Source of the DNA: Sphingomonas cannabina | GTDB lineage: Bacteria; Pseudomonadota; Alphaproteobacteria; Sphingomonadales; Sphingomonadaceae | Length of the DNA stretch: 64,000 bases | Direction: 5' to 3' | NCBI RefSeq assembly: GCF_021391395.1 | Contig: NZ_CP090059.1 | Span: 1,163,001-1,227,000, forward strand | In this document: positions 1 to 64,000 of the stretch, piece after piece | How positions within the stretch are numbered: the stretch's first letter is position 1 | How the letters are laid out: each line of letters begins with the position of its first letter | Position numbers and translations under genes: made by a program | The notes under the pieces: model-generated | What the model was told of the DNA's origin: nothing | The model's database searches: none | What the model saw: only the letters and a program-made list of their open reading frames with translations

Positions 1-1
1 G

Positions 2-811
2 ATCATCGCCCGCGAGATGGGCGTGGGCTTCCGTGCCACCTCGGGCCCGGTGATCGCCAAATCGGGCGACCTCGCCGCGCTGCTCACCAATCTCGAGGAC
101 GGCGACGTCCTGTTCATCGACGAGATCCACCGCCTCAATCCCGCGGTCGAGGAAGTGCTCTACCCGGCGATGGAGGACCGCGCGCTCGACCTGATGATCG
201 GCGAAGGCCCGTCGGCACGTTCGGTCCGCATCGACCTGCCGCGCTTCACCCTGGTCGGCGCCACCACCCGCCAGGGCCTGTTGACCACGCCGCTCCGCGA
301 TCGGTTCGGCATTCCCGTGCGGCTCAATTTCTACACGGTGGACGAGCTGCTCCGCGTCGTCACCCGCGCCGCGACCCTGCTCGACCTCCATGTCGCCGAG
401 GACGGCGCCCGCGAGATCGCCAAGCGCTCCCGCGGCACCCCCCGCATCGCCGGCCGGCTGCTGCGCCGGGTGCGCGACTTCGCCAACGTCGCCGGCACCG
501 AGACCGTCGACGCCGCCACCGCCGACCGCGCGCTCAACCGGCTGGAGGTCGACGCGCTCGGCCTCGACGCGATGGACCGGCGCTACCTCACCATGATCGC
601 CGACGTGTATCGCGGCGGCCCGGTCGGCGTGGAGACGCTCGCCGCCGGCCTGTCGGAACCGCGCGACACGATCGAGGAGGTGATCGAGCCCTATCTCATC
701 CAGATCGGCATGATCGCCCGCACCGCCCGCGGCCGCTGCCTCAACGCCGCCGGATGGAAGCACCTCGGCCTCGATCCGCCGACGACCGCACAGGACGGCT
801 TGTTCGATTGA
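2..811 (+). CDS. ruvB: Holliday junction branch migration ATPase RuvB, 3' part
   Basis: RuvB is the hexameric AAA+ motor that drives branch migration of Holliday junctions with RuvA and hands them to RuvC. The reading frame is open from the first complete codon of the window, so the N-terminus and the Walker A loop lie upstream and about 269 residues are visible. Seen here: Walker B 'LFIDEIHRL', sensor 1 '[11 protein letters not shown]', the arginine-finger stretch 'PLRDRFG', then the small AAA domain and the C-terminal winged helix ('[19 protein letters not shown]'). The gene ends with tga at 809-811, 51 bp before ybgC. The order ruvB-ybgC-tolQ is common in alphaproteobacteria. Identity is near certain. 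Confidence 0.97.
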
Positions 812-862
812 GGCGCCAAACGGGGTTCCCGCGGCGAATCGCCTCGGCTAGGCGTTGACGCC

Positions 863-1321
863 ATGACTGCCGAGGCGACCGACCTGCCGCTCGAAGGGCG
901 CTTCGAGGGGATCGAGCACCGATTCCCGGTCCGCGTCTATTTCGAGGACACCGATCTCTCCGGCATCGTCTATCACGCCAACTACCTCCGCTTCATGGAG
1001 CGCGCCCGCTCGGCGATGCTGCGCGCCGCCGGCATCGACCAGCGCGCCGCGCACGAGGCGGGCGAGGGCGCCTACGCCGTGCGCGACCTCCACATCCGCT
1101 ATCTCGCCCCGGCGAAGCTCGACGACACGCTGTCAGTGGTCACGCGGCTGGAACGAATCCGCGCCGCCTCGGTAGTCATTCATCAACGAGTCATGCTCGG
1201 CGGGCTTTTGCTGGCCGACGCGCGCGTCGAGGCGGCCTTCGTCGCACCGAACGGCCGGGCGCGCCGCCAGCCGGCCGAGTGGGTGAGGAGGTTCGAAGCC
1301 CTCGTGGATAAGGGGAATTGA
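863..1321 (+). CDS. ybgC: Tol-Pal associated acyl-CoA thioesterase YbgC
   Basis: A 152-residue single hot-dog-fold thioesterase. YbgC family members hydrolyse acyl-CoA thioesters, and in many bacteria the gene is the first of the tol-pal operon, where it has been linked to phospholipid metabolism. The catalytic signature is clear: 'YFEDTDLSGIVYHANYLRF', with the family Asp in the DTD-x-x-G-x-V-Y-H-x-x-Y pattern at about residue 32. The ATG at 863 gives an N-terminal extension of about 20 residues before the fold and has no strong Shine-Dalgarno. The tga stop at 1319-1321 is 4 bp from the tolQ start, consistent with one transcript. Confidence 0.93.
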   Translation: MTAEATDLPLEGRFEGIEHRFPVRVYFEDTDLSGIVYHANYLRFMERARSAMLRAAGIDQRAAHEAGEGAYAVRDLHIRYLAPAKLDDTLSVVTRLERIRAASVVIHQRVMLGGLLLADARVEAAFVAPNGRARRQPAEWVRRFEALVDKGN

Positions 1322-1325
1322 TCAG

Positions 1326-2018
1326 GTGGAATTGCTAGCCAACCCGAACGCCGCGACGCTGTCGCCGGTCGCGCTCTTCCTCCAGGCCGACTGGGTGGTG
1401 AAGGGGGTGATGATCGGCCTCATCCTCGCCAGCATCTGGACCTGGGCGATCATCATCAGCTTCCGGTTCAGGATCGGCGGCCTCCGCCGCAACTCCGACC
1501 GGTTCGAGGCCGAGTATCGCAAGGCGGCCGATATCGACGCCTTCCACCGCATCAACGGCGACAGCCCGCTGCCGATCGCCAAGGTGTTCGCGGCCGGCGT
1601 CGCCGAATGGCGCCGCTCGACCGGCGGCAAGCGCATCGACCGCGAGGGCACGCGCCAGCGGCTCGCGACCGCAATGGGATCGGCCGCCGCGGCCGAGGTC
1701 GACCGCCTGTCCGACCGGCTCAACGTCCTGGCGACGATCGGGGCGGTGGCGCCGTTCGTCGGGCTGTTCGGCACCGTGTGGGGCATCATGCGCAGCTTCA
1801 CCGCGATCGCGGGCGAGCAGAACTCGTCGCTGGCGGTGGTGGCGCCCGGCATCGCCGAGGCGCTGTTCGCGACCGCGATCGGCCTGTTCGCGGCGATCCC
1901 GGCGGTGATCGCCTACAACCGCTTCAGCCACGCCATCAACCGCATCGAGGCGCGCCTCCACCGCTTCGCCGACGGCTTCCACGCGACGCTGAGCCGGCAA
2001 TTGGACTCCGGCGACTGA
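1326..2018 (+). CDS. tolQ: Tol-Pal inner membrane protein TolQ
   Basis: TolQ is the MotA/ExbB-family proton channel subunit that, with TolR, energises TolA for outer membrane constriction during division. The 230-residue product has the three expected membrane segments: about 18-40 ('GVMIGLILASIWTWAIII'), about 138-160 ('LATIGAVAPFVGLFGTVWGI') and about 172-195. The cytoplasmic domain sits between the first two. I chose the GTG at 1326, 4 bp after ybgC, because translation then begins just before the first membrane span. The stop codon tga (2016-2018) shares its last base with the tolR ATG. Confidence 0.97.
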   Translation: MELLANPNAATLSPVALFLQADWVVKGVMIGLILASIWTWAIIISFRFRIGGLRRNSDRFEAEYRKAADIDAFHRINGDSPLPIAKVFAAGVAEWRRSTGGKRIDREGTRQRLATAMGSAAAAEVDRLSDRLNVLATIGAVAPFVGLFGTVWGIMRSFTAIAGEQNSSLAVVAPGIAEALFATAIGLFAAIPAVIAYNRFSHAINRIEARLHRFADGFHATLSRQLDSGD

Positions 2019-2455
2019 TGGCCATGAACCTCCCCTCCCAGCACGGGCGCGGCCGGCGTATGCCGATGGCGGACATCAACGTGACGCCGCTGGTCGACGT
2101 GATGCTGGTGCTGCTGATCATCTTCATGGTGACCGCGCCGTTGCTCACCGCCGGCGTGCCGGTGAACCTGCCCGACAGCCGCGCCAAGGCGCTCGAGCAG
2201 GACCAGAAGCCGGTCGACATGGCGATCGACAACCAGGGCCGCGTCTTCATCGACAAGACCGACGTGACGGCGACGCTCCCCGACGCGCTCGCCAACCTCG
2301 CGGCGCAGGGCAGCCCGGACAAGCCCCGCCAGGTGTTCCTGCGCGCCGACACCGGCCTCGACTACGGCCGGGTGATGCACGTGATGGGCGAGCTCAACCG
2401 CGCCGGCCTCAACCGCGTCGCGCTGGTCACCAACGCCGCGAGCGAGGAGCGGTAG
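2018..2455 (+). CDS. tolR: Tol-Pal protein TolR
   Basis: TolR (145 aa), of the ExbD/TolR family, is the second stator subunit of the Tol motor. The single N-terminal membrane span carries the essential proton-relay Asp in 'INVTPLVDVMLVLLIIFMV'. The rest is the periplasmic domain that contacts peptidoglycan, with a C-terminal 'GRVMHVMGELNRAGLNRVALVT' that fits the family. ATG 2018 overlaps the tolQ stop by one base and is followed by a second in-frame ATG two codons later (MAM), so either could be used. The stop tag at 2453-2455 is 1 bp from the tolA start. Confidence 0.97.
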   Translation: MAMNLPSQHGRGRRMPMADINVTPLVDVMLVLLIIFMVTAPLLTAGVPVNLPDSRAKALEQDQKPVDMAIDNQGRVFIDKTDVTATLPDALANLAAQGSPDKPRQVFLRADTGLDYGRVMHVMGELNRAGLNRVALVTNAASEER

Positions 2456-2456
2456 G

Positions 2457-3323
2457 GTGGAACGCGGCGAGAAGATCGGCTTGGGGTTGGCCGCGGCGGG
2501 GCATGTCCTGCTGTTCGGCCTGCTCTCGGTCGGCTTTCTCTCCACCCCCAACCCGCTGAAGCTCGAAAGCAAGCCGATCGACATCTCGCTGGTCGACGCG
2601 ATCAGCCTCAAGTCGGCGGTCCCCGCCGCGACCGAGCCGCCTGCCTCCAGCCAGGCGCCCGACACCGGCCCGCCGGAGGAAGCGCCGCCGCCCGCCGAAG
2701 CGGTCGCCGAGCCCCAGCCCGCGCCGCCCGTGGCCCAGCCCGCGCCGGCGCCGCCGCCAAGGCCCGCGCCGGTGGCCAAGCCGGAGCCGCCCAAGCCTGC
2801 CCCCGCCAAGCCGTCGCCGGCCAAGCCCGCGCCCGCCAAATCCGCCACCAAGGCCGCGCCGGCACCGACAAAGGCGGCCGGCACCAATCCCGCCGCGACC
2901 AAGCCCAAGCCGCGCGGCAGCCTGCTCGGCGACGATTTCCGCAAGAGCCTCGCCGTCTCCGCGGAGAAAGGGCGGGGCCAGGCGCCGCGCGCGCAGGCGG
3001 TGTCGGCGCAGGCGGTCGCGGGGCTCGCCGACGCGATCGCGCGGCAGGTCCAGCCCTGCGCCAATCGCGTGCCTATTCCGGGCCCGGGTGCCAACCAGAT
3101 CCGTTCGCGCCTGCGCCTGCAGATGACGCGCGACGGCACCCTTGCCGCGCGCCCGGCGCTGATGGGCCAGACCGGCGTCAACGGCGAGAACCAGCGCTAT
3201 GCCCAGCGCGTCGCCGAGCTCGCCACCGCGGCGATCATGCAATGCGCGCCCTATACCCTGCCCGCCGAGCTCTACGAGAACGGCTGGAAGGACATCATCA
3301 TCAACTACAAGCTGCCGGGGTGA
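2457..3323 (+). CDS. tolA: Cell envelope integrity protein TolA
   Basis: TolA spans the periplasm and links TolQR to Pal and TolB. The 288-residue product has an N-terminal membrane anchor (about residues 7-28, 'IGLGLAAAGHVLLFGLLSVG'). A long Pro/Ala/Lys-rich stretch follows (about 60-160; repeated 'PAP', 'KPAPAK' and 'PSPAKP' units), and then a globular C-terminal domain of about 100 residues. That domain keeps a Cys pair (in 'QVQPCANRV' and 'IMQCAPY') typical of alphaproteobacterial TolA/TonB-C domains. Start is the GTG at 2457, directly after tolR. The low-complexity linker is much shorter than in Escherichia coli TolA. Confidence 0.92.
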   Translation: MERGEKIGLGLAAAGHVLLFGLLSVGFLSTPNPLKLESKPIDISLVDAISLKSAVPAATEPPASSQAPDTGPPEEAPPPAEAVAEPQPAPPVAQPAPAPPPRPAPVAKPEPPKPAPAKPSPAKPAPAKSATKAAPAPTKAAGTNPAATKPKPRGSLLGDDFRKSLAVSAEKGRGQAPRAQAVSAQAVAGLADAIARQVQPCANRVPIPGPGANQIRSRLRLQMTRDGTLAARPALMGQTGVNGENQRYAQRVAELATAAIMQCAPYTLPAELYENGWKDIIINYKLPG

Positions 3324-3342
3324 GGGCAGCGAGGAGAGCATC

Positions 3343-4773
3343 ATGCCGCAGTCGACCGTCCCCAATCGTCATGCCGGACTTGTTCCGGCATCCACCGAGC
3401 CGCGAGCGCAGGACGCGCGGCTCCGTGGACCCCGGCACAAGGCCGGGGTGACGAAGTATGTGTGGCGAGGGCTGGCGCTTGCCATGGGCCTCGGGATCGC
3501 CGTCCCCGCCGCGGCGCAGGTCGAGGTCGACGTCGTCGGCGGCATCTCCGCGCCGATGCCGATCGCGATCCCGCCGATGCCGACCCCGGCCGCACAGGGC
3601 ACGCCTGCCGGCAGCACCGACGCGCTCGGCCGGCAGGTCGCGGAGGTGGTCACCAACGACCTCAGGAACTCCGGCCTGTTCAAGCCGCTGGGACCGGAAC
3701 AGCTCCGCGCCGTCAGCATGGACCAGGTCACCGCGCCCGATTTCCCCTACTGGGGCAGCACCGGCGCGCAGGCGCTGGTCGAGGGTTTCGTGCGCGCCAA
3801 CGGCGACGGTACGCTGACGGTCGGCTGCTACCTCTACGACGTCTTCGCCAAGACCGAGCTCGCCCGGCAGGGCTTCGTCGTCTCGCCGGCCGACTGGCGC
3901 CGCGGCGCGCACAAATGCGCCGACACCGTCTACACCCGCCTCACCGGCGAGGGCCCCTATTTCGACAGCCGCATCATCTACGTGTCCGAGACCGGACCCA
4001 AGAAGAAGCGCATCAAGCGCCTCGCCATCATGGACCAGGACGGCGCCAACCACCGCTTCCTCACCAACGGCCAGTCGATCGTGCTGACGCCGCGCTTCGC
4101 GCCCAACCAGCAGCAGATCGTCTACATGAGCTACGTCAACGACAAGCCGACGATCTATGTCTACAACCTCGGCTCCGGCACGCAGCGCCGGCTGGTGACG
4201 ACCAACAACTTGACCTTCGCCCCGCACGTCTCGCCGGACGGCCGCTGGGTGCTGTTCTCGATGGCGGTGGCGGGGAACACCGACATCTACCGCATCTCGA
4301 TCAACGGCGGCTCGCCGGAGCGGCTGACCAACAGCCCCGGCATCAACACCGGCGGCAGCTATTCGCCCGACGGCTCCAAGATCGTGTTCGAGAGCGATCG
4401 CTCGGGCACGCAGCAGCTCTACGTGATGAACGCCGACGGATCGAACCAGCAGCGGATCAGCTTCGGCGGCGGGCGCTATGCGACCCCGGTGTGGAGCCCG
4501 CGCGGCGACCTCATCGCCTTCACCAAGATCACCGGGTCGTTCCGGATCGGCGTCATGTCGGCCTCGGGCGGCAACGAGAAGATCCTGACCGAGGCGTGGG
4601 GCGACGAGGGACCGAGCTGGTCGCCCAACGGCCGCGTGCTGGTGTTCTTCCGCACCGCCCAGGGGTCCGGCAAGGCCGACCTGTGGTCGGTCGACCTGAC
4701 CGGCGTCAACGAGCGCCGTATCCCCACCCCGCTCGACGGATCCGATCCGAGCTGGGGACCGTTACGCCCCTGA
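3343..4773 (+). CDS. tolB: Tol-Pal translocation protein TolB
   Basis: TolB is the periplasmic beta-propeller protein that binds Pal and the TolA C-terminus. After the signal peptide ('GLALAMGLGIAVPAAAQ') come the N-terminal TolB domain ('QVAEVVTNDLRNSGLFKPLG') and six WD40-like PD40 blades. The blades are marked by repeats such as 'PHVSPDGRWVLFSM', 'GSYSPDGSKIVFESDRSG', 'PVWSPRGDLIAFTK' and 'PSWSPNGRVLVFF'. The start is ambiguous. ATG 3343 has a strong GAGGAG 6 bp upstream, but then about 39 residues encoded by an inserted repeat precede the signal peptide (476 aa in all). GTG 3460 gives a normal 437-residue protein with a weak ribosome site. Coordinates use the ATG. Confidence 0.93.
   Translation: MPQSTVPNRHAGLVPASTEPRAQDARLRGPRHKAGVTKYVWRGLALAMGLGIAVPAAAQVEVDVVGGISAPMPIAIPPMPTPAAQGTPAGSTDALGRQVAEVVTNDLRNSGLFKPLGPEQLRAVSMDQVTAPDFPYWGSTGAQALVEGFVRANGDGTLTVGCYLYDVFAKTELARQGFVVSPADWRRGAHKCADTVYTRLTGEGPYFDSRIIYVSETGPKKKRIKRLAIMDQDGANHRFLTNGQSIVLTPRFAPNQQQIVYMSYVNDKPTIYVYNLGSGTQRRLVTTNNLTFAPHVSPDGRWVLFSMAVAGNTDIYRISINGGSPERLTNSPGINTGGSYSPDGSKIVFESDRSGTQQLYVMNADGSNQQRISFGGGRYATPVWSPRGDLIAFTKITGSFRIGVMSASGGNEKILTEAWGDEGPSWSPNGRVLVFFRTAQGSGKADLWSVDLTGVNERRIPTPLDGSDPSWGPLRP
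3367..3453. repeat. Intergenic palindromic repeat, family A (copy 1), in the tolB leader
   Basis: Two outer arms, one beginning 'gtcatgccggacttgttccg' and the other ending 'ccccggcacaaggccggg' plus 'gtgac', can pair. Each arm also contains its own hairpin (gccgga-n-tccggc; ccccggc-n-gccgggg). Related copies lie at 20387-20492, 35333-35451 and 37817-37921. This copy is unusual because it lies between a good ribosome binding site with ATG and the tolB signal peptide, and is open in the tolB frame. Confidence 0.85.
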
Positions 4774-4841
4774 AAGAGTTTCTAAGGATCAGAGTTCCAC
4801 CATTCCCGTCGCTGACGGGGCAAATCTAGGGAGATGCCGAC

Positions 4842-5363
4842 ATGGCCAGGACCACAACCAGACTGATCGTCGCCGCGGCGCTGATCGCCACCGCCGGCTG
4901 CGCCAAGAAGACCCCGCCGGTGCTGCCGCCGGAGCCGGTCGGCGCCCAGCCGGGCACCGGCCAGACCGAGCCGAGCGGCCCGGTGACCGACACGGTGGTG
5001 CCGGGCAGCCAGCAGGACTTCCTGCGCTCGGTGCAGAGCGATACCGTCCACTTCGCGCTCGACGCCTATGACATCGATCCGGAAGCGCGCACGATCCTCG
5101 ACAGCCAGTCGACCTGGCTGCAGCGCTACCCCAACGTGCGCATCACCATCGAGGGCCACTGCGACGAACGCGGCACCCGCGAATACAACCTCGCGCTCGG
5201 CGACCGCCGCGCCAATGCCGCCAAGAACTACCTCGTCGCGCGTGGCATCGACGCGAGCCGCATCAGCACGATCAGCTACGGCAAGGAACGCCCGGTCGCG
5301 ATGGGCTCCGACGAGGCGAGCTGGGCCCAGAACCGCCGCGCGGTGACGGTGACGCTGCAGTAA
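4842..5363 (+). CDS. pal: Peptidoglycan-associated lipoprotein Pal
   Basis: Pal is an outer membrane lipoprotein whose OmpA-like domain binds peptidoglycan and anchors the Tol complex. The 173-residue product has a lipoprotein signal ending in the lipobox 'TAGC', with the lipidated Cys at residue 20. A Pro-rich linker follows, then the OmpA_C domain with 'TIEGHCDERGTREYNLALGD' and 'ASRISTISYGKERPVAMGSD'. A ribosome site 'agggag' lies 8 bp before the ATG. The gene is 68 bp downstream of tolB and closes the tol-pal operon; a repeat (5364-5508) with strong stems follows immediately. Confidence 0.97.
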   Translation: MARTTTRLIVAAALIATAGCAKKTPPVLPPEPVGAQPGTGQTEPSGPVTDTVVPGSQQDFLRSVQSDTVHFALDAYDIDPEARTILDSQSTWLQRYPNVRITIEGHCDERGTREYNLALGDRRANAAKNYLVARGIDASRISTISYGKERPVAMGSDEASWAQNRRAVTVTLQ

Positions 5364-5508
5364 AATCTCCCTCTCCCTATGGGAGAGGGAAGGGCCCGCT
5401 CGCGCAGCGAGTGGGAAGGGTGAGGGCGACGTAGCTCTCACCCCGTCACCCTCACCCTTCCGCCGCCTTCGGCGGCTCCCTCCCTCTCCCAATGGGAGAG
5501 GGATTTTT
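5364..5508. repeat. Intergenic palindromic repeat, family B (copy 1)
   Basis: The element starts with a 'tccctctccctatgggagag' hairpin. It contains a second hairpin 'cccgctcgcgcagcgagtggg' and ends with 'tccctctcccaatgggagag' and a run of T. Both ends are purine/pyrimidine mirror images, so the whole unit can fold into one long stem. It begins at the pal stop codon, so it may also end tol-pal transcription. A second copy is at 21851-21986. Confidence 0.85.
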
Positions 5509-5536
5509 GTTGCGACTCACATCACAACGATATAAA
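5507..5536 (+). promoter_or_regulatory. Putative promoter of the SPFH gene cluster
   Basis: A short AT-rich stretch in an otherwise GC-rich region has 'ttgttg' at 5507-5512 and 'tataaa' at 5531-5536, 18 bp apart, 30 bp before the SPFH start codon. A direct repeat 'gatat' (5529-5533 and 5540-5544) overlaps and follows the -10 box and could be a regulator site. The ribosome site 'aggagg' at 5554-5559 follows. Motif spacing is the only evidence. Confidence 0.4.
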
Positions 5537-5565
5537 TCTGATATCACTTTAACAGGAGGGAAGTG

Positions 5566-6462
5566 ATGTCGGACCTCAATCGGTCGAACCTGCAGCGAAG
5601 CCAGGAACGTCCTGCGGCGTCGATGAGCGGCTACATCATGCTGCTGCTCGCGCTCGTGGCGCTGGCAGGCATGGTCTGGGGCGGCAGCCTGATCGACGCC
5701 AATCCGGAGCTGGGCGTGCCGGTGCTGATCGTCGCGGTGCTGGCGTTCGTGCTGATCGTTCCGGGCTTCTACATGCTCCAGCCCAACCAGGCGGCGGCGA
5801 TCACCTTGTTCGGCAGCTACAAGGGCTCCGACCGCACCACGGGCCTGCGCTGGGTGCTGCCCTGGTACGCGCGCCGCAAGGTGTCGGCCCGCGCCAACAA
5901 CATCATCTCGGAGCGCATCAAGGTGAACGACCTGCGCGGCAATCCGATCGAGATGGCGGCGCAGGTGGTGTGGCGCGTGACCGACACCGCGCAGGCGCTG
6001 TTCGACGTCGACGACTATAAGGCGTTCGTGAACGTCCAGATCGAGGCGGCGGTGCGCACGATCGGCTCGCGTTACCCCTATGACGACTTCGAGCATCAGG
6101 AAGTGACGCTGCGCGGCAACCACGACCAGATCGGCGCCGAGCTGCGCGAGGAGCTGATCGCGCGGCTGCTGGTGGCGGGGATCACCGTCGACGAATGCGG
6201 CTTCACCCATCTCGCCTATGCGCCGGAGATCGCCCAGGCGATGCTGCGGCGGCAACAGGCGCAGGCAGTGGTCGCCGCGCGCCAGACTTTGGTCGCGGGC
6301 GCCGTAGGCATGGTCGAGATGGCGCTTGAGCAACTGAGCGCGAAAAATGTGGTCGAGCTCGACGACGAGCGCCGCGCGGCGATGGTCTCGAACCTGATGG
6401 TGGTGCTGTGCGGCGAGCGTGACACCCAGCCGGTCGTCAATACGGGCACGCTCTACCAGTAA
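5566..6462 (+). CDS. SPFH domain (stomatin/prohibitin-like) membrane protein
   Basis: A 298-residue protein with two N-terminal hydrophobic segments (about 15-40 and 50-70), followed by an SPFH/Band 7 domain. Typical features are '[20 protein letters not shown]'-like entry sequence ('[18 protein letters not shown]'), '[19 protein letters not shown]' and '[20 protein letters not shown]'. Such proteins form membrane scaffolds or microdomains; the specific role here is unknown. The ATG at 5566 is preferred over the GTG one codon upstream because 'aggagg' sits 6 bp before it. It starts a four-gene run with overlapping ends, so the next three products are probably made with it. Confidence 0.88.
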
Positions 6463-6471
6463 GGCTCGGCG

Positions 6472-6684
6472 ATGGCGGCTCCCCCCAAGAAGGCGTTCCC
6501 GCTGCGCCTCGATCCCGCGCTCTACGCGGCGATCGAGCGCGCGGCGGCGAGCGATCTCCGGAGCGTCAACGCCGAGGTCGAATGCCTGCTGCGCGAGGCG
6601 CTCGCACGCCGCGGGGTGAAGCTGGCCGACCCGGTCCCGGTCCGGCGCGGGCGCCCGAAGAAGGACGAAGGAGACAGTCAATGA
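6472..6684 (+). CDS. Small ribbon-helix-helix (Arc-like) protein
   Basis: A 70-residue basic protein with the Arc-like pattern 'KAFPLRLDPALYAAIERAAA', then 'SVNAEVECLLREALARRG': one beta strand followed by two helices, as in dimeric ribbon-helix-helix DNA-binding proteins. The tail 'VRRGRPKKDE' resembles an AT-hook and could add DNA affinity. It starts 9 bp after the SPFH gene and its tga overlaps the ATG of the following mini-gene. No toxin gene is adjacent, so an antitoxin role is not supported; it may regulate its own operon. Confidence 0.75.
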   Translation: MAAPPKKAFPLRLDPALYAAIERAAASDLRSVNAEVECLLREALARRGVKLADPVPVRRGRPKKDEGDSQ

Positions 6685-6773
6685 TCGGAGTATTCACGCG
6701 CAATCCCCGCCCGCTCGCGGCGCTGTTCGGCGCGTTGGCGATCGCCGGCTTGATCGTGGCGTTCGTCCGGTGA
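6681..6773 (+). CDS. 30-residue single-span membrane protein
   Basis: This very short gene encodes one hydrophobic helix ('PLAALFGALAIAGLIVAFVR') after a short polar N-terminus. Support comes from translational coupling: its ATG overlaps the stop of the upstream gene (ATGA), its tga overlaps the GTG of the downstream gene (GTGA), and 'aggaga' lies 6 bp upstream. Function is unknown. It is too short for most gene finders. Confidence 0.6.
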   Translation: MIGVFTRNPRPLAALFGALAIAGLIVAFVR

Positions 6774-7033
6774 GCGCGAACGGCCGGCGCGACGACGAAG
6801 CCTGGTTCGCGCCGAAGCGCTTCGGCATCGGCGCGGGCCTGCCGATCGCGTGGCAGGGCTGGGTGACGCTGGCGGTCTATTCCGCCGTCGTCATCCTCGT
6901 CGGAGGAGCGCTCGTCCCGCGCCATCCGTTCGTCGCGGTCGTCATCATCCTCGCCGCGACCGCCGCCTTCCTCGCCATCTGCGCCCAACATACGCGCGGC
7001 GGCTGGCGGTGGCGCTGGGGGAAGGAGGATTAA
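6770..7033 (+). CDS. Small two-span membrane protein
   Basis: An 87-residue protein with a polar N-terminus ('RRDDEAWFAPKRFGIGAGLP') and two predicted membrane helices (about 30-48 'WQGWVTLAVYSAVVILVGG' and 52-70 'PFVAVVIILAATAAFLAI'), ending in a Trp/Arg-rich tail. It starts with a GTG overlapping the previous stop. I do not recognise a named family. It is the last gene of the SPFH unit; repeat family C follows. Confidence 0.65.
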   Translation: MSANGRRDDEAWFAPKRFGIGAGLPIAWQGWVTLAVYSAVVILVGGALVPRHPFVAVVIILAATAAFLAICAQHTRGGWRWRWGKED

Positions 7034-7052
7034 GCAGGTCGAACGTCTATGA

Positions 7053-7153
7053 GCCCCTCCCCTTCAGGGGAGGGGTTGGGGGTGGGGCAGTGCGGCAGAC
7101 GATACGCTCGAGGACAGGCCCCACCCCGACCCCTCCCCTGAAGGGGAGGGGCT
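7053..7153. repeat. Intergenic palindromic repeat, family C
   Basis: The left end 'gcccctccccttcaggggag' and the right end 'ctcccctgaaggggaggggc' are inverted copies, each with an internal hairpin (cccctcccc-ttca-ggggagggg type). It separates two convergent genes (SPFH unit and S1/P1 nuclease), so it may also end transcription both ways. Confidence 0.8.
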
Positions 7154-7163
7154 AGTAATCCAC

Positions 7164-8045
7164 CTAACCCAACGCCTCATCCAGCAACCGCGCCAATCGC
7201 AAGCCGCCCTTCACCACCTGCTCGCGCGCTGGCTCGACCAGTCTGGCGATGGTCGCATCGTCGAGCCTCGCCCGCGCCGGCTGCGGTCCGCAGGGATCGC
7301 CGAATGCGCTCGCATAGACCACGTCGCGCGCAACCTTCCACGAATCGCGGCTCCAGTCCTCGACGCTGCCGGCGGCGATCCGCCGGCGCTCGGCGAGCGG
7401 ATAGCGGCGCACCAGCGACGGCGGCGTGCCGATCGCCCGCTCGGCCAGCCAGCCGTCCCAGATCGCGTGCAGGTTGAGCCGCTCGGGGCCGTAGATGCCA
7501 TAGTCCGCCGGCACCTTGTTCCCGCCCTGGTCGTGCCGCTCGCCGGCGTGGAGCGGCTGGGAGAGGTCGCCGACGAAGTGGATCAGGAACACCAGCGCCT
7601 GTACCCGGTCGTGCGGCGAGGTGCGGTGATCCTTGAGCAGCGCGACGTCGCGCTCGATCTGCGCCGACACGCAATTGCCGTCCTTGCACGCCGGCTTGAG
7701 GTCGAACGGCGCGCAGACGTCGACGTCCTGGAAATGCCAGGTGTAGGCGAAGTCGAACGGCCGTTTGCCGTTCGCGTCCTTGATCTTCTTGATGCAGTCC
7801 GCCCAGGTGCTCGCGCCCTCGACCGTGTTCGCCGGGCATTCTGGCGTGCCGAGCAGCCGCGATCGCGCGAGCAGCCGCCGCACCGCCGTTCGCGTCGACG
7901 GCTTCACATTGGCCATCGCGATCCGCGCGACGGTCTCGTGACCATATTCCCAATAGGCGAAGGCGGGCGCCGGAAGGCAGGCGGCGGCGAGCGCGAGCAG
8001 CGCGAGAACTCGGCGGAACATGCGGCGGCGATTAGCCCCTGACAT
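7164..8045 (-). CDS. Secreted S1/P1-type zinc nuclease
   Basis: S1/P1 nucleases are secreted, trinuclear-zinc enzymes that cut single-stranded nucleic acids. The signal peptide ends 'APAFA', which makes Trp nearly N-terminal in the mature protein ('YWEYGHETVA'), as needed because the mature N-terminal Trp is a zinc ligand. Other ligands are visible in order: 'STWAD', 'YTWHFQDVD', the core 'HFVGDLSQPLHAG' and 'NLHAIWDGW'. Length is 293 aa from ATG 8045; a second ATG at 8021 (MFRRVLALL) is an equally plausible start and neither has a good ribosome site. The gene lies 15 bp downstream of the isoaspartyl peptidase. Confidence 0.9.
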   Translation of the reverse strand: MSGANRRRMFRRVLALLALAAACLPAPAFAYWEYGHETVARIAMANVKPSTRTAVRRLLARSRLLGTPECPANTVEGASTWADCIKKIKDANGKRPFDFAYTWHFQDVDVCAPFDLKPACKDGNCVSAQIERDVALLKDHRTSPHDRVQALVFLIHFVGDLSQPLHAGERHDQGGNKVPADYGIYGPERLNLHAIWDGWLAERAIGTPPSLVRRYPLAERRRIAAGSVEDWSRDSWKVARDVVYASAFGDPCGPQPARARLDDATIARLVEPAREQVVKGGLRLARLLDEALG

Positions 8046-8060
8046 CCGCCGAGACCAGTG

Positions 8061-8990
8061 TCACCCTTCGTCCCCGTACATCGCGACCACCCGCTCCCCG
8101 CCTGCCGAGGCGCGAGCGCGATGCATGCCGGATGTGGTGAAGTCCCAGACCATGGTCCCGTCCGCTCCGGCGACGATCACACCGCCGGTGCCGCCGAGCG
8201 CCTTCACCTCGGCCAGCACCGCAGCGGTCGCCTCCGCGATGCCGGTCCCGGCGAGCCGTACCCGTGCCTCGATCTCGTGCGCCGTGCCCACCCGCAGGAA
8301 GAACTCACCCGCTCCCGTGCAGGAGACGGCACAGCTGCGGTCGTCGGCCCAGGTGCCGGCGCCGACCACCGGCGAATCGCCGATCCGGCCCCAGCGCTTG
8401 CCGGTGACGCCGCCGGTCGATGTCGCCGCGGCGAGCCGTCCCGAGCGGTCCCGCGCCACCGCGCCGACGGTGCCGTATTTCATGTCGACGTCGAAGGCGT
8501 CGGCGCCGCGGGCCAGCAGCTCCGCGAGCTGACGGCGGCGCTCCTCGATCACGAACCAGCCGTTGTCGACTTGCTCCGCGCCGATCTCGCGCGAGAAGGC
8601 GTCGGCGCCGATGCCGGCCAGGAAGACGTGCGGGCTCTGCTCCATCACCGCGCGGGCGAGCGCGACAGGGCTGCGCGTGAAGCTGACCCGCGCGACGGCG
8701 CCGGCGCGGCGGGTGGCGCCGTCCATGATCGCGGCGTCGAGCTCGGCGGTGCCCTCGCGGGTCAGCGCCGAGCCGCGGCCGGCGTTGAAATGCGGGTCGT
8801 CCTCCAGCACGCGCACCGCCGCCTCGACCGCATCGAGCGCGGCGCCGCCTGCGGAAAGTACGTCCGCGCCGGCATCGAGCGCACGGCCCAATGCGGCGCG
8901 GACGGCGGCCTCGGTCTCAGGCGAGGTCCGGCTGCGCTCGATCGCTCCGGCCCCACCGTGGATCATCAGCGTCCAATCGGGATTCGTCAT
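8061..8990 (-). CDS. iaaA: Isoaspartyl peptidase / type III L-asparaginase
   Basis: An Ntn-hydrolase precursor of 309 residues that self-cleaves into alpha and beta subunits and hydrolyses isoaspartyl dipeptides and asparagine. The cleavage site 'MKYGTVGAVARD' gives the new N-terminal Thr nucleophile at the G-T bond. Flanking conserved stretches are 'MIHGGAGAI' and 'DDPHFNAGRGSALT' (alpha subunit), and 'ATSTGGVTGKRWGRIGDSP' and 'VSCTGAGE' (beta subunit). The ATG at 8990 starts the family motif; an upstream in-frame ATG at 9014 would add 8 residues. The first 74 bp overlap the 3' end of the upstream acyltransferase in another frame. Confidence 0.92.
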   Translation of the reverse strand: MTNPDWTLMIHGGAGAIERSRTSPETEAAVRAALGRALDAGADVLSAGGAALDAVEAAVRVLEDDPHFNAGRGSALTREGTAELDAAIMDGATRRAGAVARVSFTRSPVALARAVMEQSPHVFLAGIGADAFSREIGAEQVDNGWFVIEERRRQLAELLARGADAFDVDMKYGTVGAVARDRSGRLAAATSTGGVTGKRWGRIGDSPVVGAGTWADDRSCAVSCTGAGEFFLRVGTAHEIEARVRLAGTGIAEATAAVLAEVKALGGTGGVIVAGADGTMVWDFTTSGMHRARASAGGERVVAMYGDEG

Positions 8991-10152
8991 GGCCGGGAGC
9001 CCTAGCAGAAGCACGGACCCGCGCCACCCGCGGCCGGAGCCCGATCAGCGGCCTGAGCCAGTCGACCTCGCGCCCGATCAGGTAGAAACCCCAGCACGCC
9101 GCCACCGTCGCCGGCACCAGCACCGCGAATTCGCCGAGTGCGCCGATGCCGAGCGGCTTCACCCAATATTCGACCAGCACGATCGCGGTCTGATGAATGA
9201 TGTAGAAGGGGAAGACCGCCTCGGTCAGCATCGGCCGCCATTTGTGGTCGCGGTTCCAGAAGCGGCTGGCGATGCCGATAAGCGCCGCGATCGCCGCCCA
9301 GGTCTCGATGTCGCGGGCGAGGCGGAAGACGGTGACGATGTCGTAGCTGGGGAAGCTGAAGTCGGGCCAGGCGACGAGCAGCGCCGCGATCACCGCATAG
9401 GCCGCGACCGCCAGCGCCGCCGATCCCTTCCAGTGCGCGACCAGCGCCGCCGTCACCGGCCGCGATCCGGCGAGCGCGAAGCCGAACAGGAAGGCGGGGA
9501 CGTAGCGGACGTGCGCGCCAAGATCGCGGATCAGGTCGTGCGTGTCCTCGTTCCGGTGGAACAGCACCGTCTGGATCAGCACGACATAGAGGATCGGCAG
9601 CCACACCACCCGCGCGCCGCCGCAGAACAGCCGGTCGAACGCCGCCTGCGCCCGCGTGCCGTCCGCCACCAGCGCTAGCATTGCGCCGAGCCCCAGCGTG
9701 TAGACCCAGAGGTAGAGCACGAACCACAGGTGGTTCCAGGTCGGCATGACGATGCCGAACAGCGTGCCGAAGCGGAAATAGTCGGTCAGCCAGAAATGGA
9801 GGAAGCCGGCCCGGTAGCCATGCTGCACGACCACCTCGACCCAGCTCTGCGGCGGCACCACCACGGCCATACCGAACAGCAGCGGGATCAGCAGCCGGCT
9901 CGTACGGCTCCGGAGGAACGCGCCGATCCCCGGCGACTTCATCAGCAGCGCCCGGCTGGCATAGCCCGACACCACGAACAGCAGCGACAGCCGCCAGGGG
10001 TTGGTCAGGAACATCGCGATCTCGACCCAAGCCATCGGCTGGGCGGTCTTGATGTGGAACCCCCAGGGCGCGAATACCATGTCGATGTGATAGAGGATCA
10101 GCAGCGCGAACGCGCCGACCCGCAGCCAGTCCATTCCATAATGCCGTTCCAT
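8917..10152 (-). CDS. Acyltransferase-3 family integral membrane protein (copy 1)
   Basis: A 411-residue polytopic protein of the acyltransferase-3/OpgC type, which acylates sugars of envelope glycans. It begins 'MERHYGMDWLRVGAFALLIL', with the membrane-embedded His in 'ILYHIDMVFAP', then 'LFVVSGYASRALL', 'RSRTSRLLIPLLFGM' and about ten membrane spans, ending 'WLRPLIGL'. A strong ribosome site (aaggagg, 6 bp spacing) fixes the ATG at 10152. The stop lies 74 bp inside iaaA, giving a hydrophilic tail about 20 residues longer than in the paralogue at 11021-12274. It is divergent from the LytTR gene. The acyl acceptor is unknown. Confidence 0.85.
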   Translation of the reverse strand: MERHYGMDWLRVGAFALLILYHIDMVFAPWGFHIKTAQPMAWVEIAMFLTNPWRLSLLFVVSGYASRALLMKSPGIGAFLRSRTSRLLIPLLFGMAVVVPPQSWVEVVVQHGYRAGFLHFWLTDYFRFGTLFGIVMPTWNHLWFVLYLWVYTLGLGAMLALVADGTRAQAAFDRLFCGGARVVWLPILYVVLIQTVLFHRNEDTHDLIRDLGAHVRYVPAFLFGFALAGSRPVTAALVAHWKGSAALAVAAYAVIAALLVAWPDFSFPSYDIVTVFRLARDIETWAAIAALIGIASRFWNRDHKWRPMLTEAVFPFYIIHQTAIVLVEYWVKPLGIGALGEFAVLVPATVAACWGFYLIGREVDWLRPLIGLRPRVARVRASARAPGHDESRLDADDPRWGRSDRAQPDLA

Positions 10153-10164
10153 GGCGCACCTCCT

Positions 10165-10177
10165 TGCATGCGATGCA
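10165..10177. promoter_or_regulatory. Short palindrome between the acyltransferase and LytTR genes
   Basis: Perfect 5-bp arms 'tgcat-gcg-atgca' lie in the 91-bp divergent intergenic region, immediately upstream of the acyltransferase ribosome site. It could be an operator or an mRNA hairpin. The classical direct-repeat LytTR site was not recognised. Confidence 0.3.
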
Positions 10178-10243
10178 TGATCGCTATGCGGACGGCTGCG
10201 GGGCGGGTATCGCTGAGGGCCGGATGGCGGCTTCACCGGGACG

Positions 10244-11071
10244 ATGGACGAGACGCGGGGGATGAGCGGCGGGTGGCGCGGGATGAACGGGACGCAGCGC
10301 CGGATCATGCTCGGCGCGCTCGGCCTGTTCCTGCTGATCGTCGTCGTCATCATGATCGCCAACGCCGAATCGACACTGAGCGACCTCGCGGCCAACGGCG
10401 TCCACATCCGCCCCGACCTGGTGTGGTCGTGGGAATGGACCAGCATGATCGGCTGGCTCAGCCTCTATCCGCTGCTGTGGATCGCGGTGGCGCGGATCCG
10501 GCCGCCGCGCGTGCCGTGGCCATGGGTGGCCGCCCTGCTGGTGCTCGGCAGCGTCGTCGCCTCCGGCTGGCATATCGGCGTGATGGTGGCGCTGCGCCAC
10601 GTTTATTACGACGCGGTCGGCTCCGGGCCGTACCGCTTCTTCGGCGTGATTCCCGAACGGCTGCTCTACGAGTACCGCAAGGACGTCGCGACCTATCTCC
10701 AGTTCGTCGCACTGGCGGCGATCGTGCAATGGCTGATCGCCCGCGCCGCCACTCCGCCCGCCGCGCCGCCGCGCGCGCTCGCCGTCGTGGATGGAGCAGT
10801 CACTCACCATGTCCCGATCGACGAGATCGAATGGATCGCCTCCGCCGGCAACTATGTCGAGATCGGCTGGAAAGCGCGCACGCTGCTCCACCGCGCGACG
10901 CTGTCGGCGACCGAGGAGGCGCTCGGCCCCGAGTTCGTCCGCATCCACCGCGGCCGGCTGGTGCGTCGCGCCGCCATCCGCCGCGTCGAGAGCGAGCGCA
11001 GCGGCGACTTCACCGTCACGCTAGAGAGCGGGGCGGAGCTGCGCGGCAGCCGTCGGTACCGGCTTTCGTGA
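10244..11071 (+). CDS. Membrane-bound LytTR-family transcriptional regulator
   Basis: This 275-residue protein has four N-terminal membrane helices (about residues 21-40, 60-82, 90-110 and 148-166) and a C-terminal LytTR DNA-binding domain (about 180-275). The LytTR hallmarks are 'IDEIEWIASAGNYVEI', 'LGPEFVRIHRGRLVRRAAI' and 'LRGSRRYR'. It is not a response regulator: there is no receiver domain, so the membrane part probably senses the signal directly. Further ATGs at 10262 and 10283 are alternative starts. It is divergent from one acyltransferase and convergent with its paralogue, overlapping the latter by 51 bp at the 3' end. Confidence 0.85.
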   Translation: MDETRGMSGGWRGMNGTQRRIMLGALGLFLLIVVVIMIANAESTLSDLAANGVHIRPDLVWSWEWTSMIGWLSLYPLLWIAVARIRPPRVPWPWVAALLVLGSVVASGWHIGVMVALRHVYYDAVGSGPYRFFGVIPERLLYEYRKDVATYLQFVALAAIVQWLIARAATPPAAPPRALAVVDGAVTHHVPIDEIEWIASAGNYVEIGWKARTLLHRATLSATEEALGPEFVRIHRGRLVRRAAIRRVESERSGDFTVTLESGAELRGSRRYRLS

Positions 11072-12274
11072 CAGGCCGATCAGCGGCCGCAGCCACCCGA
11101 TCCGCCGGCCGACCAGATAGACGGCGGCCGAGGCGCCGATGCTCGCCACCGCCAGCAGCGCGAACTCGATCCAGGGGCTGATCCTCAGGTCGAGCGTCCA
11201 CCACGCCACGATCACGATCGTCGTATGGTGGATGAGATAGGCGGGGAACACCGCCTCGGCGAGCGGCCTGCGCCAGCGATGATCGCGGTTGAGGTAGGTA
11301 TCGGCGAGATGGAACAGCGCCAGCACCATCCACCACGCCATCGCCACCCGCGCCGCCCGGTCGAGCGCCGCGATCGCGTGCGGGGGCAGGGTGTCGGCGG
11401 GATAGGCGACCTCGATGGCGATCACGACAGCGCCCGCCGCCACCGCCGCCGCCAGCGCCGGCCGCCAGATGCGCGCGATCATCGGCCAGGCGGCAGCATT
11501 GCCCGCGACGACGAAACCGAAGGCGAAGATCGGCCAATATTCGACATGGGCGCTCCAGTCGGTGAACAGCCCCTGCTGCTCGGGCACGACGAACATCAGC
11601 GACAGCTTGGCGACGGTCAGTGCTGCGGGCGGCGCCCACAGCAGCCGCCGCCGCTCGCCCAGCCAGCCGAGCAGCCGGTCGCCCCAGCCGGCGCCCGCCC
11701 GCGCCACCACCGCGCCCAGCACCATGGTATAGCCCCAGAGGTAGGCGACGAACCACAGATGCTCCCAATTGGGGAAGCTCACGCCCCAGAACCGGCCCCA
11801 GCGCCAGTAATCGAGTGCCCAGAAATGGAGATAACCGCTCGGATAGCCATGCTCGCGCACGCGCACCCACATCTCGATCGGTGCCAGCACCGCCATGCCG
11901 AACGCGAGCGGGATCAGCAGCCGCGCATGACGTGACTTGAGGAATGCACCCAGACCATCGCTGCGGGCGAGCAGTTTGCGTGAGGCGTAGCCCGACACCG
12001 CGAACAGCAGCGCCAGCCGCCACGGCGTCAGCGCCGCCATTGGCGGGATCAGCGCCGGATAGGTGACCGGCCACTTCACCACCCAGCTCCATGGCGCGAA
12101 CACCATCGCGGCATGATAGAGGATCAGCAGCGCGAACGCGGCGATGCGCAGCCAGTCCATCCCGAAATGGCGCTGGCTGATGGTCGTTGCGAATTGTGCC
12201 GCCGGGGGCTGGTGCAAGGGCCTGGTCCACTGGCGCCTGGGCTGGCGCATCGCGCGCGAGCATAGTGTCGACAT
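11021..12274 (-). CDS. Acyltransferase-3 family integral membrane protein (copy 2)
   Basis: This is a paralogue of the protein encoded at 8917-10152. It shares 'HFGMDWLRIAAFALLILYHA', 'LLFAVSGYASRKLL', 'RHARLLIPLAFGMAVLAPIE', 'FPNWEHLWFVAYLWGYT' and 'EAVFPAYLIHHTTIVIVAWW', and ends 'WLRPLIGLSRK'. It probably acylates an envelope carbohydrate. Length is 417 aa from ATG 12274. The paralogue starts only five residues before 'GMDW', so the first ~35 residues are doubtful and a start nearer 12160 is possible. Its 3' end overlaps the convergent LytTR gene by 51 bp. Confidence 0.83.
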   Translation of the reverse strand: MSTLCSRAMRQPRRQWTRPLHQPPAAQFATTISQRHFGMDWLRIAAFALLILYHAAMVFAPWSWVVKWPVTYPALIPPMAALTPWRLALLFAVSGYASRKLLARSDGLGAFLKSRHARLLIPLAFGMAVLAPIEMWVRVREHGYPSGYLHFWALDYWRWGRFWGVSFPNWEHLWFVAYLWGYTMVLGAVVARAGAGWGDRLLGWLGERRRLLWAPPAALTVAKLSLMFVVPEQQGLFTDWSAHVEYWPIFAFGFVVAGNAAAWPMIARIWRPALAAAVAAGAVVIAIEVAYPADTLPPHAIAALDRAARVAMAWWMVLALFHLADTYLNRDHRWRRPLAEAVFPAYLIHHTTIVIVAWWTLDLRISPWIEFALLAVASIGASAAVYLVGRRIGWLRPLIGLSRKPVPTAAAQLRPAL

Positions 12275-12332
12275 GTAAGCGAAATGTTATGGCAACAATC
12301 GGCATCGCCCGTGATCTGAGGGAGGAGGGGAC

Positions 12333-13451
12333 ATGCGCAGCTTCGCCATCCGCCTGGCACTGGCCGCGGCGGCGCTCGCGGTGACGGGCCCGGCGTCGGG
12401 GCAATTGCTCCAGGCGCTCAAGATCATGCGCAACAACCGGCCGCCCGCGGCGCCGTTCGCGCAGCTGAAGCCCCCGCCGCCGCCCGATTATGCGCGGCCC
12501 TCCGAATGGGCGGCGCTGCCGACCACCCGCGACGAGGCGGATGCGACTCCGCCCGGCATCCGCGCCATCGACCAGACCCAGGCGGAGGTCGACGTCTTCT
12601 TCATCTACCCGACCGTGCTGATGAGCCGCGACGTATGGAACGCCGACACCCGCGATCCCGAGCTCAACCGCCGCATCGAGACCACCACCATTCGCAGCCA
12701 GGCCACCGTATTCAACGGCTGCTGCGCGATCTACGCGCCGCGCTACCGCCAGATGACGCTGGGCGGCTACATGAAATGGTCGGACAACAGCGTGAAGGCG
12801 ACCGAGCTCGCCTATTCGGACGTCGCGCGCGCCTTCCGCGTCTTCCTTGACCGCTACAACCGCGGCCGGCCCTTCATTCTCGCCGGTCACAGCCAGGGCT
12901 CACGCCTCGCCCGGCTGCTGATCGAGCGCGAAATCGACGGCAGGCCGGTCGCCAATCGCCTGGTCGCTGCCTACCTCCTCGGTCACTGGATCGAAGCCGA
13001 CTGGTTCAGCCACCTGCGCAGCGTGCGCGCCTGCACCCGCGCCTTCGACACCGGCTGCGTCGTCACCTGGTCGACCTTCGCCGAGGGGCGCGACGGCTCG
13101 GCCCAGCGCCGCACGCTCGGCATCCAGTCGAAATACAAGCCCGAGCAGCTGAAGCGCCCCTACGTCGGCATCAATCCGCTCACCTGGACCACCGATGGCA
13201 CGGTGGCGCCGAAGTCGCTCAACAAGGGATCGTGGCTGCCCGGCCCCGGCCCGGCGCTGCGCTCGCTCGATGTCGGCCTGGTGTCCGCGCGCTACCGTGA
13301 CGGCGCCGTCTACGTCTCGCCGCCGGGGATCAAGTCCTATACCGACTATGTCATCCCGTTCGGCAACTACCATAATCTCGACTATGCGATGTTCTGGATG
13401 AACCTGCGCGAGAATGCGCAGACCCGCGTCAACGCCTTCTGGAAACACTGA
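12333..13451 (+). CDS. DUF3089 alpha/beta-hydrolase, exported
   Basis: This 372-residue protein has a signal peptide ('LALAAAALAVTGPASG'). The DUF3089 signature 'VDVFFIYPTV' and 'CCAIYAPRYRQMT' is followed by the nucleophile elbow 'ILAGHSQGSRLARLLIERE', with Ser in G-H-S-Q-G. The C-terminal 'GNYHNLDYAMFWMNLR' supplies a candidate catalytic His. The family is predicted to be lipase/esterase-like but no substrate is established. ATG 12333 follows 'ggaggaggggac', a good ribosome site. The gene stands alone between an acyltransferase on the other strand and repeat family D. Confidence 0.85.
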   Translation: MRSFAIRLALAAAALAVTGPASGQLLQALKIMRNNRPPAAPFAQLKPPPPPDYARPSEWAALPTTRDEADATPPGIRAIDQTQAEVDVFFIYPTVLMSRDVWNADTRDPELNRRIETTTIRSQATVFNGCCAIYAPRYRQMTLGGYMKWSDNSVKATELAYSDVARAFRVFLDRYNRGRPFILAGHSQGSRLARLLIEREIDGRPVANRLVAAYLLGHWIEADWFSHLRSVRACTRAFDTGCVVTWSTFAEGRDGSAQRRTLGIQSKYKPEQLKRPYVGINPLTWTTDGTVAPKSLNKGSWLPGPGPALRSLDVGLVSARYRDGAVYVSPPGIKSYTDYVIPFGNYHNLDYAMFWMNLRENAQTRVNAFWKH

Positions 13452-13462
13452 GTCCCGTCTCC

Positions 13463-13562
13463 TTCGTCATTCCCGCGAAAGCGGGAATCTATTCTGGCTG
13501 GCGGCGGTGAGATTCACTGGCTTCGGCGACAATGGATTCCCGCCTTCGCGGGAATGACGAAG
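13463..13562. repeat. Intergenic palindromic repeat, family D (copy 1)
   Basis: The ends 'cgtcattcccgcgaaagcgg' and 'ccgccttcgcgggaatgacg' are inverted copies; each is also a hairpin (ttcccgc-gaaa-gcgggaa; ttcccgc-cttc-gcgggaa). A second copy is at 36758-36853. It lies 63 bp upstream of ispG. Confidence 0.85.
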
Positions 13563-13625
13563 GCGCTTGTGGTTCCGCTGAGGCCTCATCGACGCTATAT
13601 GGCTGCCGTTCCACGAGGAAATCGA

Positions 13626-14750
13626 ATGTCAGTCCGTCCCTGGCGCGACATCGCGCGCCGCAAGAGCCGCCAGATCATGGTCGGCAACGTCCCCGTCGGC
13701 GGCGATGCGCCGGTCACCGTCCAGACGATGACCAACACGCCGACCGCCGACGCGCGCGCGACGATCGACCAGATCCGCCGCTGCGAGGACGCGGGCGTCG
13801 ACATCATCCGCGTGAGCTGCCCCGACACCGACTCGACTGCGGCGCTCCGCCAGATCGTCCGCGCCGCGCGCGTGCCGATCGTCGCCGATATCCACTTCCA
13901 CTACAAGCGCGCACTCGAGGCCGCCGACGCCGGCGCCGCATGCCTCAGGATCAATCCGGGCAACATCGGCTCGTCCGAGCGTGTGGAAGAGGTGGTCCGC
14001 GCCGCCAAGGCCAACGGCTGCGCGATCCGCATCGGCGTCAACGCCGGCAGCCTCGAGAAGGACCTGCTCGAGAAATACGGCGAGCCCTGCCCCGAGGCGC
14101 TGGTCGAGAGCGCGCTCGACCATATCAAGCTGCTCCAGGACCACGACTTCCACGACTACAAGGTCGCGGTGAAGGCGTCGGACGTGTTCCTCGCCGTCGC
14201 CGCCTATCAGCAGCTCGCGGAGGCGGTCGACTGCCCGCTCCACCTCGGCATCACCGAGGCGGGGGGCTTCGTCGGCGGCACGGTCAAGTCGGCGATCGGC
14301 ATCGGATCGCTCCTGTGGTTCGGCATCGGCGACACCATCCGCGTCTCGCTGTCCGCCGAGCCGGAGGAGGAGGTCCGCGTCGGCTTCGAGATCCTCAAGA
14401 GCCTCGGCATCCGCAACCGCGGCGTGCGCGTGGTCTCGTGCCCGAGCTGCGCGCGCCAGGGCTTCGACGTGATCCGCACCGTGCAGGTGCTGGAGGAACG
14501 GCTCCAGCACATCCGCACGCCGATGTCGCTGTCGGTGCTCGGCTGCGTCGTCAACGGCCCCGGCGAGGCGCGCGAGACCGACATCGGCATTACCGGCGGC
14601 GGCAACGGCAAGCACATGGTCTATCTGTCGGGCGTCACCGACCATCATGTGAGCGACGCCGACATGGTCGACCACATCGTCAGGCTGGTCGAGGCCAAGG
14701 CGGCGGAGATCGAGGCCGCGGAGGACGCGCGGGCGGTGGCCGCGGAATAG
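13626..14750 (+). CDS. ispG: 4-hydroxy-3-methylbut-2-en-1-yl diphosphate synthase (flavodoxin)
   Basis: IspG (GcpE) converts MEcPP to HMBPP in the non-mevalonate isoprenoid pathway, using a [4Fe-4S] cluster. The 374-residue product has the N-terminal TIM barrel ('[20 protein letters not shown]', '[20 protein letters not shown]', 'LRINPGNIG') and a C-terminal cluster domain. The cluster ligands are the two Cys in '[10 protein letters not shown]' and the one in '[12 protein letters not shown]', with Glu close by. The ATG at 13626 follows 'gagga' by 7 bp; the frame is open upstream only because the repeat is open. ubiA at 24695 also belongs to isoprenoid use. Confidence 0.97.
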
Positions 14751-14767
14751 CCGTCGAAGCGGAATCA

Positions 14768-14843
14768 GTGCTCCTGCGAAAGCAGGAGCCCAGGCCGCAA
14801 GTGCATAGCTCGTGATCCGGGGCTCCTGCTTTCGCAGGAGCAC
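14768..14843. repeat. Intergenic palindromic repeat, family E
   Basis: The left arm 'gtgctcctgcgaaagcagga' and right arm 'tcctgctttcgcaggagcac' are inverted copies, each with an inner hairpin (gctcctgc-gaaa-gcaggagc). It lies between the convergent ispG and DUF1345 genes. Confidence 0.82.
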
Positions 14844-14867
14844 AAGCTCATCTCGTCAGGAAGGTCT

Positions 14868-15518
14868 TTAGCTCCCCCCCAGCACGTTGATCGTGAACGC
14901 CAGCACGCCGAGGTTGAAGACGAACGCGATCATCGAATGCCCCGTCACCACCCGCCGCATCCGTGTCGAGGTGATCGCGGTGTCGCTGGTCTGGAAGGTC
15001 ATGCCGAGCGTGAAGGCGAAATAGACGAAGTCCCAATATTCGGGCTCGTCCGCGCCGGGGAAATCGAGCCCGCCGGTGTCCTTGCCGCCGTCGGCGGTAA
15101 GGTAGAAAAGATGGGCATAGTGCAGCGCGAACACCGTGTTGCCGAAGGTCCAGGCGATCAGCAGCGTCGCCACCACCAGCGCCAGCGTGATCGGCGGCGG
15201 CTTTCCCGTGGTCCCCAGCTCGGCCGCCACCGCCGCCAGCACCGCGATCGTCGTCGCCGCGGTCACCGCCAGCATCATCGCGCGATTGGCGTCGTTGCGG
15301 CGTGAGGTCTCGCGCATCACCTCGGCATCGGTCTGCCGCAGCAGCGGCGCTACCGCGGCCAGGAACACCAGCGCCGCGACGTCGAACCCGATCATCACGC
15401 CCTGCGCCCAATCGGTAAGGGTGATCGCGATCGGGACCGCCACCGCCGCGATCACGCAAAAGGCGAGGAATCGCGGCGGCGCGATCCGGTTGCCGATGCT
15501 CTGCTGGCCTCCCGCCAT
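14868..15518 (-). CDS. DUF1345 membrane protein
   Basis: This 216-residue protein has five or six membrane helices. It carries the DUF1345 block 'TVFALHYAHLFYLTADGG', 'GGLDFPGADEPEYWDFVYFA' and 'FTLGMTFQTSDTAITS', which is strongly conserved in the family. The function of DUF1345 is unknown. A candidate start ATG at 15518 lies 55 bp from the start of the divergent EamA transporter gene. Family assignment is good from the motif block; no role should be inferred. Confidence 0.85.
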   Translation of the reverse strand: MAGGQQSIGNRIAPPRFLAFCVIAAVAVPIAITLTDWAQGVMIGFDVAALVFLAAVAPLLRQTDAEVMRETSRRNDANRAMMLAVTAATTIAVLAAVAAELGTTGKPPPITLALVVATLLIAWTFGNTVFALHYAHLFYLTADGGKDTGGLDFPGADEPEYWDFVYFAFTLGMTFQTSDTAITSTRMRRVVTGHSMIAFVFNLGVLAFTINVLGGS

Positions 15519-15573
15519 TGCGCTGGTATAGCGCAGCCGTCACGCCGTGCCAGCAGAAGGGGAGGGGGAAGCC

Positions 15574-16464
15574 ATGGCCGCACGCACGCTTTCCCCAGCC
15601 ACCGCATTCGGCGTCGGCGCGCTGGGCATTGCGGTCTTCTCCGCCATGGACGCGGTGATGAAGGGGCTGAGCCTCGACATCGGCGCCTACAACGCGCTGC
15701 TCTGGCGCAGCTTCGCCGCCATCGTGATCGCCGCCGTGCCTTATCTCATCGGCCGCCCCGCAATGCCCGAGCGCACCGCGATGCGGCTCCACCTGATCCG
15801 CGGCGTGGTCAGCGCGGTGATGGCGATCCTGTTCTTCTGGGGCCTCGCGCGCGTGCCGATGGCGCAGGCGATCGCACTTGCCTTCATCGCGCCGCTGATC
15901 GCGCTCTTCCTCGCCGCCGTCATCCTCAAGGAGCGGATCGGCCGCGCCTCGGTCGTCGCCAGCGCCATCGCCTTCGCCGGCGTCCTGGCGATCCTTGCCG
16001 GCCAGGCCCGCGCCGAGCTCGGCCATGAGGCGTTCCTCGGCGCGATTGCGGTGTTGGGGTCGGCGGTCTGCTATGCCTTCAACATCATCCTGATGCGCGC
16101 GCAAAGCCTGGTCGCGGGGCCGGTCGAGGTCGCCTTCTGGCAGAACGTGACCGTCGCCGTGTGCCTCGCGCTGCCCGCGCCGTGGTTCGCTGCGGTGCCG
16201 GCGCTGCATCACGCGCCGATGCTGGTGCTGGCCGCCGCGCTTGCCACCGCCTCGCTGCTGCTCCTGTCCTGGGCCTATGCCCATGGCCCGGCGAGCTATC
16301 TCGCGCCGACCGAATATACCGCCTTCATCTGGGCGTCGCTGTTCGGCTGGACCGTGTTCGGCGAGACGCTGTCGCCATGGACGGTCGCCGGCGCCGCGCT
16401 GATCGTCACCGGCTGCGTCATCGCCGCGCGCAGCCGTCCCCAAATCGAGGAGACCCCTGCATGA
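15574..16464 (+). CDS. EamA/DMT-family transporter
   Basis: This 296-residue protein is predicted to have ten membrane helices in two EamA halves (RhaT/YdcZ-like drug/metabolite transporter superfamily): 'GALGIAVFSAMDAVMKGLSL' in the first half and 'EYTAFIWASLFGWTVFGETL' in the second. Substrate is unknown. The ATG at 15574 was chosen because 'ggggaggggg' precedes it by 5 bp; an upstream GTG in frame lacks a ribosome site. The stop overlaps the ATG of the GNAT gene (ATGA), opening a short operon of four genes. Confidence 0.85.
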   Translation: MAARTLSPATAFGVGALGIAVFSAMDAVMKGLSLDIGAYNALLWRSFAAIVIAAVPYLIGRPAMPERTAMRLHLIRGVVSAVMAILFFWGLARVPMAQAIALAFIAPLIALFLAAVILKERIGRASVVASAIAFAGVLAILAGQARAELGHEAFLGAIAVLGSAVCYAFNIILMRAQSLVAGPVEVAFWQNVTVAVCLALPAPWFAAVPALHHAPMLVLAAALATASLLLLSWAYAHGPASYLAPTEYTAFIWASLFGWTVFGETLSPWTVAGAALIVTGCVIAARSRPQIEETPA

Positions 16465-16934
16465 TCCGTCCCGCCGTGCCCGCGGACGTCCCCACCATCC
16501 TCCGCCTCGTCCGCGAGCTCGCCGAATACGAACGCGAGCCCGACGCCGTGGTCGCGACCGAGGCGATGCTGGCCGAGGCGCTGTTCGGCAATCGTCCCGC
16601 TGCGGAGGCGGTGATCGCGGAGGTCGACGGCGCCGCCGCCGGCTTCGCGCTCTTCTTCCACAATTTCTCGACCTGGACCGGCCGGCGCGGCATCTATCTC
16701 GAGGATCTCTACGTCACGCCCGAGGCGCGCGGGCTGGGGATCGGCAAGGCGCTGCTCCGGCACATCGCCGCCCTTGCGGTCGAGCGCGGCTGCGGCCGGT
16801 TCGAATGGGCGGTGCTCGACTGGAACGAGCCGGCGATCCGCTTCTACGACGCCTGCGGGGCGGAGAGCATGGACGAATGGACGGTGCGCCGCGTCTCGGG
16901 CGATGCGCTGCTCGCCCTGGCAGGGAGGGACTGA
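16461..16934 (+). CDS. GNAT N-acetyltransferase (diamine acetyltransferase-like)
   Basis: A 157-residue single-domain GNAT enzyme. The acetyl-CoA motif is 'YLEDLYVTPEARGLGIGKAL', and the C-terminal part 'GRFEWAVLDWNEPAIRFYDA' with 'DEWTVRRV' matches the spermidine/diamine acetyltransferase (SAT-like) branch. That suggests a small polyamine or thialysine-type amine as substrate; this is inference. It overlaps the EamA gene by 4 bp and the SMR gene by 1 bp, so these three products may handle the same amine or toxic cation. Confidence 0.85.
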   Translation: MIRPAVPADVPTILRLVRELAEYEREPDAVVATEAMLAEALFGNRPAAEAVIAEVDGAAAGFALFFHNFSTWTGRRGIYLEDLYVTPEARGLGIGKALLRHIAALAVERGCGRFEWAVLDWNEPAIRFYDACGAESMDEWTVRRVSGDALLALAGRD

Positions 16935-17251
16935 TGGCCTGGGTCTGGCTGATTGTCGGCGGCTTCTTCGAGGTCGGCTTCACCACCTGCCTGCGCTACG
17001 TCGACGGCTTCCGCAACGTGCCGTGGACGATCGGCTTCCTCGTCTCGGTGGGCCTGTCGATGGGCCTGCTCGAGGTCGCCTCGCGTTCGATCCCGATGGG
17101 GACGGCCTATGCGGTATGGGGCGGGATCGGCGCGCTCGGCACGGTGATCGTCGGCATCGTCTGGTTCGGCGAGCCCGCGCACCTTGCCCGCATCGCGCTG
17201 ATCGTCGCGCTGGTGGCGTGCATCGGCGGGCTCAAGCTGACTGCGCACTGA
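16934..17251 (+). CDS. Small multidrug resistance family transporter, Gdx/SugE-like
   Basis: A 105-residue four-helix SMR protein with the essential Glu in helix 1 ('LIVGGFFEVGFTTCLRYVDG') and 'IPMGTAYAVWGGIGALGTVI' in helix 3. The 'L-x-Y-x-x-G-F' end of helix 1 and 'GTAYAVWxGIGA' fit the Gdx (SugE) guanidinium-exporter type somewhat better than EmrE, but substrate cannot be decided by eye. SMR proteins work as antiparallel dimers. The start overlaps the GNAT stop by one base. Confidence 0.85.
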   Translation: MAWVWLIVGGFFEVGFTTCLRYVDGFRNVPWTIGFLVSVGLSMGLLEVASRSIPMGTAYAVWGGIGALGTVIVGIVWFGEPAHLARIALIVALVACIGGLKLTAH

Positions 17252-17269
17252 CATGGCGTTCGACGCCAA

Positions 17270-17623
17270 ATGATAGATTGGGGCCTCGCCGATTGGGTCG
17301 CCGAAGCGGTCGAGCCGCTCGGCCGCGTCACCCGCAAGCGGCTGTTCGGCGGCGCAGCGCTCTATTGCGACGGCATCGCCTTCGCGATCCTGGCGTTCGA
17401 TGCGCTGTGGCTGAAGGCGGATGCCGAAACCGACGCCGAATGGGATGCGGTCGGCGCGCCGCGCTTCACGGTCGAGCGCGACGACGGCAAGGTCCAGTCG
17501 ATGAACTACCGCCGCGCGCCGGACGAGACCTATGACGACGCCGACGAGCTTCGCCGCTGGGCGCGGCTGGCGATCGAGGCCGGGCAGCGCGCGGCGGTGA
17601 AGCCGAAGCGGAGAAGCAAATAA
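17270..17623 (+). CDS. TfoX N-terminal domain protein
   Basis: A 117-residue protein matching the stand-alone TfoX_N domain: 'VTRKRLFGGAALYCDGIAFA', 'ALWLKADAETDAEW' and 'MNYRRAPDETYDDADELRRW'. Full-length TfoX/Sxy controls competence in gammaproteobacteria, but isolated N-domains like this are widespread with no set function. It lies 18 bp after the SMR gene and probably ends that operon; repeat family F begins right at its stop. Confidence 0.82.
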   Translation: MIDWGLADWVAEAVEPLGRVTRKRLFGGAALYCDGIAFAILAFDALWLKADAETDAEWDAVGAPRFTVERDDGKVQSMNYRRAPDETYDDADELRRWARLAIEAGQRAAVKPKRRSK

Positions 17624-17755
17624 ATCCTCCCCGGCACGGGGAGGGGGACCAGTCGCAGGCTGGTGGAGGGGGCCCTCGGCTACGGAATCCGTCTTGGCGG
17701 GCCCCTCCACCACCGGCCTTCGGCCGGCGGTCCCCCTCCCCGTGCCGGGGAGGAG
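17624..17755. repeat. Intergenic palindromic repeat, family F (copy 1)
   Basis: The ends 'atcctccccggcacggggag' and 'ctccccgtgccggggaggag' are inverted copies with inner hairpins (ccccggcacgggg; ccaccggccttcggccgg). A second copy is at 42154-42298. It separates the convergent TfoX and ppa genes with almost no other sequence. Confidence 0.85.
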
Positions 17756-17766
17756 CTAAGCTGCTG

Positions 17767-18306
17767 CTAAGCCGCCTTCGCCGCCTTGGCCCGCTCGATC
17801 GCCTCGACCACGATCTGCCGTGCCTGTTCGGCGTCGCCCCACTGGCCGACCCGGACCCACTTCTCGGCCTCGAGGTCCTTGTAGTGGGTGAAGAAGTGCT
17901 CGATCTGCTGGAACACGATCGAGGGCAGGTCGCCGCGCTCGCCGACGTCCGAATAATAGGGGAAGGTGGTGTCGACCGGCACGCACACCAGCTTCTCGTC
18001 GCCGCCATGCTCGTCCTCGAGGTTGAGCACCGCGATCGGCCGCGCGCGCACCACGCAGCCGGGGATGAACGGCGAGCGCGCGATCACCAGCGCGTCGAGC
18101 GGATCGCCGTCCGGCGACAGCGTATGCGGCACGAAGCCGTAGTTCGCCGGATAGCGCATCGGCGTGTGGAGGATACGGTCGACGAACAAGGCGCCCGAGG
18201 CCTTGTCGAACTCGTATTTCACCGGCTCGCCGCCCGACGGTACTTCGATGATGACGTTGAGGCTGTGCGGCGGGTTGTCGCCCACCGGCACCATGTCGAT
18301 ACGCAT
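17767..18306 (-). CDS. ppa: Inorganic pyrophosphatase (family I)
   Basis: A 179-residue family I soluble pyrophosphatase, which hydrolyses pyrophosphate released by biosynthesis. Active-site stretches are 'VIIEVPSGGEPVKYEFDKAS', 'YPANYGFVPHT', the metal-binding 'DGDPLDALV' (D-x-D-P-x-D) and 'HYKDLE'. Length and motifs are standard. The ATG at 18306 has 'aagga' 7 bp upstream. The start region at 18307-18379 separates it from the M61 peptidase on the same strand. Confidence 0.96.
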   Translation of the reverse strand: MRIDMVPVGDNPPHSLNVIIEVPSGGEPVKYEFDKASGALFVDRILHTPMRYPANYGFVPHTLSPDGDPLDALVIARSPFIPGCVVRARPIAVLNLEDEHGGDEKLVCVPVDTTFPYYSDVGERGDLPSIVFQQIEHFFTHYKDLEAEKWVRVGQWGDAEQARQIVVEAIERAKAAKAA

Positions 18307-18379
18307 GGACTGGTCCTTGTTCGCGAGTGGCCGCCCGGCCCTCGGATTACTCCGGAGACCGGACGGGTTCGCGCGCGCC

Positions 18380-20299
18380 TTAACGGGCGGTCAGCAGCCG
18401 GTCGAGCCCGTTCGTGCCCGTGCCGGTCTTTTCAAGGCGCGGATAGCGCAGTCCGTCGCGATAATCGATCTCGGCGGTGCGATAGCGGCTGCCGTTCTTG
18501 ACCAGCAGCTTGATCGGCGCCTTGCCGGTCTTGGCGGCGGTGATCGCGGCCTTGAGCTTGTCCTCGGTATAGGCGTCGCCGTCGACCGCGACGATGATGG
18601 TGGCGACGTCGAAGCCGGCGTTGAAGGCGGGCGAATCCCACACGACACCGGTGATTTGCCCGTCCTTGCCGACGGTCATGCCGAGCGAGAAGGTGAGGTT
18701 GAGCTGCTTGCGGTCCTTCTCCGCTGCCTTCCACATGTCGGTCGGCTGGTCGGTGTAGACCAGGCGATAGCCGTTGTCGGTGAAGCCGGCGAGCGGTGCG
18801 CGCTCGTTGATCTTGTTGACGCGCTGGTCGAGGAAGCCCGCCCAGTCATAGGGCTGGATGTCGTTCAGCGTCTTGGCGACGTCGTCGAACGTGTAGGTCA
18901 GCTCGCCCCAGTCGCCGTCGTTCATGCCGAAGAAGGCGCGGGCGAAATCGTCCATCGACTTCTTGCCGCCCGACAGCTTGCGCAGCAGCGCGTCGGTCTC
19001 CAGCCAGATCAGCAGCCCCTCGTTGTAATAATCTTCGCTGCGCTGCCAGTTGGTCCAGCCCTTGGGCCGGCGCGCGGAGATGATCGGGTCGTTGGTGGTG
19101 TCGATCACCGGCCGCCACTTGCGGCCCTGCATATTGTCATAGTTGGCGGCGATGATCGCGAGCTGGTCGAGCGTGTCCTGCTTGCCGACCAGCCCCGATC
19201 GCGCCTGCAGGACATAACCCCAGAACTGCGTCTGCCCCTCATAGACCCACAGCAGGCTGTCGCGCATCGGGGTGCGGAAGTCGGGCGTCCACAGGTCCGC
19301 GCCGCGGCGGTACTTGCCGTCCCAGCTGTGGGTGAACTCGTGTGGCAGCAGGTTGCGGTCGAGCGCCTTGTCCTTCCACTCCTTGAAATAGCCGAGGTCG
19401 ACGCCGTTCTCGGAGCTGCGGTGATGCTCCAGGCCGTTGCCGCCCATCTCGTCGCTGATCGACAGCAGGAAGTGGTAATTGTCGTAATGCTGCGCGCCGA
19501 ACAGCTTCACCGCCTGATCGACCAGCGCCTTGTGCTGGGCGATCATCTCCGGCGTGGCGGCGTCGATCTCCGCCTGGTTGTCGGCGACGACGTCGAGGTG
19601 GACGCGGGGGCTGAGCGGCCACGACTTGGCATAGCGCCCGGCGATCGTGGGCGAATCCTGCAGTACGTCATAGGTCGTCTGCTGATAGCTGTAGGTCGAC
19701 CCGTTCGCCGTCGACGGCAGGCCGGAATAGGCGGTCCAGCCCGCCGGATACTTGACCGTCGCCTGGATGGGGATGCGCCGCGTGTAATAGCCCGCCGGAT
19801 AGAGGCTCACCGCCTCCCACTGGATGTTGAGCATGTTCGGCGCGACGACGATGCGGCCCTGGTTGGGCGCGGTCGCGGACAGGAACTGGAACGAGACGTC
19901 GAGCTGCTTCGCGCCCTCCGGCACGTCGAGGTGGAAGGCGTAGACGTCGACCGGATCGCGCTTCCACGGGATCACCTTCCCGCCCGCGGTGACCTTGAGG
20001 CCCGCGAGCTTCTCGATCTGCCCGCGCGGTGCGTGATTGCCCGGCAGCCATTTCGGCATGAGCAGCACGAAATGGCCGGCTTCGGCGACCGGCACCGTCT
20101 CCTTGACGCGGTAGATTCCCTGCTCGGTATCGGTCGCGTCGACCTCCAGCCTGATGACGCCGCCCGGATAGTCGACGTCGCGCGCCTCGGGGATGGTGTC
20201 GGTGAACGGGGCGGTGGCGACCGGCGCCGAGTTCCTGACCTGGGCGACAGCGGACGGGGCGGCGGAGGCGAGGAGGAGAATCGCGAGCGGACGGAGCAT
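18380..20299 (-). CDS. M61 family metallopeptidase (glycyl aminopeptidase-like) with PDZ domain
   Basis: A 639-residue exported zinc peptidase. A signal peptide ('AILLLASAAPSAVAQ') is followed by the M61 N-terminal domain. The thermolysin-like catalytic domain has the zinc motif 'LPHEFTHSWDGKYR' (H-E-x-x-H) and, downstream, 'LLWVYEGQTQFWG', which supplies the Glu ligand. The C-terminal PDZ domain carries 'VVWDSPAFNAGFDVATIIVA'. The family prototype prefers N-terminal glycine or alanine. It lies 73 bp upstream of ppa in the direction of transcription; operon membership is uncertain. Confidence 0.93.
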   Translation of the reverse strand: MLRPLAILLLASAAPSAVAQVRNSAPVATAPFTDTIPEARDVDYPGGVIRLEVDATDTEQGIYRVKETVPVAEAGHFVLLMPKWLPGNHAPRGQIEKLAGLKVTAGGKVIPWKRDPVDVYAFHLDVPEGAKQLDVSFQFLSATAPNQGRIVVAPNMLNIQWEAVSLYPAGYYTRRIPIQATVKYPAGWTAYSGLPSTANGSTYSYQQTTYDVLQDSPTIAGRYAKSWPLSPRVHLDVVADNQAEIDAATPEMIAQHKALVDQAVKLFGAQHYDNYHFLLSISDEMGGNGLEHHRSSENGVDLGYFKEWKDKALDRNLLPHEFTHSWDGKYRRGADLWTPDFRTPMRDSLLWVYEGQTQFWGYVLQARSGLVGKQDTLDQLAIIAANYDNMQGRKWRPVIDTTNDPIISARRPKGWTNWQRSEDYYNEGLLIWLETDALLRKLSGGKKSMDDFARAFFGMNDGDWGELTYTFDDVAKTLNDIQPYDWAGFLDQRVNKINERAPLAGFTDNGYRLVYTDQPTDMWKAAEKDRKQLNLTFSLGMTVGKDGQITGVVWDSPAFNAGFDVATIIVAVDGDAYTEDKLKAAITAAKTGKAPIKLLVKNGSRYRTAEIDYRDGLRYPRLEKTGTGTNGLDRLLTAR

Positions 20300-20386
20300 C
20301 GAGAAACTTTCATATGAAACGGGATGCGCCGTTTCTTAGAGCAAGCTAGCCATGTTGCAATATCACCTGCCTCACCTCCTCTGGTT

Positions 20387-20492
20387 GTCACCCCGGCTTT
20401 GTGCCGGGGTCCACTGCGCCGCAGGCATTGCAGCTGGAGGTTCGAGCTCTGGATGAGTCGCCCGGTGGACCCCGGCATAAGACCGGGGTGAC
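20387..20492. repeat. Intergenic palindromic repeat, family A (copy 2)
   Basis: It starts 'gtcaccccggctttgtgccg' and ends 'ggcataagaccggggtgac', with inner hairpins in both arms and 'cggggtccactg / cggtggaccccgg' completing the mirror. It lies between the divergent M61 peptidase and ICMT-like genes. Confidence 0.85.
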
Positions 20493-20566
20493 GATGGTAT
20501 CGGGGCAAGCGGCGTCCACTCAAAGGTTCACGGCTTGCTTACCATTCCGCGGCTAGAGCGGCGGCC

Positions 20567-21895
20567 ATGTACCACGACGCCACGCTCGCCGCCCGCGCCA
20601 AGGCCGATCCGCGGCCCAAGTCGGCGGTCAGCACCGGCGTCGGCCTGGCGGGTCTCGCGGGATTGCTGACCTGGACCGCGATTGCGCTGTATTTCGAAAT
20701 GCCTGGGCCGCTGTCGGCGCTCACCAACGTGGTCGCTGCCGGCGCCCCCATGGTGCTGTGGTCGATCTTCGTCGACAAGGTCCACCGCAACCCCTCGACC
20801 GGCATCGACTGGGACAATCCCCGGCCGCTCAGCGAGACGATCGACGTCAGCCTCGCCAAGATCGCCGGCCTGTGGCTCACCTGGGGCGGCATCGCCTGCG
20901 TCTATGCGCTCTCCCGCTTCTATTGGCAGGGCCCTTATGTCTTCTCGATGTGGTGCTTGGCGATGGCGGCGCCGGTGCTGTTCCTTGGCGCGATCCCCTG
21001 GGTGATCTGGTCGGACCGCTACCTCAAGCAGCCGCGCGACGGCGCCTGGACGCTCGGCGCCTGGCTGCTCAACCTCGACGAACCCTATGAGCGCGAGGCG
21101 ATCTACGCCCATCTGCGTGCCTGGGCGGTGAAGGGCTTCTTCCTCGCCTTCATGCTCGCGATCGTACCGGCCGGTTTCGGTGACTTCATCCGTGGCGACA
21201 CCGCTAACCTCTGGCGCGATCCCGTGGCGCTGGCGCAATGGCTGATCACCTTCATGTTCCTGGTCGACGTCGCCTTTGCGACGGTCGGCTACATCCTCAC
21301 CTTCCGCGCGCTCGATTCGCACATCCGCAGCGCCACGCCGCTCGCCGCCGGCTGGACCGCGGCGCTGATCTGCTATCCGCCGTTCGTGCTGATGGCCGAC
21401 GGCGGCCCGCTCGACTATCACCCCGGCACCTCGGACTTTGTCCATTGGCTCTCCGGTCATCCCACGCTGATGGCGATCGTCGCCTTCGTGCTGGTCGGCC
21501 TCACCGCCATCTATGCCTGGGCGACGGTGGCGTTCGGTCTGCGCTTCTCCAATCTCACCCACCGCGGCATCCTGACGCACGGGCCCTATGCCTTCAGCCG
21601 CCACCCGGCCTATCTCAGCAAGAATCTGTTCTGGCTGATCTCGACCATGCCGATGCTGGCAACGACCGGAAGCTGGGTCGACGCGGTGCGCAACACCGCG
21701 CTGATGCTGGGCGTGGCCGGCGTCTACTATTGGCGCGCCAAGACCGAGGAAGCGCATCTCGGTATGGATCCGGCCTACCGCGAATACAGCGAATGGATGG
21801 AGCGCAACGCGCCGGTGCCCCGCTTCTTCGCCTGGATCACGGGCCGCAGCAAAACCCCTCTCCCATCGGGAGAGGGAGGGGCCCGCTCGGCATAG
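20567..21895 (+). CDS. ICMT-like multi-span membrane protein (isoprenylcysteine methyltransferase-type domain)
   Basis: A 442-residue protein with about ten membrane helices and a C-terminal domain like isoprenylcysteine carboxyl methyltransferases. The key stretch 'THGPYAFSRHPAYLSKNLFW', then 'AKTEEAHLGMDPAYREYSEW', matches the ICMT/PEMT signature (R-H-P-x-Y and E-E-x-x-L). Bacterial members methylate various lipophilic substrates; the substrate is unknown. The last 13 residues ('TPLPSGEGGARSA') and the stop codon are encoded by repeat family B (21851-21986), so the natural C-terminus has been replaced. The ATG at 20567 follows a weak ribosome site. Confidence 0.8.
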   Translation: MYHDATLAARAKADPRPKSAVSTGVGLAGLAGLLTWTAIALYFEMPGPLSALTNVVAAGAPMVLWSIFVDKVHRNPSTGIDWDNPRPLSETIDVSLAKIAGLWLTWGGIACVYALSRFYWQGPYVFSMWCLAMAAPVLFLGAIPWVIWSDRYLKQPRDGAWTLGAWLLNLDEPYEREAIYAHLRAWAVKGFFLAFMLAIVPAGFGDFIRGDTANLWRDPVALAQWLITFMFLVDVAFATVGYILTFRALDSHIRSATPLAAGWTAALICYPPFVLMADGGPLDYHPGTSDFVHWLSGHPTLMAIVAFVLVGLTAIYAWATVAFGLRFSNLTHRGILTHGPYAFSRHPAYLSKNLFWLISTMPMLATTGSWVDAVRNTALMLGVAGVYYWRAKTEEAHLGMDPAYREYSEWMERNAPVPRFFAWITGRSKTPLPSGEGGARSA

Positions 21896-21986
21896 CCGAG
21901 TGGGAGGGTGACGTGTCACCACCCGGTCACCCTCACCCTTCCGCCGCTACGCGGCTCCCTCCCTCTCCCGATGGGAGAGGGATTTT
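21851..21986. repeat. Intergenic palindromic repeat, family B (copy 2), overlapping two gene ends
   Basis: A mirror-image element with a 'cccctctcccatcgggagag' hairpin at one end and 'ccctctcccgatgggagagg' plus T-run at the other, and an inner 'cccgctcggcatagccgagtggg' hairpin. Its left 45 bp are the coding end of the ICMT-like gene. Its last base is the first (reverse-strand last) base of the gshA stop codon. It is the only sequence between these convergent genes and so is the only place a terminator can be. Confidence 0.88.
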
Positions 21987-23359
21987 CAGTAGCTGAGCTC
22001 GCCGTACACCCCGCGCACGTCGCCGCCCCAGGCGCCGTGATAATGCTCCAGCAACATCTCGGCCGGCACCTTGCCGGTACGGACGATCTCGCGCAGCGGA
22101 TCGAGGAATCCGGTCTCGTTCGACCCCGACGCGTCGACCCGCGCCCGCGCCGACAGACCAGCCGTGGCGATGTCGAGCACCTCGCCGGCGATGTCGCGCA
22201 GCCTGCCGCCGCCCGGCAGCGGCGCGTCCAGCGCGAGCTTCGGCACGGCATTGCGCAGCGCGTGCCGGTCCTCCATCGACCAATGCTTGACGAGGTCCCA
22301 CGCCGCGTCGAGCGCGCCCTGGTCGTACAGCAGCCCCACCCACAGCGCCGGCAGCGCGCAGATGCGGTCCCAGGGGCCCCCGTCGGCGCCACGCATCTCG
22401 AGGAAGGTCTTGAGCCGCACCTCCGGGAAAGCGGTCGAGAGATGATCCGACCAATCCTCGATCGTCGGCCGCTCGCCCGGTAGCACCTCGAGCTTGCCTT
22501 CGAGGAAATCGCGGAAGCTGAGCCCCGCCGCGTCGATGTACTTGCCCTCGCGGTAGACGAAGTACATCGGCACATCGAGCGCATAGTCGGCATAGCGCTC
22601 GTAGCCGAAGCCGTCCTCGAACACGAACGGCAGCATCCCCGTCCTCGCCGGATCTGTGTCGGACCAGATATGGCTGCGGTAGGAGAGATAGCCGTTGGGC
22701 TTGCCTTCGGTGAACGGCGAGTTGGCGAACAGCGCGGTGCCGAGCGGCTGCAGCGCCAGCGCGACACGGAACTTCTGCGCCATGTCCGCCTCGCTCGCAT
22801 AGTCGAGGTTGGTCTGGATGGTGCAGGTCCTGAGCATCATGTCGAGGCCGAGGTTGCCGACCCGCGGCATGTGCCTGAGCATGATCGCGTAGCGGCCCTT
22901 GGGCATGATCGGCAGCTCGGCACGCGCCTTGTCCGGCCACATGCCGAGTCCGAGGAAGCCGAGCCCGAGCCGGTCGCCGACCGTCTTCACCTGACGCAGG
23001 TGCCGCCCGGTCTCGGCGCAGGTTTCATGGAGGTTGTCGAGCGGCGCGCCGGACAGCTCGAACTGACCGGCGGGCTCCAGGCTGATCGAGCCGTCCCTAC
23101 CGGTCAGCGCGATGACGTTGTCGCCCTCGATCACGGGCTGCCAGCCGAACTCGGTAAGCCCGTTCAACAGGTCGCGGATGCCGCCCGGCTCGTCATAGCT
23201 CGGCGCGCGATGGTCGCTGAGGCGGAATACGAACTTCTCGTGCTCCGTCCCGATCCGCCAGTGCGCCTTCGGCTTCTCGCCGCGCGCGAAGAACGCCGTC
23301 AGCTGATCCCTGCACTCGATCACGGGCGAGTTGCTGCTCGAAACGGTCTTCGTCGTCAT
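21986..23359 (-). CDS. gshA: Glutamate-cysteine ligase, plant/alphaproteobacterial type
   Basis: This enzyme makes gamma-glutamylcysteine, the first step of glutathione synthesis. The 457-residue product belongs to the class with plant and alphaproteobacterial enzymes rather than the E. coli GshA type. Seen: 'WRIGTEHEKFVFR', 'SISLEPAGQFELSGAPLDNL', 'RYAIMLRHMPRVGNLGLDMM', 'TIQTNLDYASEADMAQKFR' and 'TFLEMRGADGGPW'. ATG 23359 begins the usual N-terminus. The stop abuts repeat family B. gshB is not in the window. Confidence 0.95.
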   Translation of the reverse strand: MTTKTVSSSNSPVIECRDQLTAFFARGEKPKAHWRIGTEHEKFVFRLSDHRAPSYDEPGGIRDLLNGLTEFGWQPVIEGDNVIALTGRDGSISLEPAGQFELSGAPLDNLHETCAETGRHLRQVKTVGDRLGLGFLGLGMWPDKARAELPIMPKGRYAIMLRHMPRVGNLGLDMMLRTCTIQTNLDYASEADMAQKFRVALALQPLGTALFANSPFTEGKPNGYLSYRSHIWSDTDPARTGMLPFVFEDGFGYERYADYALDVPMYFVYREGKYIDAAGLSFRDFLEGKLEVLPGERPTIEDWSDHLSTAFPEVRLKTFLEMRGADGGPWDRICALPALWVGLLYDQGALDAAWDLVKHWSMEDRHALRNAVPKLALDAPLPGGGRLRDIAGEVLDIATAGLSARARVDASGSNETGFLDPLREIVRTGKVPAEMLLEHYHGAWGGDVRGVYGELSY

Positions 23360-23470
23360 GGCCGGGCATTACTCGGGGGCGAGGGTATGCGCTAGAGGCC
23401 GCAGCAGCGCTCATCGCAGGTTCAGCTAGATGGGGTGAAGCTGGACTGCGGACGTTACGGGAGGACGGCA

Positions 23471-23836
23471 ATGCGGCTCGAAGCGATCGCCTTGTGCGCG
23501 CTGCTGGTGTCGACCGGGGTATCGGCGCAATCGGTCTACGGTCCGCCACCGCCGGGGGCGCGACTGCCCGGCATCTCGATGGCGACCCAGCCATCGATCG
23601 AACGTGAGACGAGCCGGATCCGCAGCGACATCCGCCACGGGCGCGACAGCGGCGCCTTGACGAAAAGGGAGTCGCGCCATCTTCGCCGCGAGGCCGATCA
23701 GATCGACACGCTTGCCGGCCGCTATGGCGCCGACGGCCTTTCCGATTCGGAGAGCCGCGAGCTCGACATGCGCGTGCGCGCCTTGCGCGACATCACCAAT
23801 GCCCAGCGGACCATGGGATCGGGCAGCAAGCGCTAA
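23471..23836 (+). CDS. Exported protein of unknown function
   Basis: A 121-residue protein with a clear signal peptide ('AIALCALLVSTGVSAQ') and a mature, charged helical region ('ETSRIRSDIRHGRDSGALTK', 'ESRELDMRVRALRDITNAQR') of about 90 residues that looks like an alpha-helical pair. No family recognised. The ATG at 23471 has 'ggagga' 6 bp upstream; a longer frame starting at 23435 lacks a ribosome site. It is convergent with rsmE, 16 bp away. Confidence 0.7.
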   Translation: MRLEAIALCALLVSTGVSAQSVYGPPPPGARLPGISMATQPSIERETSRIRSDIRHGRDSGALTKRESRHLRREADQIDTLAGRYGADGLSDSESRELDMRVRALRDITNAQRTMGSGSKR

Positions 23837-23852
23837 GGCAGACCGGCCGGGT

Positions 23853-24608
23853 TCAGGCGGCGGCGCCCCAATCGCCGGCCGCCGCCATCCACAGGCTCAC
23901 CGCCGCCGCCGCCGCGGTATCGGCGCGCAGGATGCGCGGGCCCAGCCCGATCCCCACTGCATCCGGCAGCGCCCGGATCGCCTCGCGCTCCTCGGGATCG
24001 AAGCCGCCTTCGGGCCCGATCAGGATCGCCGCTGGACCGGGCCGGCTCCGCATCGCCTCGACCGCCGGCACGCCGCCGGTCTCGTCGGCGAAGAACAGCG
24101 CTCGCGCCGCCGGCCAGTCGCGCAGCAGCGCGGGCAGCTTCACCGGCTCGGCGAGCTCCGGCACCGCGGTGCGCCCGCATTGTTCGGCCGCCTCGATCAT
24201 GTGCGCGCCCAGGCGCTCCAGGTTGAGCCGGTCCACCACTGTCCGCCGCGTCACCACCGGCACCAGCCGGGCGACGCCGAGCTCGCACGCCTTCTCGGCG
24301 ACCCAGTCGATCCGACCCTTCTTGAGCGGCGCGGCGCACAGCCACAGGTCCGGCACCGTCTCCGCCTCGCGCAGCCGCTCGCGCACCGTCAGCGTCAGGT
24401 CACGCTTGCCGGGGCTCTCCGCCACCGCCAGCCATTCGCCCGAGACGCCGTCGAACAGCTTGACCGGATCGCCGGCCTTCAGCCGCATCACCGACAGGAG
24501 GTAATGCGCTTGCGCCCCCTCGACGCGCACGGCGGCGCCTTCGGAGAGCGGCGTCTCGACGAACAGTCGCGGCGTGGACTGCGGCGGCCAGGCGGGGGTG
24601 GCGGGCAT
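23853..24608 (-). CDS. rsmE: 16S rRNA (uracil1498-N3)-methyltransferase
   Basis: RsmE methylates N3 of U1498 in 16S rRNA. The 251-residue SPOUT-fold protein has an N-terminal PUA-like domain ('HYLLSVMRLKAGDPVKLFDG') and a C-terminal knot with 'KKGRIDWVAEKACELGVARL', 'QCGRTAVPEL', 'ILIGPEGGFDPEE' and 'IGLGPRILRADTAAAAAVSL', all diagnostic. It is divergent from ubiA, and the 86 bp between them must carry both promoters. Confidence 0.95.
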   Translation of the reverse strand: MPATPAWPPQSTPRLFVETPLSEGAAVRVEGAQAHYLLSVMRLKAGDPVKLFDGVSGEWLAVAESPGKRDLTLTVRERLREAETVPDLWLCAAPLKKGRIDWVAEKACELGVARLVPVVTRRTVVDRLNLERLGAHMIEAAEQCGRTAVPELAEPVKLPALLRDWPAARALFFADETGGVPAVEAMRSRPGPAAILIGPEGGFDPEEREAIRALPDAVGIGLGPRILRADTAAAAAVSLWMAAAGDWGAAA

Positions 24609-24694
24609 GGATGCGGCTTAGCGCGCCTCGCAGTGCCGCCGCCAGCCCGATCAGGGCTTTCCTAAAGGGATTTGGTTTGGCAGCAGGACGGGCG

Positions 24695-25603
24695 ATGACC
24701 GCCGAGATCGTCCCCGATACGGAGCACCGCGGCCTGGTCGGCGCGCTGCCGCCCGCCTTGCGCAACTTCGCGCTGCTGGCGCGGCTCGACCGGCCGATCG
24801 GCTGGTGGCTGCTGTTCTGGCCGGGAGCCTGGGCGGTGGCGCTGGCCGGCGGGGCGGTGGCGCGCTGGGACCTGATCCTGTGGCTGCTCCTCGGCAGCAT
24901 CGCGATGCGCGGCGCCGGCTGCGTCTACAACGACATCGTCGACCGCGACCTCGACCGCCAGGTGGCGCGCACCGCCGTCCGTCCGCTGGCGAGCGGCGCG
25001 GTCTCGCTCAAGGCAGCCTGGGCCTGGCTCGGCCTCCTGTGTCTGATCGGCCTGGTCGTGCTGCTCCAGCTCCACTTGTCCGCGGCGGCGGTCGCGCTCG
25101 CCAGCCTCGCGCTGGTCGCCGCCTATCCCTTCATGAAGCGCATCACCTGGTGGCCGCAGGCGTGGCTCGGCCTGGTGTTCAGCTGGGCCGCGCTGGTCGG
25201 CTGGGTCGAGGTGGCGGGACGGCTCTCGGCGGGAGGGCTGCTGCTCTACGCCGGCAGCATCGCCTGGGTGATCGGCTACGACACCATCTACGCCCTGCAG
25301 GACATGGAGGACGACGCGCTGGTCGGCGTGCGCTCTTCCGCGCGGCGGCTGGGGCGGGCGGTGAAGCCCGGCGTCGCCGGTTTCTACGCGGTCGCGCTGC
25401 TGCTCTGGGGCACGGCGATCTGGCAGGTGCGGCCCGATCCGCTGGCGCTGCTCGCGCTGCTGCCGGCGGCGCTGCACTTCGCATGGCAGGTCGCGACATT
25501 GGTGCCGGCCGACGGCGCGAACGCGCTCGCCCGCTTCCGGTCGAACCGCAACATCGGCTTCCTGGTGTTCGCCGCCTGCCTCGTGGTCGGAACGGCGCTT
25601 TGA
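24695..25603 (+). CDS. ubiA: 4-hydroxybenzoate polyprenyltransferase
   Basis: UbiA attaches the polyprenyl tail to 4-hydroxybenzoate in ubiquinone synthesis. The 302-residue membrane protein has the two Asp-rich motifs that bind Mg-diphosphate: 'GAGCVYNDIVDRDLDRQVAR' and 'YDTIYALQDMEDD'. About nine helices surround them. The ATG at 24695 starts just before the conserved 'LLARLDRPIGWWLLFWPGAW'; a longer frame from 24611 has no ribosome site. A nested inverted-repeat element begins 20 bp after the stop. Confidence 0.95.
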   Translation: MTAEIVPDTEHRGLVGALPPALRNFALLARLDRPIGWWLLFWPGAWAVALAGGAVARWDLILWLLLGSIAMRGAGCVYNDIVDRDLDRQVARTAVRPLASGAVSLKAAWAWLGLLCLIGLVVLLQLHLSAAAVALASLALVAAYPFMKRITWWPQAWLGLVFSWAALVGWVEVAGRLSAGGLLLYAGSIAWVIGYDTIYALQDMEDDALVGVRSSARRLGRAVKPGVAGFYAVALLLWGTAIWQVRPDPLALLALLPAALHFAWQVATLVPADGANALARFRSNRNIGFLVFAACLVVGTAL

Positions 25604-25623
25604 CCTTCCGCGGCGCACTCCCC

Positions 25624-25893
25624 AGGGTCCAGACCGATAAACGGCAATGGCCGTGATCGCCCGGAGAGCTTCGCTGGCAAGGAGCGCGGCGCAGACGCGT
25701 AGCTGAAGCTACGCGCAAGCAAGCGACGTAGCCAGCGAAGCTCTCCGGGCGACCCCGAAGGGGCGGGCGGATTTTAGCGCATGGCGTCGTCCTTCGTCAG
25801 TCACGATGCTACCAGCATCGCTCCCTCCTCACTCCTAGCCCTGCACCAAAATTCGCTCCGTCACGGCCGTTGCCGTTTATCGGTCTGGACCCT
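25624..25893. repeat. 270-bp nested inverted-repeat element (MITE-like)
   Basis: The outer arms are 33 bp each (25624-25656 and 25861-25893), inverted, with one mismatch; the left arm begins 'agggtccagaccgataaacg'. Just inside is a second perfect inverted repeat ('cggagagcttcgctggc' at 25662-25678 and its complement, within 22-bp arms that include 'tcgcccgg'). Between those is a small palindrome 'gcgtagct-ga-agctacgc'. The right third carries no further stem apart from 'cgatgctaccagcatcg'. No transposase and no clear target duplication are seen. It fills the whole ubiA-pmbA gap (25604-25904). Confidence 0.8.
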
Positions 25894-25904
25894 AAGTCGC
25901 GTCG

Positions 25905-27251
25905 ATGTTGAGTCCCAAGCAAGCCGCCGATCGCGCCGCCCAGGCCGTGGAGCGCGCCCGCGCCGCCGGCGCCGACGCCGCCGATGCCGTCTATGCCGGC
26001 GATGTCGCCAGCTCGGTCCAGGTCCGCATGGGCGCGCTCGAGGACGTCAGCCGGTCCGAGAATGCCGAGCTCGGCCTGCGCGTCTTCGTCGGCCAGCGGT
26101 CGGCGAGCGTCGCCACCTCCGATCTGTCGGACGACGCGCTCGCCGCGCTGGTCGAGCGTGCGGTGGCGATGGCGCGGCTGGCGCCGGAGGATCCGTGGGC
26201 CGGCCTCGCCCCCGCCGACCGGCTGATGAAGGGCACGCCGCCCGATCTCGACCTCGACGACGGCGGCGATCCCGCGCCCGACACGCTCAAGGCGCAGGCG
26301 CTGGCGGTGGAGGAGGCGGCCCGCGCCGTCGCCGGCGTCTCGCAGAGCGACGGCGCCGGTGCGTCGGCATCGCGCTCGACGGTGGCGATCGCGACCAGTC
26401 ACGGCTTCGCCGGCGGCTACCGGGTCAGCGGCTACAGCCTCTCCGCCTCGATGCTGGCGGGCGAGGGCGGGGCGATGCAGCGCGACTGGGCGAGCCATTC
26501 GGCGCGCCACGCCGCGCAGCTGGAGGCGCCCGAGCTGGTCGGCACCCGCGCCGGCGAGCGCGCGGTCGCCCGGCTCGATCCCGGCCGGATCGAGAGCGGC
26601 GCGATGCCGGTGGTGTTCGATCCCCGCGTCGCCAATGGTCTTGTCGGCCATCTCGTGGGAGCCATCGGCGGCGCCGCGATCGCCCGGCGCACCAGCTTCC
26701 TGCTCGACGCGCTCGGCACGCGCGTGTTCGCGCCCGGTGTCGTGATCGAGGACGACCCGCACCGCCCGCGCGGCCTGCGCTCCCGGCCATTCGACGGCGA
26801 GGGGCTGCCGGTGTCGCCGACCCGCATCGTCGAGGACGGGATGCTCGAGACCTGGCTGCTCGATTCGGCCTCGGCGCGCCAGCTCGGGCTCGAGCCGACC
26901 GGCCATGCCGCGCGCGGCGTCTCCGGCGCGCCGGGCGTGTCGACCAGCAACCTGGCGATGCTGCCGGGCAAGCTGCCGCCCGAGACGCTGATCGGCGAGA
27001 TCGAGCGCGGCGTCTACGTCATCGAGCTGATCGGCCAGGGCGTAAACGGCGTCACCGGCGACTACAGCCGCGGCGCCTTCGGTTTCCTGATCGAGCAGGG
27101 CGAGATCACCCGCCCGGTGGCGGAGTTCACGATCGCCGGCAACCTCAAGGCCATGTTCCTGAACCTCACGCCCGCCAACGACCTCGAATATCGCTACGGC
27201 ACCAATGCGCCGACGGTGCGGATCGACGGGATGACGATCGCCGGTGGCTGA
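25905..27251 (+). CDS. pmbA: TldD/PmbA family protein, PmbA (TldE)-like
   Basis: A 448-residue member of the TldD/PmbA family. TldD-TldE heterodimers act as zinc proteases that trim peptides such as microcin precursors; TldD carries the metal site and PmbA/TldE lacks it. This protein has the PmbA pattern ('GYSLSASMLAGEGGAMQRDW', 'MPVVFDPRVANGLVGHLVGA', 'GVSGAPGVSTSNLAMLPG', 'GVNGVTGDYSRGAFGFLIEQ') and no H-E-x-x-x-H. The start ATG at 25905 lies 11 bp after the inverted-repeat element, so its promoter may be inside that element. No tldD partner is in the window. Confidence 0.9.
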   Translation: MLSPKQAADRAAQAVERARAAGADAADAVYAGDVASSVQVRMGALEDVSRSENAELGLRVFVGQRSASVATSDLSDDALAALVERAVAMARLAPEDPWAGLAPADRLMKGTPPDLDLDDGGDPAPDTLKAQALAVEEAARAVAGVSQSDGAGASASRSTVAIATSHGFAGGYRVSGYSLSASMLAGEGGAMQRDWASHSARHAAQLEAPELVGTRAGERAVARLDPGRIESGAMPVVFDPRVANGLVGHLVGAIGGAAIARRTSFLLDALGTRVFAPGVVIEDDPHRPRGLRSRPFDGEGLPVSPTRIVEDGMLETWLLDSASARQLGLEPTGHAARGVSGAPGVSTSNLAMLPGKLPPETLIGEIERGVYVIELIGQGVNGVTGDYSRGAFGFLIEQGEITRPVAEFTIAGNLKAMFLNLTPANDLEYRYGTNAPTVRIDGMTIAGG

Positions 27252-28020
27252 GCTCGCCGACGCGGTCGCGGCGATCGCCGCCGAGGCGGGCGCGCTCGCG
27301 CTCCGGCGGTGGAAGACCGACTTCCGCCGCTGGGAGAAGACGCCGGGCAGCCCGGTGTGCGAGGTCGACCTGGAGGTCGACGCATTGCTCCGCCGCCGGC
27401 TGGAGGCACTGCTGCCCGATGCGGCCTGGCTGTCGGAGGAAACCGCGGACGACCGCGAGCGGCTGGCGGCACGGCGGGTGTGGGTGGTCGATCCGATCGA
27501 CGGCACCCGCGACTATATCCGCGGCCGCCCGGGCTGGGCGGTGTCGGTGGCGCTGGTCGAGGACGGCCAGCCGGTGATCGCCGCGCTCGACGCCCCTGCC
27601 CGCAGCGAGACGTGGCGCGCCGAGGCCGGCCAGGGCGCACGCCGCAACGGCGCGGCGATCCGTGCCGCCGACCGCGCGGAGCTCGCCGGCGCCCGCGTGC
27701 CCGCCGACAGCCTGCCCAAGGTCGACCGCGACTTGGTGATGGTCGACAAGCCCAATTCGATCGCGCTGCGCATCGCCATGGTCGCCGCCGGCCGGGCCGA
27801 CCTGCTCGCGACGATCCGCTGGGGCCATGAATGGGACATCGCCGCCGCGGTGCTGATCGCCCGGGAAGCGGGGGCCACCGTCACCGACGCACTCGGCCGT
27901 CCGCTCGCCTTCAACACGCCGTCGAGCCAAGCCTTCGGCGTGCTCGCCACCGCGCCCCGCATCCACGCCGCCGCCGTTGACCGCCTTGCCGAACGGGCGA
28001 AAGCGGCGGTCGGGAGCTAG
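27244..28020 (+). CDS. Inositol monophosphatase-like / 3'(2'),5'-bisphosphate nucleotidase (CysQ-type)
   Basis: A 258-residue Mg-dependent phosphatase of the IMPase fold. Metal ligands are in 'LPDAAWLSEETADD' (Glu) and 'VWVVDPIDGTRDYIRGRPGW' (D-P-x-D-G-T), with 'WGHEWDIAAAVLIAREAGA' carrying the third Asp. Residues around the motif, including 'TRDYIRG', suggest a CysQ-like nucleotidase acting on PAP, but the inositol phosphatase alternative remains. The GTG at 27244 overlaps the pmbA end by 8 bp, so the two are translationally coupled. Confidence 0.85.
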   Translation: MAELADAVAAIAAEAGALALRRWKTDFRRWEKTPGSPVCEVDLEVDALLRRRLEALLPDAAWLSEETADDRERLAARRVWVVDPIDGTRDYIRGRPGWAVSVALVEDGQPVIAALDAPARSETWRAEAGQGARRNGAAIRAADRAELAGARVPADSLPKVDRDLVMVDKPNSIALRIAMVAAGRADLLATIRWGHEWDIAAAVLIAREAGATVTDALGRPLAFNTPSSQAFGVLATAPRIHAAAVDRLAERAKAAVGS

Positions 28021-28059
28021 CGGCGGTCGCCGTTGCGCCATGGAAGTATGGCCTCCGTC

Positions 28060-28189
28060 AATCCTCCCCCGCCAGGGGGAGGTGGCAGCCGCAGGCTGAC
28101 GGAGGGGGAGGACGGCGATCCACCATCGACTCGCTTCCTCCCCCTCCGTCGCACTTCGTGCGCCACCTCCCCCTGGCGGGGGAGGATTT
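28060..28189. repeat. Intergenic palindromic repeat, family G
   Basis: The arms 'atcctcccccgccaggggga' and 'tccccctggcgggggaggat' are inverted copies, with inner stems 'cctccgtc / gacggagg'. It lies between the convergent phosphatase and O-methyltransferase genes. Confidence 0.82.
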
Positions 28190-28213
28190 GCATGTCGATC
28201 GGGCGTGTTGGCC

Positions 28214-28879
28214 TCAACCGATCCGGATCGACAGCTCGACATCCTCGCCGAACGGCATCGACAGATATCCGTTCTCGGGCGCACACACATGCGCCAGATA
28301 GTCGGGGCTGTAGTCGGCATTGTCGGCGACGATGAACGCGCCGGGCCTGAGGCGGCTCTCCACCAGGGCGAGGATGTCCGGATAGAGCCCCTTGGCACCG
28401 TCGAGCAGCAGCAGGTCGATCGTGTCGGGAAGGCCGGTGCTCAGCGTCTGCAGCGCATCGCCTTCCCGGATCTCGACCAGGTCGATCAGCCCGCCCGCCG
28501 TCAGGTTCGCCCGCGCCCGCGCCACCTTGGACGGCTCGAACTCGCTGGTGATCAGCCGGCCGCCGCCATTGTCCCTGAGCGCTGCGGCGAGATACAGCGT
28601 CGAGAGGCCGAACGACGTCCCGAACTCGACGATCGTCCGCGCGCCGCCGCCCCGCGCCAGCATGTAGAGCAGCAGGCCGGTCTCGCGCGAGACGGCGAGG
28701 GGAAGGTCCTTCAGGCGCCCATAGAAATCGAGGTAATCGGTCTTGCTCCGCATCAGCCGCGACCGCTCCTCGTGCGAGAGCTCCGCCACGATTGGATTCG
28801 CAGCCGGCGACGTCTCGGCCGCCTCCTCGAACAGGCGATCCAGCAGCGGGGCGAGCGGAGGGATGGTAAGGATAGTCAT
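28214..28879 (-). CDS. Class I SAM-dependent O-methyltransferase
   Basis: A 221-residue Rossmann-fold methyltransferase of the catechol/caffeoyl-CoA O-methyltransferase type. Motif I is 'TIVEFGTSFGLSTLYLAAAL', 'GGRLITSEFEPSKVARARAN' holds the ribose-binding acidic residue, and 'DTIDLLLLDGAKGLYPDILA' matches the metal/catalytic region. The substrate is unknown. The ATG at 28879 has 'ggaga' 6 bp upstream, making the longer frame from 28924 unlikely. It is divergent from a TetR regulator 94 bp away, which probably controls it. Confidence 0.85.
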   Translation of the reverse strand: MTILTIPPLAPLLDRLFEEAAETSPAANPIVAELSHEERSRLMRSKTDYLDFYGRLKDLPLAVSRETGLLLYMLARGGGARTIVEFGTSFGLSTLYLAAALRDNGGGRLITSEFEPSKVARARANLTAGGLIDLVEIREGDALQTLSTGLPDTIDLLLLDGAKGLYPDILALVESRLRPGAFIVADNADYSPDYLAHVCAPENGYLSMPFGEDVELSIRIG

Positions 28880-28929
28880 CGAAGTCTCCAGTCCGGGGAA
28901 AGCGCAACCTTGCGCCGGAGCCAAAAATA

Positions 28930-28956
28930 CGAATAATTCGTCAGGTTACCTATTCG
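28930..28956. promoter_or_regulatory. Palindromic operator between O-methyltransferase and TetR genes
   Basis: An 11-bp perfect palindrome 'cgaataattcg' (28930-28940) is followed 10 bp later by a half-site 'tattcg' (28951-28956) matching one arm. This AT-rich patch lies midway between divergent genes, where TetR proteins usually bind to repress themselves and the neighbour. Likely TetR site; binding is inferred. Confidence 0.55.
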
Positions 28957-28973
28957 CATTCCCCGGACGTCCG

Positions 28974-29606
28974 ATGACCGATCGCCGAACCGCCTCGATC
29001 TCCTCGCGAAAACAGCCCAAGCAGGCGCGCTCGACCGAGCTCGTCGCCACGATCCTGGAGGCGGCGGTTCAGGTTCTGGCGAAGGAAGGCGCGCACCGCT
29101 TCACCACGGCGCGGGTGGCGGAGAAGGCGGGCGTCAGCGTCGGCTCGCTCTATCAATATTTCCCGAACAAGGCGGCGATCCTCTTCCGCCTCCAGAGCGA
29201 CGAATGGCGGCAGACGACCGAGCTGCTGCGGCGCATCCTCGAGGATGCCGAACGGCCGCCGTTCGAACGGCTGCGCGCGCTGGTCCATGCCTTCGTCCGC
29301 TCGGAGTGCGAGGAAGCGGAGATGCGTGTGGCGCTCGACGACGCCGCCCCGCTCTATCGCGACGCGCCCGAAGCGCGGGAGGCGAAGGCATCGGGCCGAG
29401 GCATCGTCAGGGCCTTCATGCAGGAAGCCTTGCCGGAGGCTTCGGACGCGACGCGCGCGCTGGCCGGCGACCTGATCGCGACGACGCTGAGTACGGTGGG
29501 GAAGCGGTTCTCGGAAACCCCCCGAACCCCGGCAGAGATCGCGACCTATGCCGAGGCCGTGGCCGACATGTTCTGCGCCTATCTCGAGCAGCTTCAGCGC
29601 CGCTGA
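28974..29606 (+). CDS. TetR/AcrR family transcriptional regulator
   Basis: A 210-residue regulator. The N-terminal helix-turn-helix is 'RFTTARVAEKAGVSVGSLYQ' followed by 'YFPNKAAILFRLQ', the standard TetR signature. The C-terminal half is a helical ligand-binding domain with no recognised ligand. The ATG at 28974 was chosen because upstream codons would extend into the operator region. It is divergent from the O-methyltransferase gene and probably represses it, releasing on binding a small molecule, perhaps the methyltransferase substrate (inference). Confidence 0.9.
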   Translation: MTDRRTASISSRKQPKQARSTELVATILEAAVQVLAKEGAHRFTTARVAEKAGVSVGSLYQYFPNKAAILFRLQSDEWRQTTELLRRILEDAERPPFERLRALVHAFVRSECEEAEMRVALDDAAPLYRDAPEAREAKASGRGIVRAFMQEALPEASDATRALAGDLIATTLSTVGKRFSETPRTPAEIATYAEAVADMFCAYLEQLQRR

Positions 29607-29714
29607 AGCATGGCCTTCCTTTGGTCGATCCCATGCGCTGCGAGCCGGACCATCTGCCGGCAGAGCGCGGCCGACCATCGCCCGCTCCTTCGCTTGGGGC
29701 GCTTCCTGCGTTCG

Positions 29715-30716
29715 TCAGAACCAGGCCCTGATCCCCAGAACGAGGTCGACACCGCCGGTATCGTCGCCGCGCGCACGGGCGAAATCGGCGGTCCGGCCGA
29801 GCCGGCGTTCCCAGGAGACGCCGACATAAGGCGCGAACTCGCGGATGCGTTCGTAGCGCAGGCGCAGGCCGAGCTCGGCGGTCGACAGCCCCGATCCGAT
29901 CGCATTCTCGGGCACGTCCTGGAAAGCGAAGTCGAGCTCGGCGCGGGGCTGCAGGACCAGGTCCTGGGTGATGCGCTGGTCGTAATAACCCTCGGCCCGC
30001 GCCAGCACGTCGCCCTTGTCCGAGAGGAACAGGCTGCCGCCGAGCTCGAACCAGTAAGGCGCAAGACCCTCGACACCAATAACTGCATAGGTGCGCCGCG
30101 GACCCGGCCCGAGATCCTGGCGGACGCCGGCCTGCAGGTTCCAATAGGGATCGATGGCGCGGCTGTAGAGCGCCTGCACGTCGGCGCTCTCGACGCGGTC
30201 GCCGAAGCGCCCCTCGCCCTCGCTCTTGAGCCGGAAGCGATCGATGTCGCCGCCGATCCAGGCTCCGCCGTCCCAGCGATAGCCGTCGCCGCCCCGGCGC
30301 GGCTGGTACTCGGCGATGTCGATCATGACCTGGTGGAAGGTCCCGCCGCCATGCTCGCGGCGCAGGCCGCGCTCGGCGGCCGCCATCGCCTCGGCGCCGT
30401 AATAGCGGTCCGCCGCGCGATCGGCCGCCGGAGCGGGGGCCGGAGCGTTGCCCGGCGGCAGGTCCGTGCCCGACGGCGCCCGTTCCTCGGCGAGCATCGC
30501 AGGCATGGGATGTCCCTGGTGAGCATCGTGCGCAGCCGGGGTGTCGGGGCCCTGCGTCGACGGCATGGCGTGATCGGCATGGGGGTCCTGCTCCGGCTGG
30601 GCGGCAGGCTTCGCGGGCATCTCCATTCCGGGCATGTCGTGGCCCGAATGGTCTTGCGCGCGCGCCGGAGCGGCAAGCGCCAGCGGCGCGAGGGTCAGCA
30701 GCAGCGCCCTTCTCAT
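29715..30716 (-). CDS. copB: Copper resistance outer membrane protein CopB
   Basis: CopB is an outer membrane protein of periplasmic copper detoxification. The 333-residue product has a signal peptide (ends 'APARAQ'). A His/Met-rich N-terminal segment ('DHSGHDMPGMEMP', 'HADHAMPSTQG') likely binds copper. The C-terminal beta-barrel domain carries 'GGAWIGGDIDRFRLKSEGEG', 'RAIDPYWNLQAGVRQDLGPG' and 'GLSTAELGLRLRYERIREFA', and ends 'LVLGIRAWF' with a terminal Phe. The ATG overlaps the copA stop (ATGA), and 'agaggggg' precedes it. It belongs to the copAB operon. Confidence 0.93.
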   Translation of the reverse strand: MRRALLLTLAPLALAAPARAQDHSGHDMPGMEMPAKPAAQPEQDPHADHAMPSTQGPDTPAAHDAHQGHPMPAMLAEERAPSGTDLPPGNAPAPAPAADRAADRYYGAEAMAAAERGLRREHGGGTFHQVMIDIAEYQPRRGGDGYRWDGGAWIGGDIDRFRLKSEGEGRFGDRVESADVQALYSRAIDPYWNLQAGVRQDLGPGPRRTYAVIGVEGLAPYWFELGGSLFLSDKGDVLARAEGYYDQRITQDLVLQPRAELDFAFQDVPENAIGSGLSTAELGLRLRYERIREFAPYVGVSWERRLGRTADFARARGDDTGGVDLVLGIRAWF

Positions 30717-32500
30717 GCCCCCTCTCCCCCGAGCGGACGCACGCGCACGACCTGCATCATTCCGGCATGCATGTGGTAGAGGAGGTGGCAGTGGAACGCC
30801 CAGTCGCCGGGCTCCGCCGTCACGTCCCAGCTGACCTTGCCGCCCGGCAGCACGTTGACCGTGTGCTTGCGCGGAGCATGGTCGCCATGCCCGGTGACGA
30901 GCTCGAAGAAATGTCCGTGGAGATGGATCGGGTGCGCCATCATCGAATCGTTGACCAGCGTCACGCGCACCCGCTCGCCGGCCCGCATCGCGATCGGGGC
31001 CTTCACCTCCGAGAATTTCTCCCCGTCGAACGACCACATGAAGCGCTCCATGTTGCCGGTCAGGTGGATCTCGACCTCGCGCGCCGGTGCCCGCACGTCG
31101 GGATTGCGCTCGAGCGCGACGAGGTCGCGGTAGGTGAGCACCCGGTGGCCGACGCCCTCCAGCCCCTGGCCGGGCTCGCCGGTGCGGTCGACCGGCATCG
31201 GCGAGATCGTCTGGACGCCGGGCCCCATCCTCACCTGCGGCGCGTTGGCGGGATCGCGCATCGCCATGCTCATCCCGGCCATGGCGGCATCCGGCGCCGA
31301 TCCCGAATGATCCATGCCCGCCATGTCACCGTGATCCATTCCGGCCATGCCGTCCTGATTCATCGCGCCGTGATCCATCCGGGACATGTCCATGCCCATG
31401 TCCTTCATCGTCGCGATCGGGCGCTTGCGCAGCGGCGGAACCTCGGCCGTCATGCCGGGACGCGGGGCGAGCGTCGCGCGCGCCATGCCCGACCGATCCG
31501 CCGCCTCGGCGACGAGGGTGTAGGCGCGGTCGTCGGTCGGCGTGACCACGACGTCATAGGTTTCGGCGACCGTGATCTGGAACTCGTCGACCTCGACCGG
31601 CCGGACGTTCTGCCCGTCGGCCTGCACCACCGTCATCCGGAGGCCGGGGATGCGCAGGTTGAAGATGGTCATCGCCGAGGCGTTGACGAACCTGAGCCGC
31701 ACGCGCTCGCCGGGCTTGAACAGCGCGGTCCAGTTGTCCTTCGGCCCATGCCCGTTGACGAGGTAGGTGTAGGTCGACCCGGTCACGTCGGAGATGTCGG
31801 TCGGGTCCATCCGCATCGCGCCCCATTCCAGCCGGTCCTCGAGCGGCTGGTCCTTCCCCGCGAGCAGGCCGGACAGCGTCTGGCGCTGCCGGTTGAAATA
31901 GCCGGGCTGCTGCTTGAGCTTCATGAAGATCGCATGCGGGTGCAGCTGGCTGTGGTCGGAGAGCACGATCACATGCTGCCGGTCATAGGCGACCGGATCG
32001 GGGCCCCTGGGCTCGATCAGGATCGGACCATAATGGCCGAGCTGCTCCTGAAGGCCGGAATGGCTGTGGTACCAATAGGTCCCCGACTGGACGATCGGGA
32101 ACTCATAGGTGAAGGTCGATCGCGGCCCGATGCCCGGGAAGGAGATGCCCGGCACGCCGTCCATCTGGAACGGCAGGATCAGCCCGTGCCAGTGGACCGA
32201 GGTCTCCTCGTCGAGATCGTTGACCACATGGAGCCGCACGTCCTGGCCCTCGCGCAGGCGGATCAGCGGGGCGGGGACCGTGCCGTTGATGCCGATCGCA
32301 TGGCTCCGGCGGCCGTCGATCGTCATCATCTGGTGTGCGACGCGCAGCGTGATGTCCTCGCCCGAGACTTCCGGAAGCGATGCGGCGATCCCCGGCGCGT
32401 TGGTCTGGGCCCAGGCGGGCATCCAGGCGGCCAGCGCCAGTCCGCCGCCCATGCGACCGGCGCCCCGCAAAAGCCGGCGCCGGTCCATCGTCATGTCCAT
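30713..32500 (-). CDS. copA: Copper resistance multicopper oxidase CopA
   Basis: A 595-residue periplasmic multicopper oxidase that probably oxidises Cu(I). It has a Tat signal ('DRRRLLRGAGRMGGGLALAA'). All four copper-binding segments are intact: 'SVHWHGLILP', 'GTYWYHSHSGLQEQ', 'HPIHLHGHFFEL' and 'HCHLLYHMHAGMMQV'. A Met/His-rich insertion (about residues 340-395; 'MDHGAMNQDGMAGMDHGDM') is typical of CopA. The start at ATG 32500 was chosen because the Tat motif follows and 'ggagg' lies 7 bp upstream; the longer frame from 32626 runs through the promoter. It is transcribed divergently from the copper ATPase. Confidence 0.95.
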   Translation of the reverse strand: MDMTMDRRRLLRGAGRMGGGLALAAWMPAWAQTNAPGIAASLPEVSGEDITLRVAHQMMTIDGRRSHAIGINGTVPAPLIRLREGQDVRLHVVNDLDEETSVHWHGLILPFQMDGVPGISFPGIGPRSTFTYEFPIVQSGTYWYHSHSGLQEQLGHYGPILIEPRGPDPVAYDRQHVIVLSDHSQLHPHAIFMKLKQQPGYFNRQRQTLSGLLAGKDQPLEDRLEWGAMRMDPTDISDVTGSTYTYLVNGHGPKDNWTALFKPGERVRLRFVNASAMTIFNLRIPGLRMTVVQADGQNVRPVEVDEFQITVAETYDVVVTPTDDRAYTLVAEAADRSGMARATLAPRPGMTAEVPPLRKRPIATMKDMGMDMSRMDHGAMNQDGMAGMDHGDMAGMDHSGSAPDAAMAGMSMAMRDPANAPQVRMGPGVQTISPMPVDRTGEPGQGLEGVGHRVLTYRDLVALERNPDVRAPAREVEIHLTGNMERFMWSFDGEKFSEVKAPIAMRAGERVRVTLVNDSMMAHPIHLHGHFFELVTGHGDHAPRKHTVNVLPGGKVSWDVTAEPGDWAFHCHLLYHMHAGMMQVVRVRPLGGEGA

Positions 32501-32547
32501 TCCCGTTCCTCCGAGTGCCGGCGACGGCGTCTCTCTTCCAGAGTCCG

Positions 32548-32578
32548 TCGATACGGTCTGACACAGTGTCAAGGTCAA
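32548..32578 (-). promoter_or_regulatory. MerR/CueR-type promoter of copAB
   Basis: On the reverse strand, -35 'ttgacc' (32578-32573) and -10 'tatcga' (32553-32548) are 19 bp apart, the over-long spacing that MerR-family activators correct by DNA untwisting. The spacer holds the perfect dyad 'tgacac-a-gtgtca' (32559-32571). The adjacent cueR-like gene makes CueR the likely activator. Confidence 0.8.
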
Positions 32579-32605
32579 GCGCCGTCCGGCCATGCGACCG
32601 GGTGC

Positions 32606-32636
32606 TTGACCTTGACATGATGTCAATCCCTAGATC
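32606..32636 (+). promoter_or_regulatory. MerR/CueR-type promoter of the copper ATPase gene
   Basis: -35 'ttgacc' (32606-32611) and -10 'tagatc' (32631-32636) are separated by exactly 19 bp. The spacer begins with the perfect dyad 'ttgacat-g-atgtcaa' (32612-32626). It shares the half-site 'ttgacctTGACA' with the divergent copAB promoter, so one regulator probably drives both. Confidence 0.82.
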
Positions 32637-32657
32637 GGCGGGCATCGGAGGAATGCG

Positions 32658-34868
32658 ATGACCCATGCCCACGCCCATGATGCCCATGCCGGCCATTCCT
32701 GCTGCAGCGGCGGCGAGCTTGGCGCCGATAAGGACACCGCACCCGAGGCGCCGCCCGGAACGATCTACACCTGCCCGATGCACCCCGAGATCCGCCAGGT
32801 CGGCCCCGGCACCTGCCCGATCTGCGGCATGGCGCTGGAGCCGGAGACGGTCACGCTGGACAGCGGTCCCAATCCCGAGCTCGCCGACATGACGCGGCGC
32901 TTCTGGATCGGCTTCATGCTGACGCTGCCGGTGTTCGCCCTCGAGATGGGCGGGCACCTGACCGGCCTCACCATGATGCTCGGCCGCCAGACCTCCAACT
33001 GGGTCCAGCTCCCGCTCGCCGCGCCGGTGGTGCTCTGGGCCGGCTGGCCGTTCTTCGAGCGCGGCTGGGCGTCGCTCCGGTCGCGCAACCTCAACATGTT
33101 CACGCTGATCGCGATGGGCGTCGGTGTCGCCTTCGCCTACAGCCTGGTGGCGGTGCTCGCGCCCGGCATCTTCCCGGCCGCGTTCCGCGACGCGGGCGGT
33201 GCGGTGCCCGTCTATTTCGAGGCGGCCGCGGTCATCACCGTGCTGGTGCTGCTCGGCCAGGTCCTCGAGCTGCGCGCCCGCGAGCGCACCTCCGGCGCGA
33301 TCAAGGCGCTGCTCGGCCTCGCGCCCAGGACGGCGCGGCGCATCCGCGAGGACGGCAGCGACGAGGAGGTCACGCTCGACCGCATCCAGGTCGGCGACCG
33401 CCTGCGCGTGCGCCCCGGCGAGAAGGTGCCGGTCGACGGCGAGCTGCTCGAAGGGCGTGTCGCGATCGACGAATCGCTGGTCACCGGCGAATCGATGCCG
33501 GTGACCAAGGAGCCCGGCGCCCAGGTGATCGCCGGCTCGCTCAACCAGACCGGTTCGTTCGTGATGCGCGCGGACAAGGTCGGCGCCGACACGCTGCTGT
33601 CGCGGATCGTCCGCATGGTCGCCGAGGCACAGCGCAGCCGCGCGCCCATCCAGCGCATGGCCGACCGGGTCTCGGCCTGGTTCGTGCCGGCGGTGATCGC
33701 GGTGGCGGCGGTCGCCGCGGTCGCCTGGGCACTGGTCGGCCCCGATCCGCGCCTCGGCCATGCGCTGGTCGCCGCCGTCTCGGTGCTGATCATCGCCTGT
33801 CCCTGCGCGCTCGGCCTGGCGACGCCGATGTCGATCATGGTCGGCGTCGGGCGCGGCGCCCACGCCGGCGTGCTGATCAGGAACGCCGAAGCGCTCGAGC
33901 GGTTCGAGACGATCGACACGCTGATCGTCGACAAGACCGGGACGCTCACCGAAGGCAAGCCCGCGGTCACCCTGATCCAGCCCGCGCCGGGCGTCGACGA
34001 GGCCGAGCTGCTGCGGCTCGCCGCGAGCGTCGAACGCGCGAGCCAGCATCCGCTGGGCGAAGCCGTGGTGCGTGCGGCCACCGACCGCGGACTGGCGCTG
34101 GCGGAGGTCCGCGACTTCGACGCGCCGATCGGCCGCGGCGTGACCGGCACCGTCGAAGGCAGGCACCTGCGTCTCGGCGGACCCCGGTTCATGACCGAGC
34201 AGGGGATCGACACCGCCTCGCTCGCCGAGGAAGCCGAACGGCTGCGCGGCGACGGCGCAACCGCGATCTTCGTCGCCGTGGACGGCGCGCTTGCCGGCCT
34301 GATCGGCATCGCCGACCCGATCAAGCCGAGCACCCCCGACGCCGTGCGGGCGCTCAAGGCCGAGGGCGTGCGCGTCGTGATGCTGACCGGCGACAACCGC
34401 ACCACGGCCCGGGCGGTGGCGACGCGGATCGGCATCGACGAGGTCGAGGCCGAGGTGCTGCCCGAGGACAAGGCCGCGGTCGTCCGGAGGCTGCGGACCG
34501 AAGGCCGCGCCGTGGCGATGGCCGGCGACGGCGTGAACGACGCGCCCGCGCTCGCCGCCGCCGACGTCGGCATCGCGATGGGCACCGGCGCGGACGTCGC
34601 GATCGAGAGCGCGGGCGTCACCCTGCTCAAGGGCGACCTCACCGGGCTGGTGCGCGCGCGGCGCCTGTCGCGTGCGGTGATGCGCAACATCCGCCAGAAC
34701 CTGATCTTCGCCTTCGCCTACAACGCCGCCGGCGTGCCGATCGCCGCCGGCCTGCTCTATCCGCTGACGGGCATGCTGCTGTCGCCCGCAATCGCCGCGC
34801 TGGCGATGGCGCTGTCGTCGGTCAGCGTGATCGCCAACGCGCTCCGCCTGCGGCTGGTGCAGCTCTGA
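32658..34868 (+). CDS. Copper-transporting P1B-type ATPase
   Basis: A 736-residue inner membrane pump that exports Cu(I) to the periplasm. The N-terminus is His-rich ('[15 protein letters not shown]'). A heavy-metal-binding domain with '[20 protein letters not shown]' replaces the usual HMA domain. Then come membrane helices, the actuator 'VTGES', the transport site '[13 protein letters not shown]' (CPC), the phosphorylation site '[10 protein letters not shown]', '[10 protein letters not shown]' (HP motif), 'MLTGDN' and '[10 protein letters not shown]'. The last helix has '[15 protein letters not shown]' (M-x-x-S-S), a Cu(I) determinant. ATG 32658 has 'ggagga' upstream. CueR-type regulation is supported by the 19-bp-spacer promoter. 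Confidence 0.95.
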
Positions 34869-34890
34869 GCGCGGGAGTAGAAGCCGCCCC

Positions 34891-35280
34891 ATGAACATCG
34901 GCCAGGCAGCGGAAGCGAGCGGCGTCTCGCAGCGGATGATCCGGCATTACGAGAAGATCGGCCTGATCCCGCCGGCGCCGCGCCGGGACAGCGGCTATCG
35001 CGACTATTCCGATGCCGACGTGCACCGGCTGCGCTTCATCGCCAATGCCCGCGACCTCGGCTTTCCGATCGAGGAGATCGCGACGCTGCTCGACCTCTGG
35101 AACAACCGCGACCGGTCGAGCGCGGAAGTGAAGGCGCTCGCCATCGCGCGGGCCGATGCGCTGAAGCGCAAGGCGGCGGCGATCGAGGCGATGCGCCGCA
35201 CGCTGGAGGACCTCGCCCGGCGCTGCCACGGCGACGGCCGCCCCGACTGCCCGATCCTGGAGACGCTCGCCGGGGAGTGA
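34891..35280 (+). CDS. cueR: Copper-responsive MerR-family regulator CueR
   Basis: A 129-residue MerR protein. The winged helix domain starts 'MNIGQAAEASGVSQRMIRHY'; a long dimerisation helix follows. The metal loop 'ARRCHGDGRPDCPIL' has the two Cys spaced C-x7-C as in CueR, which bind Cu(I) linearly. Ser in 'NNRDRSS' at about residue 73 fits the position that excludes divalent ions in monovalent sensors. It is 22 bp downstream of the ATPase gene and transcribed with it. Likely target: the two dyad promoters at 32548-32636. Confidence 0.92.
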   Translation: MNIGQAAEASGVSQRMIRHYEKIGLIPPAPRRDSGYRDYSDADVHRLRFIANARDLGFPIEEIATLLDLWNNRDRSSAEVKALAIARADALKRKAAAIEAMRRTLEDLARRCHGDGRPDCPILETLAGE

Positions 35281-35332
35281 TCCCGACCGCCGCCCTCGAG
35301 ACCGTCTAGAGCGGCTGTCAGAAACCTGAGTC

Positions 35333-35451
35333 GTCATGCCGGACTTGTTCCGGCATCCACCTCTCCACGAAGACTGGCGCTGAGATTCCAGCTCGAATCT
35401 CGAAACCGGCGCTTGGCTGCCCGGTGGACCCCGGAACAAGTCCGGGGTGAC
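35333..35451. repeat. Intergenic palindromic repeat, family A (copy 3)
   Basis: It starts 'gtcatgccggacttgttccg' and ends 'aacaagtccggggtgac', with a middle segment of imperfect symmetry. It lies between the convergent cueR and dehydratase genes and closes the copper island. Confidence 0.85.
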
Positions 35452-35487
35452 AAACGATGGATCAGATTTCCGCAATCCGCTCCATTC

Positions 35488-36666
35488 TCACCCGAGCTTC
35501 CGGGCCCGCTCCCAGAAGCGCGCATTCGGCGTCACGCCGAGTCCAGGGCCCTCCGGCAGCAGGAAATAGCCTTCGCGGCAATCGAGCCGGCCATCCATCA
35601 GGCTCGCCGAATGGTGGAAGATGCTGTGCTGATACTCGTGCCAGGGCAGGCTCAGCACGGTCGAGGAGGCGTGCAGGCTGGCCGCGGCGAAGATGCCGGC
35701 GCCGATCGTCGCGTGGGGGATGACCTTGGCATGATGCGCCTCAGCCAGATGCGCGATCCGCATGAACTGGGTGATGCCGGTATGCCCCATCTCGGGCTGC
35801 ACGATCGAGACGGCGCGCCGCTCGAGCCGGGCGAGCGCATCATAGCTGGTGCGCCATTCCTCGCCCGCCGCTACCGGGATCGGCGAGCGCGCGGCGATGC
35901 TCGCCAGACCGGCCACGTCCTCGGTCTTGCACGGCGCCTCGATGAAGGCGAGGTCGTAGGGCGCGAGCCGCTCCGCCAGCGCGATCGCCTCCGCCGGCGT
36001 GTAGATCCAGTGGCAGTCGACCATCAGCGCGACGTCGGGCCCGAGCCCTTCGCGCAGCGCCGCGATCTCGCGCTCGACGCCGTCGTAGCTGACCACTGCG
36101 GCGATCTTCACCGCGCGATAGCCCCGGTCGACGAGGCTCTTCGCCAGATCGACCTTCTCCTTGAGCGTCGGCCGCGGCAGCCCCGAGGCATAGGCAGGGA
36201 TACGGTCGCGATGCCGGCCGCCCAGCAGCTGGTGCAGCGGCAGATCGGTCAACTTGCCCATCAGGTCCCACAGAGCGATGTCCACCGCCGCCATCGCGTC
36301 GAGCCAGAAGCCGCCGGTATAGCCGCGCACGCGCATCAGGTCGTAGAGGTCCTCCCAGATCGCCTGGACCTCGAACGGCGAGCGGCCGGCGACGAACGGC
36401 GCGATGAGGTCGTCGACCAGCGCGAAGATCGCGCCGGGAGCGACCAGGCCATAGGTCTCGCCCCAGCCTTCCTCGCCCGACTCCAGCGTCACCCGCACCA
36501 CCGCGGAGCGCATCTCGGTGGGGTAGATCGTCCGGTTGCCGCGGCGGACGACATAGCCGCGCGCGTTGACGCTCTCGCCCGGGCCAAGGCCGCCCAGGTA
36601 GGAATCGTCCTGCGGTATCGTGACCGAGAACACGTCGAACGCCTTGATGGCAGGTGCTTCGGTCAT
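35488..36666 (-). CDS. Enolase-superfamily sugar-acid dehydratase (mandelate racemase/MLE family)
   Basis: A 392-residue enolase-superfamily enzyme. Metal ligands are in 'ALMVDCHW' (Asp), 'LAFIEAPC' (Glu) and 'VAAGEEW' (Glu). The 'D-x-H' in 'VDCHW' and the His in 'KVIPHATIGAGIFAAASLH', with 'IVQPEMGHTGI', resemble galactonate-dehydratase-type acid-sugar dehydratases. The barrel strand-2 Lys pair is reduced to one ('AVKIAAVV'). It probably converts an aldonate to a 2-keto-3-deoxy-aldonate; the sugar is not determined. The ATG at 36666 has 'ggggaga' upstream. It is divergent from the IclR gene and belongs to the sugar locus 35.5-46.2 kb. Confidence 0.83.
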   Translation of the reverse strand: MTEAPAIKAFDVFSVTIPQDDSYLGGLGPGESVNARGYVVRRGNRTIYPTEMRSAVVRVTLESGEEGWGETYGLVAPGAIFALVDDLIAPFVAGRSPFEVQAIWEDLYDLMRVRGYTGGFWLDAMAAVDIALWDLMGKLTDLPLHQLLGGRHRDRIPAYASGLPRPTLKEKVDLAKSLVDRGYRAVKIAAVVSYDGVEREIAALREGLGPDVALMVDCHWIYTPAEAIALAERLAPYDLAFIEAPCKTEDVAGLASIAARSPIPVAAGEEWRTSYDALARLERRAVSIVQPEMGHTGITQFMRIAHLAEAHHAKVIPHATIGAGIFAAASLHASSTVLSLPWHEYQHSIFHHSASLMDGRLDCREGYFLLPEGPGLGVTPNARFWERARKLG

Positions 36667-36713
36667 GTCGCTCTCCCCTTTTTTCGCTGTCGCGCTGTCA
36701 AATTGAGGCTTTA

Positions 36714-36735
36714 TTAGCAACATTCACGTTGTTCA
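36714..36735. promoter_or_regulatory. Possible IclR operator upstream of the dehydratase gene
   Basis: 'tagcaacatt' (36715-36724) followed by 'cacgttgttc' gives an imperfect dyad (aaca-n7-tgtt) in a locally AT-rich patch, 48 bp upstream of the dehydratase start. The same ten bases occur at 45320-45329, between the MFS and lactonase genes of the same locus. IclR binding is inference. Confidence 0.45.
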
Positions 36736-36757
36736 ACCAGCTATGTAATCCATCCTC

Positions 36758-36853
36758 CGTCATTCCCGCGAAAGCGGGAATCCATTGTCGCTGAAGTCGG
36801 TGAGTCCCACCATGGCCAGCCAGAATGGATTCCCGCCTTCGCGGGAATGACGA
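36758..36853. repeat. Intergenic palindromic repeat, family D (copy 2)
   Basis: The ends 'cgtcattcccgcgaaagcgg' and 'ccgccttcgcgggaatgacg' match copy 1 at 13463-13562; the middle differs. It lies between the dehydratase and IclR genes. Confidence 0.85.
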
Positions 36854-36946
36854 ATAGAGAGAGGCGCTTCCCCGTCTTTTAGCAAAGCATGTTGACATTG
36901 CGGGGCCGCGCCCGCCACTCCAGCTAGCGCTTCCTAAGCAACGACG

Positions 36947-37765
36947 GTGACGGCGACGAGAATGACGAGGAGAGCCAATCTGAAGGCGTCGGCCGGCGCG
37001 CAGCCGAACCAGAGCCTGATCGACGGGATCACCGTGCTCCAGGCGCTGGCGACCTCGACCGAGCCGGTCGGCTGCCGCGAGCTGGCGCGCCGGGTCGACC
37101 TCGAGACGACGCGCGTCAACCGGCTGCTCAAGACGCTGACCTATCTCGGCATCGCCCGCCAGACCAGCGACCGCAAGTACCGCCCCGGCTCCGGTATGAC
37201 CGTGCTGGCGGCGCAGAGCCTGTTCGCCTCCGGCCTGCTGCGCCGCGCGCTGCCCGCGCTCGAGGAACTGCGCCGGTACGGCCATACGGTGGCGATGGGC
37301 GTGCTGTGGCGCGACAACGTCAGCTACCTGTTCCACGCGCCGCCCAACATGCCGGAGACCGACGCGGTCGGCCGCATCGGCCTCTATCCCGCGACGCAAG
37401 GCGGGATCGGCATGGCGCTGCTCGCGGCGCAGGACGATCTCGAGATCGAGGAGACCTACGACGGTCACGCCATCCCCGGCTATGCGAGCCTCGCCGATCT
37501 GCTCGCCGCGCTGAACCAGGTACGCGCCGCCGGCTATGCGCGCCTCAGGGTCAAGCAGGATTTCGAGCAGCATACGGTGGCGATCACGATCGGCACGCCG
37601 GTCCATGCCGCGATCGGCCTGTCGGGCTGGATTCCCGAGGCGGCGATGCCGGAGATGCTCGACGCGCTCCGCCACGCGGCGCGGCGCATCGAGGAGAGCA
37701 GCGACGCGCGCGGCGCCGATCATGGGCCGGTGGTGCCGGTGCTGGATTATCGGACGGCGGTTTAA
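36947..37765 (+). CDS. IclR family transcriptional regulator
   Basis: A 272-residue regulator with an N-terminal winged helix ('VGCRELARRVDLETTRVNRL', 'LKTLTYLGIARQTSDRKYRP') and a C-terminal GAF-like effector domain ('LYPATQGGIGMALLAAQDDL', 'HTVAITIGTPVHAAIGLSGW'). IclR proteins often control sugar and aromatic acid catabolism and bind a pathway intermediate. The start could be GTG 36947 or ATG 36962; neither has a strong ribosome site. Its position between the dehydratase and lyase genes suggests that it controls the locus. Confidence 0.9.
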   Translation: MTATRMTRRANLKASAGAQPNQSLIDGITVLQALATSTEPVGCRELARRVDLETTRVNRLLKTLTYLGIARQTSDRKYRPGSGMTVLAAQSLFASGLLRRALPALEELRRYGHTVAMGVLWRDNVSYLFHAPPNMPETDAVGRIGLYPATQGGIGMALLAAQDDLEIEETYDGHAIPGYASLADLLAALNQVRAAGYARLRVKQDFEQHTVAITIGTPVHAAIGLSGWIPEAAMPEMLDALRHAARRIEESSDARGADHGPVVPVLDYRTAV

Positions 37766-37816
37766 GGCGGGTCGACATTTGAAGCTCTGAACCTTCACCG
37801 GCCGCGTTTCCCCACC

Positions 37817-37921
37817 GTCACCCCGGACTTGTTCCGGGGTCCACCGAGCCTTGCGGGCTGAGCTCAAACCTCTTGTCCGGTCCTTGCCTCCCGGTGGACC
37901 CCGGAACAAGTCCGGGGTGAC
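37817..37921. repeat. Intergenic palindromic repeat, family A (copy 4)
   Basis: It starts 'gtcaccccggacttgttccg' and ends 'aacaagtccggggtgac'. It is the most symmetric copy of family A and lies between the IclR gene and the tandem-repeat tract. Confidence 0.87.
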
Positions 37922-38103
37922 GGTGAAGAGGGTTGGGATGTCAGCCATCCCTCAAATGCCGATCGGACCCATACACCACCGGCCGAACCGGACAGCCCTT
38001 CAGCCCGTCATCTCCCTTGCAATGTAGGATTTTGCCTGCTTGGCTCGCCCGGTCCGAGCCGCGCGAGCGCCGGTCCGATCTTTGACCTCGTCGATTTCGT
38101 CCA

Positions 38104-38255
38104 TGTCGCCCGGCCGTCGCGTTGGTGTCGCCTCGGTGTCGCGTCCGCGTCGCGCCACTGTCGCGTCCGCGTCGCGTCGGTGTCGCGCCTGTGCCGCGTT
38201 GCTGTCGCGTCCTTGGCGCGTTGCCGTTGCGATCCCGTCGCGTCCGCGCAGCGTC
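38104..38255. repeat. Degenerate tandem repeat of 'tgtcgcgtc(cgcg/gg)' units
   Basis: About 13 imperfect units of 9-14 bp, each led by 'tgtcgc' or 'tcgcgt', run head to tail. The strip is open in some frames, including a 92-codon reverse frame (38000-38278) rich in Arg, Asp and Ala with a repeating 'GRD/RRD' pattern. No ribosome site or family supports it as a gene. The remainder of 37766-38426 holds repeat A4, a tandem 'ttgact' pair near 38285-38300 and no other recognisable feature. Confidence 0.7.
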
Positions 38256-38426
38256 AAGACGGGTCGGCTCGCAAACACATGACCTGAGTCAACTTAGTCA
38301 ACATTTTTGAAGGTCCCGGCACCGGAGTCTTCGCCCGGATCGGGAGCCGTTTCTACCTATGACTTTCGTGACCTTCGACGGTTTTCCGCGGGTTTCCGTC
38401 GCCCGTCCTGAAGCCCTGCGAGCGGA

Positions 38427-39329
38427 TCAAGGCCCGCGGAAATGCCCCTCCAGCCGCGCAAGCACACGCGTCAACTCCGCATGATCCCCGGCGTCGAATG
38501 CCGGCCCGGGCGCACGGGTGAAGCAGCTTTCGATCACGCCGCGCCGCCGCAGCACTTCCTTGGTCAGCCGCCAGCGGAACACCGCCTGCATCATCAGGAT
38601 CGGCAGCATCGCCTCATAGAGGTCGCGGACGCGGGCTTCGTCCCCGGCGCGATGCGCGGCGAACAGCGCAACGTGGATCTCCGGCGTCTCGGCGGCGGGC
38701 ATCGTCCCGATCGCGCCGCGGGTCAGCTCGTCGGTGATGTAGCGCCCGCCCGCGCCGCCGAAGATGCCGGCGAGGTTCGGCGGCCGGTCGCCGAGCAGCG
38801 CGCTGATCCGCTGGCCGCACGGCATGTTTTCCTCCTTGACCCATCGGATCGCGTCGGTCGAGCGCACGATCGCGCCGACCTGCTCGGTCGAGAGGCCGAG
38901 CCCCATCGGCGACGGGGCGTTCTGCACCATGATCGGCAGGGCGGCCCGTTCCCCCAGCGCGGCGTAGAAATCATGCTGGGCGGCGAGGTCGGCGCCGACC
39001 GCCGCCGGCGTCATCACCATCGCCGCGCGCGCGCCGGCTGCGGCGCCGGCGGTCGCCAGCCGCGCGCTCTCCTCGGGATCGGCGGTACTGGCACCGACGA
39101 TGAAGCCGGCGCGTCCGGCCACCGCCTCGCCGACCACGGCGATCAGCTGCTCGCGCTCCGCCAGCGTTAGCGTGTCGTACTCGCTCGCCAGGCCGGGGAA
39201 GACGACCCCGTCGACGCCGGCGGCGACCGCGAAATCGACGACGCGGCGCAGGCCGTCGGGGTCGACCCTGCCGTCGTCATGGAAGATCGTTGGCAACACC
39301 GGAAACACGCCGCCGATTTCTTCCGTCAT
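38427..39329 (-). CDS. DHDPS/N-acetylneuraminate lyase superfamily protein (2-keto-3-deoxy sugar-acid lyase or dehydratase candidate)
   Basis: A 300-residue TIM-barrel class I aldolase-family protein. The Schiff-base Lys is in 'AIRWVKEENMP'. The entry loop is 'VVFPGLASEYDTLTLAER' instead of G-T-T-G-E, and the barrel-strand Tyr that catalyses in DHDPS ('YNVP') is replaced by Gln ('MVQNAPSPMG'), so true DHDPS activity is unlikely. By context it may cleave or dehydrate the 2-keto-3-deoxy acid made by the neighbouring dehydratase. The ATG at 39329 has 'aaggaggaa' upstream. It is 34 bp downstream of the TonB receptor gene, in the same direction. Confidence 0.8.
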   Translation of the reverse strand: MTEEIGGVFPVLPTIFHDDGRVDPDGLRRVVDFAVAAGVDGVVFPGLASEYDTLTLAEREQLIAVVGEAVAGRAGFIVGASTADPEESARLATAGAAAGARAAMVMTPAAVGADLAAQHDFYAALGERAALPIMVQNAPSPMGLGLSTEQVGAIVRSTDAIRWVKEENMPCGQRISALLGDRPPNLAGIFGGAGGRYITDELTRGAIGTMPAAETPEIHVALFAAHRAGDEARVRDLYEAMLPILMMQAVFRWRLTKEVLRRRGVIESCFTRAPGPAFDAGDHAELTRVLARLEGHFRGP

Positions 39330-39363
39330 TCTTCCTCCTTGATGCATCGGGGCCGCCGGCCGC

Positions 39364-42078
39364 TCAGAATTTCGCGCTGAAGCCGGCCGAGAAGCGGCGG
39401 CCCTGGATGCCGTAGAAGGACGTCGCCTCCGACGATTCGACGTAGCGGCGCTGGACTTCGTTGGTCAGGTTCGCCGCATCGGCGAAGATGGTGAAGGGCC
39501 CGAACTCGTAGCGCACCGACGCGTCGAGCGTGCGGTAGGGCGCATAGTAGATCGCCGTGCTGCCCGGCCCGACGCTGTCGAAGAACTTGTCGCGGTAATT
39601 GTACGCGACGCGGACGCCGAAGCCGTATTTCTCGTAATAGCCGACGAGGTTGTAGTTGACCTTCGACAGCCCCTGGAACGGCAGCGACTGGCCGCGCCGG
39701 TCGAGCAGCGAGGTCGAGCTGTCGATGTAGGAGAAGTTGGCGATCACGCCGAACCCGTCGAGCGGCGAGGGGAGGAAGTAGAACGGCGCCTGGAGCAGCA
39801 CCTCCACGCCCTTCACCTTGCCGCCTTCGCCATTGTAGGGGCGGGTGATGAGGAAGCCCTGGCCGGCGGGGTCGGGCGCGACCTCGCCCGGCGGGATCTC
39901 ATAGGCCGCGCGGCTGTAGATGAACGACTTCACGTCCTTGTAGAAGCCGCCGACGGTCAGCGCCGCGCCGGGCGCGAAATACCATTCGAGCGCGGCGTCA
40001 TACTGGTCGGCGCGCAGCGGCTCGAGCTCGGGATTGCCGGCGCTGCCGTTGAACGGCGTGAGCCGGTTGAGCGTGAGATTCGGCGACAGGTCGATGGTGT
40101 CGGGCAGGCCGAGCACCTTCGCATAGCCCAGGCGGAACACCAGCTTGTCGGTGATGCCGAGCTTGGCGACCGCGCTCGGCAGCCAGTCGGTGAAGCGCTT
40201 GTGCACGGTCAGCGGGTCGACCGCGCCGCTCGCCCGGCGGATCGATCCCAGCGCGCTGCGCGCCGTGTCGGTGTAGCGCAGGCCGATGTTGCCCGACAGC
40301 GGCATCGATCCGATCGAGGTCTCGAAGTTGAGCTTGGCATAGGCGGCCATCGTGTCCTCGATGACCTCGAACGTCTGGAGCGGATCGACCACGCGCGGCG
40401 TGCAGAGCGCGCTGCCCGGCGCGATCGTCTCGCAGGCCTGCCCGGCCGGCAGCGTCCCCGGCAGCGCGGCGATGTAGCGGGTGGCGATGTCGGGCGCATC
40501 GCCGCCGATCAGGCCGGCGAAGTCGCGGATGTCGTAGATCGCCGGGCCGGTCGCCACCGGGAAGGTGTTGCCCGGATTGGTGCTCGGGAAGGCGATCTGG
40601 CGGAAGGTCGATTCGCGCCGGGTGCTGAGCGACGAATAGCGCAGGCCCGCCTCGATCGACGACAGCAGGCCGCCCGCCGGCTTGAAGGTGAAGTCGAGCC
40701 TGCCGGCGGTCTCCTCCGCCCGGCTCGTCACGAAATTGTCGAAGACGTTGGTGTAGCGGAACTGCGCCGGATTGGTGACGTCCAGCCCGGCCGGCGCGGT
40801 CACCGTCGGCACGCCGCCGTCGTTGATGTCGAAGCTGAACGGGTAGCGCGACGAGCTCGACATGCGGACGAAGGTCTGGGTGGTGTCGATCGACGAGCGC
40901 GAATAGTCGAATTCCGGACGAACGGCGAAGCGGCCGTCGTTGGTGCTCCACTTGAGCCCGATCCCGCCGCTGAACGTGTCGCTGGAGACCTTGAGCGCCT
41001 CGGCGTTGCTCTGCGCGGTCTGGTTGATCGTGCCGGCGGTCAGGATCTCGTCATCCGACAGCGTGTAGGAGACATAGTCCGAGGCGGTCGAGCTCAGCGG
41101 GACCGAGAACCAGTCGCGGTCGCGGTCGGTGTCGAGGTGCGAATAGGCGACGTCGGTATAGACCTCGAGATTGTCGGTCGGCTTCCACTGGATCGCGCCG
41201 TTGCCGCCGATCCGCTTGCGCGTCTCGACGAGGTTCTGGAAGCGGAAGTCGGCGATATAGATGCCGGGGATGCCGTCGCCGTTGGGATCGTTGGCGTGCG
41301 GGTTCGCCGACGTGTTGAAGCTGGTCGTTAGCGGCGTGTAGCCGGTGAAGGAGTTGAACGACTGCTCCGTCACCGGCTTCCTCGAATAGGTGACGTTGAG
41401 GAGGATGCCGAGCGTGTCGTTGGCGAAGGTGTTCGAATAGAGCGCCGAGGCGTCGTAGCCGAACTTCTCGCTCTGGTCGGCGTAGACGCCCGAGGCGCTG
41501 AGCGCGATCAGCTCGCCCTTGTGGTCGAACGGCTTGCGGGTGATCACGTCGACGGTGCCGCTCAAGGAGCCGTCGGCGCGGTCGGCGCCCTGGAGCTTGA
41601 TCACGTCGAGCCGGCCGATCATCTCGGATGGGAACAGCGACAGCGGGTTGTAGTCGGAATCGAGCACCGAATCGATGCCGCGCCCGCGCCCGAACGGGCC
41701 GACCAGCGTGCGGCCGTTGATCTCGGTCCGGTTCTGGCGGAGGCCGCGGATCGACACGCTGGTGCCTTCGCCCAGCGCGCGGCGGATCTGCACGCCGGAA
41801 ACGCGCTGCAGCGATTCGGCGATGGTGTTGTCAGGCAGTTTGGCGACGTCGGTGGCGACGACCGAGTCGAGGAACTGGTCGTTCTCGCGCTTGACGTCGA
41901 GCGCCTCGGCGAGGCTGCGGCGGAAGCCGGTGACGATGATGTCGCCCGCCTGGTCGCCGCCCTGGTCCGTGGCGGTGCCCGTCTGCCCCTGCGCTGGTAC
42001 TTCAGTTTGCGCCTGTGCCTGCGTGGCGAACAACAACACGCCGAGGCAGGCCCCGGCAAGCAATGACGATTTCCCCAT
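39364..42078 (-). CDS. TonB-dependent receptor, sugar locus
   Basis: A 904-residue outer membrane transporter. It has a signal peptide ('SLLAGACLGVLLFATQAQAQ'), a TonB-box-like 'GDIIVTGFRRSLAEALDVKR', the plug ('VVATDVAKLPDNTIAESLQR', 'VSIRGLRQNRTEINGR') and a barrel ending '...RFSAGFSAKF' with the C-terminal Phe. The 'RxSLxxAlxxKR' and 'D.VxAeDigKxPdxn' type plug is typical of carbohydrate-related TonB receptors in Sphingomonas and Caulobacter. It probably imports the sugar or oligosaccharide broken down by this locus. The ATG at 42078 has 'cgggagagggcggag' upstream. Confidence 0.92.
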   Translation of the reverse strand: MGKSSLLAGACLGVLLFATQAQAQTEVPAQGQTGTATDQGGDQAGDIIVTGFRRSLAEALDVKRENDQFLDSVVATDVAKLPDNTIAESLQRVSGVQIRRALGEGTSVSIRGLRQNRTEINGRTLVGPFGRGRGIDSVLDSDYNPLSLFPSEMIGRLDVIKLQGADRADGSLSGTVDVITRKPFDHKGELIALSASGVYADQSEKFGYDASALYSNTFANDTLGILLNVTYSRKPVTEQSFNSFTGYTPLTTSFNTSANPHANDPNGDGIPGIYIADFRFQNLVETRKRIGGNGAIQWKPTDNLEVYTDVAYSHLDTDRDRDWFSVPLSSTASDYVSYTLSDDEILTAGTINQTAQSNAEALKVSSDTFSGGIGLKWSTNDGRFAVRPEFDYSRSSIDTTQTFVRMSSSSRYPFSFDINDGGVPTVTAPAGLDVTNPAQFRYTNVFDNFVTSRAEETAGRLDFTFKPAGGLLSSIEAGLRYSSLSTRRESTFRQIAFPSTNPGNTFPVATGPAIYDIRDFAGLIGGDAPDIATRYIAALPGTLPAGQACETIAPGSALCTPRVVDPLQTFEVIEDTMAAYAKLNFETSIGSMPLSGNIGLRYTDTARSALGSIRRASGAVDPLTVHKRFTDWLPSAVAKLGITDKLVFRLGYAKVLGLPDTIDLSPNLTLNRLTPFNGSAGNPELEPLRADQYDAALEWYFAPGAALTVGGFYKDVKSFIYSRAAYEIPPGEVAPDPAGQGFLITRPYNGEGGKVKGVEVLLQAPFYFLPSPLDGFGVIANFSYIDSSTSLLDRRGQSLPFQGLSKVNYNLVGYYEKYGFGVRVAYNYRDKFFDSVGPGSTAIYYAPYRTLDASVRYEFGPFTIFADAANLTNEVQRRYVESSEATSFYGIQGRRFSAGFSAKF

Positions 42079-42153
42079 CTCCGCCCTCTCCCGATTTTGT
42101 TCTGTGGCGCGACATTGTTGCACATTTAGCTACAAGTCAAGCGGGAGTGCTCA

Positions 42154-42298
42154 GATCCTCCTCGGCACGGGGAGGGGGATCGCGACGCGAAGCGTCGTGG
42201 TGGAGGGGGCCATCCTCCCGCCGAATCGGCCGTGGCAGGCCCCCCTCCACCATTCGTCTGCGACGAATGGTCCCCCTCCCCGTGCCGGGGAGGATCTG
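42154..42298. repeat. Intergenic palindromic repeat, family F (copy 2)
   Basis: The ends 'atcctcctcggcacggggag' and 'ctccccgtgccggggaggat' match copy 1 at 17624-17755; an inner hairpin 'ccattcgtctgcgacgaatgg' lies near the right end. It lies between the SDR stop and the TonB receptor promoter. Confidence 0.85.
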
Positions 42299-42329
42299 AT
42301 GAACTAACTATTACAGCAATAGAAAGAGG

Positions 42330-43067
42330 CTAACGCCGGGTGATGCCGGCGCCGCCGTCGATCCGGTAGTCGACGCCGGTGATCCAGGATGCCTCGTCCG
42401 AGCACAGGAAGAGTGCCAGCGACGCCACGTCCTCGGGCGTACCCAGTCGGCCCAGCGGATGCCGGGCGATATTGGCCAGACGCGCGGCCTCCGGGTCGGG
42501 CTGCGCCGCGAATCCGCCCCGCAGCAGCGGCGTGTCGATCGACGCCGGCCGGATCGTGTTGACCCGCACGTTCGCCTCGGCGAGCTCCAGCGCGAGCGTG
42601 CGGGCGAGGCTGTCGAGGCCGGCCTTGGACGCGGCATAGGCGGCGAGGCCCGGCGTCGCGAAGGTCGAGTTGATCGAGGAAACGAACAGGAAAGCGCCGC
42701 GCCGCCGCGCCTGCATCCCCGGGGCGAACACCCGCGCGAGGCGCAGCGCTCCACCGACGTTCACTTCCATCGCCCGCGCGAGGAAATCGCTCGACGTTTC
42801 CAGCGTCGGCTTGCCCTCGGCGAAGGCGGCGGCGTGGACGACGATGCTGGGCGTCAGCCCGGCGGCGGCGATCGCCCCGGCCGCCGCCTCGACCGAGGTG
42901 TCGTCGCCGAGGTCGCAGCGCAGGACCAGGTCGCCCTCGTCCGCCTCGGCGAGATCGAGAGCGACGGTGGTGCAGCCTTCCGCCATGAACCGCCGGACGA
43001 TGGCGCCGCCGATCCCTCCGGCCGCACCGGTGATGACCGCGACATGCCCTTCGAGACGCAGGCTCAT
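42330..43067 (-). CDS. Short-chain dehydrogenase/reductase (candidate sugar 1-dehydrogenase)
   Basis: A 245-residue classical SDR. The cofactor motif is 'VAVITGAAGGIGGAIV' (T-G-x3-G-x-G) and the catalytic stretch is 'FLFVSSINSTFATPGLAAYA' then 'ASKAGLDSLAR', which gives Ser, Tyr and Lys (Y-A-A-S-K). The ending 'DEASWITGVDYRIDGGAGIT' is standard. By context it may oxidise an aldose to its lactone, matching the SMP-30 lactonase in the locus. The ATG overlaps the dgoK stop (ATGA), with 'aggagg' upstream inside dgoK. Confidence 0.87.
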   Translation of the reverse strand: MSLRLEGHVAVITGAAGGIGGAIVRRFMAEGCTTVALDLAEADEGDLVLRCDLGDDTSVEAAAGAIAAAGLTPSIVVHAAAFAEGKPTLETSSDFLARAMEVNVGGALRLARVFAPGMQARRRGAFLFVSSINSTFATPGLAAYAASKAGLDSLARTLALELAEANVRVNTIRPASIDTPLLRGGFAAQPDPEAARLANIARHPLGRLGTPEDVASLALFLCSDEASWITGVDYRIDGGAGITRR

Positions 43068-43984
43068 GCGCCGACCTCCTGTTCCGCGTGGATACGCCGC
43101 AACGTGCTGAACCCTGCGGCCGAAAGCCGCCGGTCGTCCAGCAGCTCGGCGGCCAGGCCGAGCTGCTCGATCGCGGCTACGAACAGCGGGGCCACCTCCG
43201 GCGCGCCGGTGACGAAGCAGGGGAGGCGCCGGGTCGCAGCAAAGGCGAGGTTCTCCCTGACGTCCGCGCCGATCAGCAGGCCCCAGAGATAGGCGCCCGC
43301 ATCCGCTTCCGAGAAGCGACGCGCCAGCACGGCGCTGCGGGCGGAGAAGAGCAGCCGGCCGAGTCCGCCGCCTTCGGCCGCGCGCGCGACGCCCAGCCGG
43401 AACGGCTCCCCGTCCTGCGGCGGGGCCTGCATCAGCGGCGCCAGGATACTGCCCTGGGCGAGGACGCGGTGCAGCTCGACCGTCATCGAGGTGTGGAAGC
43501 GGGCGACGGCACCGTCGGTCAGCTCGATCCACTTGCCGTGCTGCCCCGGCACTGACAGCAGCAGCGCATCGGACCCGATCTCCTGAAGCAGCCCCGCCGC
43601 CGCGACCTCCTCGCCGCGCAGCACGTCGTGATCGTCGAAACGCGAGGTGCAGGACAGACCGGGCAGGATCAGTGCGGGCACCTCGCCGATCCGAACCACG
43701 CGGGCGCCGCGGACGATCGCTTTGGGTGTGGCGGGGCAGGGATGCTGGGGCACCAGCTCCCAGCCGATCTGCGATCCGATCATGCCGGCGAGCCACAGCT
43801 CGGGCGCGGCTTCGGGCCAGCGCGCGCGCAGCTCCGCCAGCCGGCGCGCCATGCCGCCGCGGTCGAGATCGGCGAGCCGGATGTCCTCGCGATGCTCGTC
43901 ATGGATCCGGCCATCGGTACCAAGGAGCCGCGCCGACAGCCGCACCGTGCCCCATTCAACGGCGATGAACGTCCCGGCGGTCAT
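43064..43984 (-). CDS. dgoK: 2-dehydro-3-deoxygalactonokinase
   Basis: A 306-residue DgoK-family sugar kinase that phosphorylates 2-keto-3-deoxygalactonate at O6. Seen: 'FIAVEWGTVRLSARLL' (phosphate-binding start, with E for the usual D), 'AGMIGSQIGWELVPQHPCPA', 'LPGLSCTSRFDDHDVLRGEE', 'LLSVPGQHGKWIELTDGAVA' (carrying the P-G-x-H-x-K-W signature), 'HTSMTVELHRVLAQGSILAP' and 'YLWGLLIGADV'. The ATG overlaps the MFS stop (ATGA). The matching aldolase DgoA is absent from the window. Confidence 0.9.
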   Translation of the reverse strand: MTAGTFIAVEWGTVRLSARLLGTDGRIHDEHREDIRLADLDRGGMARRLAELRARWPEAAPELWLAGMIGSQIGWELVPQHPCPATPKAIVRGARVVRIGEVPALILPGLSCTSRFDDHDVLRGEEVAAAGLLQEIGSDALLLSVPGQHGKWIELTDGAVARFHTSMTVELHRVLAQGSILAPLMQAPPQDGEPFRLGVARAAEGGGLGRLLFSARSAVLARRFSEADAGAYLWGLLIGADVRENLAFAATRRLPCFVTGAPEVAPLFVAAIEQLGLAAELLDDRRLSAAGFSTLRRIHAEQEVGA

Positions 43985-45243
43985 GCCTCCCCCTCCCGTT
44001 CGGCCATCGACCGCCCGGTCGTGGCAAGCCAAGCGGCGATCACCCCGAGCGGATAGGCGACCGCGATGACGAGGAACATCGGCCGATAGGTGATCACCGC
44101 GACGAGCTGCCCCACGAGATAGGTCGATCCGATCGTCACCAGCCCGGTGACGATCGCGCCCGCGCCCATCACCTTGCCGATGTGGCGCGCGGGGAACAGG
44201 TCGACCGGCAGCGCGGTCTGGTTGGTCACCCAGGCGGTATGGCAGAAGGCGACCAGCGCCCCCAGCGTCAGGCTGATCGCGACGCTCGGCTCGAACGCGT
44301 TGAGCGCCCCCAGCGGCGCGACCAGCGCGACCAGCGCCATCGCCAGCACGCGCGCCCGCGCCGGGCGGACGCCGCGCTTGACGAACCAGTCCGAGAGGAC
44401 GCCGCCGGCGACGGAGCCCAGGCCCGCGCTCGCATAGACAACCCAGCTCGTGCGGCCCATCTCCGCCACGGTCAGGCCGCGCTCCTCGACGAGATATTTG
44501 GGGAACCAGAACAGGTAGAAGAACCATACCGGGTTGGTGAGCGAGTTGGCGATGGCGTAGAACCACAGGCCGCGGCTGCGCAGCACGCGCGACCAGCCGG
44601 CCCAGCCGGCACCATCGGCTGGTTCGGGACGAATCTCCGCGCCGGCGACGATATCCTCCGGATAGACGGGCGGCGCCATGCCGGGCCGGTAGATCAGCCG
44701 CCAGCCGACCAGCCAGGCCAGTCCGATCACCCCCGACAGCACGAAGGTCGCCCGCCAGCCGAGCGCTAGCATCAGCGAAGTGATGAGGAACGGCGCCACC
44801 GCCGCGCCGAAATGCGCCGCGGCCGAATAGACGCCGATCGCCAGCGCGCGCTCGCGCTGCGGGAACCATTCACGCACCAGCTTAGGCGAGGCGATCCAGT
44901 TGCCGGCCTCGCCCAGGCCGAGCGCGAACCGGCTCGCACCGAGCTGCCAGATGTTGGCCGCCAACCCCGAGCAGGCGCTGGCGAGCGACCACCAGCCGAT
45001 GAACAGCGCCATGCCCCAGCGTGCGCCGATGCGATCGAGGATGAGCGCCCCCAGCGGGGCGCCAAGCATGTAGGCGACCAGGAAGGCGTTGACGACGGCG
45101 GCATAGCCGGGATCGTCGATCCTGAGGTCGGCCTGGACCGATCCCGCCATCAGCGCCAGCGTCTGCCGGTCGAGATAGTTGAGCAACGCCGCGGCGGCGA
45201 GCATGGCACCGATCGCCCAGCGGTAACGCACCGGCATGGTCAT
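43981..45243 (-). CDS. MFS transporter, ACS (hexuronate/galactonate) type
   Basis: A 420-residue, twelve-helix major facilitator protein. The first helix has 'ALLNYLDRQTLAL', the N-Y-x-D-R signature of anion:cation symporters such as galactonate and hexuronate transporters. The second loop is 'GALILDRIGARWGMALFIGW', and 'GLGEAGNWIASPKLVREWFP' is the helix 4 motif. It probably imports a sugar acid across the inner membrane. ATG 45243 or the ATG two codons later may start it. It heads the MFS-dgoK-SDR run and is divergent from the SMP-30 gene. Confidence 0.9.
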   Translation of the reverse strand: MTMPVRYRWAIGAMLAAAALLNYLDRQTLALMAGSVQADLRIDDPGYAAVVNAFLVAYMLGAPLGALILDRIGARWGMALFIGWWSLASACSGLAANIWQLGASRFALGLGEAGNWIASPKLVREWFPQRERALAIGVYSAAAHFGAAVAPFLITSLMLALGWRATFVLSGVIGLAWLVGWRLIYRPGMAPPVYPEDIVAGAEIRPEPADGAGWAGWSRVLRSRGLWFYAIANSLTNPVWFFYLFWFPKYLVEERGLTVAEMGRTSWVVYASAGLGSVAGGVLSDWFVKRGVRPARARVLAMALVALVAPLGALNAFEPSVAISLTLGALVAFCHTAWVTNQTALPVDLFPARHIGKVMGAGAIVTGLVTIGSTYLVGQLVAVITYRPMFLVIAVAYPLGVIAAWLATTGRSMAEREGEA

Positions 45244-45318
45244 GCTCTCGGGCTGCTCCCTCCCCGCCGCCGATCACTATCGTGCGGCACCCGGCCTTGC
45301 TATGCTAATGTATCCGTT

Positions 45319-45329
45319 ATAGCAACATT
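45319..45329. promoter_or_regulatory. Possible IclR operator between MFS and SMP-30 genes
   Basis: 'tagcaacatt' (45320-45329) is identical to 36715-36724 upstream of the dehydratase. It sits in the 90-bp divergent region, with nearby 'gctat(g)' and 'atagc' arms at 45300-45323 making a larger imperfect dyad. Shared sequence suggests one regulator for the locus; this is inference. Confidence 0.45.
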
Positions 45330-45333
45330 AAAT

Positions 45334-46245
45334 ATGACCTTCGCTTCGTCTCCTCTCGACGACATGCCGCGCCAGCCGGAACGGATATGGCGCGTCGGCG
45401 CCGGCCTAGCCGAATGTCCGGTGTGGCTGGAGGACCGGCGGCTGCTGGCATGGGTCGATATCGTCGGACCCAGCTGTCACCTGCTCGACCCCTCGACCGG
45501 CGAAACCTGGATGTTCAAGGTGCCGGCGAAGATCGGATCGGCCGCGCCTGCGCCGGGGGGAGCCATGCTGCTCGCGCTGGAGGATGGCCTATGGCGCCGC
45601 CATGCTGATGGCCGGTTGGAGCGTTGCGCCTCGCCGGACATGACCGGGGTGCATTTCAACGACGGCAAGTGCGATCCGGCCGGCCGGTTCTGGGTTGGGT
45701 CGCGCTCCAGCGATGGATCGCCCGCAAAGGGCAAGCTGTTCCGGTTCGATCCCGACGGCAGGCTATACGAGATGGCGAGCGGCTTCGACGTGCCAAACGG
45801 GCTCGGTTGGAGCCCGGCGGGCGACGCCTTCTATCTCGTCGATACGGTTCCGCGGCTGCTCTATCGCTACGATTATGACCTGGCATCGGGCGCGATCGGG
45901 CGGCGGCGCGTCATCCAGGATTTCGCCGGCCAGGCAGGCAAGCCGGACGGCCTCGCGGTCGATGCCGCCGGCAATCTCTGGTGCGCGATGTGGGACGGCG
46001 GCGGCATCCTCGTGTTGTCGCCGGAAGGACTGCTGCTGGATCGATTGCCGACGCCATGCCCGCGCCCGACCAGCTGCGCCTTCGGTGGGGGAGAGCGGAT
46101 GACCTTGTTCGTCACATCCGCGTCCTATGGTCTCGATCCGGCGGATTTCGGATTCGGGGATTCCGGCAGCATCTTCGCCTTCCGGAGCCCGATTCCAGGC
46201 ACGCCGGTCGCGTCCATGGCCGGGTCAGGGGGAAAGCCAACATGA
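45334..46245 (+). CDS. SMP-30/gluconolactonase family lactonase
   Basis: A 303-residue six-bladed beta-propeller. Metal ligands match the family: Glu in 'GAGLAECPVW', Asn in 'GFDVPNGLGWS' and Asp in 'GKPDGLAVDAAGNLW'. 'VHFNDGKCDPAGRFWVGSRS' is the family core block. It hydrolyses an aldonolactone to the aldonate, the step between the SDR and the dehydratase. The start ATG at 45334 lacks a Shine-Dalgarno, so translation may be leaderless or begin at ATG 45364, which is nearer the conserved start. Confidence 0.9.
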   Translation: MTFASSPLDDMPRQPERIWRVGAGLAECPVWLEDRRLLAWVDIVGPSCHLLDPSTGETWMFKVPAKIGSAAPAPGGAMLLALEDGLWRRHADGRLERCASPDMTGVHFNDGKCDPAGRFWVGSRSSDGSPAKGKLFRFDPDGRLYEMASGFDVPNGLGWSPAGDAFYLVDTVPRLLYRYDYDLASGAIGRRRVIQDFAGQAGKPDGLAVDAAGNLWCAMWDGGGILVLSPEGLLLDRLPTPCPRPTSCAFGGGERMTLFVTSASYGLDPADFGFGDSGSIFAFRSPIPGTPVASMAGSGGKPT

Positions 46246-46336
46246 CAAAGATGTAAGACTGCCATCAGCTTGGCTCCATCTTCCGTGCGATAGGGCGGGC
46301 GCGTTCCCACGATGCTCACAGGAGCCTTTCGGACCG

Positions 46337-49300
46337 ATGCGCACGCCTGTCTTCTTCGACCCCACCGGCCGCCGCAGCCGTTGGTCCAGGCGCGTGCTCG
46401 CCGTGCTGATCATGGTCGTGCTCGTCAGCGCGCTGGCGTTCGCGACCACTCTGGTCGCCGTTCCCCGCCAGCGCGATCTCGCGCTGCCGTTGCCGCAGCC
46501 TCATGCGGATCGGCTGCGCGGCACGCCGCCTCGCCATGGTCTCTCGGCCTGGCTTCCGGCCAAGACCGCGAAGAACCCCCACAGCCCGCTCAGCGTCGGC
46601 TTCTACGTGCCCGACGACGATGCGAGCATCGCCTCGCTGCGGCGTCATGTCGGTGCGCTCGACTGGGTCGTCCCGGCGCTGGTGTCGGTGTCCGGCCCGG
46701 ACCACAGGGTCTCGGTCGAGCGCGACCCGCAGTTCGACCGCATGATCGCCGCGATGCCGAACCCGCCCAAGGTGCTGCCGATGGTCCAGAATTTCGGCAA
46801 CGAAAAATGGGACGGTGCCGGTGCGGCGGCGCTGCTCCACGACCCCGCGCAACGCAAGGCGCTCGCGATGCGGCTTGGCACGCTTGTCGCGGCTCGCCGC
46901 GAAGCCGGGCTGGTGATGGACTTCGAGGCCCTGCCGCGCACTGCGATGGGAGACTATCTCCGTTTCCTCCACCAGCTCAGGAGCGCCTTGCCCACCGGCG
47001 CGCAGATCGCGGTCACCGCTCCCGCCGAGAACCAGGACTGGCCGCTCGCGGCGTTCGCCCGCGTCACCGACCGGCTGATCTTCATGGCCTATGACCAGCA
47101 TTGGCAGGGCGGCGAGCCCGGGCCGATCGCGCCGCAAGGCTGGTTCGTCCATCAGGTCGGGACGGCGTTGCGCACCGTCGGTCCCGACAAGCTGGTCGTC
47201 GCGCTCGGCAGCTATGCCTATGACTGGCACGGCGACGACACCGATGCGCTGTCGATCGAGGAGGCGTGGCTCGCGGCGCATGACAGCACGGCGCCAGTCG
47301 GCTTCGATGCCTCCAGCGGCAATGCCGGCTTCGCCTATGACGAAGGCGGAAAGCATCACAGCATCTGGATGCTCGATGCCGCGACCAGCTGGAACCAGCT
47401 CCAGGCGCTCAAGCGGCTCGGTATCGACGATGTCGCGCTGTGGCGGCTGGGCACCGAGGACCCGGGGTTCTGGGCCGATCTCGGCGCCTTCCGCACCGGC
47501 GGCGTGCCCGATCTGTCGACTCCCCGCTCGCTGCTCAGCACGGATGTGGAGGGATCGGGCGAGATCCTGCGCATCACAGCGACGCCCGGCGACGGCCACC
47601 GCACCGTGACGCGAGACGCCCAGGGCATGATCCGCGACGAGCGCTACGACGCGCTGCCGACGCCCTATGTCGTCCAGCGCGTCGGCGGCGGCGATCCCAA
47701 GCTGCTCGCGCTGACCTTCGACGACGGCCCGGACGCGACCTGGACGCCCAAGATCCTCGCCGAGCTCGAGGCGGCGAAGGTGCCGGCGACTTTCTTCGTG
47801 ATCGGCGAGAACGCGCTCGTCCATCCGGCGCTGCTCGGCCGCATCCTCGCCGATGGCGACGAGATCGGCAACCACAGCTACACCCACCCCAATCTCGCGG
47901 CGGTGAGCGCGACGCAGACGCGGCTCGAGCTCAACGCGACGCAGCGGCTGGTCCAGGCCTATACCGGGCGCAGCATGACGTTGTTCCGCGCGCCCTATTT
48001 CGGCGACGCCGAACCGACCACCGCCGACGAGCTCGGCCCGGCGCTGCAGGCACAGCAGGCCGGCTACACCGTCGTCGGGCTGCACGTGGATCCCAACGAC
48101 TGGCAGCGTCCGGGCACTGATGCGATCGTCGATCAGGTCATCCGCCAGGTCCACGCCGCCACGCCGACCAGTTCCGGCAACGTCATCCTGCTGCACGATG
48201 GCGGCGGCGACCGCGCGCAGACCGTCGCCGCGCTTCCGCGGATCATCGCCGCACTCCAGGGCGAGGGATACCGCTTCGTCCCCGCCTCCCAGCTTGCCGG
48301 CATCTCGCCAGCGCAGGCGATGCCCAGGGTCGCGAGCGCCGATCTGTGGGCGGTGCGGATCGACGTCGCGATCTTCGTCGCGCTCGCCGCGCTGGCGGCG
48401 CTGCTCGCCTGGATCTTCTACGTCGCCATCACGCTCGGGATCGCCCGCGCGGTGGTGATGGCCGGGCTCGCCTGGTTCCAGAGCCGCCGCGATCGCGCCC
48501 GGCCGCCCGCGTTCGAGCCGAGCGTGTCGGTGATCATCCCCGCCTATAACGAGGAGCGCGTGATCGCCGCCTCGGTCGCGCGCGTGCTGGCGAGCGACTA
48601 TCCCGCGCTGCAGGTGATCGTCGCCGACGACGGATCGAAAGACCGCACCAGCGCCGTGGTCGCCGCTGCCTTCGCCGGCGATCCGCGCGTCACGCTGCTC
48701 ACGCTCGAGAACGGCGGCAAGGCGGCGGCGCTCAACCGCGCGCTGCTCCAGGCGACGGGCGAGGTGATCATCGCGCTCGACGCCGACACGCAGTTCGAGC
48801 CACTGACGATCCGCCTCCTCGCGCGCTGGTTCGCCGATCCGAGGCTCGGCGCGGTCGCCGGCGACGCGCGGGTGGGCAACCGCGTCAACCTCGTCACCCG
48901 CTGGCAGGCGGTCGAATATATCACCGCGCAGAACCTGGAGCGCCGCGCGCTCGCCGGATTCGACGCGATGACGGTGGTCCCCGGCGCGGTCGGCGCGTGG
49001 CGGCGGGCGGCGCTCGACACGGTCGGCGGCTATCCCGAGGACACGCTGGCCGAGGACCAGGACCTCACCATCGCCATCCAGCGTGCCGGCTGGCGCGTGA
49101 CTTATGATCCCGAGGCGGTCGCCTGGACCGAGGCGCCGGAAAGCTTCCGGGCGCTCGCCAAGCAGCGTTACCGCTGGGCGTTCGGCACGCTGCAATGCCT
49201 GTGGAAGCACCGCGCGATCCTGCGGGCGCGCAAGCCGTCCGGGCTGGCGCTGGTCGGCCTGCCGCAGGCATGGCTGTTCCAGATCGCCTTCGCCGCGATC

Positions 49301-49645
49301 TCGCCGCTGATCGACCTGACGCTGATCGTCTCGATCATCGGCACGGTGCTGCGTGTGATCGAGCACGGCTGGGCGCAGACCCGCGGCGACGTCGGCGCCA
49401 TGGGCCTCTACTGGCTGATCTTCACCGCGGTCGATGTCGCGTGCGGCTGGATCGCCTATGCGCTCGACGGCAAGGGCGTGCGTTACCCCGCCCACCTGCT
49501 CGTCGCCCAGCGGCTGGTCTATCGCCAGATCATGTATTGGGTGGTGCTCCGCGCGATTGCCTCGGCGATCGGCGGGTGGGTGGTCGGCTGGGGCAAGCTC
49601 GAGCGCACCGGCCGCGTCTCCGCCGCGGCGCCCGCCGGCGCATGA
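46337..49645 (+). CDS. Fused GH18-like glycosidase, polysaccharide deacetylase and GT2 glycosyltransferase
   Basis: A 1102-residue membrane protein joining three activities. After an N-terminal anchor (about 17-40) comes a GH18-like barrel (about 80-390), with 'GLVMDFEALP' as the D-x-E catalytic motif. Next is a NodB deacetylase domain (about 455-650: 'LALTFDDGPDATWTPKILAE', 'DEIGNHSYTHPN', 'FRAPYFGDAEP'). A membrane segment near 675 is followed by a GT2 domain (about 730-950: 'SVIIPAYNEERVIAASVARV', 'IVADDGSKDRT', 'ALDADTQF', 'AEDQDLTI', 'QRYRW'). More helices end the protein. The GT2 part is PgaC/IcaA-like and the deacetylase-glycosidase part PgaB-like, so it may make and modify a beta-linked amino-sugar polymer. 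Product unknown. Confidence 0.87.
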   Translation: MRTPVFFDPTGRRSRWSRRVLAVLIMVVLVSALAFATTLVAVPRQRDLALPLPQPHADRLRGTPPRHGLSAWLPAKTAKNPHSPLSVGFYVPDDDASIASLRRHVGALDWVVPALVSVSGPDHRVSVERDPQFDRMIAAMPNPPKVLPMVQNFGNEKWDGAGAAALLHDPAQRKALAMRLGTLVAARREAGLVMDFEALPRTAMGDYLRFLHQLRSALPTGAQIAVTAPAENQDWPLAAFARVTDRLIFMAYDQHWQGGEPGPIAPQGWFVHQVGTALRTVGPDKLVVALGSYAYDWHGDDTDALSIEEAWLAAHDSTAPVGFDASSGNAGFAYDEGGKHHSIWMLDAATSWNQLQALKRLGIDDVALWRLGTEDPGFWADLGAFRTGGVPDLSTPRSLLSTDVEGSGEILRITATPGDGHRTVTRDAQGMIRDERYDALPTPYVVQRVGGGDPKLLALTFDDGPDATWTPKILAELEAAKVPATFFVIGENALVHPALLGRILADGDEIGNHSYTHPNLAAVSATQTRLELNATQRLVQAYTGRSMTLFRAPYFGDAEPTTADELGPALQAQQAGYTVVGLHVDPNDWQRPGTDAIVDQVIRQVHAATPTSSGNVILLHDGGGDRAQTVAALPRIIAALQGEGYRFVPASQLAGISPAQAMPRVASADLWAVRIDVAIFVALAALAALLAWIFYVAITLGIARAVVMAGLAWFQSRRDRARPPAFEPSVSVIIPAYNEERVIAASVARVLASDYPALQVIVADDGSKDRTSAVVAAAFAGDPRVTLLTLENGGKAAALNRALLQATGEVIIALDADTQFEPLTIRLLARWFADPRLGAVAGDARVGNRVNLVTRWQAVEYITAQNLERRALAGFDAMTVVPGAVGAWRRAALDTVGGYPEDTLAEDQDLTIAIQRAGWRVTYDPEAVAWTEAPESFRALAKQRYRWAFGTLQCLWKHRAILRARKPSGLALVGLPQAWLFQIAFAAISPLIDLTLIVSIIGTVLRVIEHGWAQTRGDVGAMGLYWLIFTAVDVACGWIAYALDGKGVRYPAHLLVAQRLVYRQIMYWVVLRAIASAIGGWVVGWGKLERTGRVSAAAPAGA

Positions 49646-50484
49646 GGGTGCCGCGATCGATCCCGGCGCTGCTGATCGCGTTGGGCGCCCCTGCGGTCCC
49701 GGCGTGGGCTCAGGATGTGCCGGACCTTTCCGCTGACCGGATCACCATCGGCGTCGGTCCGGCCTTCGTACCGCGCTATGTGGGATCGGACCGGATGACG
49801 GTCGTCCCCGGCATAGCGGCGCAGGGGCAGGTGTCGCACCGGTCGTTCGAGACCGCCGGCACTTCGCTCAGCGTCGACCTGATCCCCGATGCGGACAAGC
49901 CCGGCTGGAAGTTCCAGGCCGGTCCGATGTTCAACCTGCGGCTCGACCGTACGGCGCGCATCGCCGAGCCGCAGGTCGCCGCGCTCGGCACCCGCAAGAC
50001 CGCTTGGGAGCCCGGCGCCTGGATCGGCCTTCAGCGCACCGGGGTCATGACCAGCCCCTATGATTCGCTGTCGGCGAGCATCTCCTGGCAACATGACGTG
50101 AGCGGCGCCTATGACGGCTCCGTCGTCAGTCCCGCGATCAGCTACGACACGCCGTTATCGCATCACGATTACGTCAGCCTCTCGGCCGGCGCCGATCATG
50201 TCGGCAAGCGCTTCGGCCGATATTATTACGACATCGACGACGCCGGCAGTGCCGCGAGCGGTCTCGGCGTCTATGACGGCGCGGACAAAGCGGGGTGGAA
50301 GGACTGGAATCTCGACCTGCTGACGATGCACATGGTTCGCGGTGAGCTGACCCGCGGCGTCGGCGTGTTCGGTACGCTGGGCTATTCGCGTCTCGTCGGC
50401 GCCCATGCGCGCTCGCCGATCGTCGCCGATGTCGGCAGCGCGAACCAGTGGAGCGGCGCGATCGGCGTCAGCATCACCTTGTGA
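49642..50484 (+). CDS. MipA/OmpV family outer membrane protein
   Basis: A 280-residue outer membrane protein. The signal peptide ends 'APAVPAWAQ', then comes a beta-barrel of the MipA/OmpV family ('ITIGVGPAFVPRYVGSDRMT', 'AISYDTPLSHHDYVSLSAGA', 'YDGADKAGWKDWNLDLLTMH', 'GAIGVSITL'). MipA was described as a scaffolding protein for murein synthesis; OmpV-like members act as porins or adhesins. The ATG overlaps the stop of the polysaccharide protein by 4 bp, so the two are coupled. It may provide the outer membrane exit or anchor for the polymer (inference). Confidence 0.87.
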   Translation: MRVPRSIPALLIALGAPAVPAWAQDVPDLSADRITIGVGPAFVPRYVGSDRMTVVPGIAAQGQVSHRSFETAGTSLSVDLIPDADKPGWKFQAGPMFNLRLDRTARIAEPQVAALGTRKTAWEPGAWIGLQRTGVMTSPYDSLSASISWQHDVSGAYDGSVVSPAISYDTPLSHHDYVSLSAGADHVGKRFGRYYYDIDDAGSAASGLGVYDGADKAGWKDWNLDLLTMHMVRGELTRGVGVFGTLGYSRLVGAHARSPIVADVGSANQWSGAIGVSITL

Positions 50485-50519
50485 GGACCCCAATTTGTGA
50501 ATCGGGACACGGAAAAAGC

Positions 50520-51200
50520 ATGAGCCTGAACCTCCTGCTGGTCGAGGACGATGCGACCCTTGCCGCGATGCTGTCGGACGACCTGCGCGGCTATGATCAT
50601 CGCGTGACGATCGTCTCCGATGGGGGAGAAGCGCTCGCCGCCGCCGGGCGCGATCAGTTCGACGCGGTGGTGCTCGACCGGATGCTTCCGTCGATCGACG
50701 GCGTTTCCGTCCTCCAGCGGATGCGGCGCGAGGGGCTGACGATGCCGGTGATCATGCTGACCGCGCTCGGCCGGCTGGCCGAGAAGGTCGAGGGGCTGGA
50801 GGCGGGCGCGGACGACTATGTGGTGAAGCCGGTGGACGCCGCAGAGCTCAACGCGCGGCTGCACGCACTGCATCGTGCGCGCCAGTGGATCACCACCGAT
50901 ACCGACACGATCCGCGCGGGCGACGTCGTCGCCAGCCCCTCGCAGCACCGGGCCTGGCGCGCGGGCAAGGCGCTGGACCTCTCGAAGACCGAATTCAGCC
51001 TGTTGTGCGAATTCGTCCGCAACGCCGATGCGGTGCTGACCCGGGCGATGCTCTACGAACGGGTGTGGGGATTCGATTTCGAGCCGACCACCAACGTCGT
51101 CGACGCGTTCGTGCGGCGCCTGCGGATCAAGCTGATGGCGGACGGAGGATCGGACCTCATCGCGGCGGTGCGCGGCGTCGGCTATGTGATGCGCGGTTAG
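50520..51200 (+). CDS. OmpR/PhoB-type response regulator
   Basis: A 226-residue two-domain regulator. The receiver has the acidic pair 'LLVEDDATLA', phospho-acceptor Asp53 ('AVVLDRMLPSIDG'), 'VIMLTALG' and Lys in 'DDYVVKPVDA'. The C-terminal winged helix carries 'LDLSKTEFSLLCEFVRNADA', 'LTRAMLYERVWGFDFEPTTN' and 'AVRGVGYVMR'. It starts 35 bp after the mipA stop with a weak ribosome site. Its kinase gene follows 4 bp later. The pair probably controls this operon or related envelope genes. Confidence 0.93.
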   Translation: MSLNLLLVEDDATLAAMLSDDLRGYDHRVTIVSDGGEALAAAGRDQFDAVVLDRMLPSIDGVSVLQRMRREGLTMPVIMLTALGRLAEKVEGLEAGADDYVVKPVDAAELNARLHALHRARQWITTDTDTIRAGDVVASPSQHRAWRAGKALDLSKTEFSLLCEFVRNADAVLTRAMLYERVWGFDFEPTTNVVDAFVRRLRIKLMADGGSDLIAAVRGVGYVMRG

Positions 51201-51204
51201 GGTC

Positions 51205-52548
51205 GTGTCGCGGCTGCGTTCGCTGAGGGCGCTGACGCTCCTCTTCGTCCTCATCTTCCTGGCGGCGACCGTGGCTACCGGATTCGCCACCTATTTCGTC
51301 ACCCATGCGACCATCGCCCGCCTGGTCGACCAGCGAATCATGGCGGAAAGCAGTGCCGTTTCGGGCGGAACCTTCCCCGCCGACCGCGCCGCGGTAATCG
51401 CCAGCATCGCCGACTATTCGCGCCGGCGCGACACCGGCGACCTCGGGTTCATGCTGACCGACGCCGCCGGGCGCAGGATCGCCGGTAACATCGCGTTCGA
51501 CCGGCCGCTGCCGCTCGGTTTCTCGACGGTGGGAAAGGCCGACAGGATCAAGGGCCTCACCCACGGCCGCGCGCTGGTCCGGCGCATCGGCAACGGCCTG
51601 ACGCTGACGACGGTCGCCGAAACCGAGCCGATCGACAATTACGACGGGGAACGCATCCGCATCTATCTGCTCGGCTTCGGTTCGATCGTTCTCATCGTCG
51701 TCGGCGGCGCGATCCTGTTCAGCGTGATCGTCCGCCGCCGCATTATCGCCCTGCACCGCACGGCCGATGCCATCATCGACGGCGACATGCAGCGGCGCGT
51801 GCCCGTCGACGGATCGGGAAGCGAGTTCGACGAGCAGGCGCAGGCGTTCAACCGGATGCTTGACCGGATTTCCGGGCTGATGGGCGAGATCCGCAATGTC
51901 TCCAACGACATCGCCCACGACCTCAGGACGCCGCTCGCGCGCCTGCGCGGGCGGCTGGCCGCCATCGCGCGTCAGGCCGAGAGCGAGCAGGTGCGTGACG
52001 GCCTCGAGGATGCGATCGCGCAGAGCGACGCGATCCTGGCGATGTTCGCGGCGGTGCTGCGCATCGCCGAGGTGGAAGGAGGCGATCGCCGTGCAGCCTT
52101 CGAGACGCTTGACGTCGGCGACCTCGCGGCCGCGATCGGAACGGCGATGCAGCCGGCGGCGGAGGAGGAGCGCCATCTGCTGGTGGTCGGCGAATGCGAG
52201 CCCGCGCCGATCCAAGGGGATCGCCAGCTGCTCAATCACGCGCTGGTCAACCTGATCGAAAACGCCCTGCGGCATACGCCCGCCGGCTCGCGGATCGAGA
52301 TATCGGTGGCGCGATCGGGATCGGATGCGATCCTGACGGTCCGGGACGACGGGCCCGGCATCGCGCCGGAGCAGCGCGCGCTGGCGCTGCGGCGCTTCGG
52401 CCGGCTGGACAAGAGCCGCGCCCGGGGCGGCCACGGGCTCGGGCTGCCGCTGGTGGATGCCATCGCGCGGCTGCACCGGGGCGGCCTGACCCTGGAATCG
52501 GCGGATCCCGGCCTCAGGGCCGTTCTCACGCTGCCGCTGGCTGCATGA
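51205..52548 (+). CDS. Sensor histidine kinase of the two-component system
   Basis: A 447-residue membrane kinase with TM1 at about 8-30 and a short periplasmic sensor of about 120 residues with no recognised fold. TM2 at about 152-175 ('LLGFGSIVLIVVGGAILFSV') and a HAMP domain follow. The HisKA motif is 'NDIAHDLRTPLARLRGRLAA' with phospho-acceptor His238. The ATPase domain has an N-box 'LNHALVNLIENALRHTPAG', a D-x-G box 'VRDDGPGIAPEQRAL' and a G-box 'GGHGLGLPLV'. Start is GTG 51205, 4 bp after the regulator stop. The ligand is unknown. Confidence 0.92.
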   Translation: MSRLRSLRALTLLFVLIFLAATVATGFATYFVTHATIARLVDQRIMAESSAVSGGTFPADRAAVIASIADYSRRRDTGDLGFMLTDAAGRRIAGNIAFDRPLPLGFSTVGKADRIKGLTHGRALVRRIGNGLTLTTVAETEPIDNYDGERIRIYLLGFGSIVLIVVGGAILFSVIVRRRIIALHRTADAIIDGDMQRRVPVDGSGSEFDEQAQAFNRMLDRISGLMGEIRNVSNDIAHDLRTPLARLRGRLAAIARQAESEQVRDGLEDAIAQSDAILAMFAAVLRIAEVEGGDRRAAFETLDVGDLAAAIGTAMQPAAEEERHLLVVGECEPAPIQGDRQLLNHALVNLIENALRHTPAGSRIEISVARSGSDAILTVRDDGPGIAPEQRALALRRFGRLDKSRARGGHGLGLPLVDAIARLHRGGLTLESADPGLRAVLTLPLAA

Positions 52549-52617
52549 CAGGGTTCGGCTCGGGAAGGGGGCTGCGCTTCCCGGGCCGATCGGTTCCCGC
52601 CGTTGGGATCGGCGGCG

Positions 52618-55140
52618 TCAGAACCTCAGCGACGCCTCGGCGCCGAAAGTCCGCGGCGCGTTGAAGTTGCCATAGTCGCCAAGGACGCTGGCGATGCTGC
52701 CCGCGGTCGCGCCGGGAGTCGTCGGAGCGCCGGGCAGGCTGTTCGACGGGTCGCGGCGATAGACATATTGCTCGTCGAACAGGTTGCGGGCCCAGATGCT
52801 GAACGTCACCTTCTGGCCGGTATCCGCCAGCTGGATATCGGCGAGCGACAGGCGTCCGTTGACGATGAACGACGGATCGTTGCGGGTGGCGAACTGGTCG
52901 AAGGTCTGGGTCGACTGCGCGTAGTTCGCGTCGAGGTGCAGCGCGATCGCCGTGTCGCCGCCGCCCACCGGCACCCGATAGTCGATCGATCCGCTGGCCG
53001 CGTTGCGCGGCGTGAAGACGATGTAGAAGTTCTGGTACACGTTGGTCGACGTGATCAGCACCGGCGGGATACGCGTGTAGGTATAAGCATAGGATCCGGT
53101 CAGGGTCAGGCCGTCGACCGGCTGCACCGTCAGGTCCGCCTCGATGCCGCGGATCTTGGTGGTTCCCGGCGCATTGATGGTCACGAGGTTGTTGAAATTG
53201 CCGGTCGCGGTCGGCTGGATCGAGCTGATGTCGACCTGGCTGTCCTTGCGGTCCATGATGTAGCCCGCCAGGTTGAACCGCGCGCGGTGATCCCAGAAGT
53301 CGCTCTTGAGGCCGATCTCATAGGACTTCACGTCCTCGGGATCGAACGCCTGGTAGTTCGCGGTGCGCGAGCTGGCGCCGCCGGCGCGGTAGCCGGTCGC
53401 ATATTTGGCATAGAGGTGCAGCGAATCGCTCGCGTCATAGGCGAGCGTCACCATCGGGTTGAAGCGGTTCCAGGTCTCGTCCAACGGCTGATAGCCGTTC
53501 TGCGCCGCCGCTGTCGGATTGGTATCGTAGTTGATGTTGCGCGAATAGTGCAGCACGCCGCGCTTCTTGTCGCGGGTGTAGCGGCCGCCGACGGTCAGGT
53601 GGAGCGCGTCGGTCGCGTTCCAGGTGAGCTGGCCGTAGGCGGCATAGCTCTTGGACCAGACTTCCGACGCGCGGTCGATCGAGCGGCAGCCCGGCTGCGA
53701 CCCGAACCCGCCCGAACCGGTGCACGGATCGAGGATGACGTAGCGCGATCCGACGACCGCGCCGGTGGCGTCGGTGATCGCGACGATGCCGTTGGAGTTC
53801 GGCGTCGCGGCGTCATCGCTGACATGCTCGTTGAAGTAGTAGAGGCCGGCGACATAATCGATCGACCCCAGCGAACCGACTGCCTGGAACTCCTGGCTGA
53901 ACTGATGCTGGTCGAGGTCGGCGAGGCTGTAGCGGCTGAACGCGCAAGGCGCGGCCGCGGTGCAGGCGGCGGTCAGCGCGATGGCGGGAACGCGGTGCGC
54001 GCCGCCCGAATTGTCCCACTGCGTCGCCGAGACACCGCGCCATGCGGTGATCGAGCGGAGCTCGAGCTCGGACCCCAGATTCCACTTGAGGATGTTGGTG
54101 AACCCGTGGGTCTTGTCCACGCTCGGCTGCTGCGGCACGCCGATGTCGGCGGTCTTCATGCGCGAGTCGCCGTTGACGACGACGCCGGGCAGCAGCGGCT
54201 TCACCGCGCCGGTCAGGCTGGTGTAGTTGGTGCCGGGCAGGAAGCAGTTCGGCACCGCCGACTGCGCACCCGCGACGCACCCGTTGGGATTATAGTTCAG
54301 CAGCTGGCTGTAGAAGGGCGTGTTGGCGTCGTAGCCGACGTCGTAGGAGAAATCATCCGTGACCCCGTCGATCGGCTTCCATCGCGCGGCGGCGCGGAAG
54401 CCGTGGCGGTCGTAATAGTTCCAGCCGGTCTGACCGGCGAGCGGATCCTTGGTGGTCGCGTCCTGATGCTGGATGACGCCGTCCAGCTTGACCGAGACGC
54501 CGGCGAACTCCGGCAGGTCGAGGTGGAGCTCGGCATTGTAGCCGCCGTAATTGCTGATGCCCGCGGTCGCGCGGCCCTCGAACTTGCCGCTCGGCGCCTT
54601 GGTGACCATGCTGAGCGCGCCGCCTTCGGTATTACGGCCGAACAGCGTGCCCTGCGGCCCCTTCAGCACCTCGATCCGCTCGAGGTCGAACAGCGCCGCG
54701 TTGAGGCCGTGCTGGCGGCCGAGGTAGACGCCGTCGATATAGATGCCGACGCCCTGCTCGCGCGCGGGCTGGTTGGCGTCGAGCGGCACGATGCCGCGGA
54801 TGCCGACGGTGAGCGCGCTCTGCCGGGCCTCGAAGGTCGCGACCCGCAGACTGGGAACCCCGCCGTCGGCGAGGTCGTACAGGCTCTGGACGTGGCGGTC
54901 CTTGATCGTGTCGGCGCTGACCACGGAGATCGCGATCGGCGTCTTCTGGAGGTTCGTCTCGGTCTTCGTCGCGGTGACGACGATGTCCTCCAGTCCCTGT
55001 CCGGACGTCTGGGCCGCGTCGCCGGCGGCATCCGGCGCAACCTTTGACGACTGACCCTGCGCGAGCGCGGGCGATGCCAATAGTGCCAACGCGGTGCTTC
55101 CGAGCAGATAGGGTAGGCGGATACGGTTTCGGCAGGACAC
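52618..55140 (-). CDS. TonB-dependent receptor
   Basis: An 840-residue outer membrane receptor with a signal peptide ('LLGSTALALLASPALAQ'), TonB-box-like 'LEDIVVTATKTETNLQKTPI', plug ('LTVGIRGIVPLDANQPAREQ', 'IDGVYLGRQHGLNAALFDLE', 'RIEVLKGPQGTLFGRNTEGG') and a barrel ending 'TFGAEASLRF'. The 'TlFGRNTxGG' type plug and 'DGVYLGR' occur in the large iron/xenobiotic group of Sphingomonad receptors; the ligand cannot be assigned. The start is a GTG at 55140 with 'gggag' 7 bp upstream. A 27-bp palindrome lies 59 bp upstream. Confidence 0.92.
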   Translation of the reverse strand: MSCRNRIRLPYLLGSTALALLASPALAQGQSSKVAPDAAGDAAQTSGQGLEDIVVTATKTETNLQKTPIAISVVSADTIKDRHVQSLYDLADGGVPSLRVATFEARQSALTVGIRGIVPLDANQPAREQGVGIYIDGVYLGRQHGLNAALFDLERIEVLKGPQGTLFGRNTEGGALSMVTKAPSGKFEGRATAGISNYGGYNAELHLDLPEFAGVSVKLDGVIQHQDATTKDPLAGQTGWNYYDRHGFRAAARWKPIDGVTDDFSYDVGYDANTPFYSQLLNYNPNGCVAGAQSAVPNCFLPGTNYTSLTGAVKPLLPGVVVNGDSRMKTADIGVPQQPSVDKTHGFTNILKWNLGSELELRSITAWRGVSATQWDNSGGAHRVPAIALTAACTAAAPCAFSRYSLADLDQHQFSQEFQAVGSLGSIDYVAGLYYFNEHVSDDAATPNSNGIVAITDATGAVVGSRYVILDPCTGSGGFGSQPGCRSIDRASEVWSKSYAAYGQLTWNATDALHLTVGGRYTRDKKRGVLHYSRNINYDTNPTAAAQNGYQPLDETWNRFNPMVTLAYDASDSLHLYAKYATGYRAGGASSRTANYQAFDPEDVKSYEIGLKSDFWDHRARFNLAGYIMDRKDSQVDISSIQPTATGNFNNLVTINAPGTTKIRGIEADLTVQPVDGLTLTGSYAYTYTRIPPVLITSTNVYQNFYIVFTPRNAASGSIDYRVPVGGGDTAIALHLDANYAQSTQTFDQFATRNDPSFIVNGRLSLADIQLADTGQKVTFSIWARNLFDEQYVYRRDPSNSLPGAPTTPGATAGSIASVLGDYGNFNAPRTFGAEASLRF

Positions 55141-55198
55141 TGAGGAACTCCCTGAACATGATCGTCGTTCGTGAGGTCCCTAGGAGTTAAACAGGTCA

Positions 55199-55225
55199 TT
55201 TATGTTACAATCTTTGTAACATAAA
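55199..55225. promoter_or_regulatory. 27-bp perfect palindrome upstream of the TonB receptor
   Basis: Two 11-bp inverted arms 'tttatgttaca' and 'tgtaacataaa' are separated by 'atctt'. Length, perfect symmetry and position 59-85 bp before the receptor start make it a likely operator. The stem is too AT-rich to be a convincing terminator. No regulator gene is adjacent. Confidence 0.65.
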
Positions 55226-55484
55226 AGATGTCATTCTTTCATTTTCGTTTCATTGAAGAATAGATGTTATAATACCAAAAACACTTTACGAGTTTTTTCA
55301 CTCTTGATAATGGATAATTTGTTAGAATAATTGGCAAGAGAACATCAGTTCCGAGAGGTAATGGTAGTTATATTTGGATATATTCTAATATGGCTGCTGA
55401 CATTCAACTCCGCAGAGGGTGCGGCCTCCTTTCAATTCTTCCCTGGTCGGGGAAGGATATCAAATGTCGATCAGTCCGGACCGG
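55226..55484. other. AT-rich island with no identified gene
   Basis: From about 55190 to 55430 the composition drops sharply from the roughly two-thirds GC of the window to AT-rich, with runs such as 'gttttttcactcttgataat'. Short open frames exist but none has family motifs or a good ribosome site. The strip probably carries the receptor promoter on the reverse strand and may mark a junction left by transfer or rearrangement next to the kinase remnant. Confidence 0.6.
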
Positions 55485-55786
55485 CTATCACGCCGGGCAA
55501 CGATGGCATGGCTGATTGAATCAGGGGCGTGGCCGGATGTCGACATCTCCGGCGCGGTCGTCGTGCCCTATGGCTATGCCAGGCCCGCCGGCCGCATCCG
55601 GTCCGCGAAGCCGCACATCCCGGGCCGGATGCCAACAGCGAAGCCGCGGCAAGGGAGATGCTCGAGCTGGTGCAGGGCCTGACCGGCGACGATCTGGTGC
55701 TGTCCCTCATCTCCGGCGGCGGTTCGGCGGTGATGTCGCTGCCCGCGCCGGGGCGCACGCTGGCCGACAAGCAGGGCGATGGCTTC
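55485..55786 (+). pseudogene. Remnant of a glycerate 2-kinase (DUF4147/MOFRL family) gene
   Basis: Two frames together read like an internal piece of glycerate 2-kinase (GckA/TtuD type). First comes 'ATMAWLIESGAWPDVDISGA' plus 'VVVPYGYARPAGRI'. After a one-base shift near 55600 the sequence continues 'VREAAHPGPDANSEAAAREM', 'LELVQGLTGDDLVLSLISGG' and 'GSAVMSLPAPGRTLADKQ'. The conserved 'AHPxPDA' and 'LISGGGSA' stretches identify the family. The 5' third and the catalytic C-terminal MOFRL half are missing: the fragment stops where the convergent secretion gene ends. Dead gene piece; family call by motif. Confidence 0.8.
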
Positions 55787-55807
55787 CCGTCAGAGTTGCT
55801 CCCGTCG

Positions 55808-57169
55808 TCAATGCTCGCGGAAGGACGACCAGAAGCTGTTGAGCAGGGGCTCGATCATGTAATCGAGCGCAGTCCGCTTGCGCAGGGGAATCAGGATCTG
55901 CGCGGGCATCCCGGCGCGCAGGACGAAATCGTCGCCCCGCACGCGATCGATCAGGCGGAGCTGCTCATAGGGCACCACGATCTCGCCGGTGAAATAGCTC
56001 TGGCCCGACTTTTCGTCGGTGAAGCTGTCGGCGGAAAGCCGCGTCAGGCGGCCTTCGAGATTGGGCAGGCTGCGTTCGTGCAGCCCCGAGAACTTAACCA
56101 GCGCGCGCTGCCCGACCGAGAGGTCGTCGGCATCGTCCGGCGCAATGCGGGCCTGGACGACGAGCGGGGTGCGTTCGGGGACGATGTCCATCAGCTTCTG
56201 CCCCGGCGCGATCACACCGCCCGGCGTGAACACCGACAGGCCGACCACCGCGCCGGTCGCCGGCGCGCGGATGGCGGTACGCTCGAGCTGGTCGCGCGCC
56301 GCCATCCATTTCGGCAGGATTTCGCCAAGGCTGGTCTCGACCTCGCGAAGGTCGGAGGCGGTGCGCTCGCGGAAGCTGCGTTCGGCTTCGAGCACCTGCA
56401 GCTCGCTCTCGCGCGCAGCGCCGCGGGTCTGGGCGACGCTGGCGCTGTACTGGCCGCCCTGGCCCTGCAGCTCGGCGCGCGCACGCTCGAGTTCGCGCAT
56501 CCGCGTCTGCGAGACGAAACCCTTCTCGGCGACCGGACGCAGGGCGGTGATCTGCTCGTCGATGAGGCGCAGCTGTTCGCGCGCCGAGGCCGCTTGCTCG
56601 CCATAGCCGCGGCCCTGCTCGCCCGACTGGGCGACGCGCTGGCCGAGCGCTCCGCGCTGCGCGGCGAGCACGGCGGTGCGCGCGGTAAGTTCGGTCTGTT
56701 GGAGGCGCAACGCGGTCGCCGCCTCGGCCTTGTCCTCGGGCGAGAGCGACGCGAACTGAGGTGGCGGCGCGATCCGCGACTGGCCGAGCTGCTCGGCCTC
56801 GAGCCGCGCGCGTTGCGCGAGCAGCCGGATCGACTGCGACGCGAGTGCGCGTTCCTGTGCACGGACCTCGGGCGCGGCGAGCTCGATCAGCAGTTGGCCG
56901 CGCTCGACGCGCTGACCTTCCCGGACATGGATTCTGCCGACGACGCCGCCGTCGCGGTGCTGGACCGATTGCCGCTGGCCGGAGACGACGAGTGATCCGG
57001 GTGCATAGGCCGCAGCATCGAGGCGGACGAAGGCAGCCCAGCCGAGGAACAGCACGAAGAACAGCGCCGCGATCACCAGGCCGGTGCGGATCTCGCCGCG
57101 CGGGTCCGCCACCGCCGTCGAGGCGGGCGCGACCGACGTCGCGGGCGGAAGGAGCAGTGCCTCGCTCAT
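55808..57169 (-). CDS. Type I secretion membrane fusion protein (HlyD/PrtE family)
   Basis: A 453-residue periplasmic adaptor linking an ABC exporter to an outer membrane channel. It has one membrane span (about 30-50, 'VIAALFFVLFLGWAAFVRLD'). The lipoyl half 'VSGQRQSVQHRDGGVVGRIH' and 'VREGQRVERGQLLIEL' is followed by a long coiled-coil region (about 110-290) and the second lipoyl and beta-barrel parts ('TAIRAPATGAVVGLSVFTPG', 'VPERTPLVVQARIAP', 'VRAGMPAQ'-like 'LRAGMPAQILIPLRKRTALD'). The ATG overlaps the stop of the ABC gene (ATGA). It belongs to the same operon as the exporter. Confidence 0.93.
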   Translation of the reverse strand: MSEALLLPPATSVAPASTAVADPRGEIRTGLVIAALFFVLFLGWAAFVRLDAAAYAPGSLVVSGQRQSVQHRDGGVVGRIHVREGQRVERGQLLIELAAPEVRAQERALASQSIRLLAQRARLEAEQLGQSRIAPPPQFASLSPEDKAEAATALRLQQTELTARTAVLAAQRGALGQRVAQSGEQGRGYGEQAASAREQLRLIDEQITALRPVAEKGFVSQTRMRELERARAELQGQGGQYSASVAQTRGAARESELQVLEAERSFRERTASDLREVETSLGEILPKWMAARDQLERTAIRAPATGAVVGLSVFTPGGVIAPGQKLMDIVPERTPLVVQARIAPDDADDLSVGQRALVKFSGLHERSLPNLEGRLTRLSADSFTDEKSGQSYFTGEIVVPYEQLRLIDRVRGDDFVLRAGMPAQILIPLRKRTALDYMIEPLLNSFWSSFREH

Positions 57170-58893
57170 CGTGCCGCCGCCTGCGCCGGCATCCGCCGCA
57201 CGTTCTGCGGCGCGATCTTGGGAAGGACCTCGTCGCGTGCGCCGAACATCTCGACCCGGCCGTCGCGCAGCACCACGATCTTGTCGATCACCGGCAGGAT
57301 GCCGAGCTTGTGCGAGACGACGAGGATGGTCCGCCCTTCAGCCTTCAGCGCGGCGAGCGCGGAGATGAGGGCGGCATCGCCTTCGCCGTCGAGATGGGCG
57401 TTGGGCTCGTCGAGCACGAGGATCGCGGGATCGCCGTAGACCGCACGCGCGAGGCCGATCCGCTGCGCCTGGCCGGCGGAAACGCCCCGACCGCCGAGCT
57501 TGAGCTGATGGTCATAGCCGTCCGGCAGGTGTCGGATCAGCGGATCGGCGCCGACCTTCTCCGCCGCACGCACCACCGCCGCGTCGATGGCGACGCGGTC
57601 GGCATCCAGCTCGCCGGCGAAACGGGCGATATTCTCGGCGACGGTACCTGCGAACAGGACCGAATCCTGCGGCAGATAGCCGACATGGCGGGCGAGTTCT
57701 TCGGGGTTCCAGTCGCGCGTGTCGGCGCCGTCGAGGCGGACCGCACCGCGGTCGGCGGCCATCGCGCCGGCGATCACGCGGACGAGTGTCGACTTGCCCG
57801 CCCCGCTCGGCCCGACGATCGCGACGACCTCGCCTGGCGCGATCCGCAGCGACACGCCGTTCAGGATGGCGCCGTCACGCGTGTCGTTGAGGACCGTGAC
57901 GCCGTCGAGCACGATCTCCCCGCGCGGCGGCGGCAGGCGCGTGGGCTCGGCTCCCGCGTCCATGTTGTCCAGCAGCAGGCCCAGGCTGTGATAGCTCTGC
58001 CGCGCCTGGACGATCGTCTTCCATGTCCCGATCAACTGCTCGATCGGGGCGAGCGCGCGGGCGATCAGGAAGGAGGAGGCGAAGATCGCGCCCCCCGAGA
58101 TAAGGTTGTCGACCGCCAGCAGCGCGCCGAGCCCGAGCGCGAGCGACTGGAGCGCGAGGCGCACGAACTTGGTCGCGGTGAGGAAGCCGCCGGTGGCGAA
58201 GCTCGCCTCGGTCTGGGCAGTCAGCATCGCCTCGCGCTGGCGGAGCTGCCGGGCCACCACCGCGCGACGCATCCCGAGCGCGCGGATGCTGTCGCTGGAG
58301 GCCAGCAGCGTCTCCTGGCTGGCATAGGAGGTGCTCGCGATCGCCTGGGCGCGGTCGAGCCGGGCCCGCGTTGCCCTGGCATTGGCCCAGGCGAGCAGCG
58401 GCAGCGCCACGCAGCCGAGCACGGCAAGCGCACCGACCCAGGGATGCACGAGGAAGCAGACGAGCAGGTAGATCGGGATCCACGGCGCGTCGAACAGCGC
58501 CAGGATGCCCGTGCCGGTCAGCGCGCTGCGCATCGTGTCGAACTCGCGCAGTGCCTGGCGCGCAACCGGCAGATCCGGCCGGCCGAGCGTCGCGTCGAGG
58601 ATCAGCGGCGCGAGCGTGGCGTCGAGCTGGACGCCGGCACGGACGAGCAGCCGACTGCGGATCCTGTCGAGCAGCGAGAGCGTCGCCAGCGCGAACAGCA
58701 GCACTAGAGTGATGAAAAGCAATGTCTGCAGGCCCTGGGTGGGCACCACCCGGTCATAGACCTGCAGCATGTACAGCGTCGGCGCGACGTAGAGCAGGTT
58801 GATCAGCGCGCTGAAGCCCGCCGCGGCAAGGAAGTGCCGGCGACACAGCGCGAACGCCGCACGCATCGCTTGTCCCGCTGCCGCCACCTTCAC
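57166..58893 (-). CDS. Type I secretion ABC transporter (PrtD/AprD family permease/ATPase)
   Basis: A 575-residue fused permease and ATPase. The membrane domain (about 20-300) opens with 'AAGFSALINLLYVAPTLYML', typical of PrtD-like exporters without a C39 peptidase domain. The ATPase has Walker A 'GPSGAGKSTLVRV', Q-loop 'YLPQDSVLFAGTV', signature 'GRGVSAGQAQRIGLARA', Walker B 'ILVLDEPNAHLD' and H-loop 'VVSHK'. The GTG at 58893 is preferred: 'gggggag' lies 7 bp upstream, whereas the earlier GTG at 58917 has none. It exports RTX-type proteins; the neighbouring nuclease is the obvious cargo. Confidence 0.93.
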   Translation of the reverse strand: MKVAAAGQAMRAAFALCRRHFLAAAGFSALINLLYVAPTLYMLQVYDRVVPTQGLQTLLFITLVLLFALATLSLLDRIRSRLLVRAGVQLDATLAPLILDATLGRPDLPVARQALREFDTMRSALTGTGILALFDAPWIPIYLLVCFLVHPWVGALAVLGCVALPLLAWANARATRARLDRAQAIASTSYASQETLLASSDSIRALGMRRAVVARQLRQREAMLTAQTEASFATGGFLTATKFVRLALQSLALGLGALLAVDNLISGGAIFASSFLIARALAPIEQLIGTWKTIVQARQSYHSLGLLLDNMDAGAEPTRLPPPRGEIVLDGVTVLNDTRDGAILNGVSLRIAPGEVVAIVGPSGAGKSTLVRVIAGAMAADRGAVRLDGADTRDWNPEELARHVGYLPQDSVLFAGTVAENIARFAGELDADRVAIDAAVVRAAEKVGADPLIRHLPDGYDHQLKLGGRGVSAGQAQRIGLARAVYGDPAILVLDEPNAHLDGEGDAALISALAALKAEGRTILVVSHKLGILPVIDKIVVLRDGRVEMFGARDEVLPKIAPQNVRRMPAQAAAR

Positions 58894-58980
58894 GCTGCCG
58901 CTCCCCCAGCAAGCCACGCCGCGCGACCGGCCTGGCCGCGCGGCGAAAGCAGTATCGGGGCGAATTGCCTTGGAATCAAA

Positions 58981-61900
58981 TCAGAATCCGTGGCTCAGCT
59001 CGATCGGCTTCCAATGACCGAACAGGTCGTCGACGAAATCGCCGAAGTCGTCGAGCACGCCGCCGAGGCCAGGCTGATGGTCCGAATATTCGTCAGGCCC
59101 GGCAAATTTGACCAGCTTTGGATCGCCGACCCCGAGCAAAGTGACGCTGGTGCCGAGGCTCAGCGTCAGGACCAGGTCCTTCGTGCCGTCGCGGTCGACG
59201 TCCTTCACACTGGTGCCGCGGACGGTGACGCCGTCGTCGAGGATGATCCGGTCCTCGGCGGTGTCGAAGTCGCCGATCGTGTCGCTGCCTTCGATGCGGC
59301 CGAAGTGGAAGCTGTCGGCACCCGCGCCGCCCCACAACATGTCGTTGCCGAGGCCGCCGAACAGCACGTCCCGGCCGTCGCCGCCCGAAAGCGTGTCGTT
59401 GCCGAGATCGCCGAACAGCACGTCGTTGCCGGTCCCGCCGCCCAGCTTGTCGTTGCCGAGGCCGCCGTCGAGCCAATCGTGGCCGTCGAGCCCGTTCAGC
59501 GTATCGTTGCCGAGGCTGCCCGACAGCCTGTCCTCGCCGGCGGTGCCGTTCAGCGTATCGGCGAAGATCGAGCCGGTGCGCGTGACGCCGTCGGCGATGC
59601 CGGTGACGTTGACGCTCACCGTCGCGGTGCTGGCGAGGCCGTTGCCGTCGGTGACGGTGTAGCTGAACGTATCGACCGCGACGGCGCCGCTCGCCAGCGC
59701 GTCGAACGCATCGGCGTCGGCGACATATTGCAGCGTCTGGTGCGCCGGATCGAAGATGAGGTGGCCCAGCGTGCCGCTGGTGTCGACCGCGCTGATCGAG
59801 AGCGTCTGGCCGGCGTCGACGTCGCTATCGTTACCGAGCAGCGTCGCCCAGAGGTTGGCGCTCGTCGCATCCTCGTTGACCGCGACCGTATCGGCACCCG
59901 CGACCGGGGCTTCGTTGACGTCGCCGACCGCGATCGTGAAGTTCTGCTGGATGCTGGCGCCGGCGCTGTCGGTCACCTTGGCGACAATGGCGTAGCTGGC
60001 GATCGCCTCGTGATCGAGCGCTGCGGTGGTGGTGATCACCCCCGTCGCGGCATCGACCGCGAACAGCCCGCTGGCATTGTCGAGCAGCGCATAGGTCAGC
60101 GTGTCATTGGTCGTGTCGGTGGCCGAGAGCGTACCGACCACGGTGCCGGCCGGCAGGTTCTCCGCCACGCTCGCGTGGTCGAGTACCAGGTCGGTCGGCG
60201 CCGCGCCGAGCGCCAGCAGCGCGAGCTGCGGGTCGTGGTCGGTCGGCCGGCTGCCGGTGATCTGCGAGTTGAGATGCACCGAATCATATTGCGCGCCGCC
60301 GAGCAGACCGCCGGTGACGAGGATGTTGTCGATCTGCTGGGCGTTGCCCTCGAACAGGTAGCTGTAGCGCTCCTCCTCGGGCAGCAGCGTGTTGAGGTTG
60401 GTCAGCACGCCGCCCTTGGCGGAATCGGTGAGCTGCGTCTGGGCATCCTCGAAGTAGAAGCCGTTCCAGTCGCCGAGCACCGCGATGTTCATCGCCGGAT
60501 CGTCGGCGAGATGCTCCTGGATATAGGCTTTGACCCCCGCCGCCTGCGCGGTGCGGGCGGCGTCGCCGGCATTGTCGGCGGGCTGATTGTTGCCGAGCAG
60601 CGGATCGCTGCCGAGGCGTGAAGTGAGGTGGACATTGATCGTGGTGATCGTCTGGCCGGCGAACCCGAACTGCGCGACCAGCGGGCTGCGGGTGCCGGCA
60701 TAGGCCGTGCCGGTGATCAGCTCGGCGCTGCCGTCGATATAGTCAACGCGGTCGAGATTATAGAGATAACCGTTGCGGATGTTGCCGCCCGGCTCGCCGC
60801 CGGTTGAGCCGGCCACGGTCGGCGCGACCTCGACATAGGCATAGTGCAGGCCCGACGCCTCGTAGATCGCGTCGATCAGGCCCTGCGCCGTGACCGTGCC
60901 CGATAGGTCCGGACCCGAGCCGGCGCCGTCCGCGTCCTGGACCTCCTGGACCGCGACGATGTCCGGCGCCTTTAGGCTGTAGACGATGTCGTTCGCGAGG
61001 ATGTCGAACTTGTTGTCCGACGTATCGAGATTCTCGAGGTTGTAGGTCGCGATCGACAGGTGGTTCGCGTCGCCGGCGAGCGTCGAGCTTTCCCGGCCGA
61101 GCGTCACGTCCTTGGTGACGGTGACCGCCTCGGTCGCGATCACCTCATATTGGTCGAAGGAATAGTTGACGACGCCGGTGACGCTGCTCAGCTGGTCGCC
61201 GATCGTGTAGCCCGGCGCGAAGCCGGAGAAGATCGCGCTGTCGTCGTCGATCTGGATCTTCTCGGGGTTGTAGTCGCCCGGCGCGATGGTGATGCCGCCG
61301 CGGTCGTTCATGCCGGTGGCGCCGGCGCCGTGCGAGGCGACGACGTCGGTCTCGCCGAACGCGTTGGTGTTCGACACGGCCTGCGGCACGTCGATGGTGA
61401 CGCGCATCCCCTCGAGCGATTCCCAGAAGTCGAGACCGTCGTGCGCGGGGTCGAAGCTGGCGAAATTGTCATCCTCGATCACCTCGGTCGGCGGCAGGAT
61501 GCCGTCCGCGCCGATCAGCACCGCAGCCGGCAGCGCGTTGCCCGTGCTCTCGACATTGATCGTCGGCGCGGTGATCTCGGTGACGGTGAGCCCCTGCGCG
61601 TCGCCCGCGAACTCGGACACGGTGCCGCTGACCGACAGGCCGTCGCCGACATGGACCGTGGGCGCCGAGCCGGTGAAGACGAAGACGGCGTCCGAGGTCG
61701 CGGCATTCCCGTCGCCCTGGGCGGACTGGAGATAGAAGCCGTTGCTGTCGACCGCGGTGACGATGCCGGTGGTGGTGACGCTCTGGCCGACATAGGCCGA
61801 CTGGTGGCCCTCGCCCTGAATCGCGCCGATCGACAGCGCGATCGGGTCGTCGTTGGTGATGATGCCGACCGCATGGGCATCGTCGACGACCACGTCGCCG

Positions 61901-63615
61901 GTGGTGGTACCGAGCGTGACCGACAGCGTCTCGTTGGCCTCGCCGATCGTGTCGCCCTTGATCGGGATCACGATCTGCTTCGAGGTCTCGCCCGCCGCGA
62001 AGCTGATCGTGCCGGCGAGCGCGGCGCCGGCAGCGAGGTCGTCGGCGGTGGCGGTGCCGTCGAGATTGACCGCATAGCCGACGCTCGCCGCGAGCGCGGT
62101 GCCGCCCGCGCGATGGACGGTGAACACCAGGTTCGAGACGCCGTCGTCACCCTCGACCGTGCGCGCGTCGTCGATGCGCAGGTGGCCGGTGCCGGTCGGC
62201 GGCAGGAAGGTCTGGCCGGCGTTGACGCCGCCGAAGCTGTCGTCGGCGCCTTCGACCCAGGTGAAGTCGGCGGCGCTCGAGCCGGTGCCGGCGAGCTGCA
62301 GCGACAGCCCGGCGCCCGGCGCCGGCTCCTCCGACACGCCGATGTCGGTGCTGGTCACGCCCGCGGCGGGCGTGCCGGCGGCGGCGGTAAAGGTGCCTTC
62401 GTAGGACAGCAGCTGAATCACGGTGCCGTCGGGCGCGATCAGCGCGACGCCGTCGGCAGCACCGTTCTGCAGCCCGTTCACCGGATAGCTGAACGAGACG
62501 GCGCCGAAGCCGTTGCCCTCGTCGTCGATCACCCCCGACAGAGCGGTGGTGGTGTAGCTCGGCGCGGCGTCGGGGGTGTTGCTGCCGTTGTAGAGAACCA
62601 GCTTGTAGCCGCTGAGGTCGGTCCCGGCGGCACCGGCGATCTCGATCGCCTCGCCGACGTCGGTGCCCGAATTGTCGTAGTGGATCTCGTTGATGAAGAC
62701 ATTGGCCGGCGTCGCGGGCGGCGCCGCGTCGTCGTTGGTGATCGTGCCCGTCGCGCTCGCGTCGCCGAGCGTCGCGCCGCCCTGCGGATTGCCGAGCGTC
62801 ACGGTGAAAGTCTCGTTGCCCTCGAAGCCGGTATCGCCCCGGACGGCGATGCGCACCTCGGCGGTGGTGGCGCCGTCGGCGAAGGTGACGGTGCCGGTGG
62901 TCGGGATGCCGGCGGCGAAGTCGCTCGCGTCGGCCGCGCCGACGCCGCTCCCGAGCGCCAGCGACCAGGTCGCCGAGACGGCACCCGCGCTGCCCTCCGC
63001 CCGCGTGACGGTGAAGATGATCTCGTGCGTGCCGCTGTCGCCCTCGGCCACGGTCGCGTCGGCGATGCCGAGCGTGCCGGCCGACGGCGGAACGATGCCG
63101 CCGAAGCTCTGGCCGACGTTGACCGCGCCCGGCGTGTCGTCGGCGATCAGCGACCAGCCGAAATCACTCGCCCCGGTGCCGCTGCCGGTGAGACCGATCG
63201 AGGTGCCGGCCTGCGCGCCGTCCTCGTAGACGCCCACGTTGGTGCTGGTCATGCCCGCGGCGGGACCGTCTGCGGCGGTGAAGCTGCCTTCCCAGCTCAG
63301 GAACTGCACCACTGCGCCGCTCGCGTCGACCAGCGCGACGCCGTCGGGCTCCCCCGCGGCGCCGCTGCCGCCGTTCTGGATGCCGTTGGCCGGGTAGGCG
63401 ATGCGGATCGCGCCGAAGCCGTTCTGCTGGTCGGCGATGGTGCCGCTCAGCGTGACCGTGTTGTAGGCGGTGCGCTGCGAGGGATTGCCGTTGTAGAGGA
63501 CGAGCTTCCAACCGGTCAGGTCGGTGCCGGCGACGCCGGCGATCTCGACGAACTCCCCGGCGTCGGTGCCGGCGCTGTCATAATGGATTTCGTTGATGAA
63601 CGCGTTGGCTGGCAT
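58981..63615 (-). CDS. Large RTX-type extracellular nuclease (ExeM/NucH-like)
   Basis: A 1544-residue secreted protein. In order it has a lamin-tail-like domain (about 1-150; 'FINEIHYDSAGTDAGEFVEI'), Calx-beta repeat, second lamin-tail domain ('FINEIHYDNSGTDVGEAIEI') and second Calx-beta. An OB-like region and an endonuclease/exonuclease/phosphatase domain follow (about 845-1130; 'LSIATYNLENLDTSDNKF', 'DIVAVQEVQDADG', 'IAVLGDWNGFYFED', 'DHDPQLA'). Next come a cadherin-like and VCBS-like pair, RTX nonapeptides (about 1348-1435; 'GGLGNDKLGGGTGNDVLFGD') and a C-terminal secretion region. There is no N-terminal signal peptide, as expected for type I secretion. ATG 63615 has 'gggggagga' upstream. 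It may digest extracellular DNA. Confidence 0.92.
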   Translation of the reverse strand: MPANAFINEIHYDSAGTDAGEFVEIAGVAGTDLTGWKLVLYNGNPSQRTAYNTVTLSGTIADQQNGFGAIRIAYPANGIQNGGSGAAGEPDGVALVDASGAVVQFLSWEGSFTAADGPAAGMTSTNVGVYEDGAQAGTSIGLTGSGTGASDFGWSLIADDTPGAVNVGQSFGGIVPPSAGTLGIADATVAEGDSGTHEIIFTVTRAEGSAGAVSATWSLALGSGVGAADASDFAAGIPTTGTVTFADGATTAEVRIAVRGDTGFEGNETFTVTLGNPQGGATLGDASATGTITNDDAAPPATPANVFINEIHYDNSGTDVGEAIEIAGAAGTDLSGYKLVLYNGSNTPDAAPSYTTTALSGVIDDEGNGFGAVSFSYPVNGLQNGAADGVALIAPDGTVIQLLSYEGTFTAAAGTPAAGVTSTDIGVSEEPAPGAGLSLQLAGTGSSAADFTWVEGADDSFGGVNAGQTFLPPTGTGHLRIDDARTVEGDDGVSNLVFTVHRAGGTALAASVGYAVNLDGTATADDLAAGAALAGTISFAAGETSKQIVIPIKGDTIGEANETLSVTLGTTTGDVVVDDAHAVGIITNDDPIALSIGAIQGEGHQSAYVGQSVTTTGIVTAVDSNGFYLQSAQGDGNAATSDAVFVFTGSAPTVHVGDGLSVSGTVSEFAGDAQGLTVTEITAPTINVESTGNALPAAVLIGADGILPPTEVIEDDNFASFDPAHDGLDFWESLEGMRVTIDVPQAVSNTNAFGETDVVASHGAGATGMNDRGGITIAPGDYNPEKIQIDDDSAIFSGFAPGYTIGDQLSSVTGVVNYSFDQYEVIATEAVTVTKDVTLGRESSTLAGDANHLSIATYNLENLDTSDNKFDILANDIVYSLKAPDIVAVQEVQDADGAGSGPDLSGTVTAQGLIDAIYEASGLHYAYVEVAPTVAGSTGGEPGGNIRNGYLYNLDRVDYIDGSAELITGTAYAGTRSPLVAQFGFAGQTITTINVHLTSRLGSDPLLGNNQPADNAGDAARTAQAAGVKAYIQEHLADDPAMNIAVLGDWNGFYFEDAQTQLTDSAKGGVLTNLNTLLPEEERYSYLFEGNAQQIDNILVTGGLLGGAQYDSVHLNSQITGSRPTDHDPQLALLALGAAPTDLVLDHASVAENLPAGTVVGTLSATDTTNDTLTYALLDNASGLFAVDAATGVITTTAALDHEAIASYAIVAKVTDSAGASIQQNFTIAVGDVNEAPVAGADTVAVNEDATSANLWATLLGNDSDVDAGQTLSISAVDTSGTLGHLIFDPAHQTLQYVADADAFDALASGAVAVDTFSYTVTDGNGLASTATVSVNVTGIADGVTRTGSIFADTLNGTAGEDRLSGSLGNDTLNGLDGHDWLDGGLGNDKLGGGTGNDVLFGDLGNDTLSGGDGRDVLFGGLGNDMLWGGAGADSFHFGRIEGSDTIGDFDTAEDRIILDDGVTVRGTSVKDVDRDGTKDLVLTLSLGTSVTLLGVGDPKLVKFAGPDEYSDHQPGLGGVLDDFGDFVDDLFGHWKPIELSHGF

Positions 63616-64000
63616 CGAAATTCCTCCCCCTCAGGAATGCTGCGAACCGCTCGGGCCTTCGGCGAGCGTACCGGTGATCCGCCGTCGCTAGGTCCGGTCT
63701 ATGACAAGGATATTGCGCCCCTCGCTTGTCGAGCAGGCATGACGATGCATCGCGAGGCGACCGGCGAGAAGGGTTCCAAGGCAGAGGGTGCGAACGGCTG
63801 GTCGCTCGAATCGGGCTGCTCGTCGCCTGTCACCGGTGGACATGGCATAGCCGACCGATAACCGATTGTTCCAACGACGTTTGTTGCCGCAGTGCGGCAT
63901 CAAATCCGGCTTGACCGCGGTTGCCGGCGAGCCCTAGCTTCCGATCCTGTCTTTCCAGCCGCCCCCATTTCGGGCCGGCCAATGGAGCGGGTTATGCGAT
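63616..64000. other. 385-bp terminal region without a supported gene
   Basis: The strip holds the 5' region of the nuclease gene and beyond it no coding frame with family motifs. Visible elements are a perfect 15-bp palindrome 'tgccgca-g-tgcggca' (63885-63899) and a possible forward promoter, 'ttgacc' (63911-63916) and 'tagctt' (63935-63940), 18 bp apart. An ATG at 63995 preceded by 'ggag' could be the first codon of the next gene, which runs off the window. Confidence 0.5.

What the first reader, a model, noticed from the sequence alone, without database searches (positions are those of the whole stretch)
46337..52548. Three-in-one polysaccharide protein with a coupled MipA protein and its own two-component system
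A single 1102-residue protein carries glycosidase-like, NodB deacetylase and GT2 synthase domains, that is, PgaB-like and PgaC-like functions fused. A MipA/OmpV barrel overlaps its stop, and a two-component system follows within 35 bp. The topology would put the hydrolase and deacetylase in the periplasm and the synthase in the inner membrane. This could be a compact system that makes, modifies, trims and exports a beta-linked amino sugar polymer under its own sensor. No PgaA-like porin or PgaD is seen; MipA could stand in.
Basis: partly seen in the sequence, partly recalled or inferred. Interest (0 to 1): 0.7.

Follow-up and report, generated by a model that had tools for sequence, protein, structure and literature searches.

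The report
Single-chain aminoglycan synthase in envelope regulon
One bacterial gene encodes an enzyme that probably builds, de-acetylates and trims an amino-sugar chain; it is common in Sphingomonas relatives, where it often sits with genes that add positive charge to the membrane, while the sensor genes beside it here seem to serve a different neighbour.

Summary
One 1102-residue protein carries a membrane anchor, a GH18 hydrolase, a NodB/CE4 deacetylase and a processive GT2 synthase, with catalytic motifs conserved over 58 aligned sequences. A MipA gene overlaps its stop by 4 bp; a response regulator and a kinase gene follow after gaps of 35 and 4 bp.

The fusion is widespread (111 of 151 same-genus genomes, this one included). 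It is not PgaB plus PgaC: the hydrolase is GH18, the domain order is reversed, and no PgaA reaches its cut-off.

The downstream two-component pair is not its own. In 13 of 13 ortholog loci examined (of 64 genomes) the pair lies convergent with a TonB-dependent receptor, as here at 52618-55140.

Relatives show another partnership: MprF, AcvB/VirJ, DUF2147, a PDZ-RR-HK operon and sometimes this MipA. Their promoters are enriched in a candidate operator, ATGAC-N6-GTCAT; this window keeps a degenerate copy before the fusion. I propose an inner-membrane machine making a partly de-N-acetylated, cationic GlcNAc chain as one arm of an envelope-charge response, with aminoacyl-PG as the other. Enzymology, product and regulation are inferred; nothing was assayed.

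The parts
46242..46257 (+). Candidate operator (ATGAC AAAGAT GTAAG; two mismatches to ATGAC-N6-GTCAT), ending 79 bp before the fusion start; it overlaps the stop codon of the upstream gene
   Evidence: same variant in 21 of 80 relatives' fusion upstream regions (10 of 33 representatives) vs 29 of 4000 random 300-bp stretches
46337..49645 (+). Trifunctional fusion protein, 1102 aa (TM anchor, GH18, CE4/NodB, TM, GT2, C-terminal helices)
46376..46456 (+). N-terminal transmembrane helix (residues 14-40), arginine-rich cytoplasmic side
   Evidence: hydropathy; AlphaFold2 helix
46580..47506 (+). GH18 TIM barrel (residues 82-390), invariant D195, E197, Y252, D253, W369
47693..48295 (+). CE4/NodB polysaccharide deacetylase domain (residues 453-653)
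48335..48487 (+). Transmembrane helix region (residues 667-717)
48518..49207 (+). GT2 synthase domain (residues 728-957), DDG, DAD, EDQD and QRYRW motifs
49238..49576 (+). C-terminal helices of the synthase (residues 968-1080); with the GT2 domain aligned to hyaluronan synthase
49642..50484 (+). MipA/OmpV family outer-membrane barrel, start overlaps the fusion stop (ATGA)
50520..51200 (+). OmpR-type response regulator; conserved partner is the TonB receptor, not the fusion
51205..52548 (+). Sensor histidine kinase (GTG start) of the same pair
52618..55140 (-). TonB-dependent receptor, convergent with the kinase gene: the pair's conserved neighbour
45421..46245 (+). SMP-30/gluconolactonase gene upstream of the fusion (neighbour, not thought to be part of the system)

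Best explanation
The fusion is a self-contained inner-membrane amino-sugar polymer machine. Its cytoplasmic GT2 domain extends a beta-linked N-acetylglucosamine chain from UDP-GlcNAc and threads it through its own membrane helices. The periplasmic CE4 domain removes some acetyl groups and the periplasmic GH18 domain trims the chain. The product is a partly cationic chitosan- or dPNAG-like glycan. In sphingomonads it belongs to an envelope-charge regulon with MprF (aminoacyl-PG synthase), AcvB/VirJ (its hydrolase), DUF2147, DUF1003, a PDZ-RR-HK operon and, in some lineages, a MipA barrel; the genes share an ATGAC-N6-GTCAT operator. In this genome the fusion has left the MprF cluster (still present 460 kb away), kept a degenerate operator and MipA, and landed before an unrelated two-component/TonB-receptor pair. 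Shown here: domains, conserved motifs, predicted folds, gene linkage and motif enrichment. Inferred: substrate, linkage of the glycan, direction of export, operator function, co-regulation, the history of the locus.
Against: The fusion also occurs without MprF near it: 53 of 85 genomes that have both keep them more than 10 kb apart or on other contigs, 12 of 12 loci from outside the genus lack MprF within the fetched stretch (L189, L193 and L194 gave few or no gene calls, but a tblastn over all 12 found none), and on the 44 labelled tree rows the MprF, VirJ and kinase linkages change at least 10, 12 and 6 times, so the linkage is labile. The linked two-component system was not found in this genome at E<=1e-70, so what would bind the operator here is unknown. 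The operator was found by looking at part of the same regions it was then counted in, sequences are related, and <=1-mismatch matches are common genome-wide (126, against 11 for the reversed pattern); in L115 two of four such sites lie outside the cluster promoters. 2x2 tables ignore phylogeny. No dedicated exporter was identified. Product never observed.
Confidence: 0.58

Rival explanations
1. One reading: a compact PNAG-type system of fusion plus MipA exporter under its own downstream two-component system, one operon.
Against: The two-component pair lies convergent with a TonB receptor in 13 of 13 loci examined and is within 10 kb of a fusion in 3 of 64 genomes. MipA directly downstream in 0 of 80 relatives, 74 of which have at least 900 bp after the fusion. 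MipA family members are in 149 of 151 genus genomes, so presence alone says nothing.
Confidence: 0.13
2. Peptidoglycan or cell-wall remodelling enzyme: GH18 (SleL/YaaH-like) and CE4 (PdaB/PgdA-like) act on peptidoglycan and the GT2 adds a GlcNAc-containing decoration, not a free polymer.
For: Nearest solved GH18 relatives by sequence include spore cortex-lytic SleL and YdhD; nearest CE4 models are PdaB, NodB and PgdA. MipA in E. coli is a murein-hydrolase scaffold (recalled).
Against: GT2 has the QxxRW motif and a hyaluronan-synthase-like membrane part, typical of processive synthases. MatB, with the same CE4 kinship, makes PNAG (PMC5972031, passages). GH18 chitinases match the fold as well as SleL does.
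Confidence: 0.15
3. The product is a short chito- or gluco-oligosaccharide (NodC/NodB-like) kept in the periplasm or on a lipid, rather than an exported polymer.
For: NodB and NodC models score 138 and 127 bits, below cut-off; a chain-cutting GH18 is built in; no PgaA-like exporter over cut-off.
Against: Best GT2 model is PgaC/IcaA (184.5 bits, below cut-off) and the fold match is to a polymer synthase.
Confidence: 0.14

Closest known systems
MatB of Streptomyces (with MatA; PMC5972031, passages read)
   Same: One chain with a cytoplasmic GT2 and an extracytoplasmic CE4 domain joined by a TM helix; best GT2 kin is PgaC and best CE4 kin are PgdA/NodB-type enzymes, as here. Makes PNAG.
   Different: The passages read name only GT2 and CE4 domains in MatB. 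Here GH18-CE4-GT2 in a Gram-negative, and no search for MatA was made.
PgaB/PgaC of Gram-negative pgaABCD (PMC5933820, abstract and outline; PMC7112194, passages and section 15)
   Same: Same three kinds of activity: synthase, deacetylase, hydrolase. PMC7112194 already reports Gram-negative pgaB-like clades fused to GT domains, in operons without detectable pgaA and pgaD.
   Different: PgaB is periplasmic, CE4 first then GH153. Here the order is GH18-CE4-GT2 in one membrane protein; the hydrolase is GH18. The clades in PMC7112194 are said to lack the hydrolase and to carry N-terminal GT fusions; whether any of them is this family was not checked.
SleL/YaaH/YdhD GH18 enzymes (PDB 4s3j, 4s3k, 3cz8)
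   Different: Those are LysM-bearing or secreted spore enzymes (recalled); here the domain is tethered to a synthase.
LpiA/AcvB Lys-PG system of Agrobacterium (PMC13197417, PMC13135905, abstracts and outlines)
   Same: MprF-type LPG synthase domain (PF09924, one representative tested) beside a VirJ-family hydrolase (PF06057, two representatives tested) in the relatives' clusters.
   Different: In Agrobacterium the operon is lpiA-acvB; the abstracts mention no glycan synthase. Here the cluster also holds the fusion, DUF2147, DUF1003 and PDZ-RR-HK.

Membership tests
PgaABCD PNAG system | PgaA outer-membrane TPR porin (TIGR03939) in the genome | tested here: not met
   best 27.3 bits vs cut-off 366.65
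PgaABCD PNAG system | PgaC/IcaA equivalog score (TIGR03937) | tested here: not met
   184.5 bits (protein) and 187.5 bits (genome) vs cut-off 422.3; still the best-scoring NCBIfam model of the chain
PgaABCD PNAG system | PgaB order: CE4 then GH153 | tested here: not met
   order is GH18 82-390 then CE4 453-653; no PgaB model line for the CE4 part at E<=1
PgaABCD PNAG system | PgaD co-synthase | not tested
   no search made
GH18 | Pfam PF00704 over cut-off | tested here: met
   36.0 vs 29.6 bits for the domain alone; not listed at E<=0.001 for the full chain
GH18 | Catalytic D-x-E and conserved active-site Y-D and W | tested here: met
   D195, E197, Y252, D253, W369 invariant in 58 sequences; the assignment of these motifs is recalled
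CE4/NodB deacetylase | PF01522 over cut-off and the metal/catalytic motifs | tested here: met
   105.3 vs 23.1 bits; D462, H513, H517, R551, D588, W589, H620, D621 invariant, D463 in at least 90%; motif roles recalled
Processive GT2 synthase | D, DxD, (E/T)D and QxxRW motifs plus membrane-embedded C-terminus | tested here: met
MatB-type CE4-GT2 fusion | CE4 and GT2 joined by a TM helix | tested here: met
   (predictions)
MatB-type CE4-GT2 fusion | Makes PNAG with MatA | not testable with these tools
   needs product analysis; MatA not searched
MipA/OmpV | PF06629 over cut-off | tested here: met
   100.4 vs 24.2 bits
KdgM/NanC oligosaccharide porins | Sequence kinship | tested here: inconclusive
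Linked PDZ-RR-HK system of the relatives | Window kinase is an ortholog of the kinase linked to the fusion elsewhere | tested here: not met
   this genome has no match at E<=1e-70 to the linked kinase (11 of 43 candidates scored), while window-type kinases form their own set with the TonB receptor

The most novel reading that the evidence does not exclude
Sphingomonads run a two-arm cationic envelope shield under one operator: MprF/AcvB tune aminoacyl-PG in the inner membrane while the three-in-one enzyme lays down a partly de-acetylated glucosamine chain in the periplasm or at the surface. The chain is made by one protein without a dedicated polymer exporter; GH18 trims it short enough to pass a small MipA barrel of NanC/KdgM-like fold where one is present. 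This would be a new way of making and releasing a bacterial aminoglycan and, as far as I know, the first tie between aminoacyl-phospholipid and aminoglycan control.
Probability: 0.2. Interest if true: 0.78.

Novelty: new variant of a known kind. Interest (0 to 1): 0.5.

Why it matters
The GH18-CE4-GT2 chain is in 111 of 151 same-genus genomes and, by the names listed, also in Rhodanobacter, Dyella, Kaistia, Devosia and others. The listings of my nine paper searches showed no study of it (open-licence papers only, long listings capped). If the regulon is right, a testable partner set (MprF, AcvB/VirJ, a PDZ-linked sensor) and a concrete operator replace a guess about PNAG, and the question of how Gram-negative bacteria without PgaA export or retain such glycans (raised in PMC7112194) gets a simple one-gene model.

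Tried and rejected
Rejected: downstream two-component system as the fusion's regulator. Rejected: conserved fusion-MipA adjacency (0 of 80 loci, 6 of them with under 900 bp after the fusion; 19 further loci L005-L023 gave no MipA match either, but hold at most 1.5 kb flanks). In G042 and G009 a window-type RR-HK-TonB set lies about 8 kb from a second, diverged fusion copy; the intervening genes matched none of my cluster references, so I treat it as chance.

Led nowhere: promoter/terminator scan, no excess over shuffles (0 promoters vs 0.6, 2 terminators vs 2.1). EmbRS of Rubrivivax (PMC3684757, passages): separate nodB and GT2 genes listed, no fusion seen. Direct hexamer repeats at period 10/11 in 56 promoter regions: none in more than 4. 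Operator before window-type RR genes: one mismatch in 4 of 13, four mismatches in the other 9, so no shared site. An absence of PgaB among the fold matches is not evidence. Considered and dropped without a test: a role in GlcN-bearing glycosphingolipids of sphingomonads, because an inverting GT2 would give a beta link (recalled).

Rows dropped before counts: four fusion fragment rows under 400 bits (G062:C315, G088:C1:222989, G085:C118, G084:C44); window-kinase rows under 300 bits; six linked-kinase rows under 300 bits (G096, G085, G141, a second G037 copy, G004, G100). Of these G096 lies 870 bp from its fusion and G100 has no fusion.

Paper searches used. Listings seen; read further only PMC7112194 (passages and section 15), PMC5972031 and PMC3684757 (passages), PMC13197417, PMC5933820 and PMC13135905 (abstract and outline).

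Full report
OBSERVATION. The four reading frames are as reported. The fusion ends in GCATGA, whose ATGA is also the MipA start; gaps to the response regulator and kinase genes are 35 and 4 bp. The window is bases 1163001-1227000 of a 4.39 Mb single-contig genome. The named relatives of the fusion are nearly all Sphingomonas, Novosphingobium and Sphingobium records, so the host is a sphingomonad by inference.

WHAT IT IS NOT. It is not PgaB joined to PgaC in the strict sense. PgaB is CE4 followed by GH153 (PMC5933820, abstract). Here a GH18 precedes the CE4, the CE4 part resembles PdaB, NodB and PgdA, and the PgaC/IcaA model scores 184.5 of a required 422.3 bits. The GH18 and CE4 kin known to me act on beta-1,4 GlcNAc (recalled), while the best GT2 model is that of a beta-1,6 polymer synthase, so the linkage of the product cannot be read from sequence. 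MatB shows the same mixed kinship and makes PNAG (PMC5972031, passages).

HOW COMMON. 111 of 151 same-genus genomes have it, this one included; in my list 20 of them have two copies, 18 of these with a second copy 51-54% identical. In a phylum draw 9 of 398 and in a class draw 8 of 337 genomes, this one included in both, have it at E<=1e-80; only two candidates per genome were scored there, so these are lower bounds. The protein searches returned 3193 proteins at E<=0.001 and 5868 at E<=1e-50; 120 of each were listed, with names from Sphingomonas, Novosphingobium and Sphingobium in the first and Rhodanobacter, Dyella, Frateuria, Fulvimonas, Kaistia and Devosia in the second. Source names run from 'glycosyltransferase' and 'polysaccharide deacetylase' to composites that already list YaaH, deacetylase and GT2. 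So the architecture is ordinary, widespread and already annotated. PMC7112194 reported Gram-negative pgaB-like proteins fused to GT domains in operons without pgaA and pgaD, though described as lacking the hydrolase.

THE TWO-COMPONENT SYSTEM. Window-type kinases above 300 bits occur in 64 of 151 genomes (lower rows left out). Only 3 lie within 10 kb of a fusion, one being this window. In the 11 best ortholog loci after the window's own and in G042 and G009, 13 of 13, the RR-HK pair is convergent with a TonB-dependent receptor 47-77% identical to the one at 52618-55140. The other 50 of the 64 were not looked at. The pair's conserved partner is that receptor.

MIPA. The family is in 149 of 151 genus genomes, usually in one to four copies, so presence is no signal. 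The window's MipA has only four homologues of 58-59% identity in 150 other genomes. Three of them (G029, G032, G099) lie in MprF/linked-sensor clusters. L060 and L063, read in full, are by their coordinates the same loci as G032 and G029; they run VirJ, fusion, HK, RR, PDZ (not called in L060), DUF1003, MipA, small TM, DUF2147, MprF. In G099 the cluster has MipA but no fusion beside it (L115). The fourth (G016) is not in such a cluster (L152). The model (pLDDT 90.5) is a barrel nearest NanC and KdgM, so a small sugar channel is conceivable.

THE REAL NEIGHBOURHOOD. In 80 named loci (63 with full 10-kb flanks) the commonest neighbours are an OmpR-type RR (66), a kinase (65), MprF (44), VirJ (43), PDZ proteins (38) and DUF2147 (33); over 34 groups at 85% fusion identity 29, 28, 22, 21, 14 and 19. 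Families were confirmed on representatives only. The RR and kinase groups were built by single linkage at 40% identity and may be broad. A specific search with one linked kinase found 51 genomes above 300 bits; all 51 carry the fusion, 43 within 10 kb. MprF occurs once in each of the 90 genomes that have it: 85 of 111 fusion-bearing genomes have it against 5 of 40 without (Fisher p 9e-13, phylogeny ignored), and it is within 10 kb of a fusion in 32 of those 85. Named loci and genus genomes overlap. On a 48-row quick tree the window's fusion nests with L026, L027 and L042 (support 96); L026 and L042 have kinase, MprF and VirJ beside it, L027 has none of them, though few genes were called there. 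The linkages change at least 10 (MprF), 12 (VirJ) and 6 (kinase) times on that tree. The window's layout is therefore most simply a derived one, in a labile setting. In this genome VirJ-DUF2147-MprF sit together at 746 kb without the fusion. Outside the genus none of 12 loci showed MprF nearby; one (G497) had a VirJ relative about 8 kb off and one (G447, same family) an RR-HK pair next to the fusion.

CANDIDATE OPERATOR. Promoter regions of cluster genes are enriched in an inverted repeat, ATGAC-N6-GTCAT. With at most one mismatch it is in 15 of 78 cluster regions against 2 of 177 other intergenic regions in one locus per group (33 representatives, p 5e-7); in all 80 loci 43 of 176 against 6 of 397. 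Within 300 bp before the fusion, at most two mismatches are found in 56 of 80 loci and 19 of 33 representatives, against 13.7% of random stretches and 8.2% of shuffles. The motif was noticed in part of the same data, so these counts are not independent. Partly independent checks: the window's own fusion has ATGACAAAGATGTAAG at 46242-46257, a variant seen in 21 of 80 relatives and 29 of 4000 random stretches; this genome's MprF operon has a one-mismatch site upstream, the only one in an 18 kb stretch; the separated MprF operon of G104 has a one-mismatch site; the MipA/DUF1003 region has an exact match in L063 and two one-mismatch sites in G099. Against: 126 one-mismatch sites lie in this genome (control pattern 11), two of four such sites in L115 are outside the cluster promoters, the window site overlaps the stop codon of the upstream gene, and the linked regulator was not found in this genome.

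MECHANISM AND VERDICT. I conclude that the fusion makes a partly de-acetylated GlcNAc chain in three coupled steps in one membrane protein, and that its biological setting is envelope charge control together with aminoacyl-PG turnover. AcvB and VirJ are experimentally Lys-PG hydrolases and lpiA-acvB is an operon in Agrobacterium (PMC13197417 and PMC13135905, abstracts). A paper search for any three of MprF, VirJ, polysaccharide deacetylase, Sphingomonas and DUF2147 gave none. The specific finding of this window, fusion plus MipA plus its own two-component system, is half right: the three-in-one enzyme is real, MipA is plausibly of the same regulon, the sensor pair is not.

Noticed in passing
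58981-63615, 57166-58893, 55808-57169 (minus strand): A 1544-residue protein with RTX repeats, Calx-beta, lamin-tail and cadherin-like domains followed by an ABC transporter and an HlyD-type adaptor: a probable type I secretion set with its large surface or secreted substrate.
   Followed up: no
39364-46245: A sugar-acid utilisation block: TonB receptor, SDR, 2-keto-3-deoxy-galactonokinase, MFS transporter (minus strand) and an SMP-30 lactonase on the plus strand that ends 91 bp before the fusion.
   Followed up: partly
L143, L144 (G042, G009) and other two-copy genomes: 20 of 111 fusion-bearing genus genomes have two copies in my list; in 18 the second is full-length or nearly so and 51-54% identical to the window's; its role is unknown.
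   Followed up: partly
G000, around the fusion and MprF promoters: Operator-like sites persist although the PDZ-linked RR-HK pair that accompanies them in relatives was not found in this genome; which regulator uses them is unexplained.
   Followed up: partly
L153 (G141), 7698-11419: The fusion's stop overlaps a DUF2147 gene directly, another tight coupling of two members of the proposed regulon.
   Followed up: no
L145 and L146 (G088): In this one-contig genome MprF and VirJ are each called in two pieces and the fusion matches in two overlapping pieces, probably assembly frameshifts.
   Followed up: no
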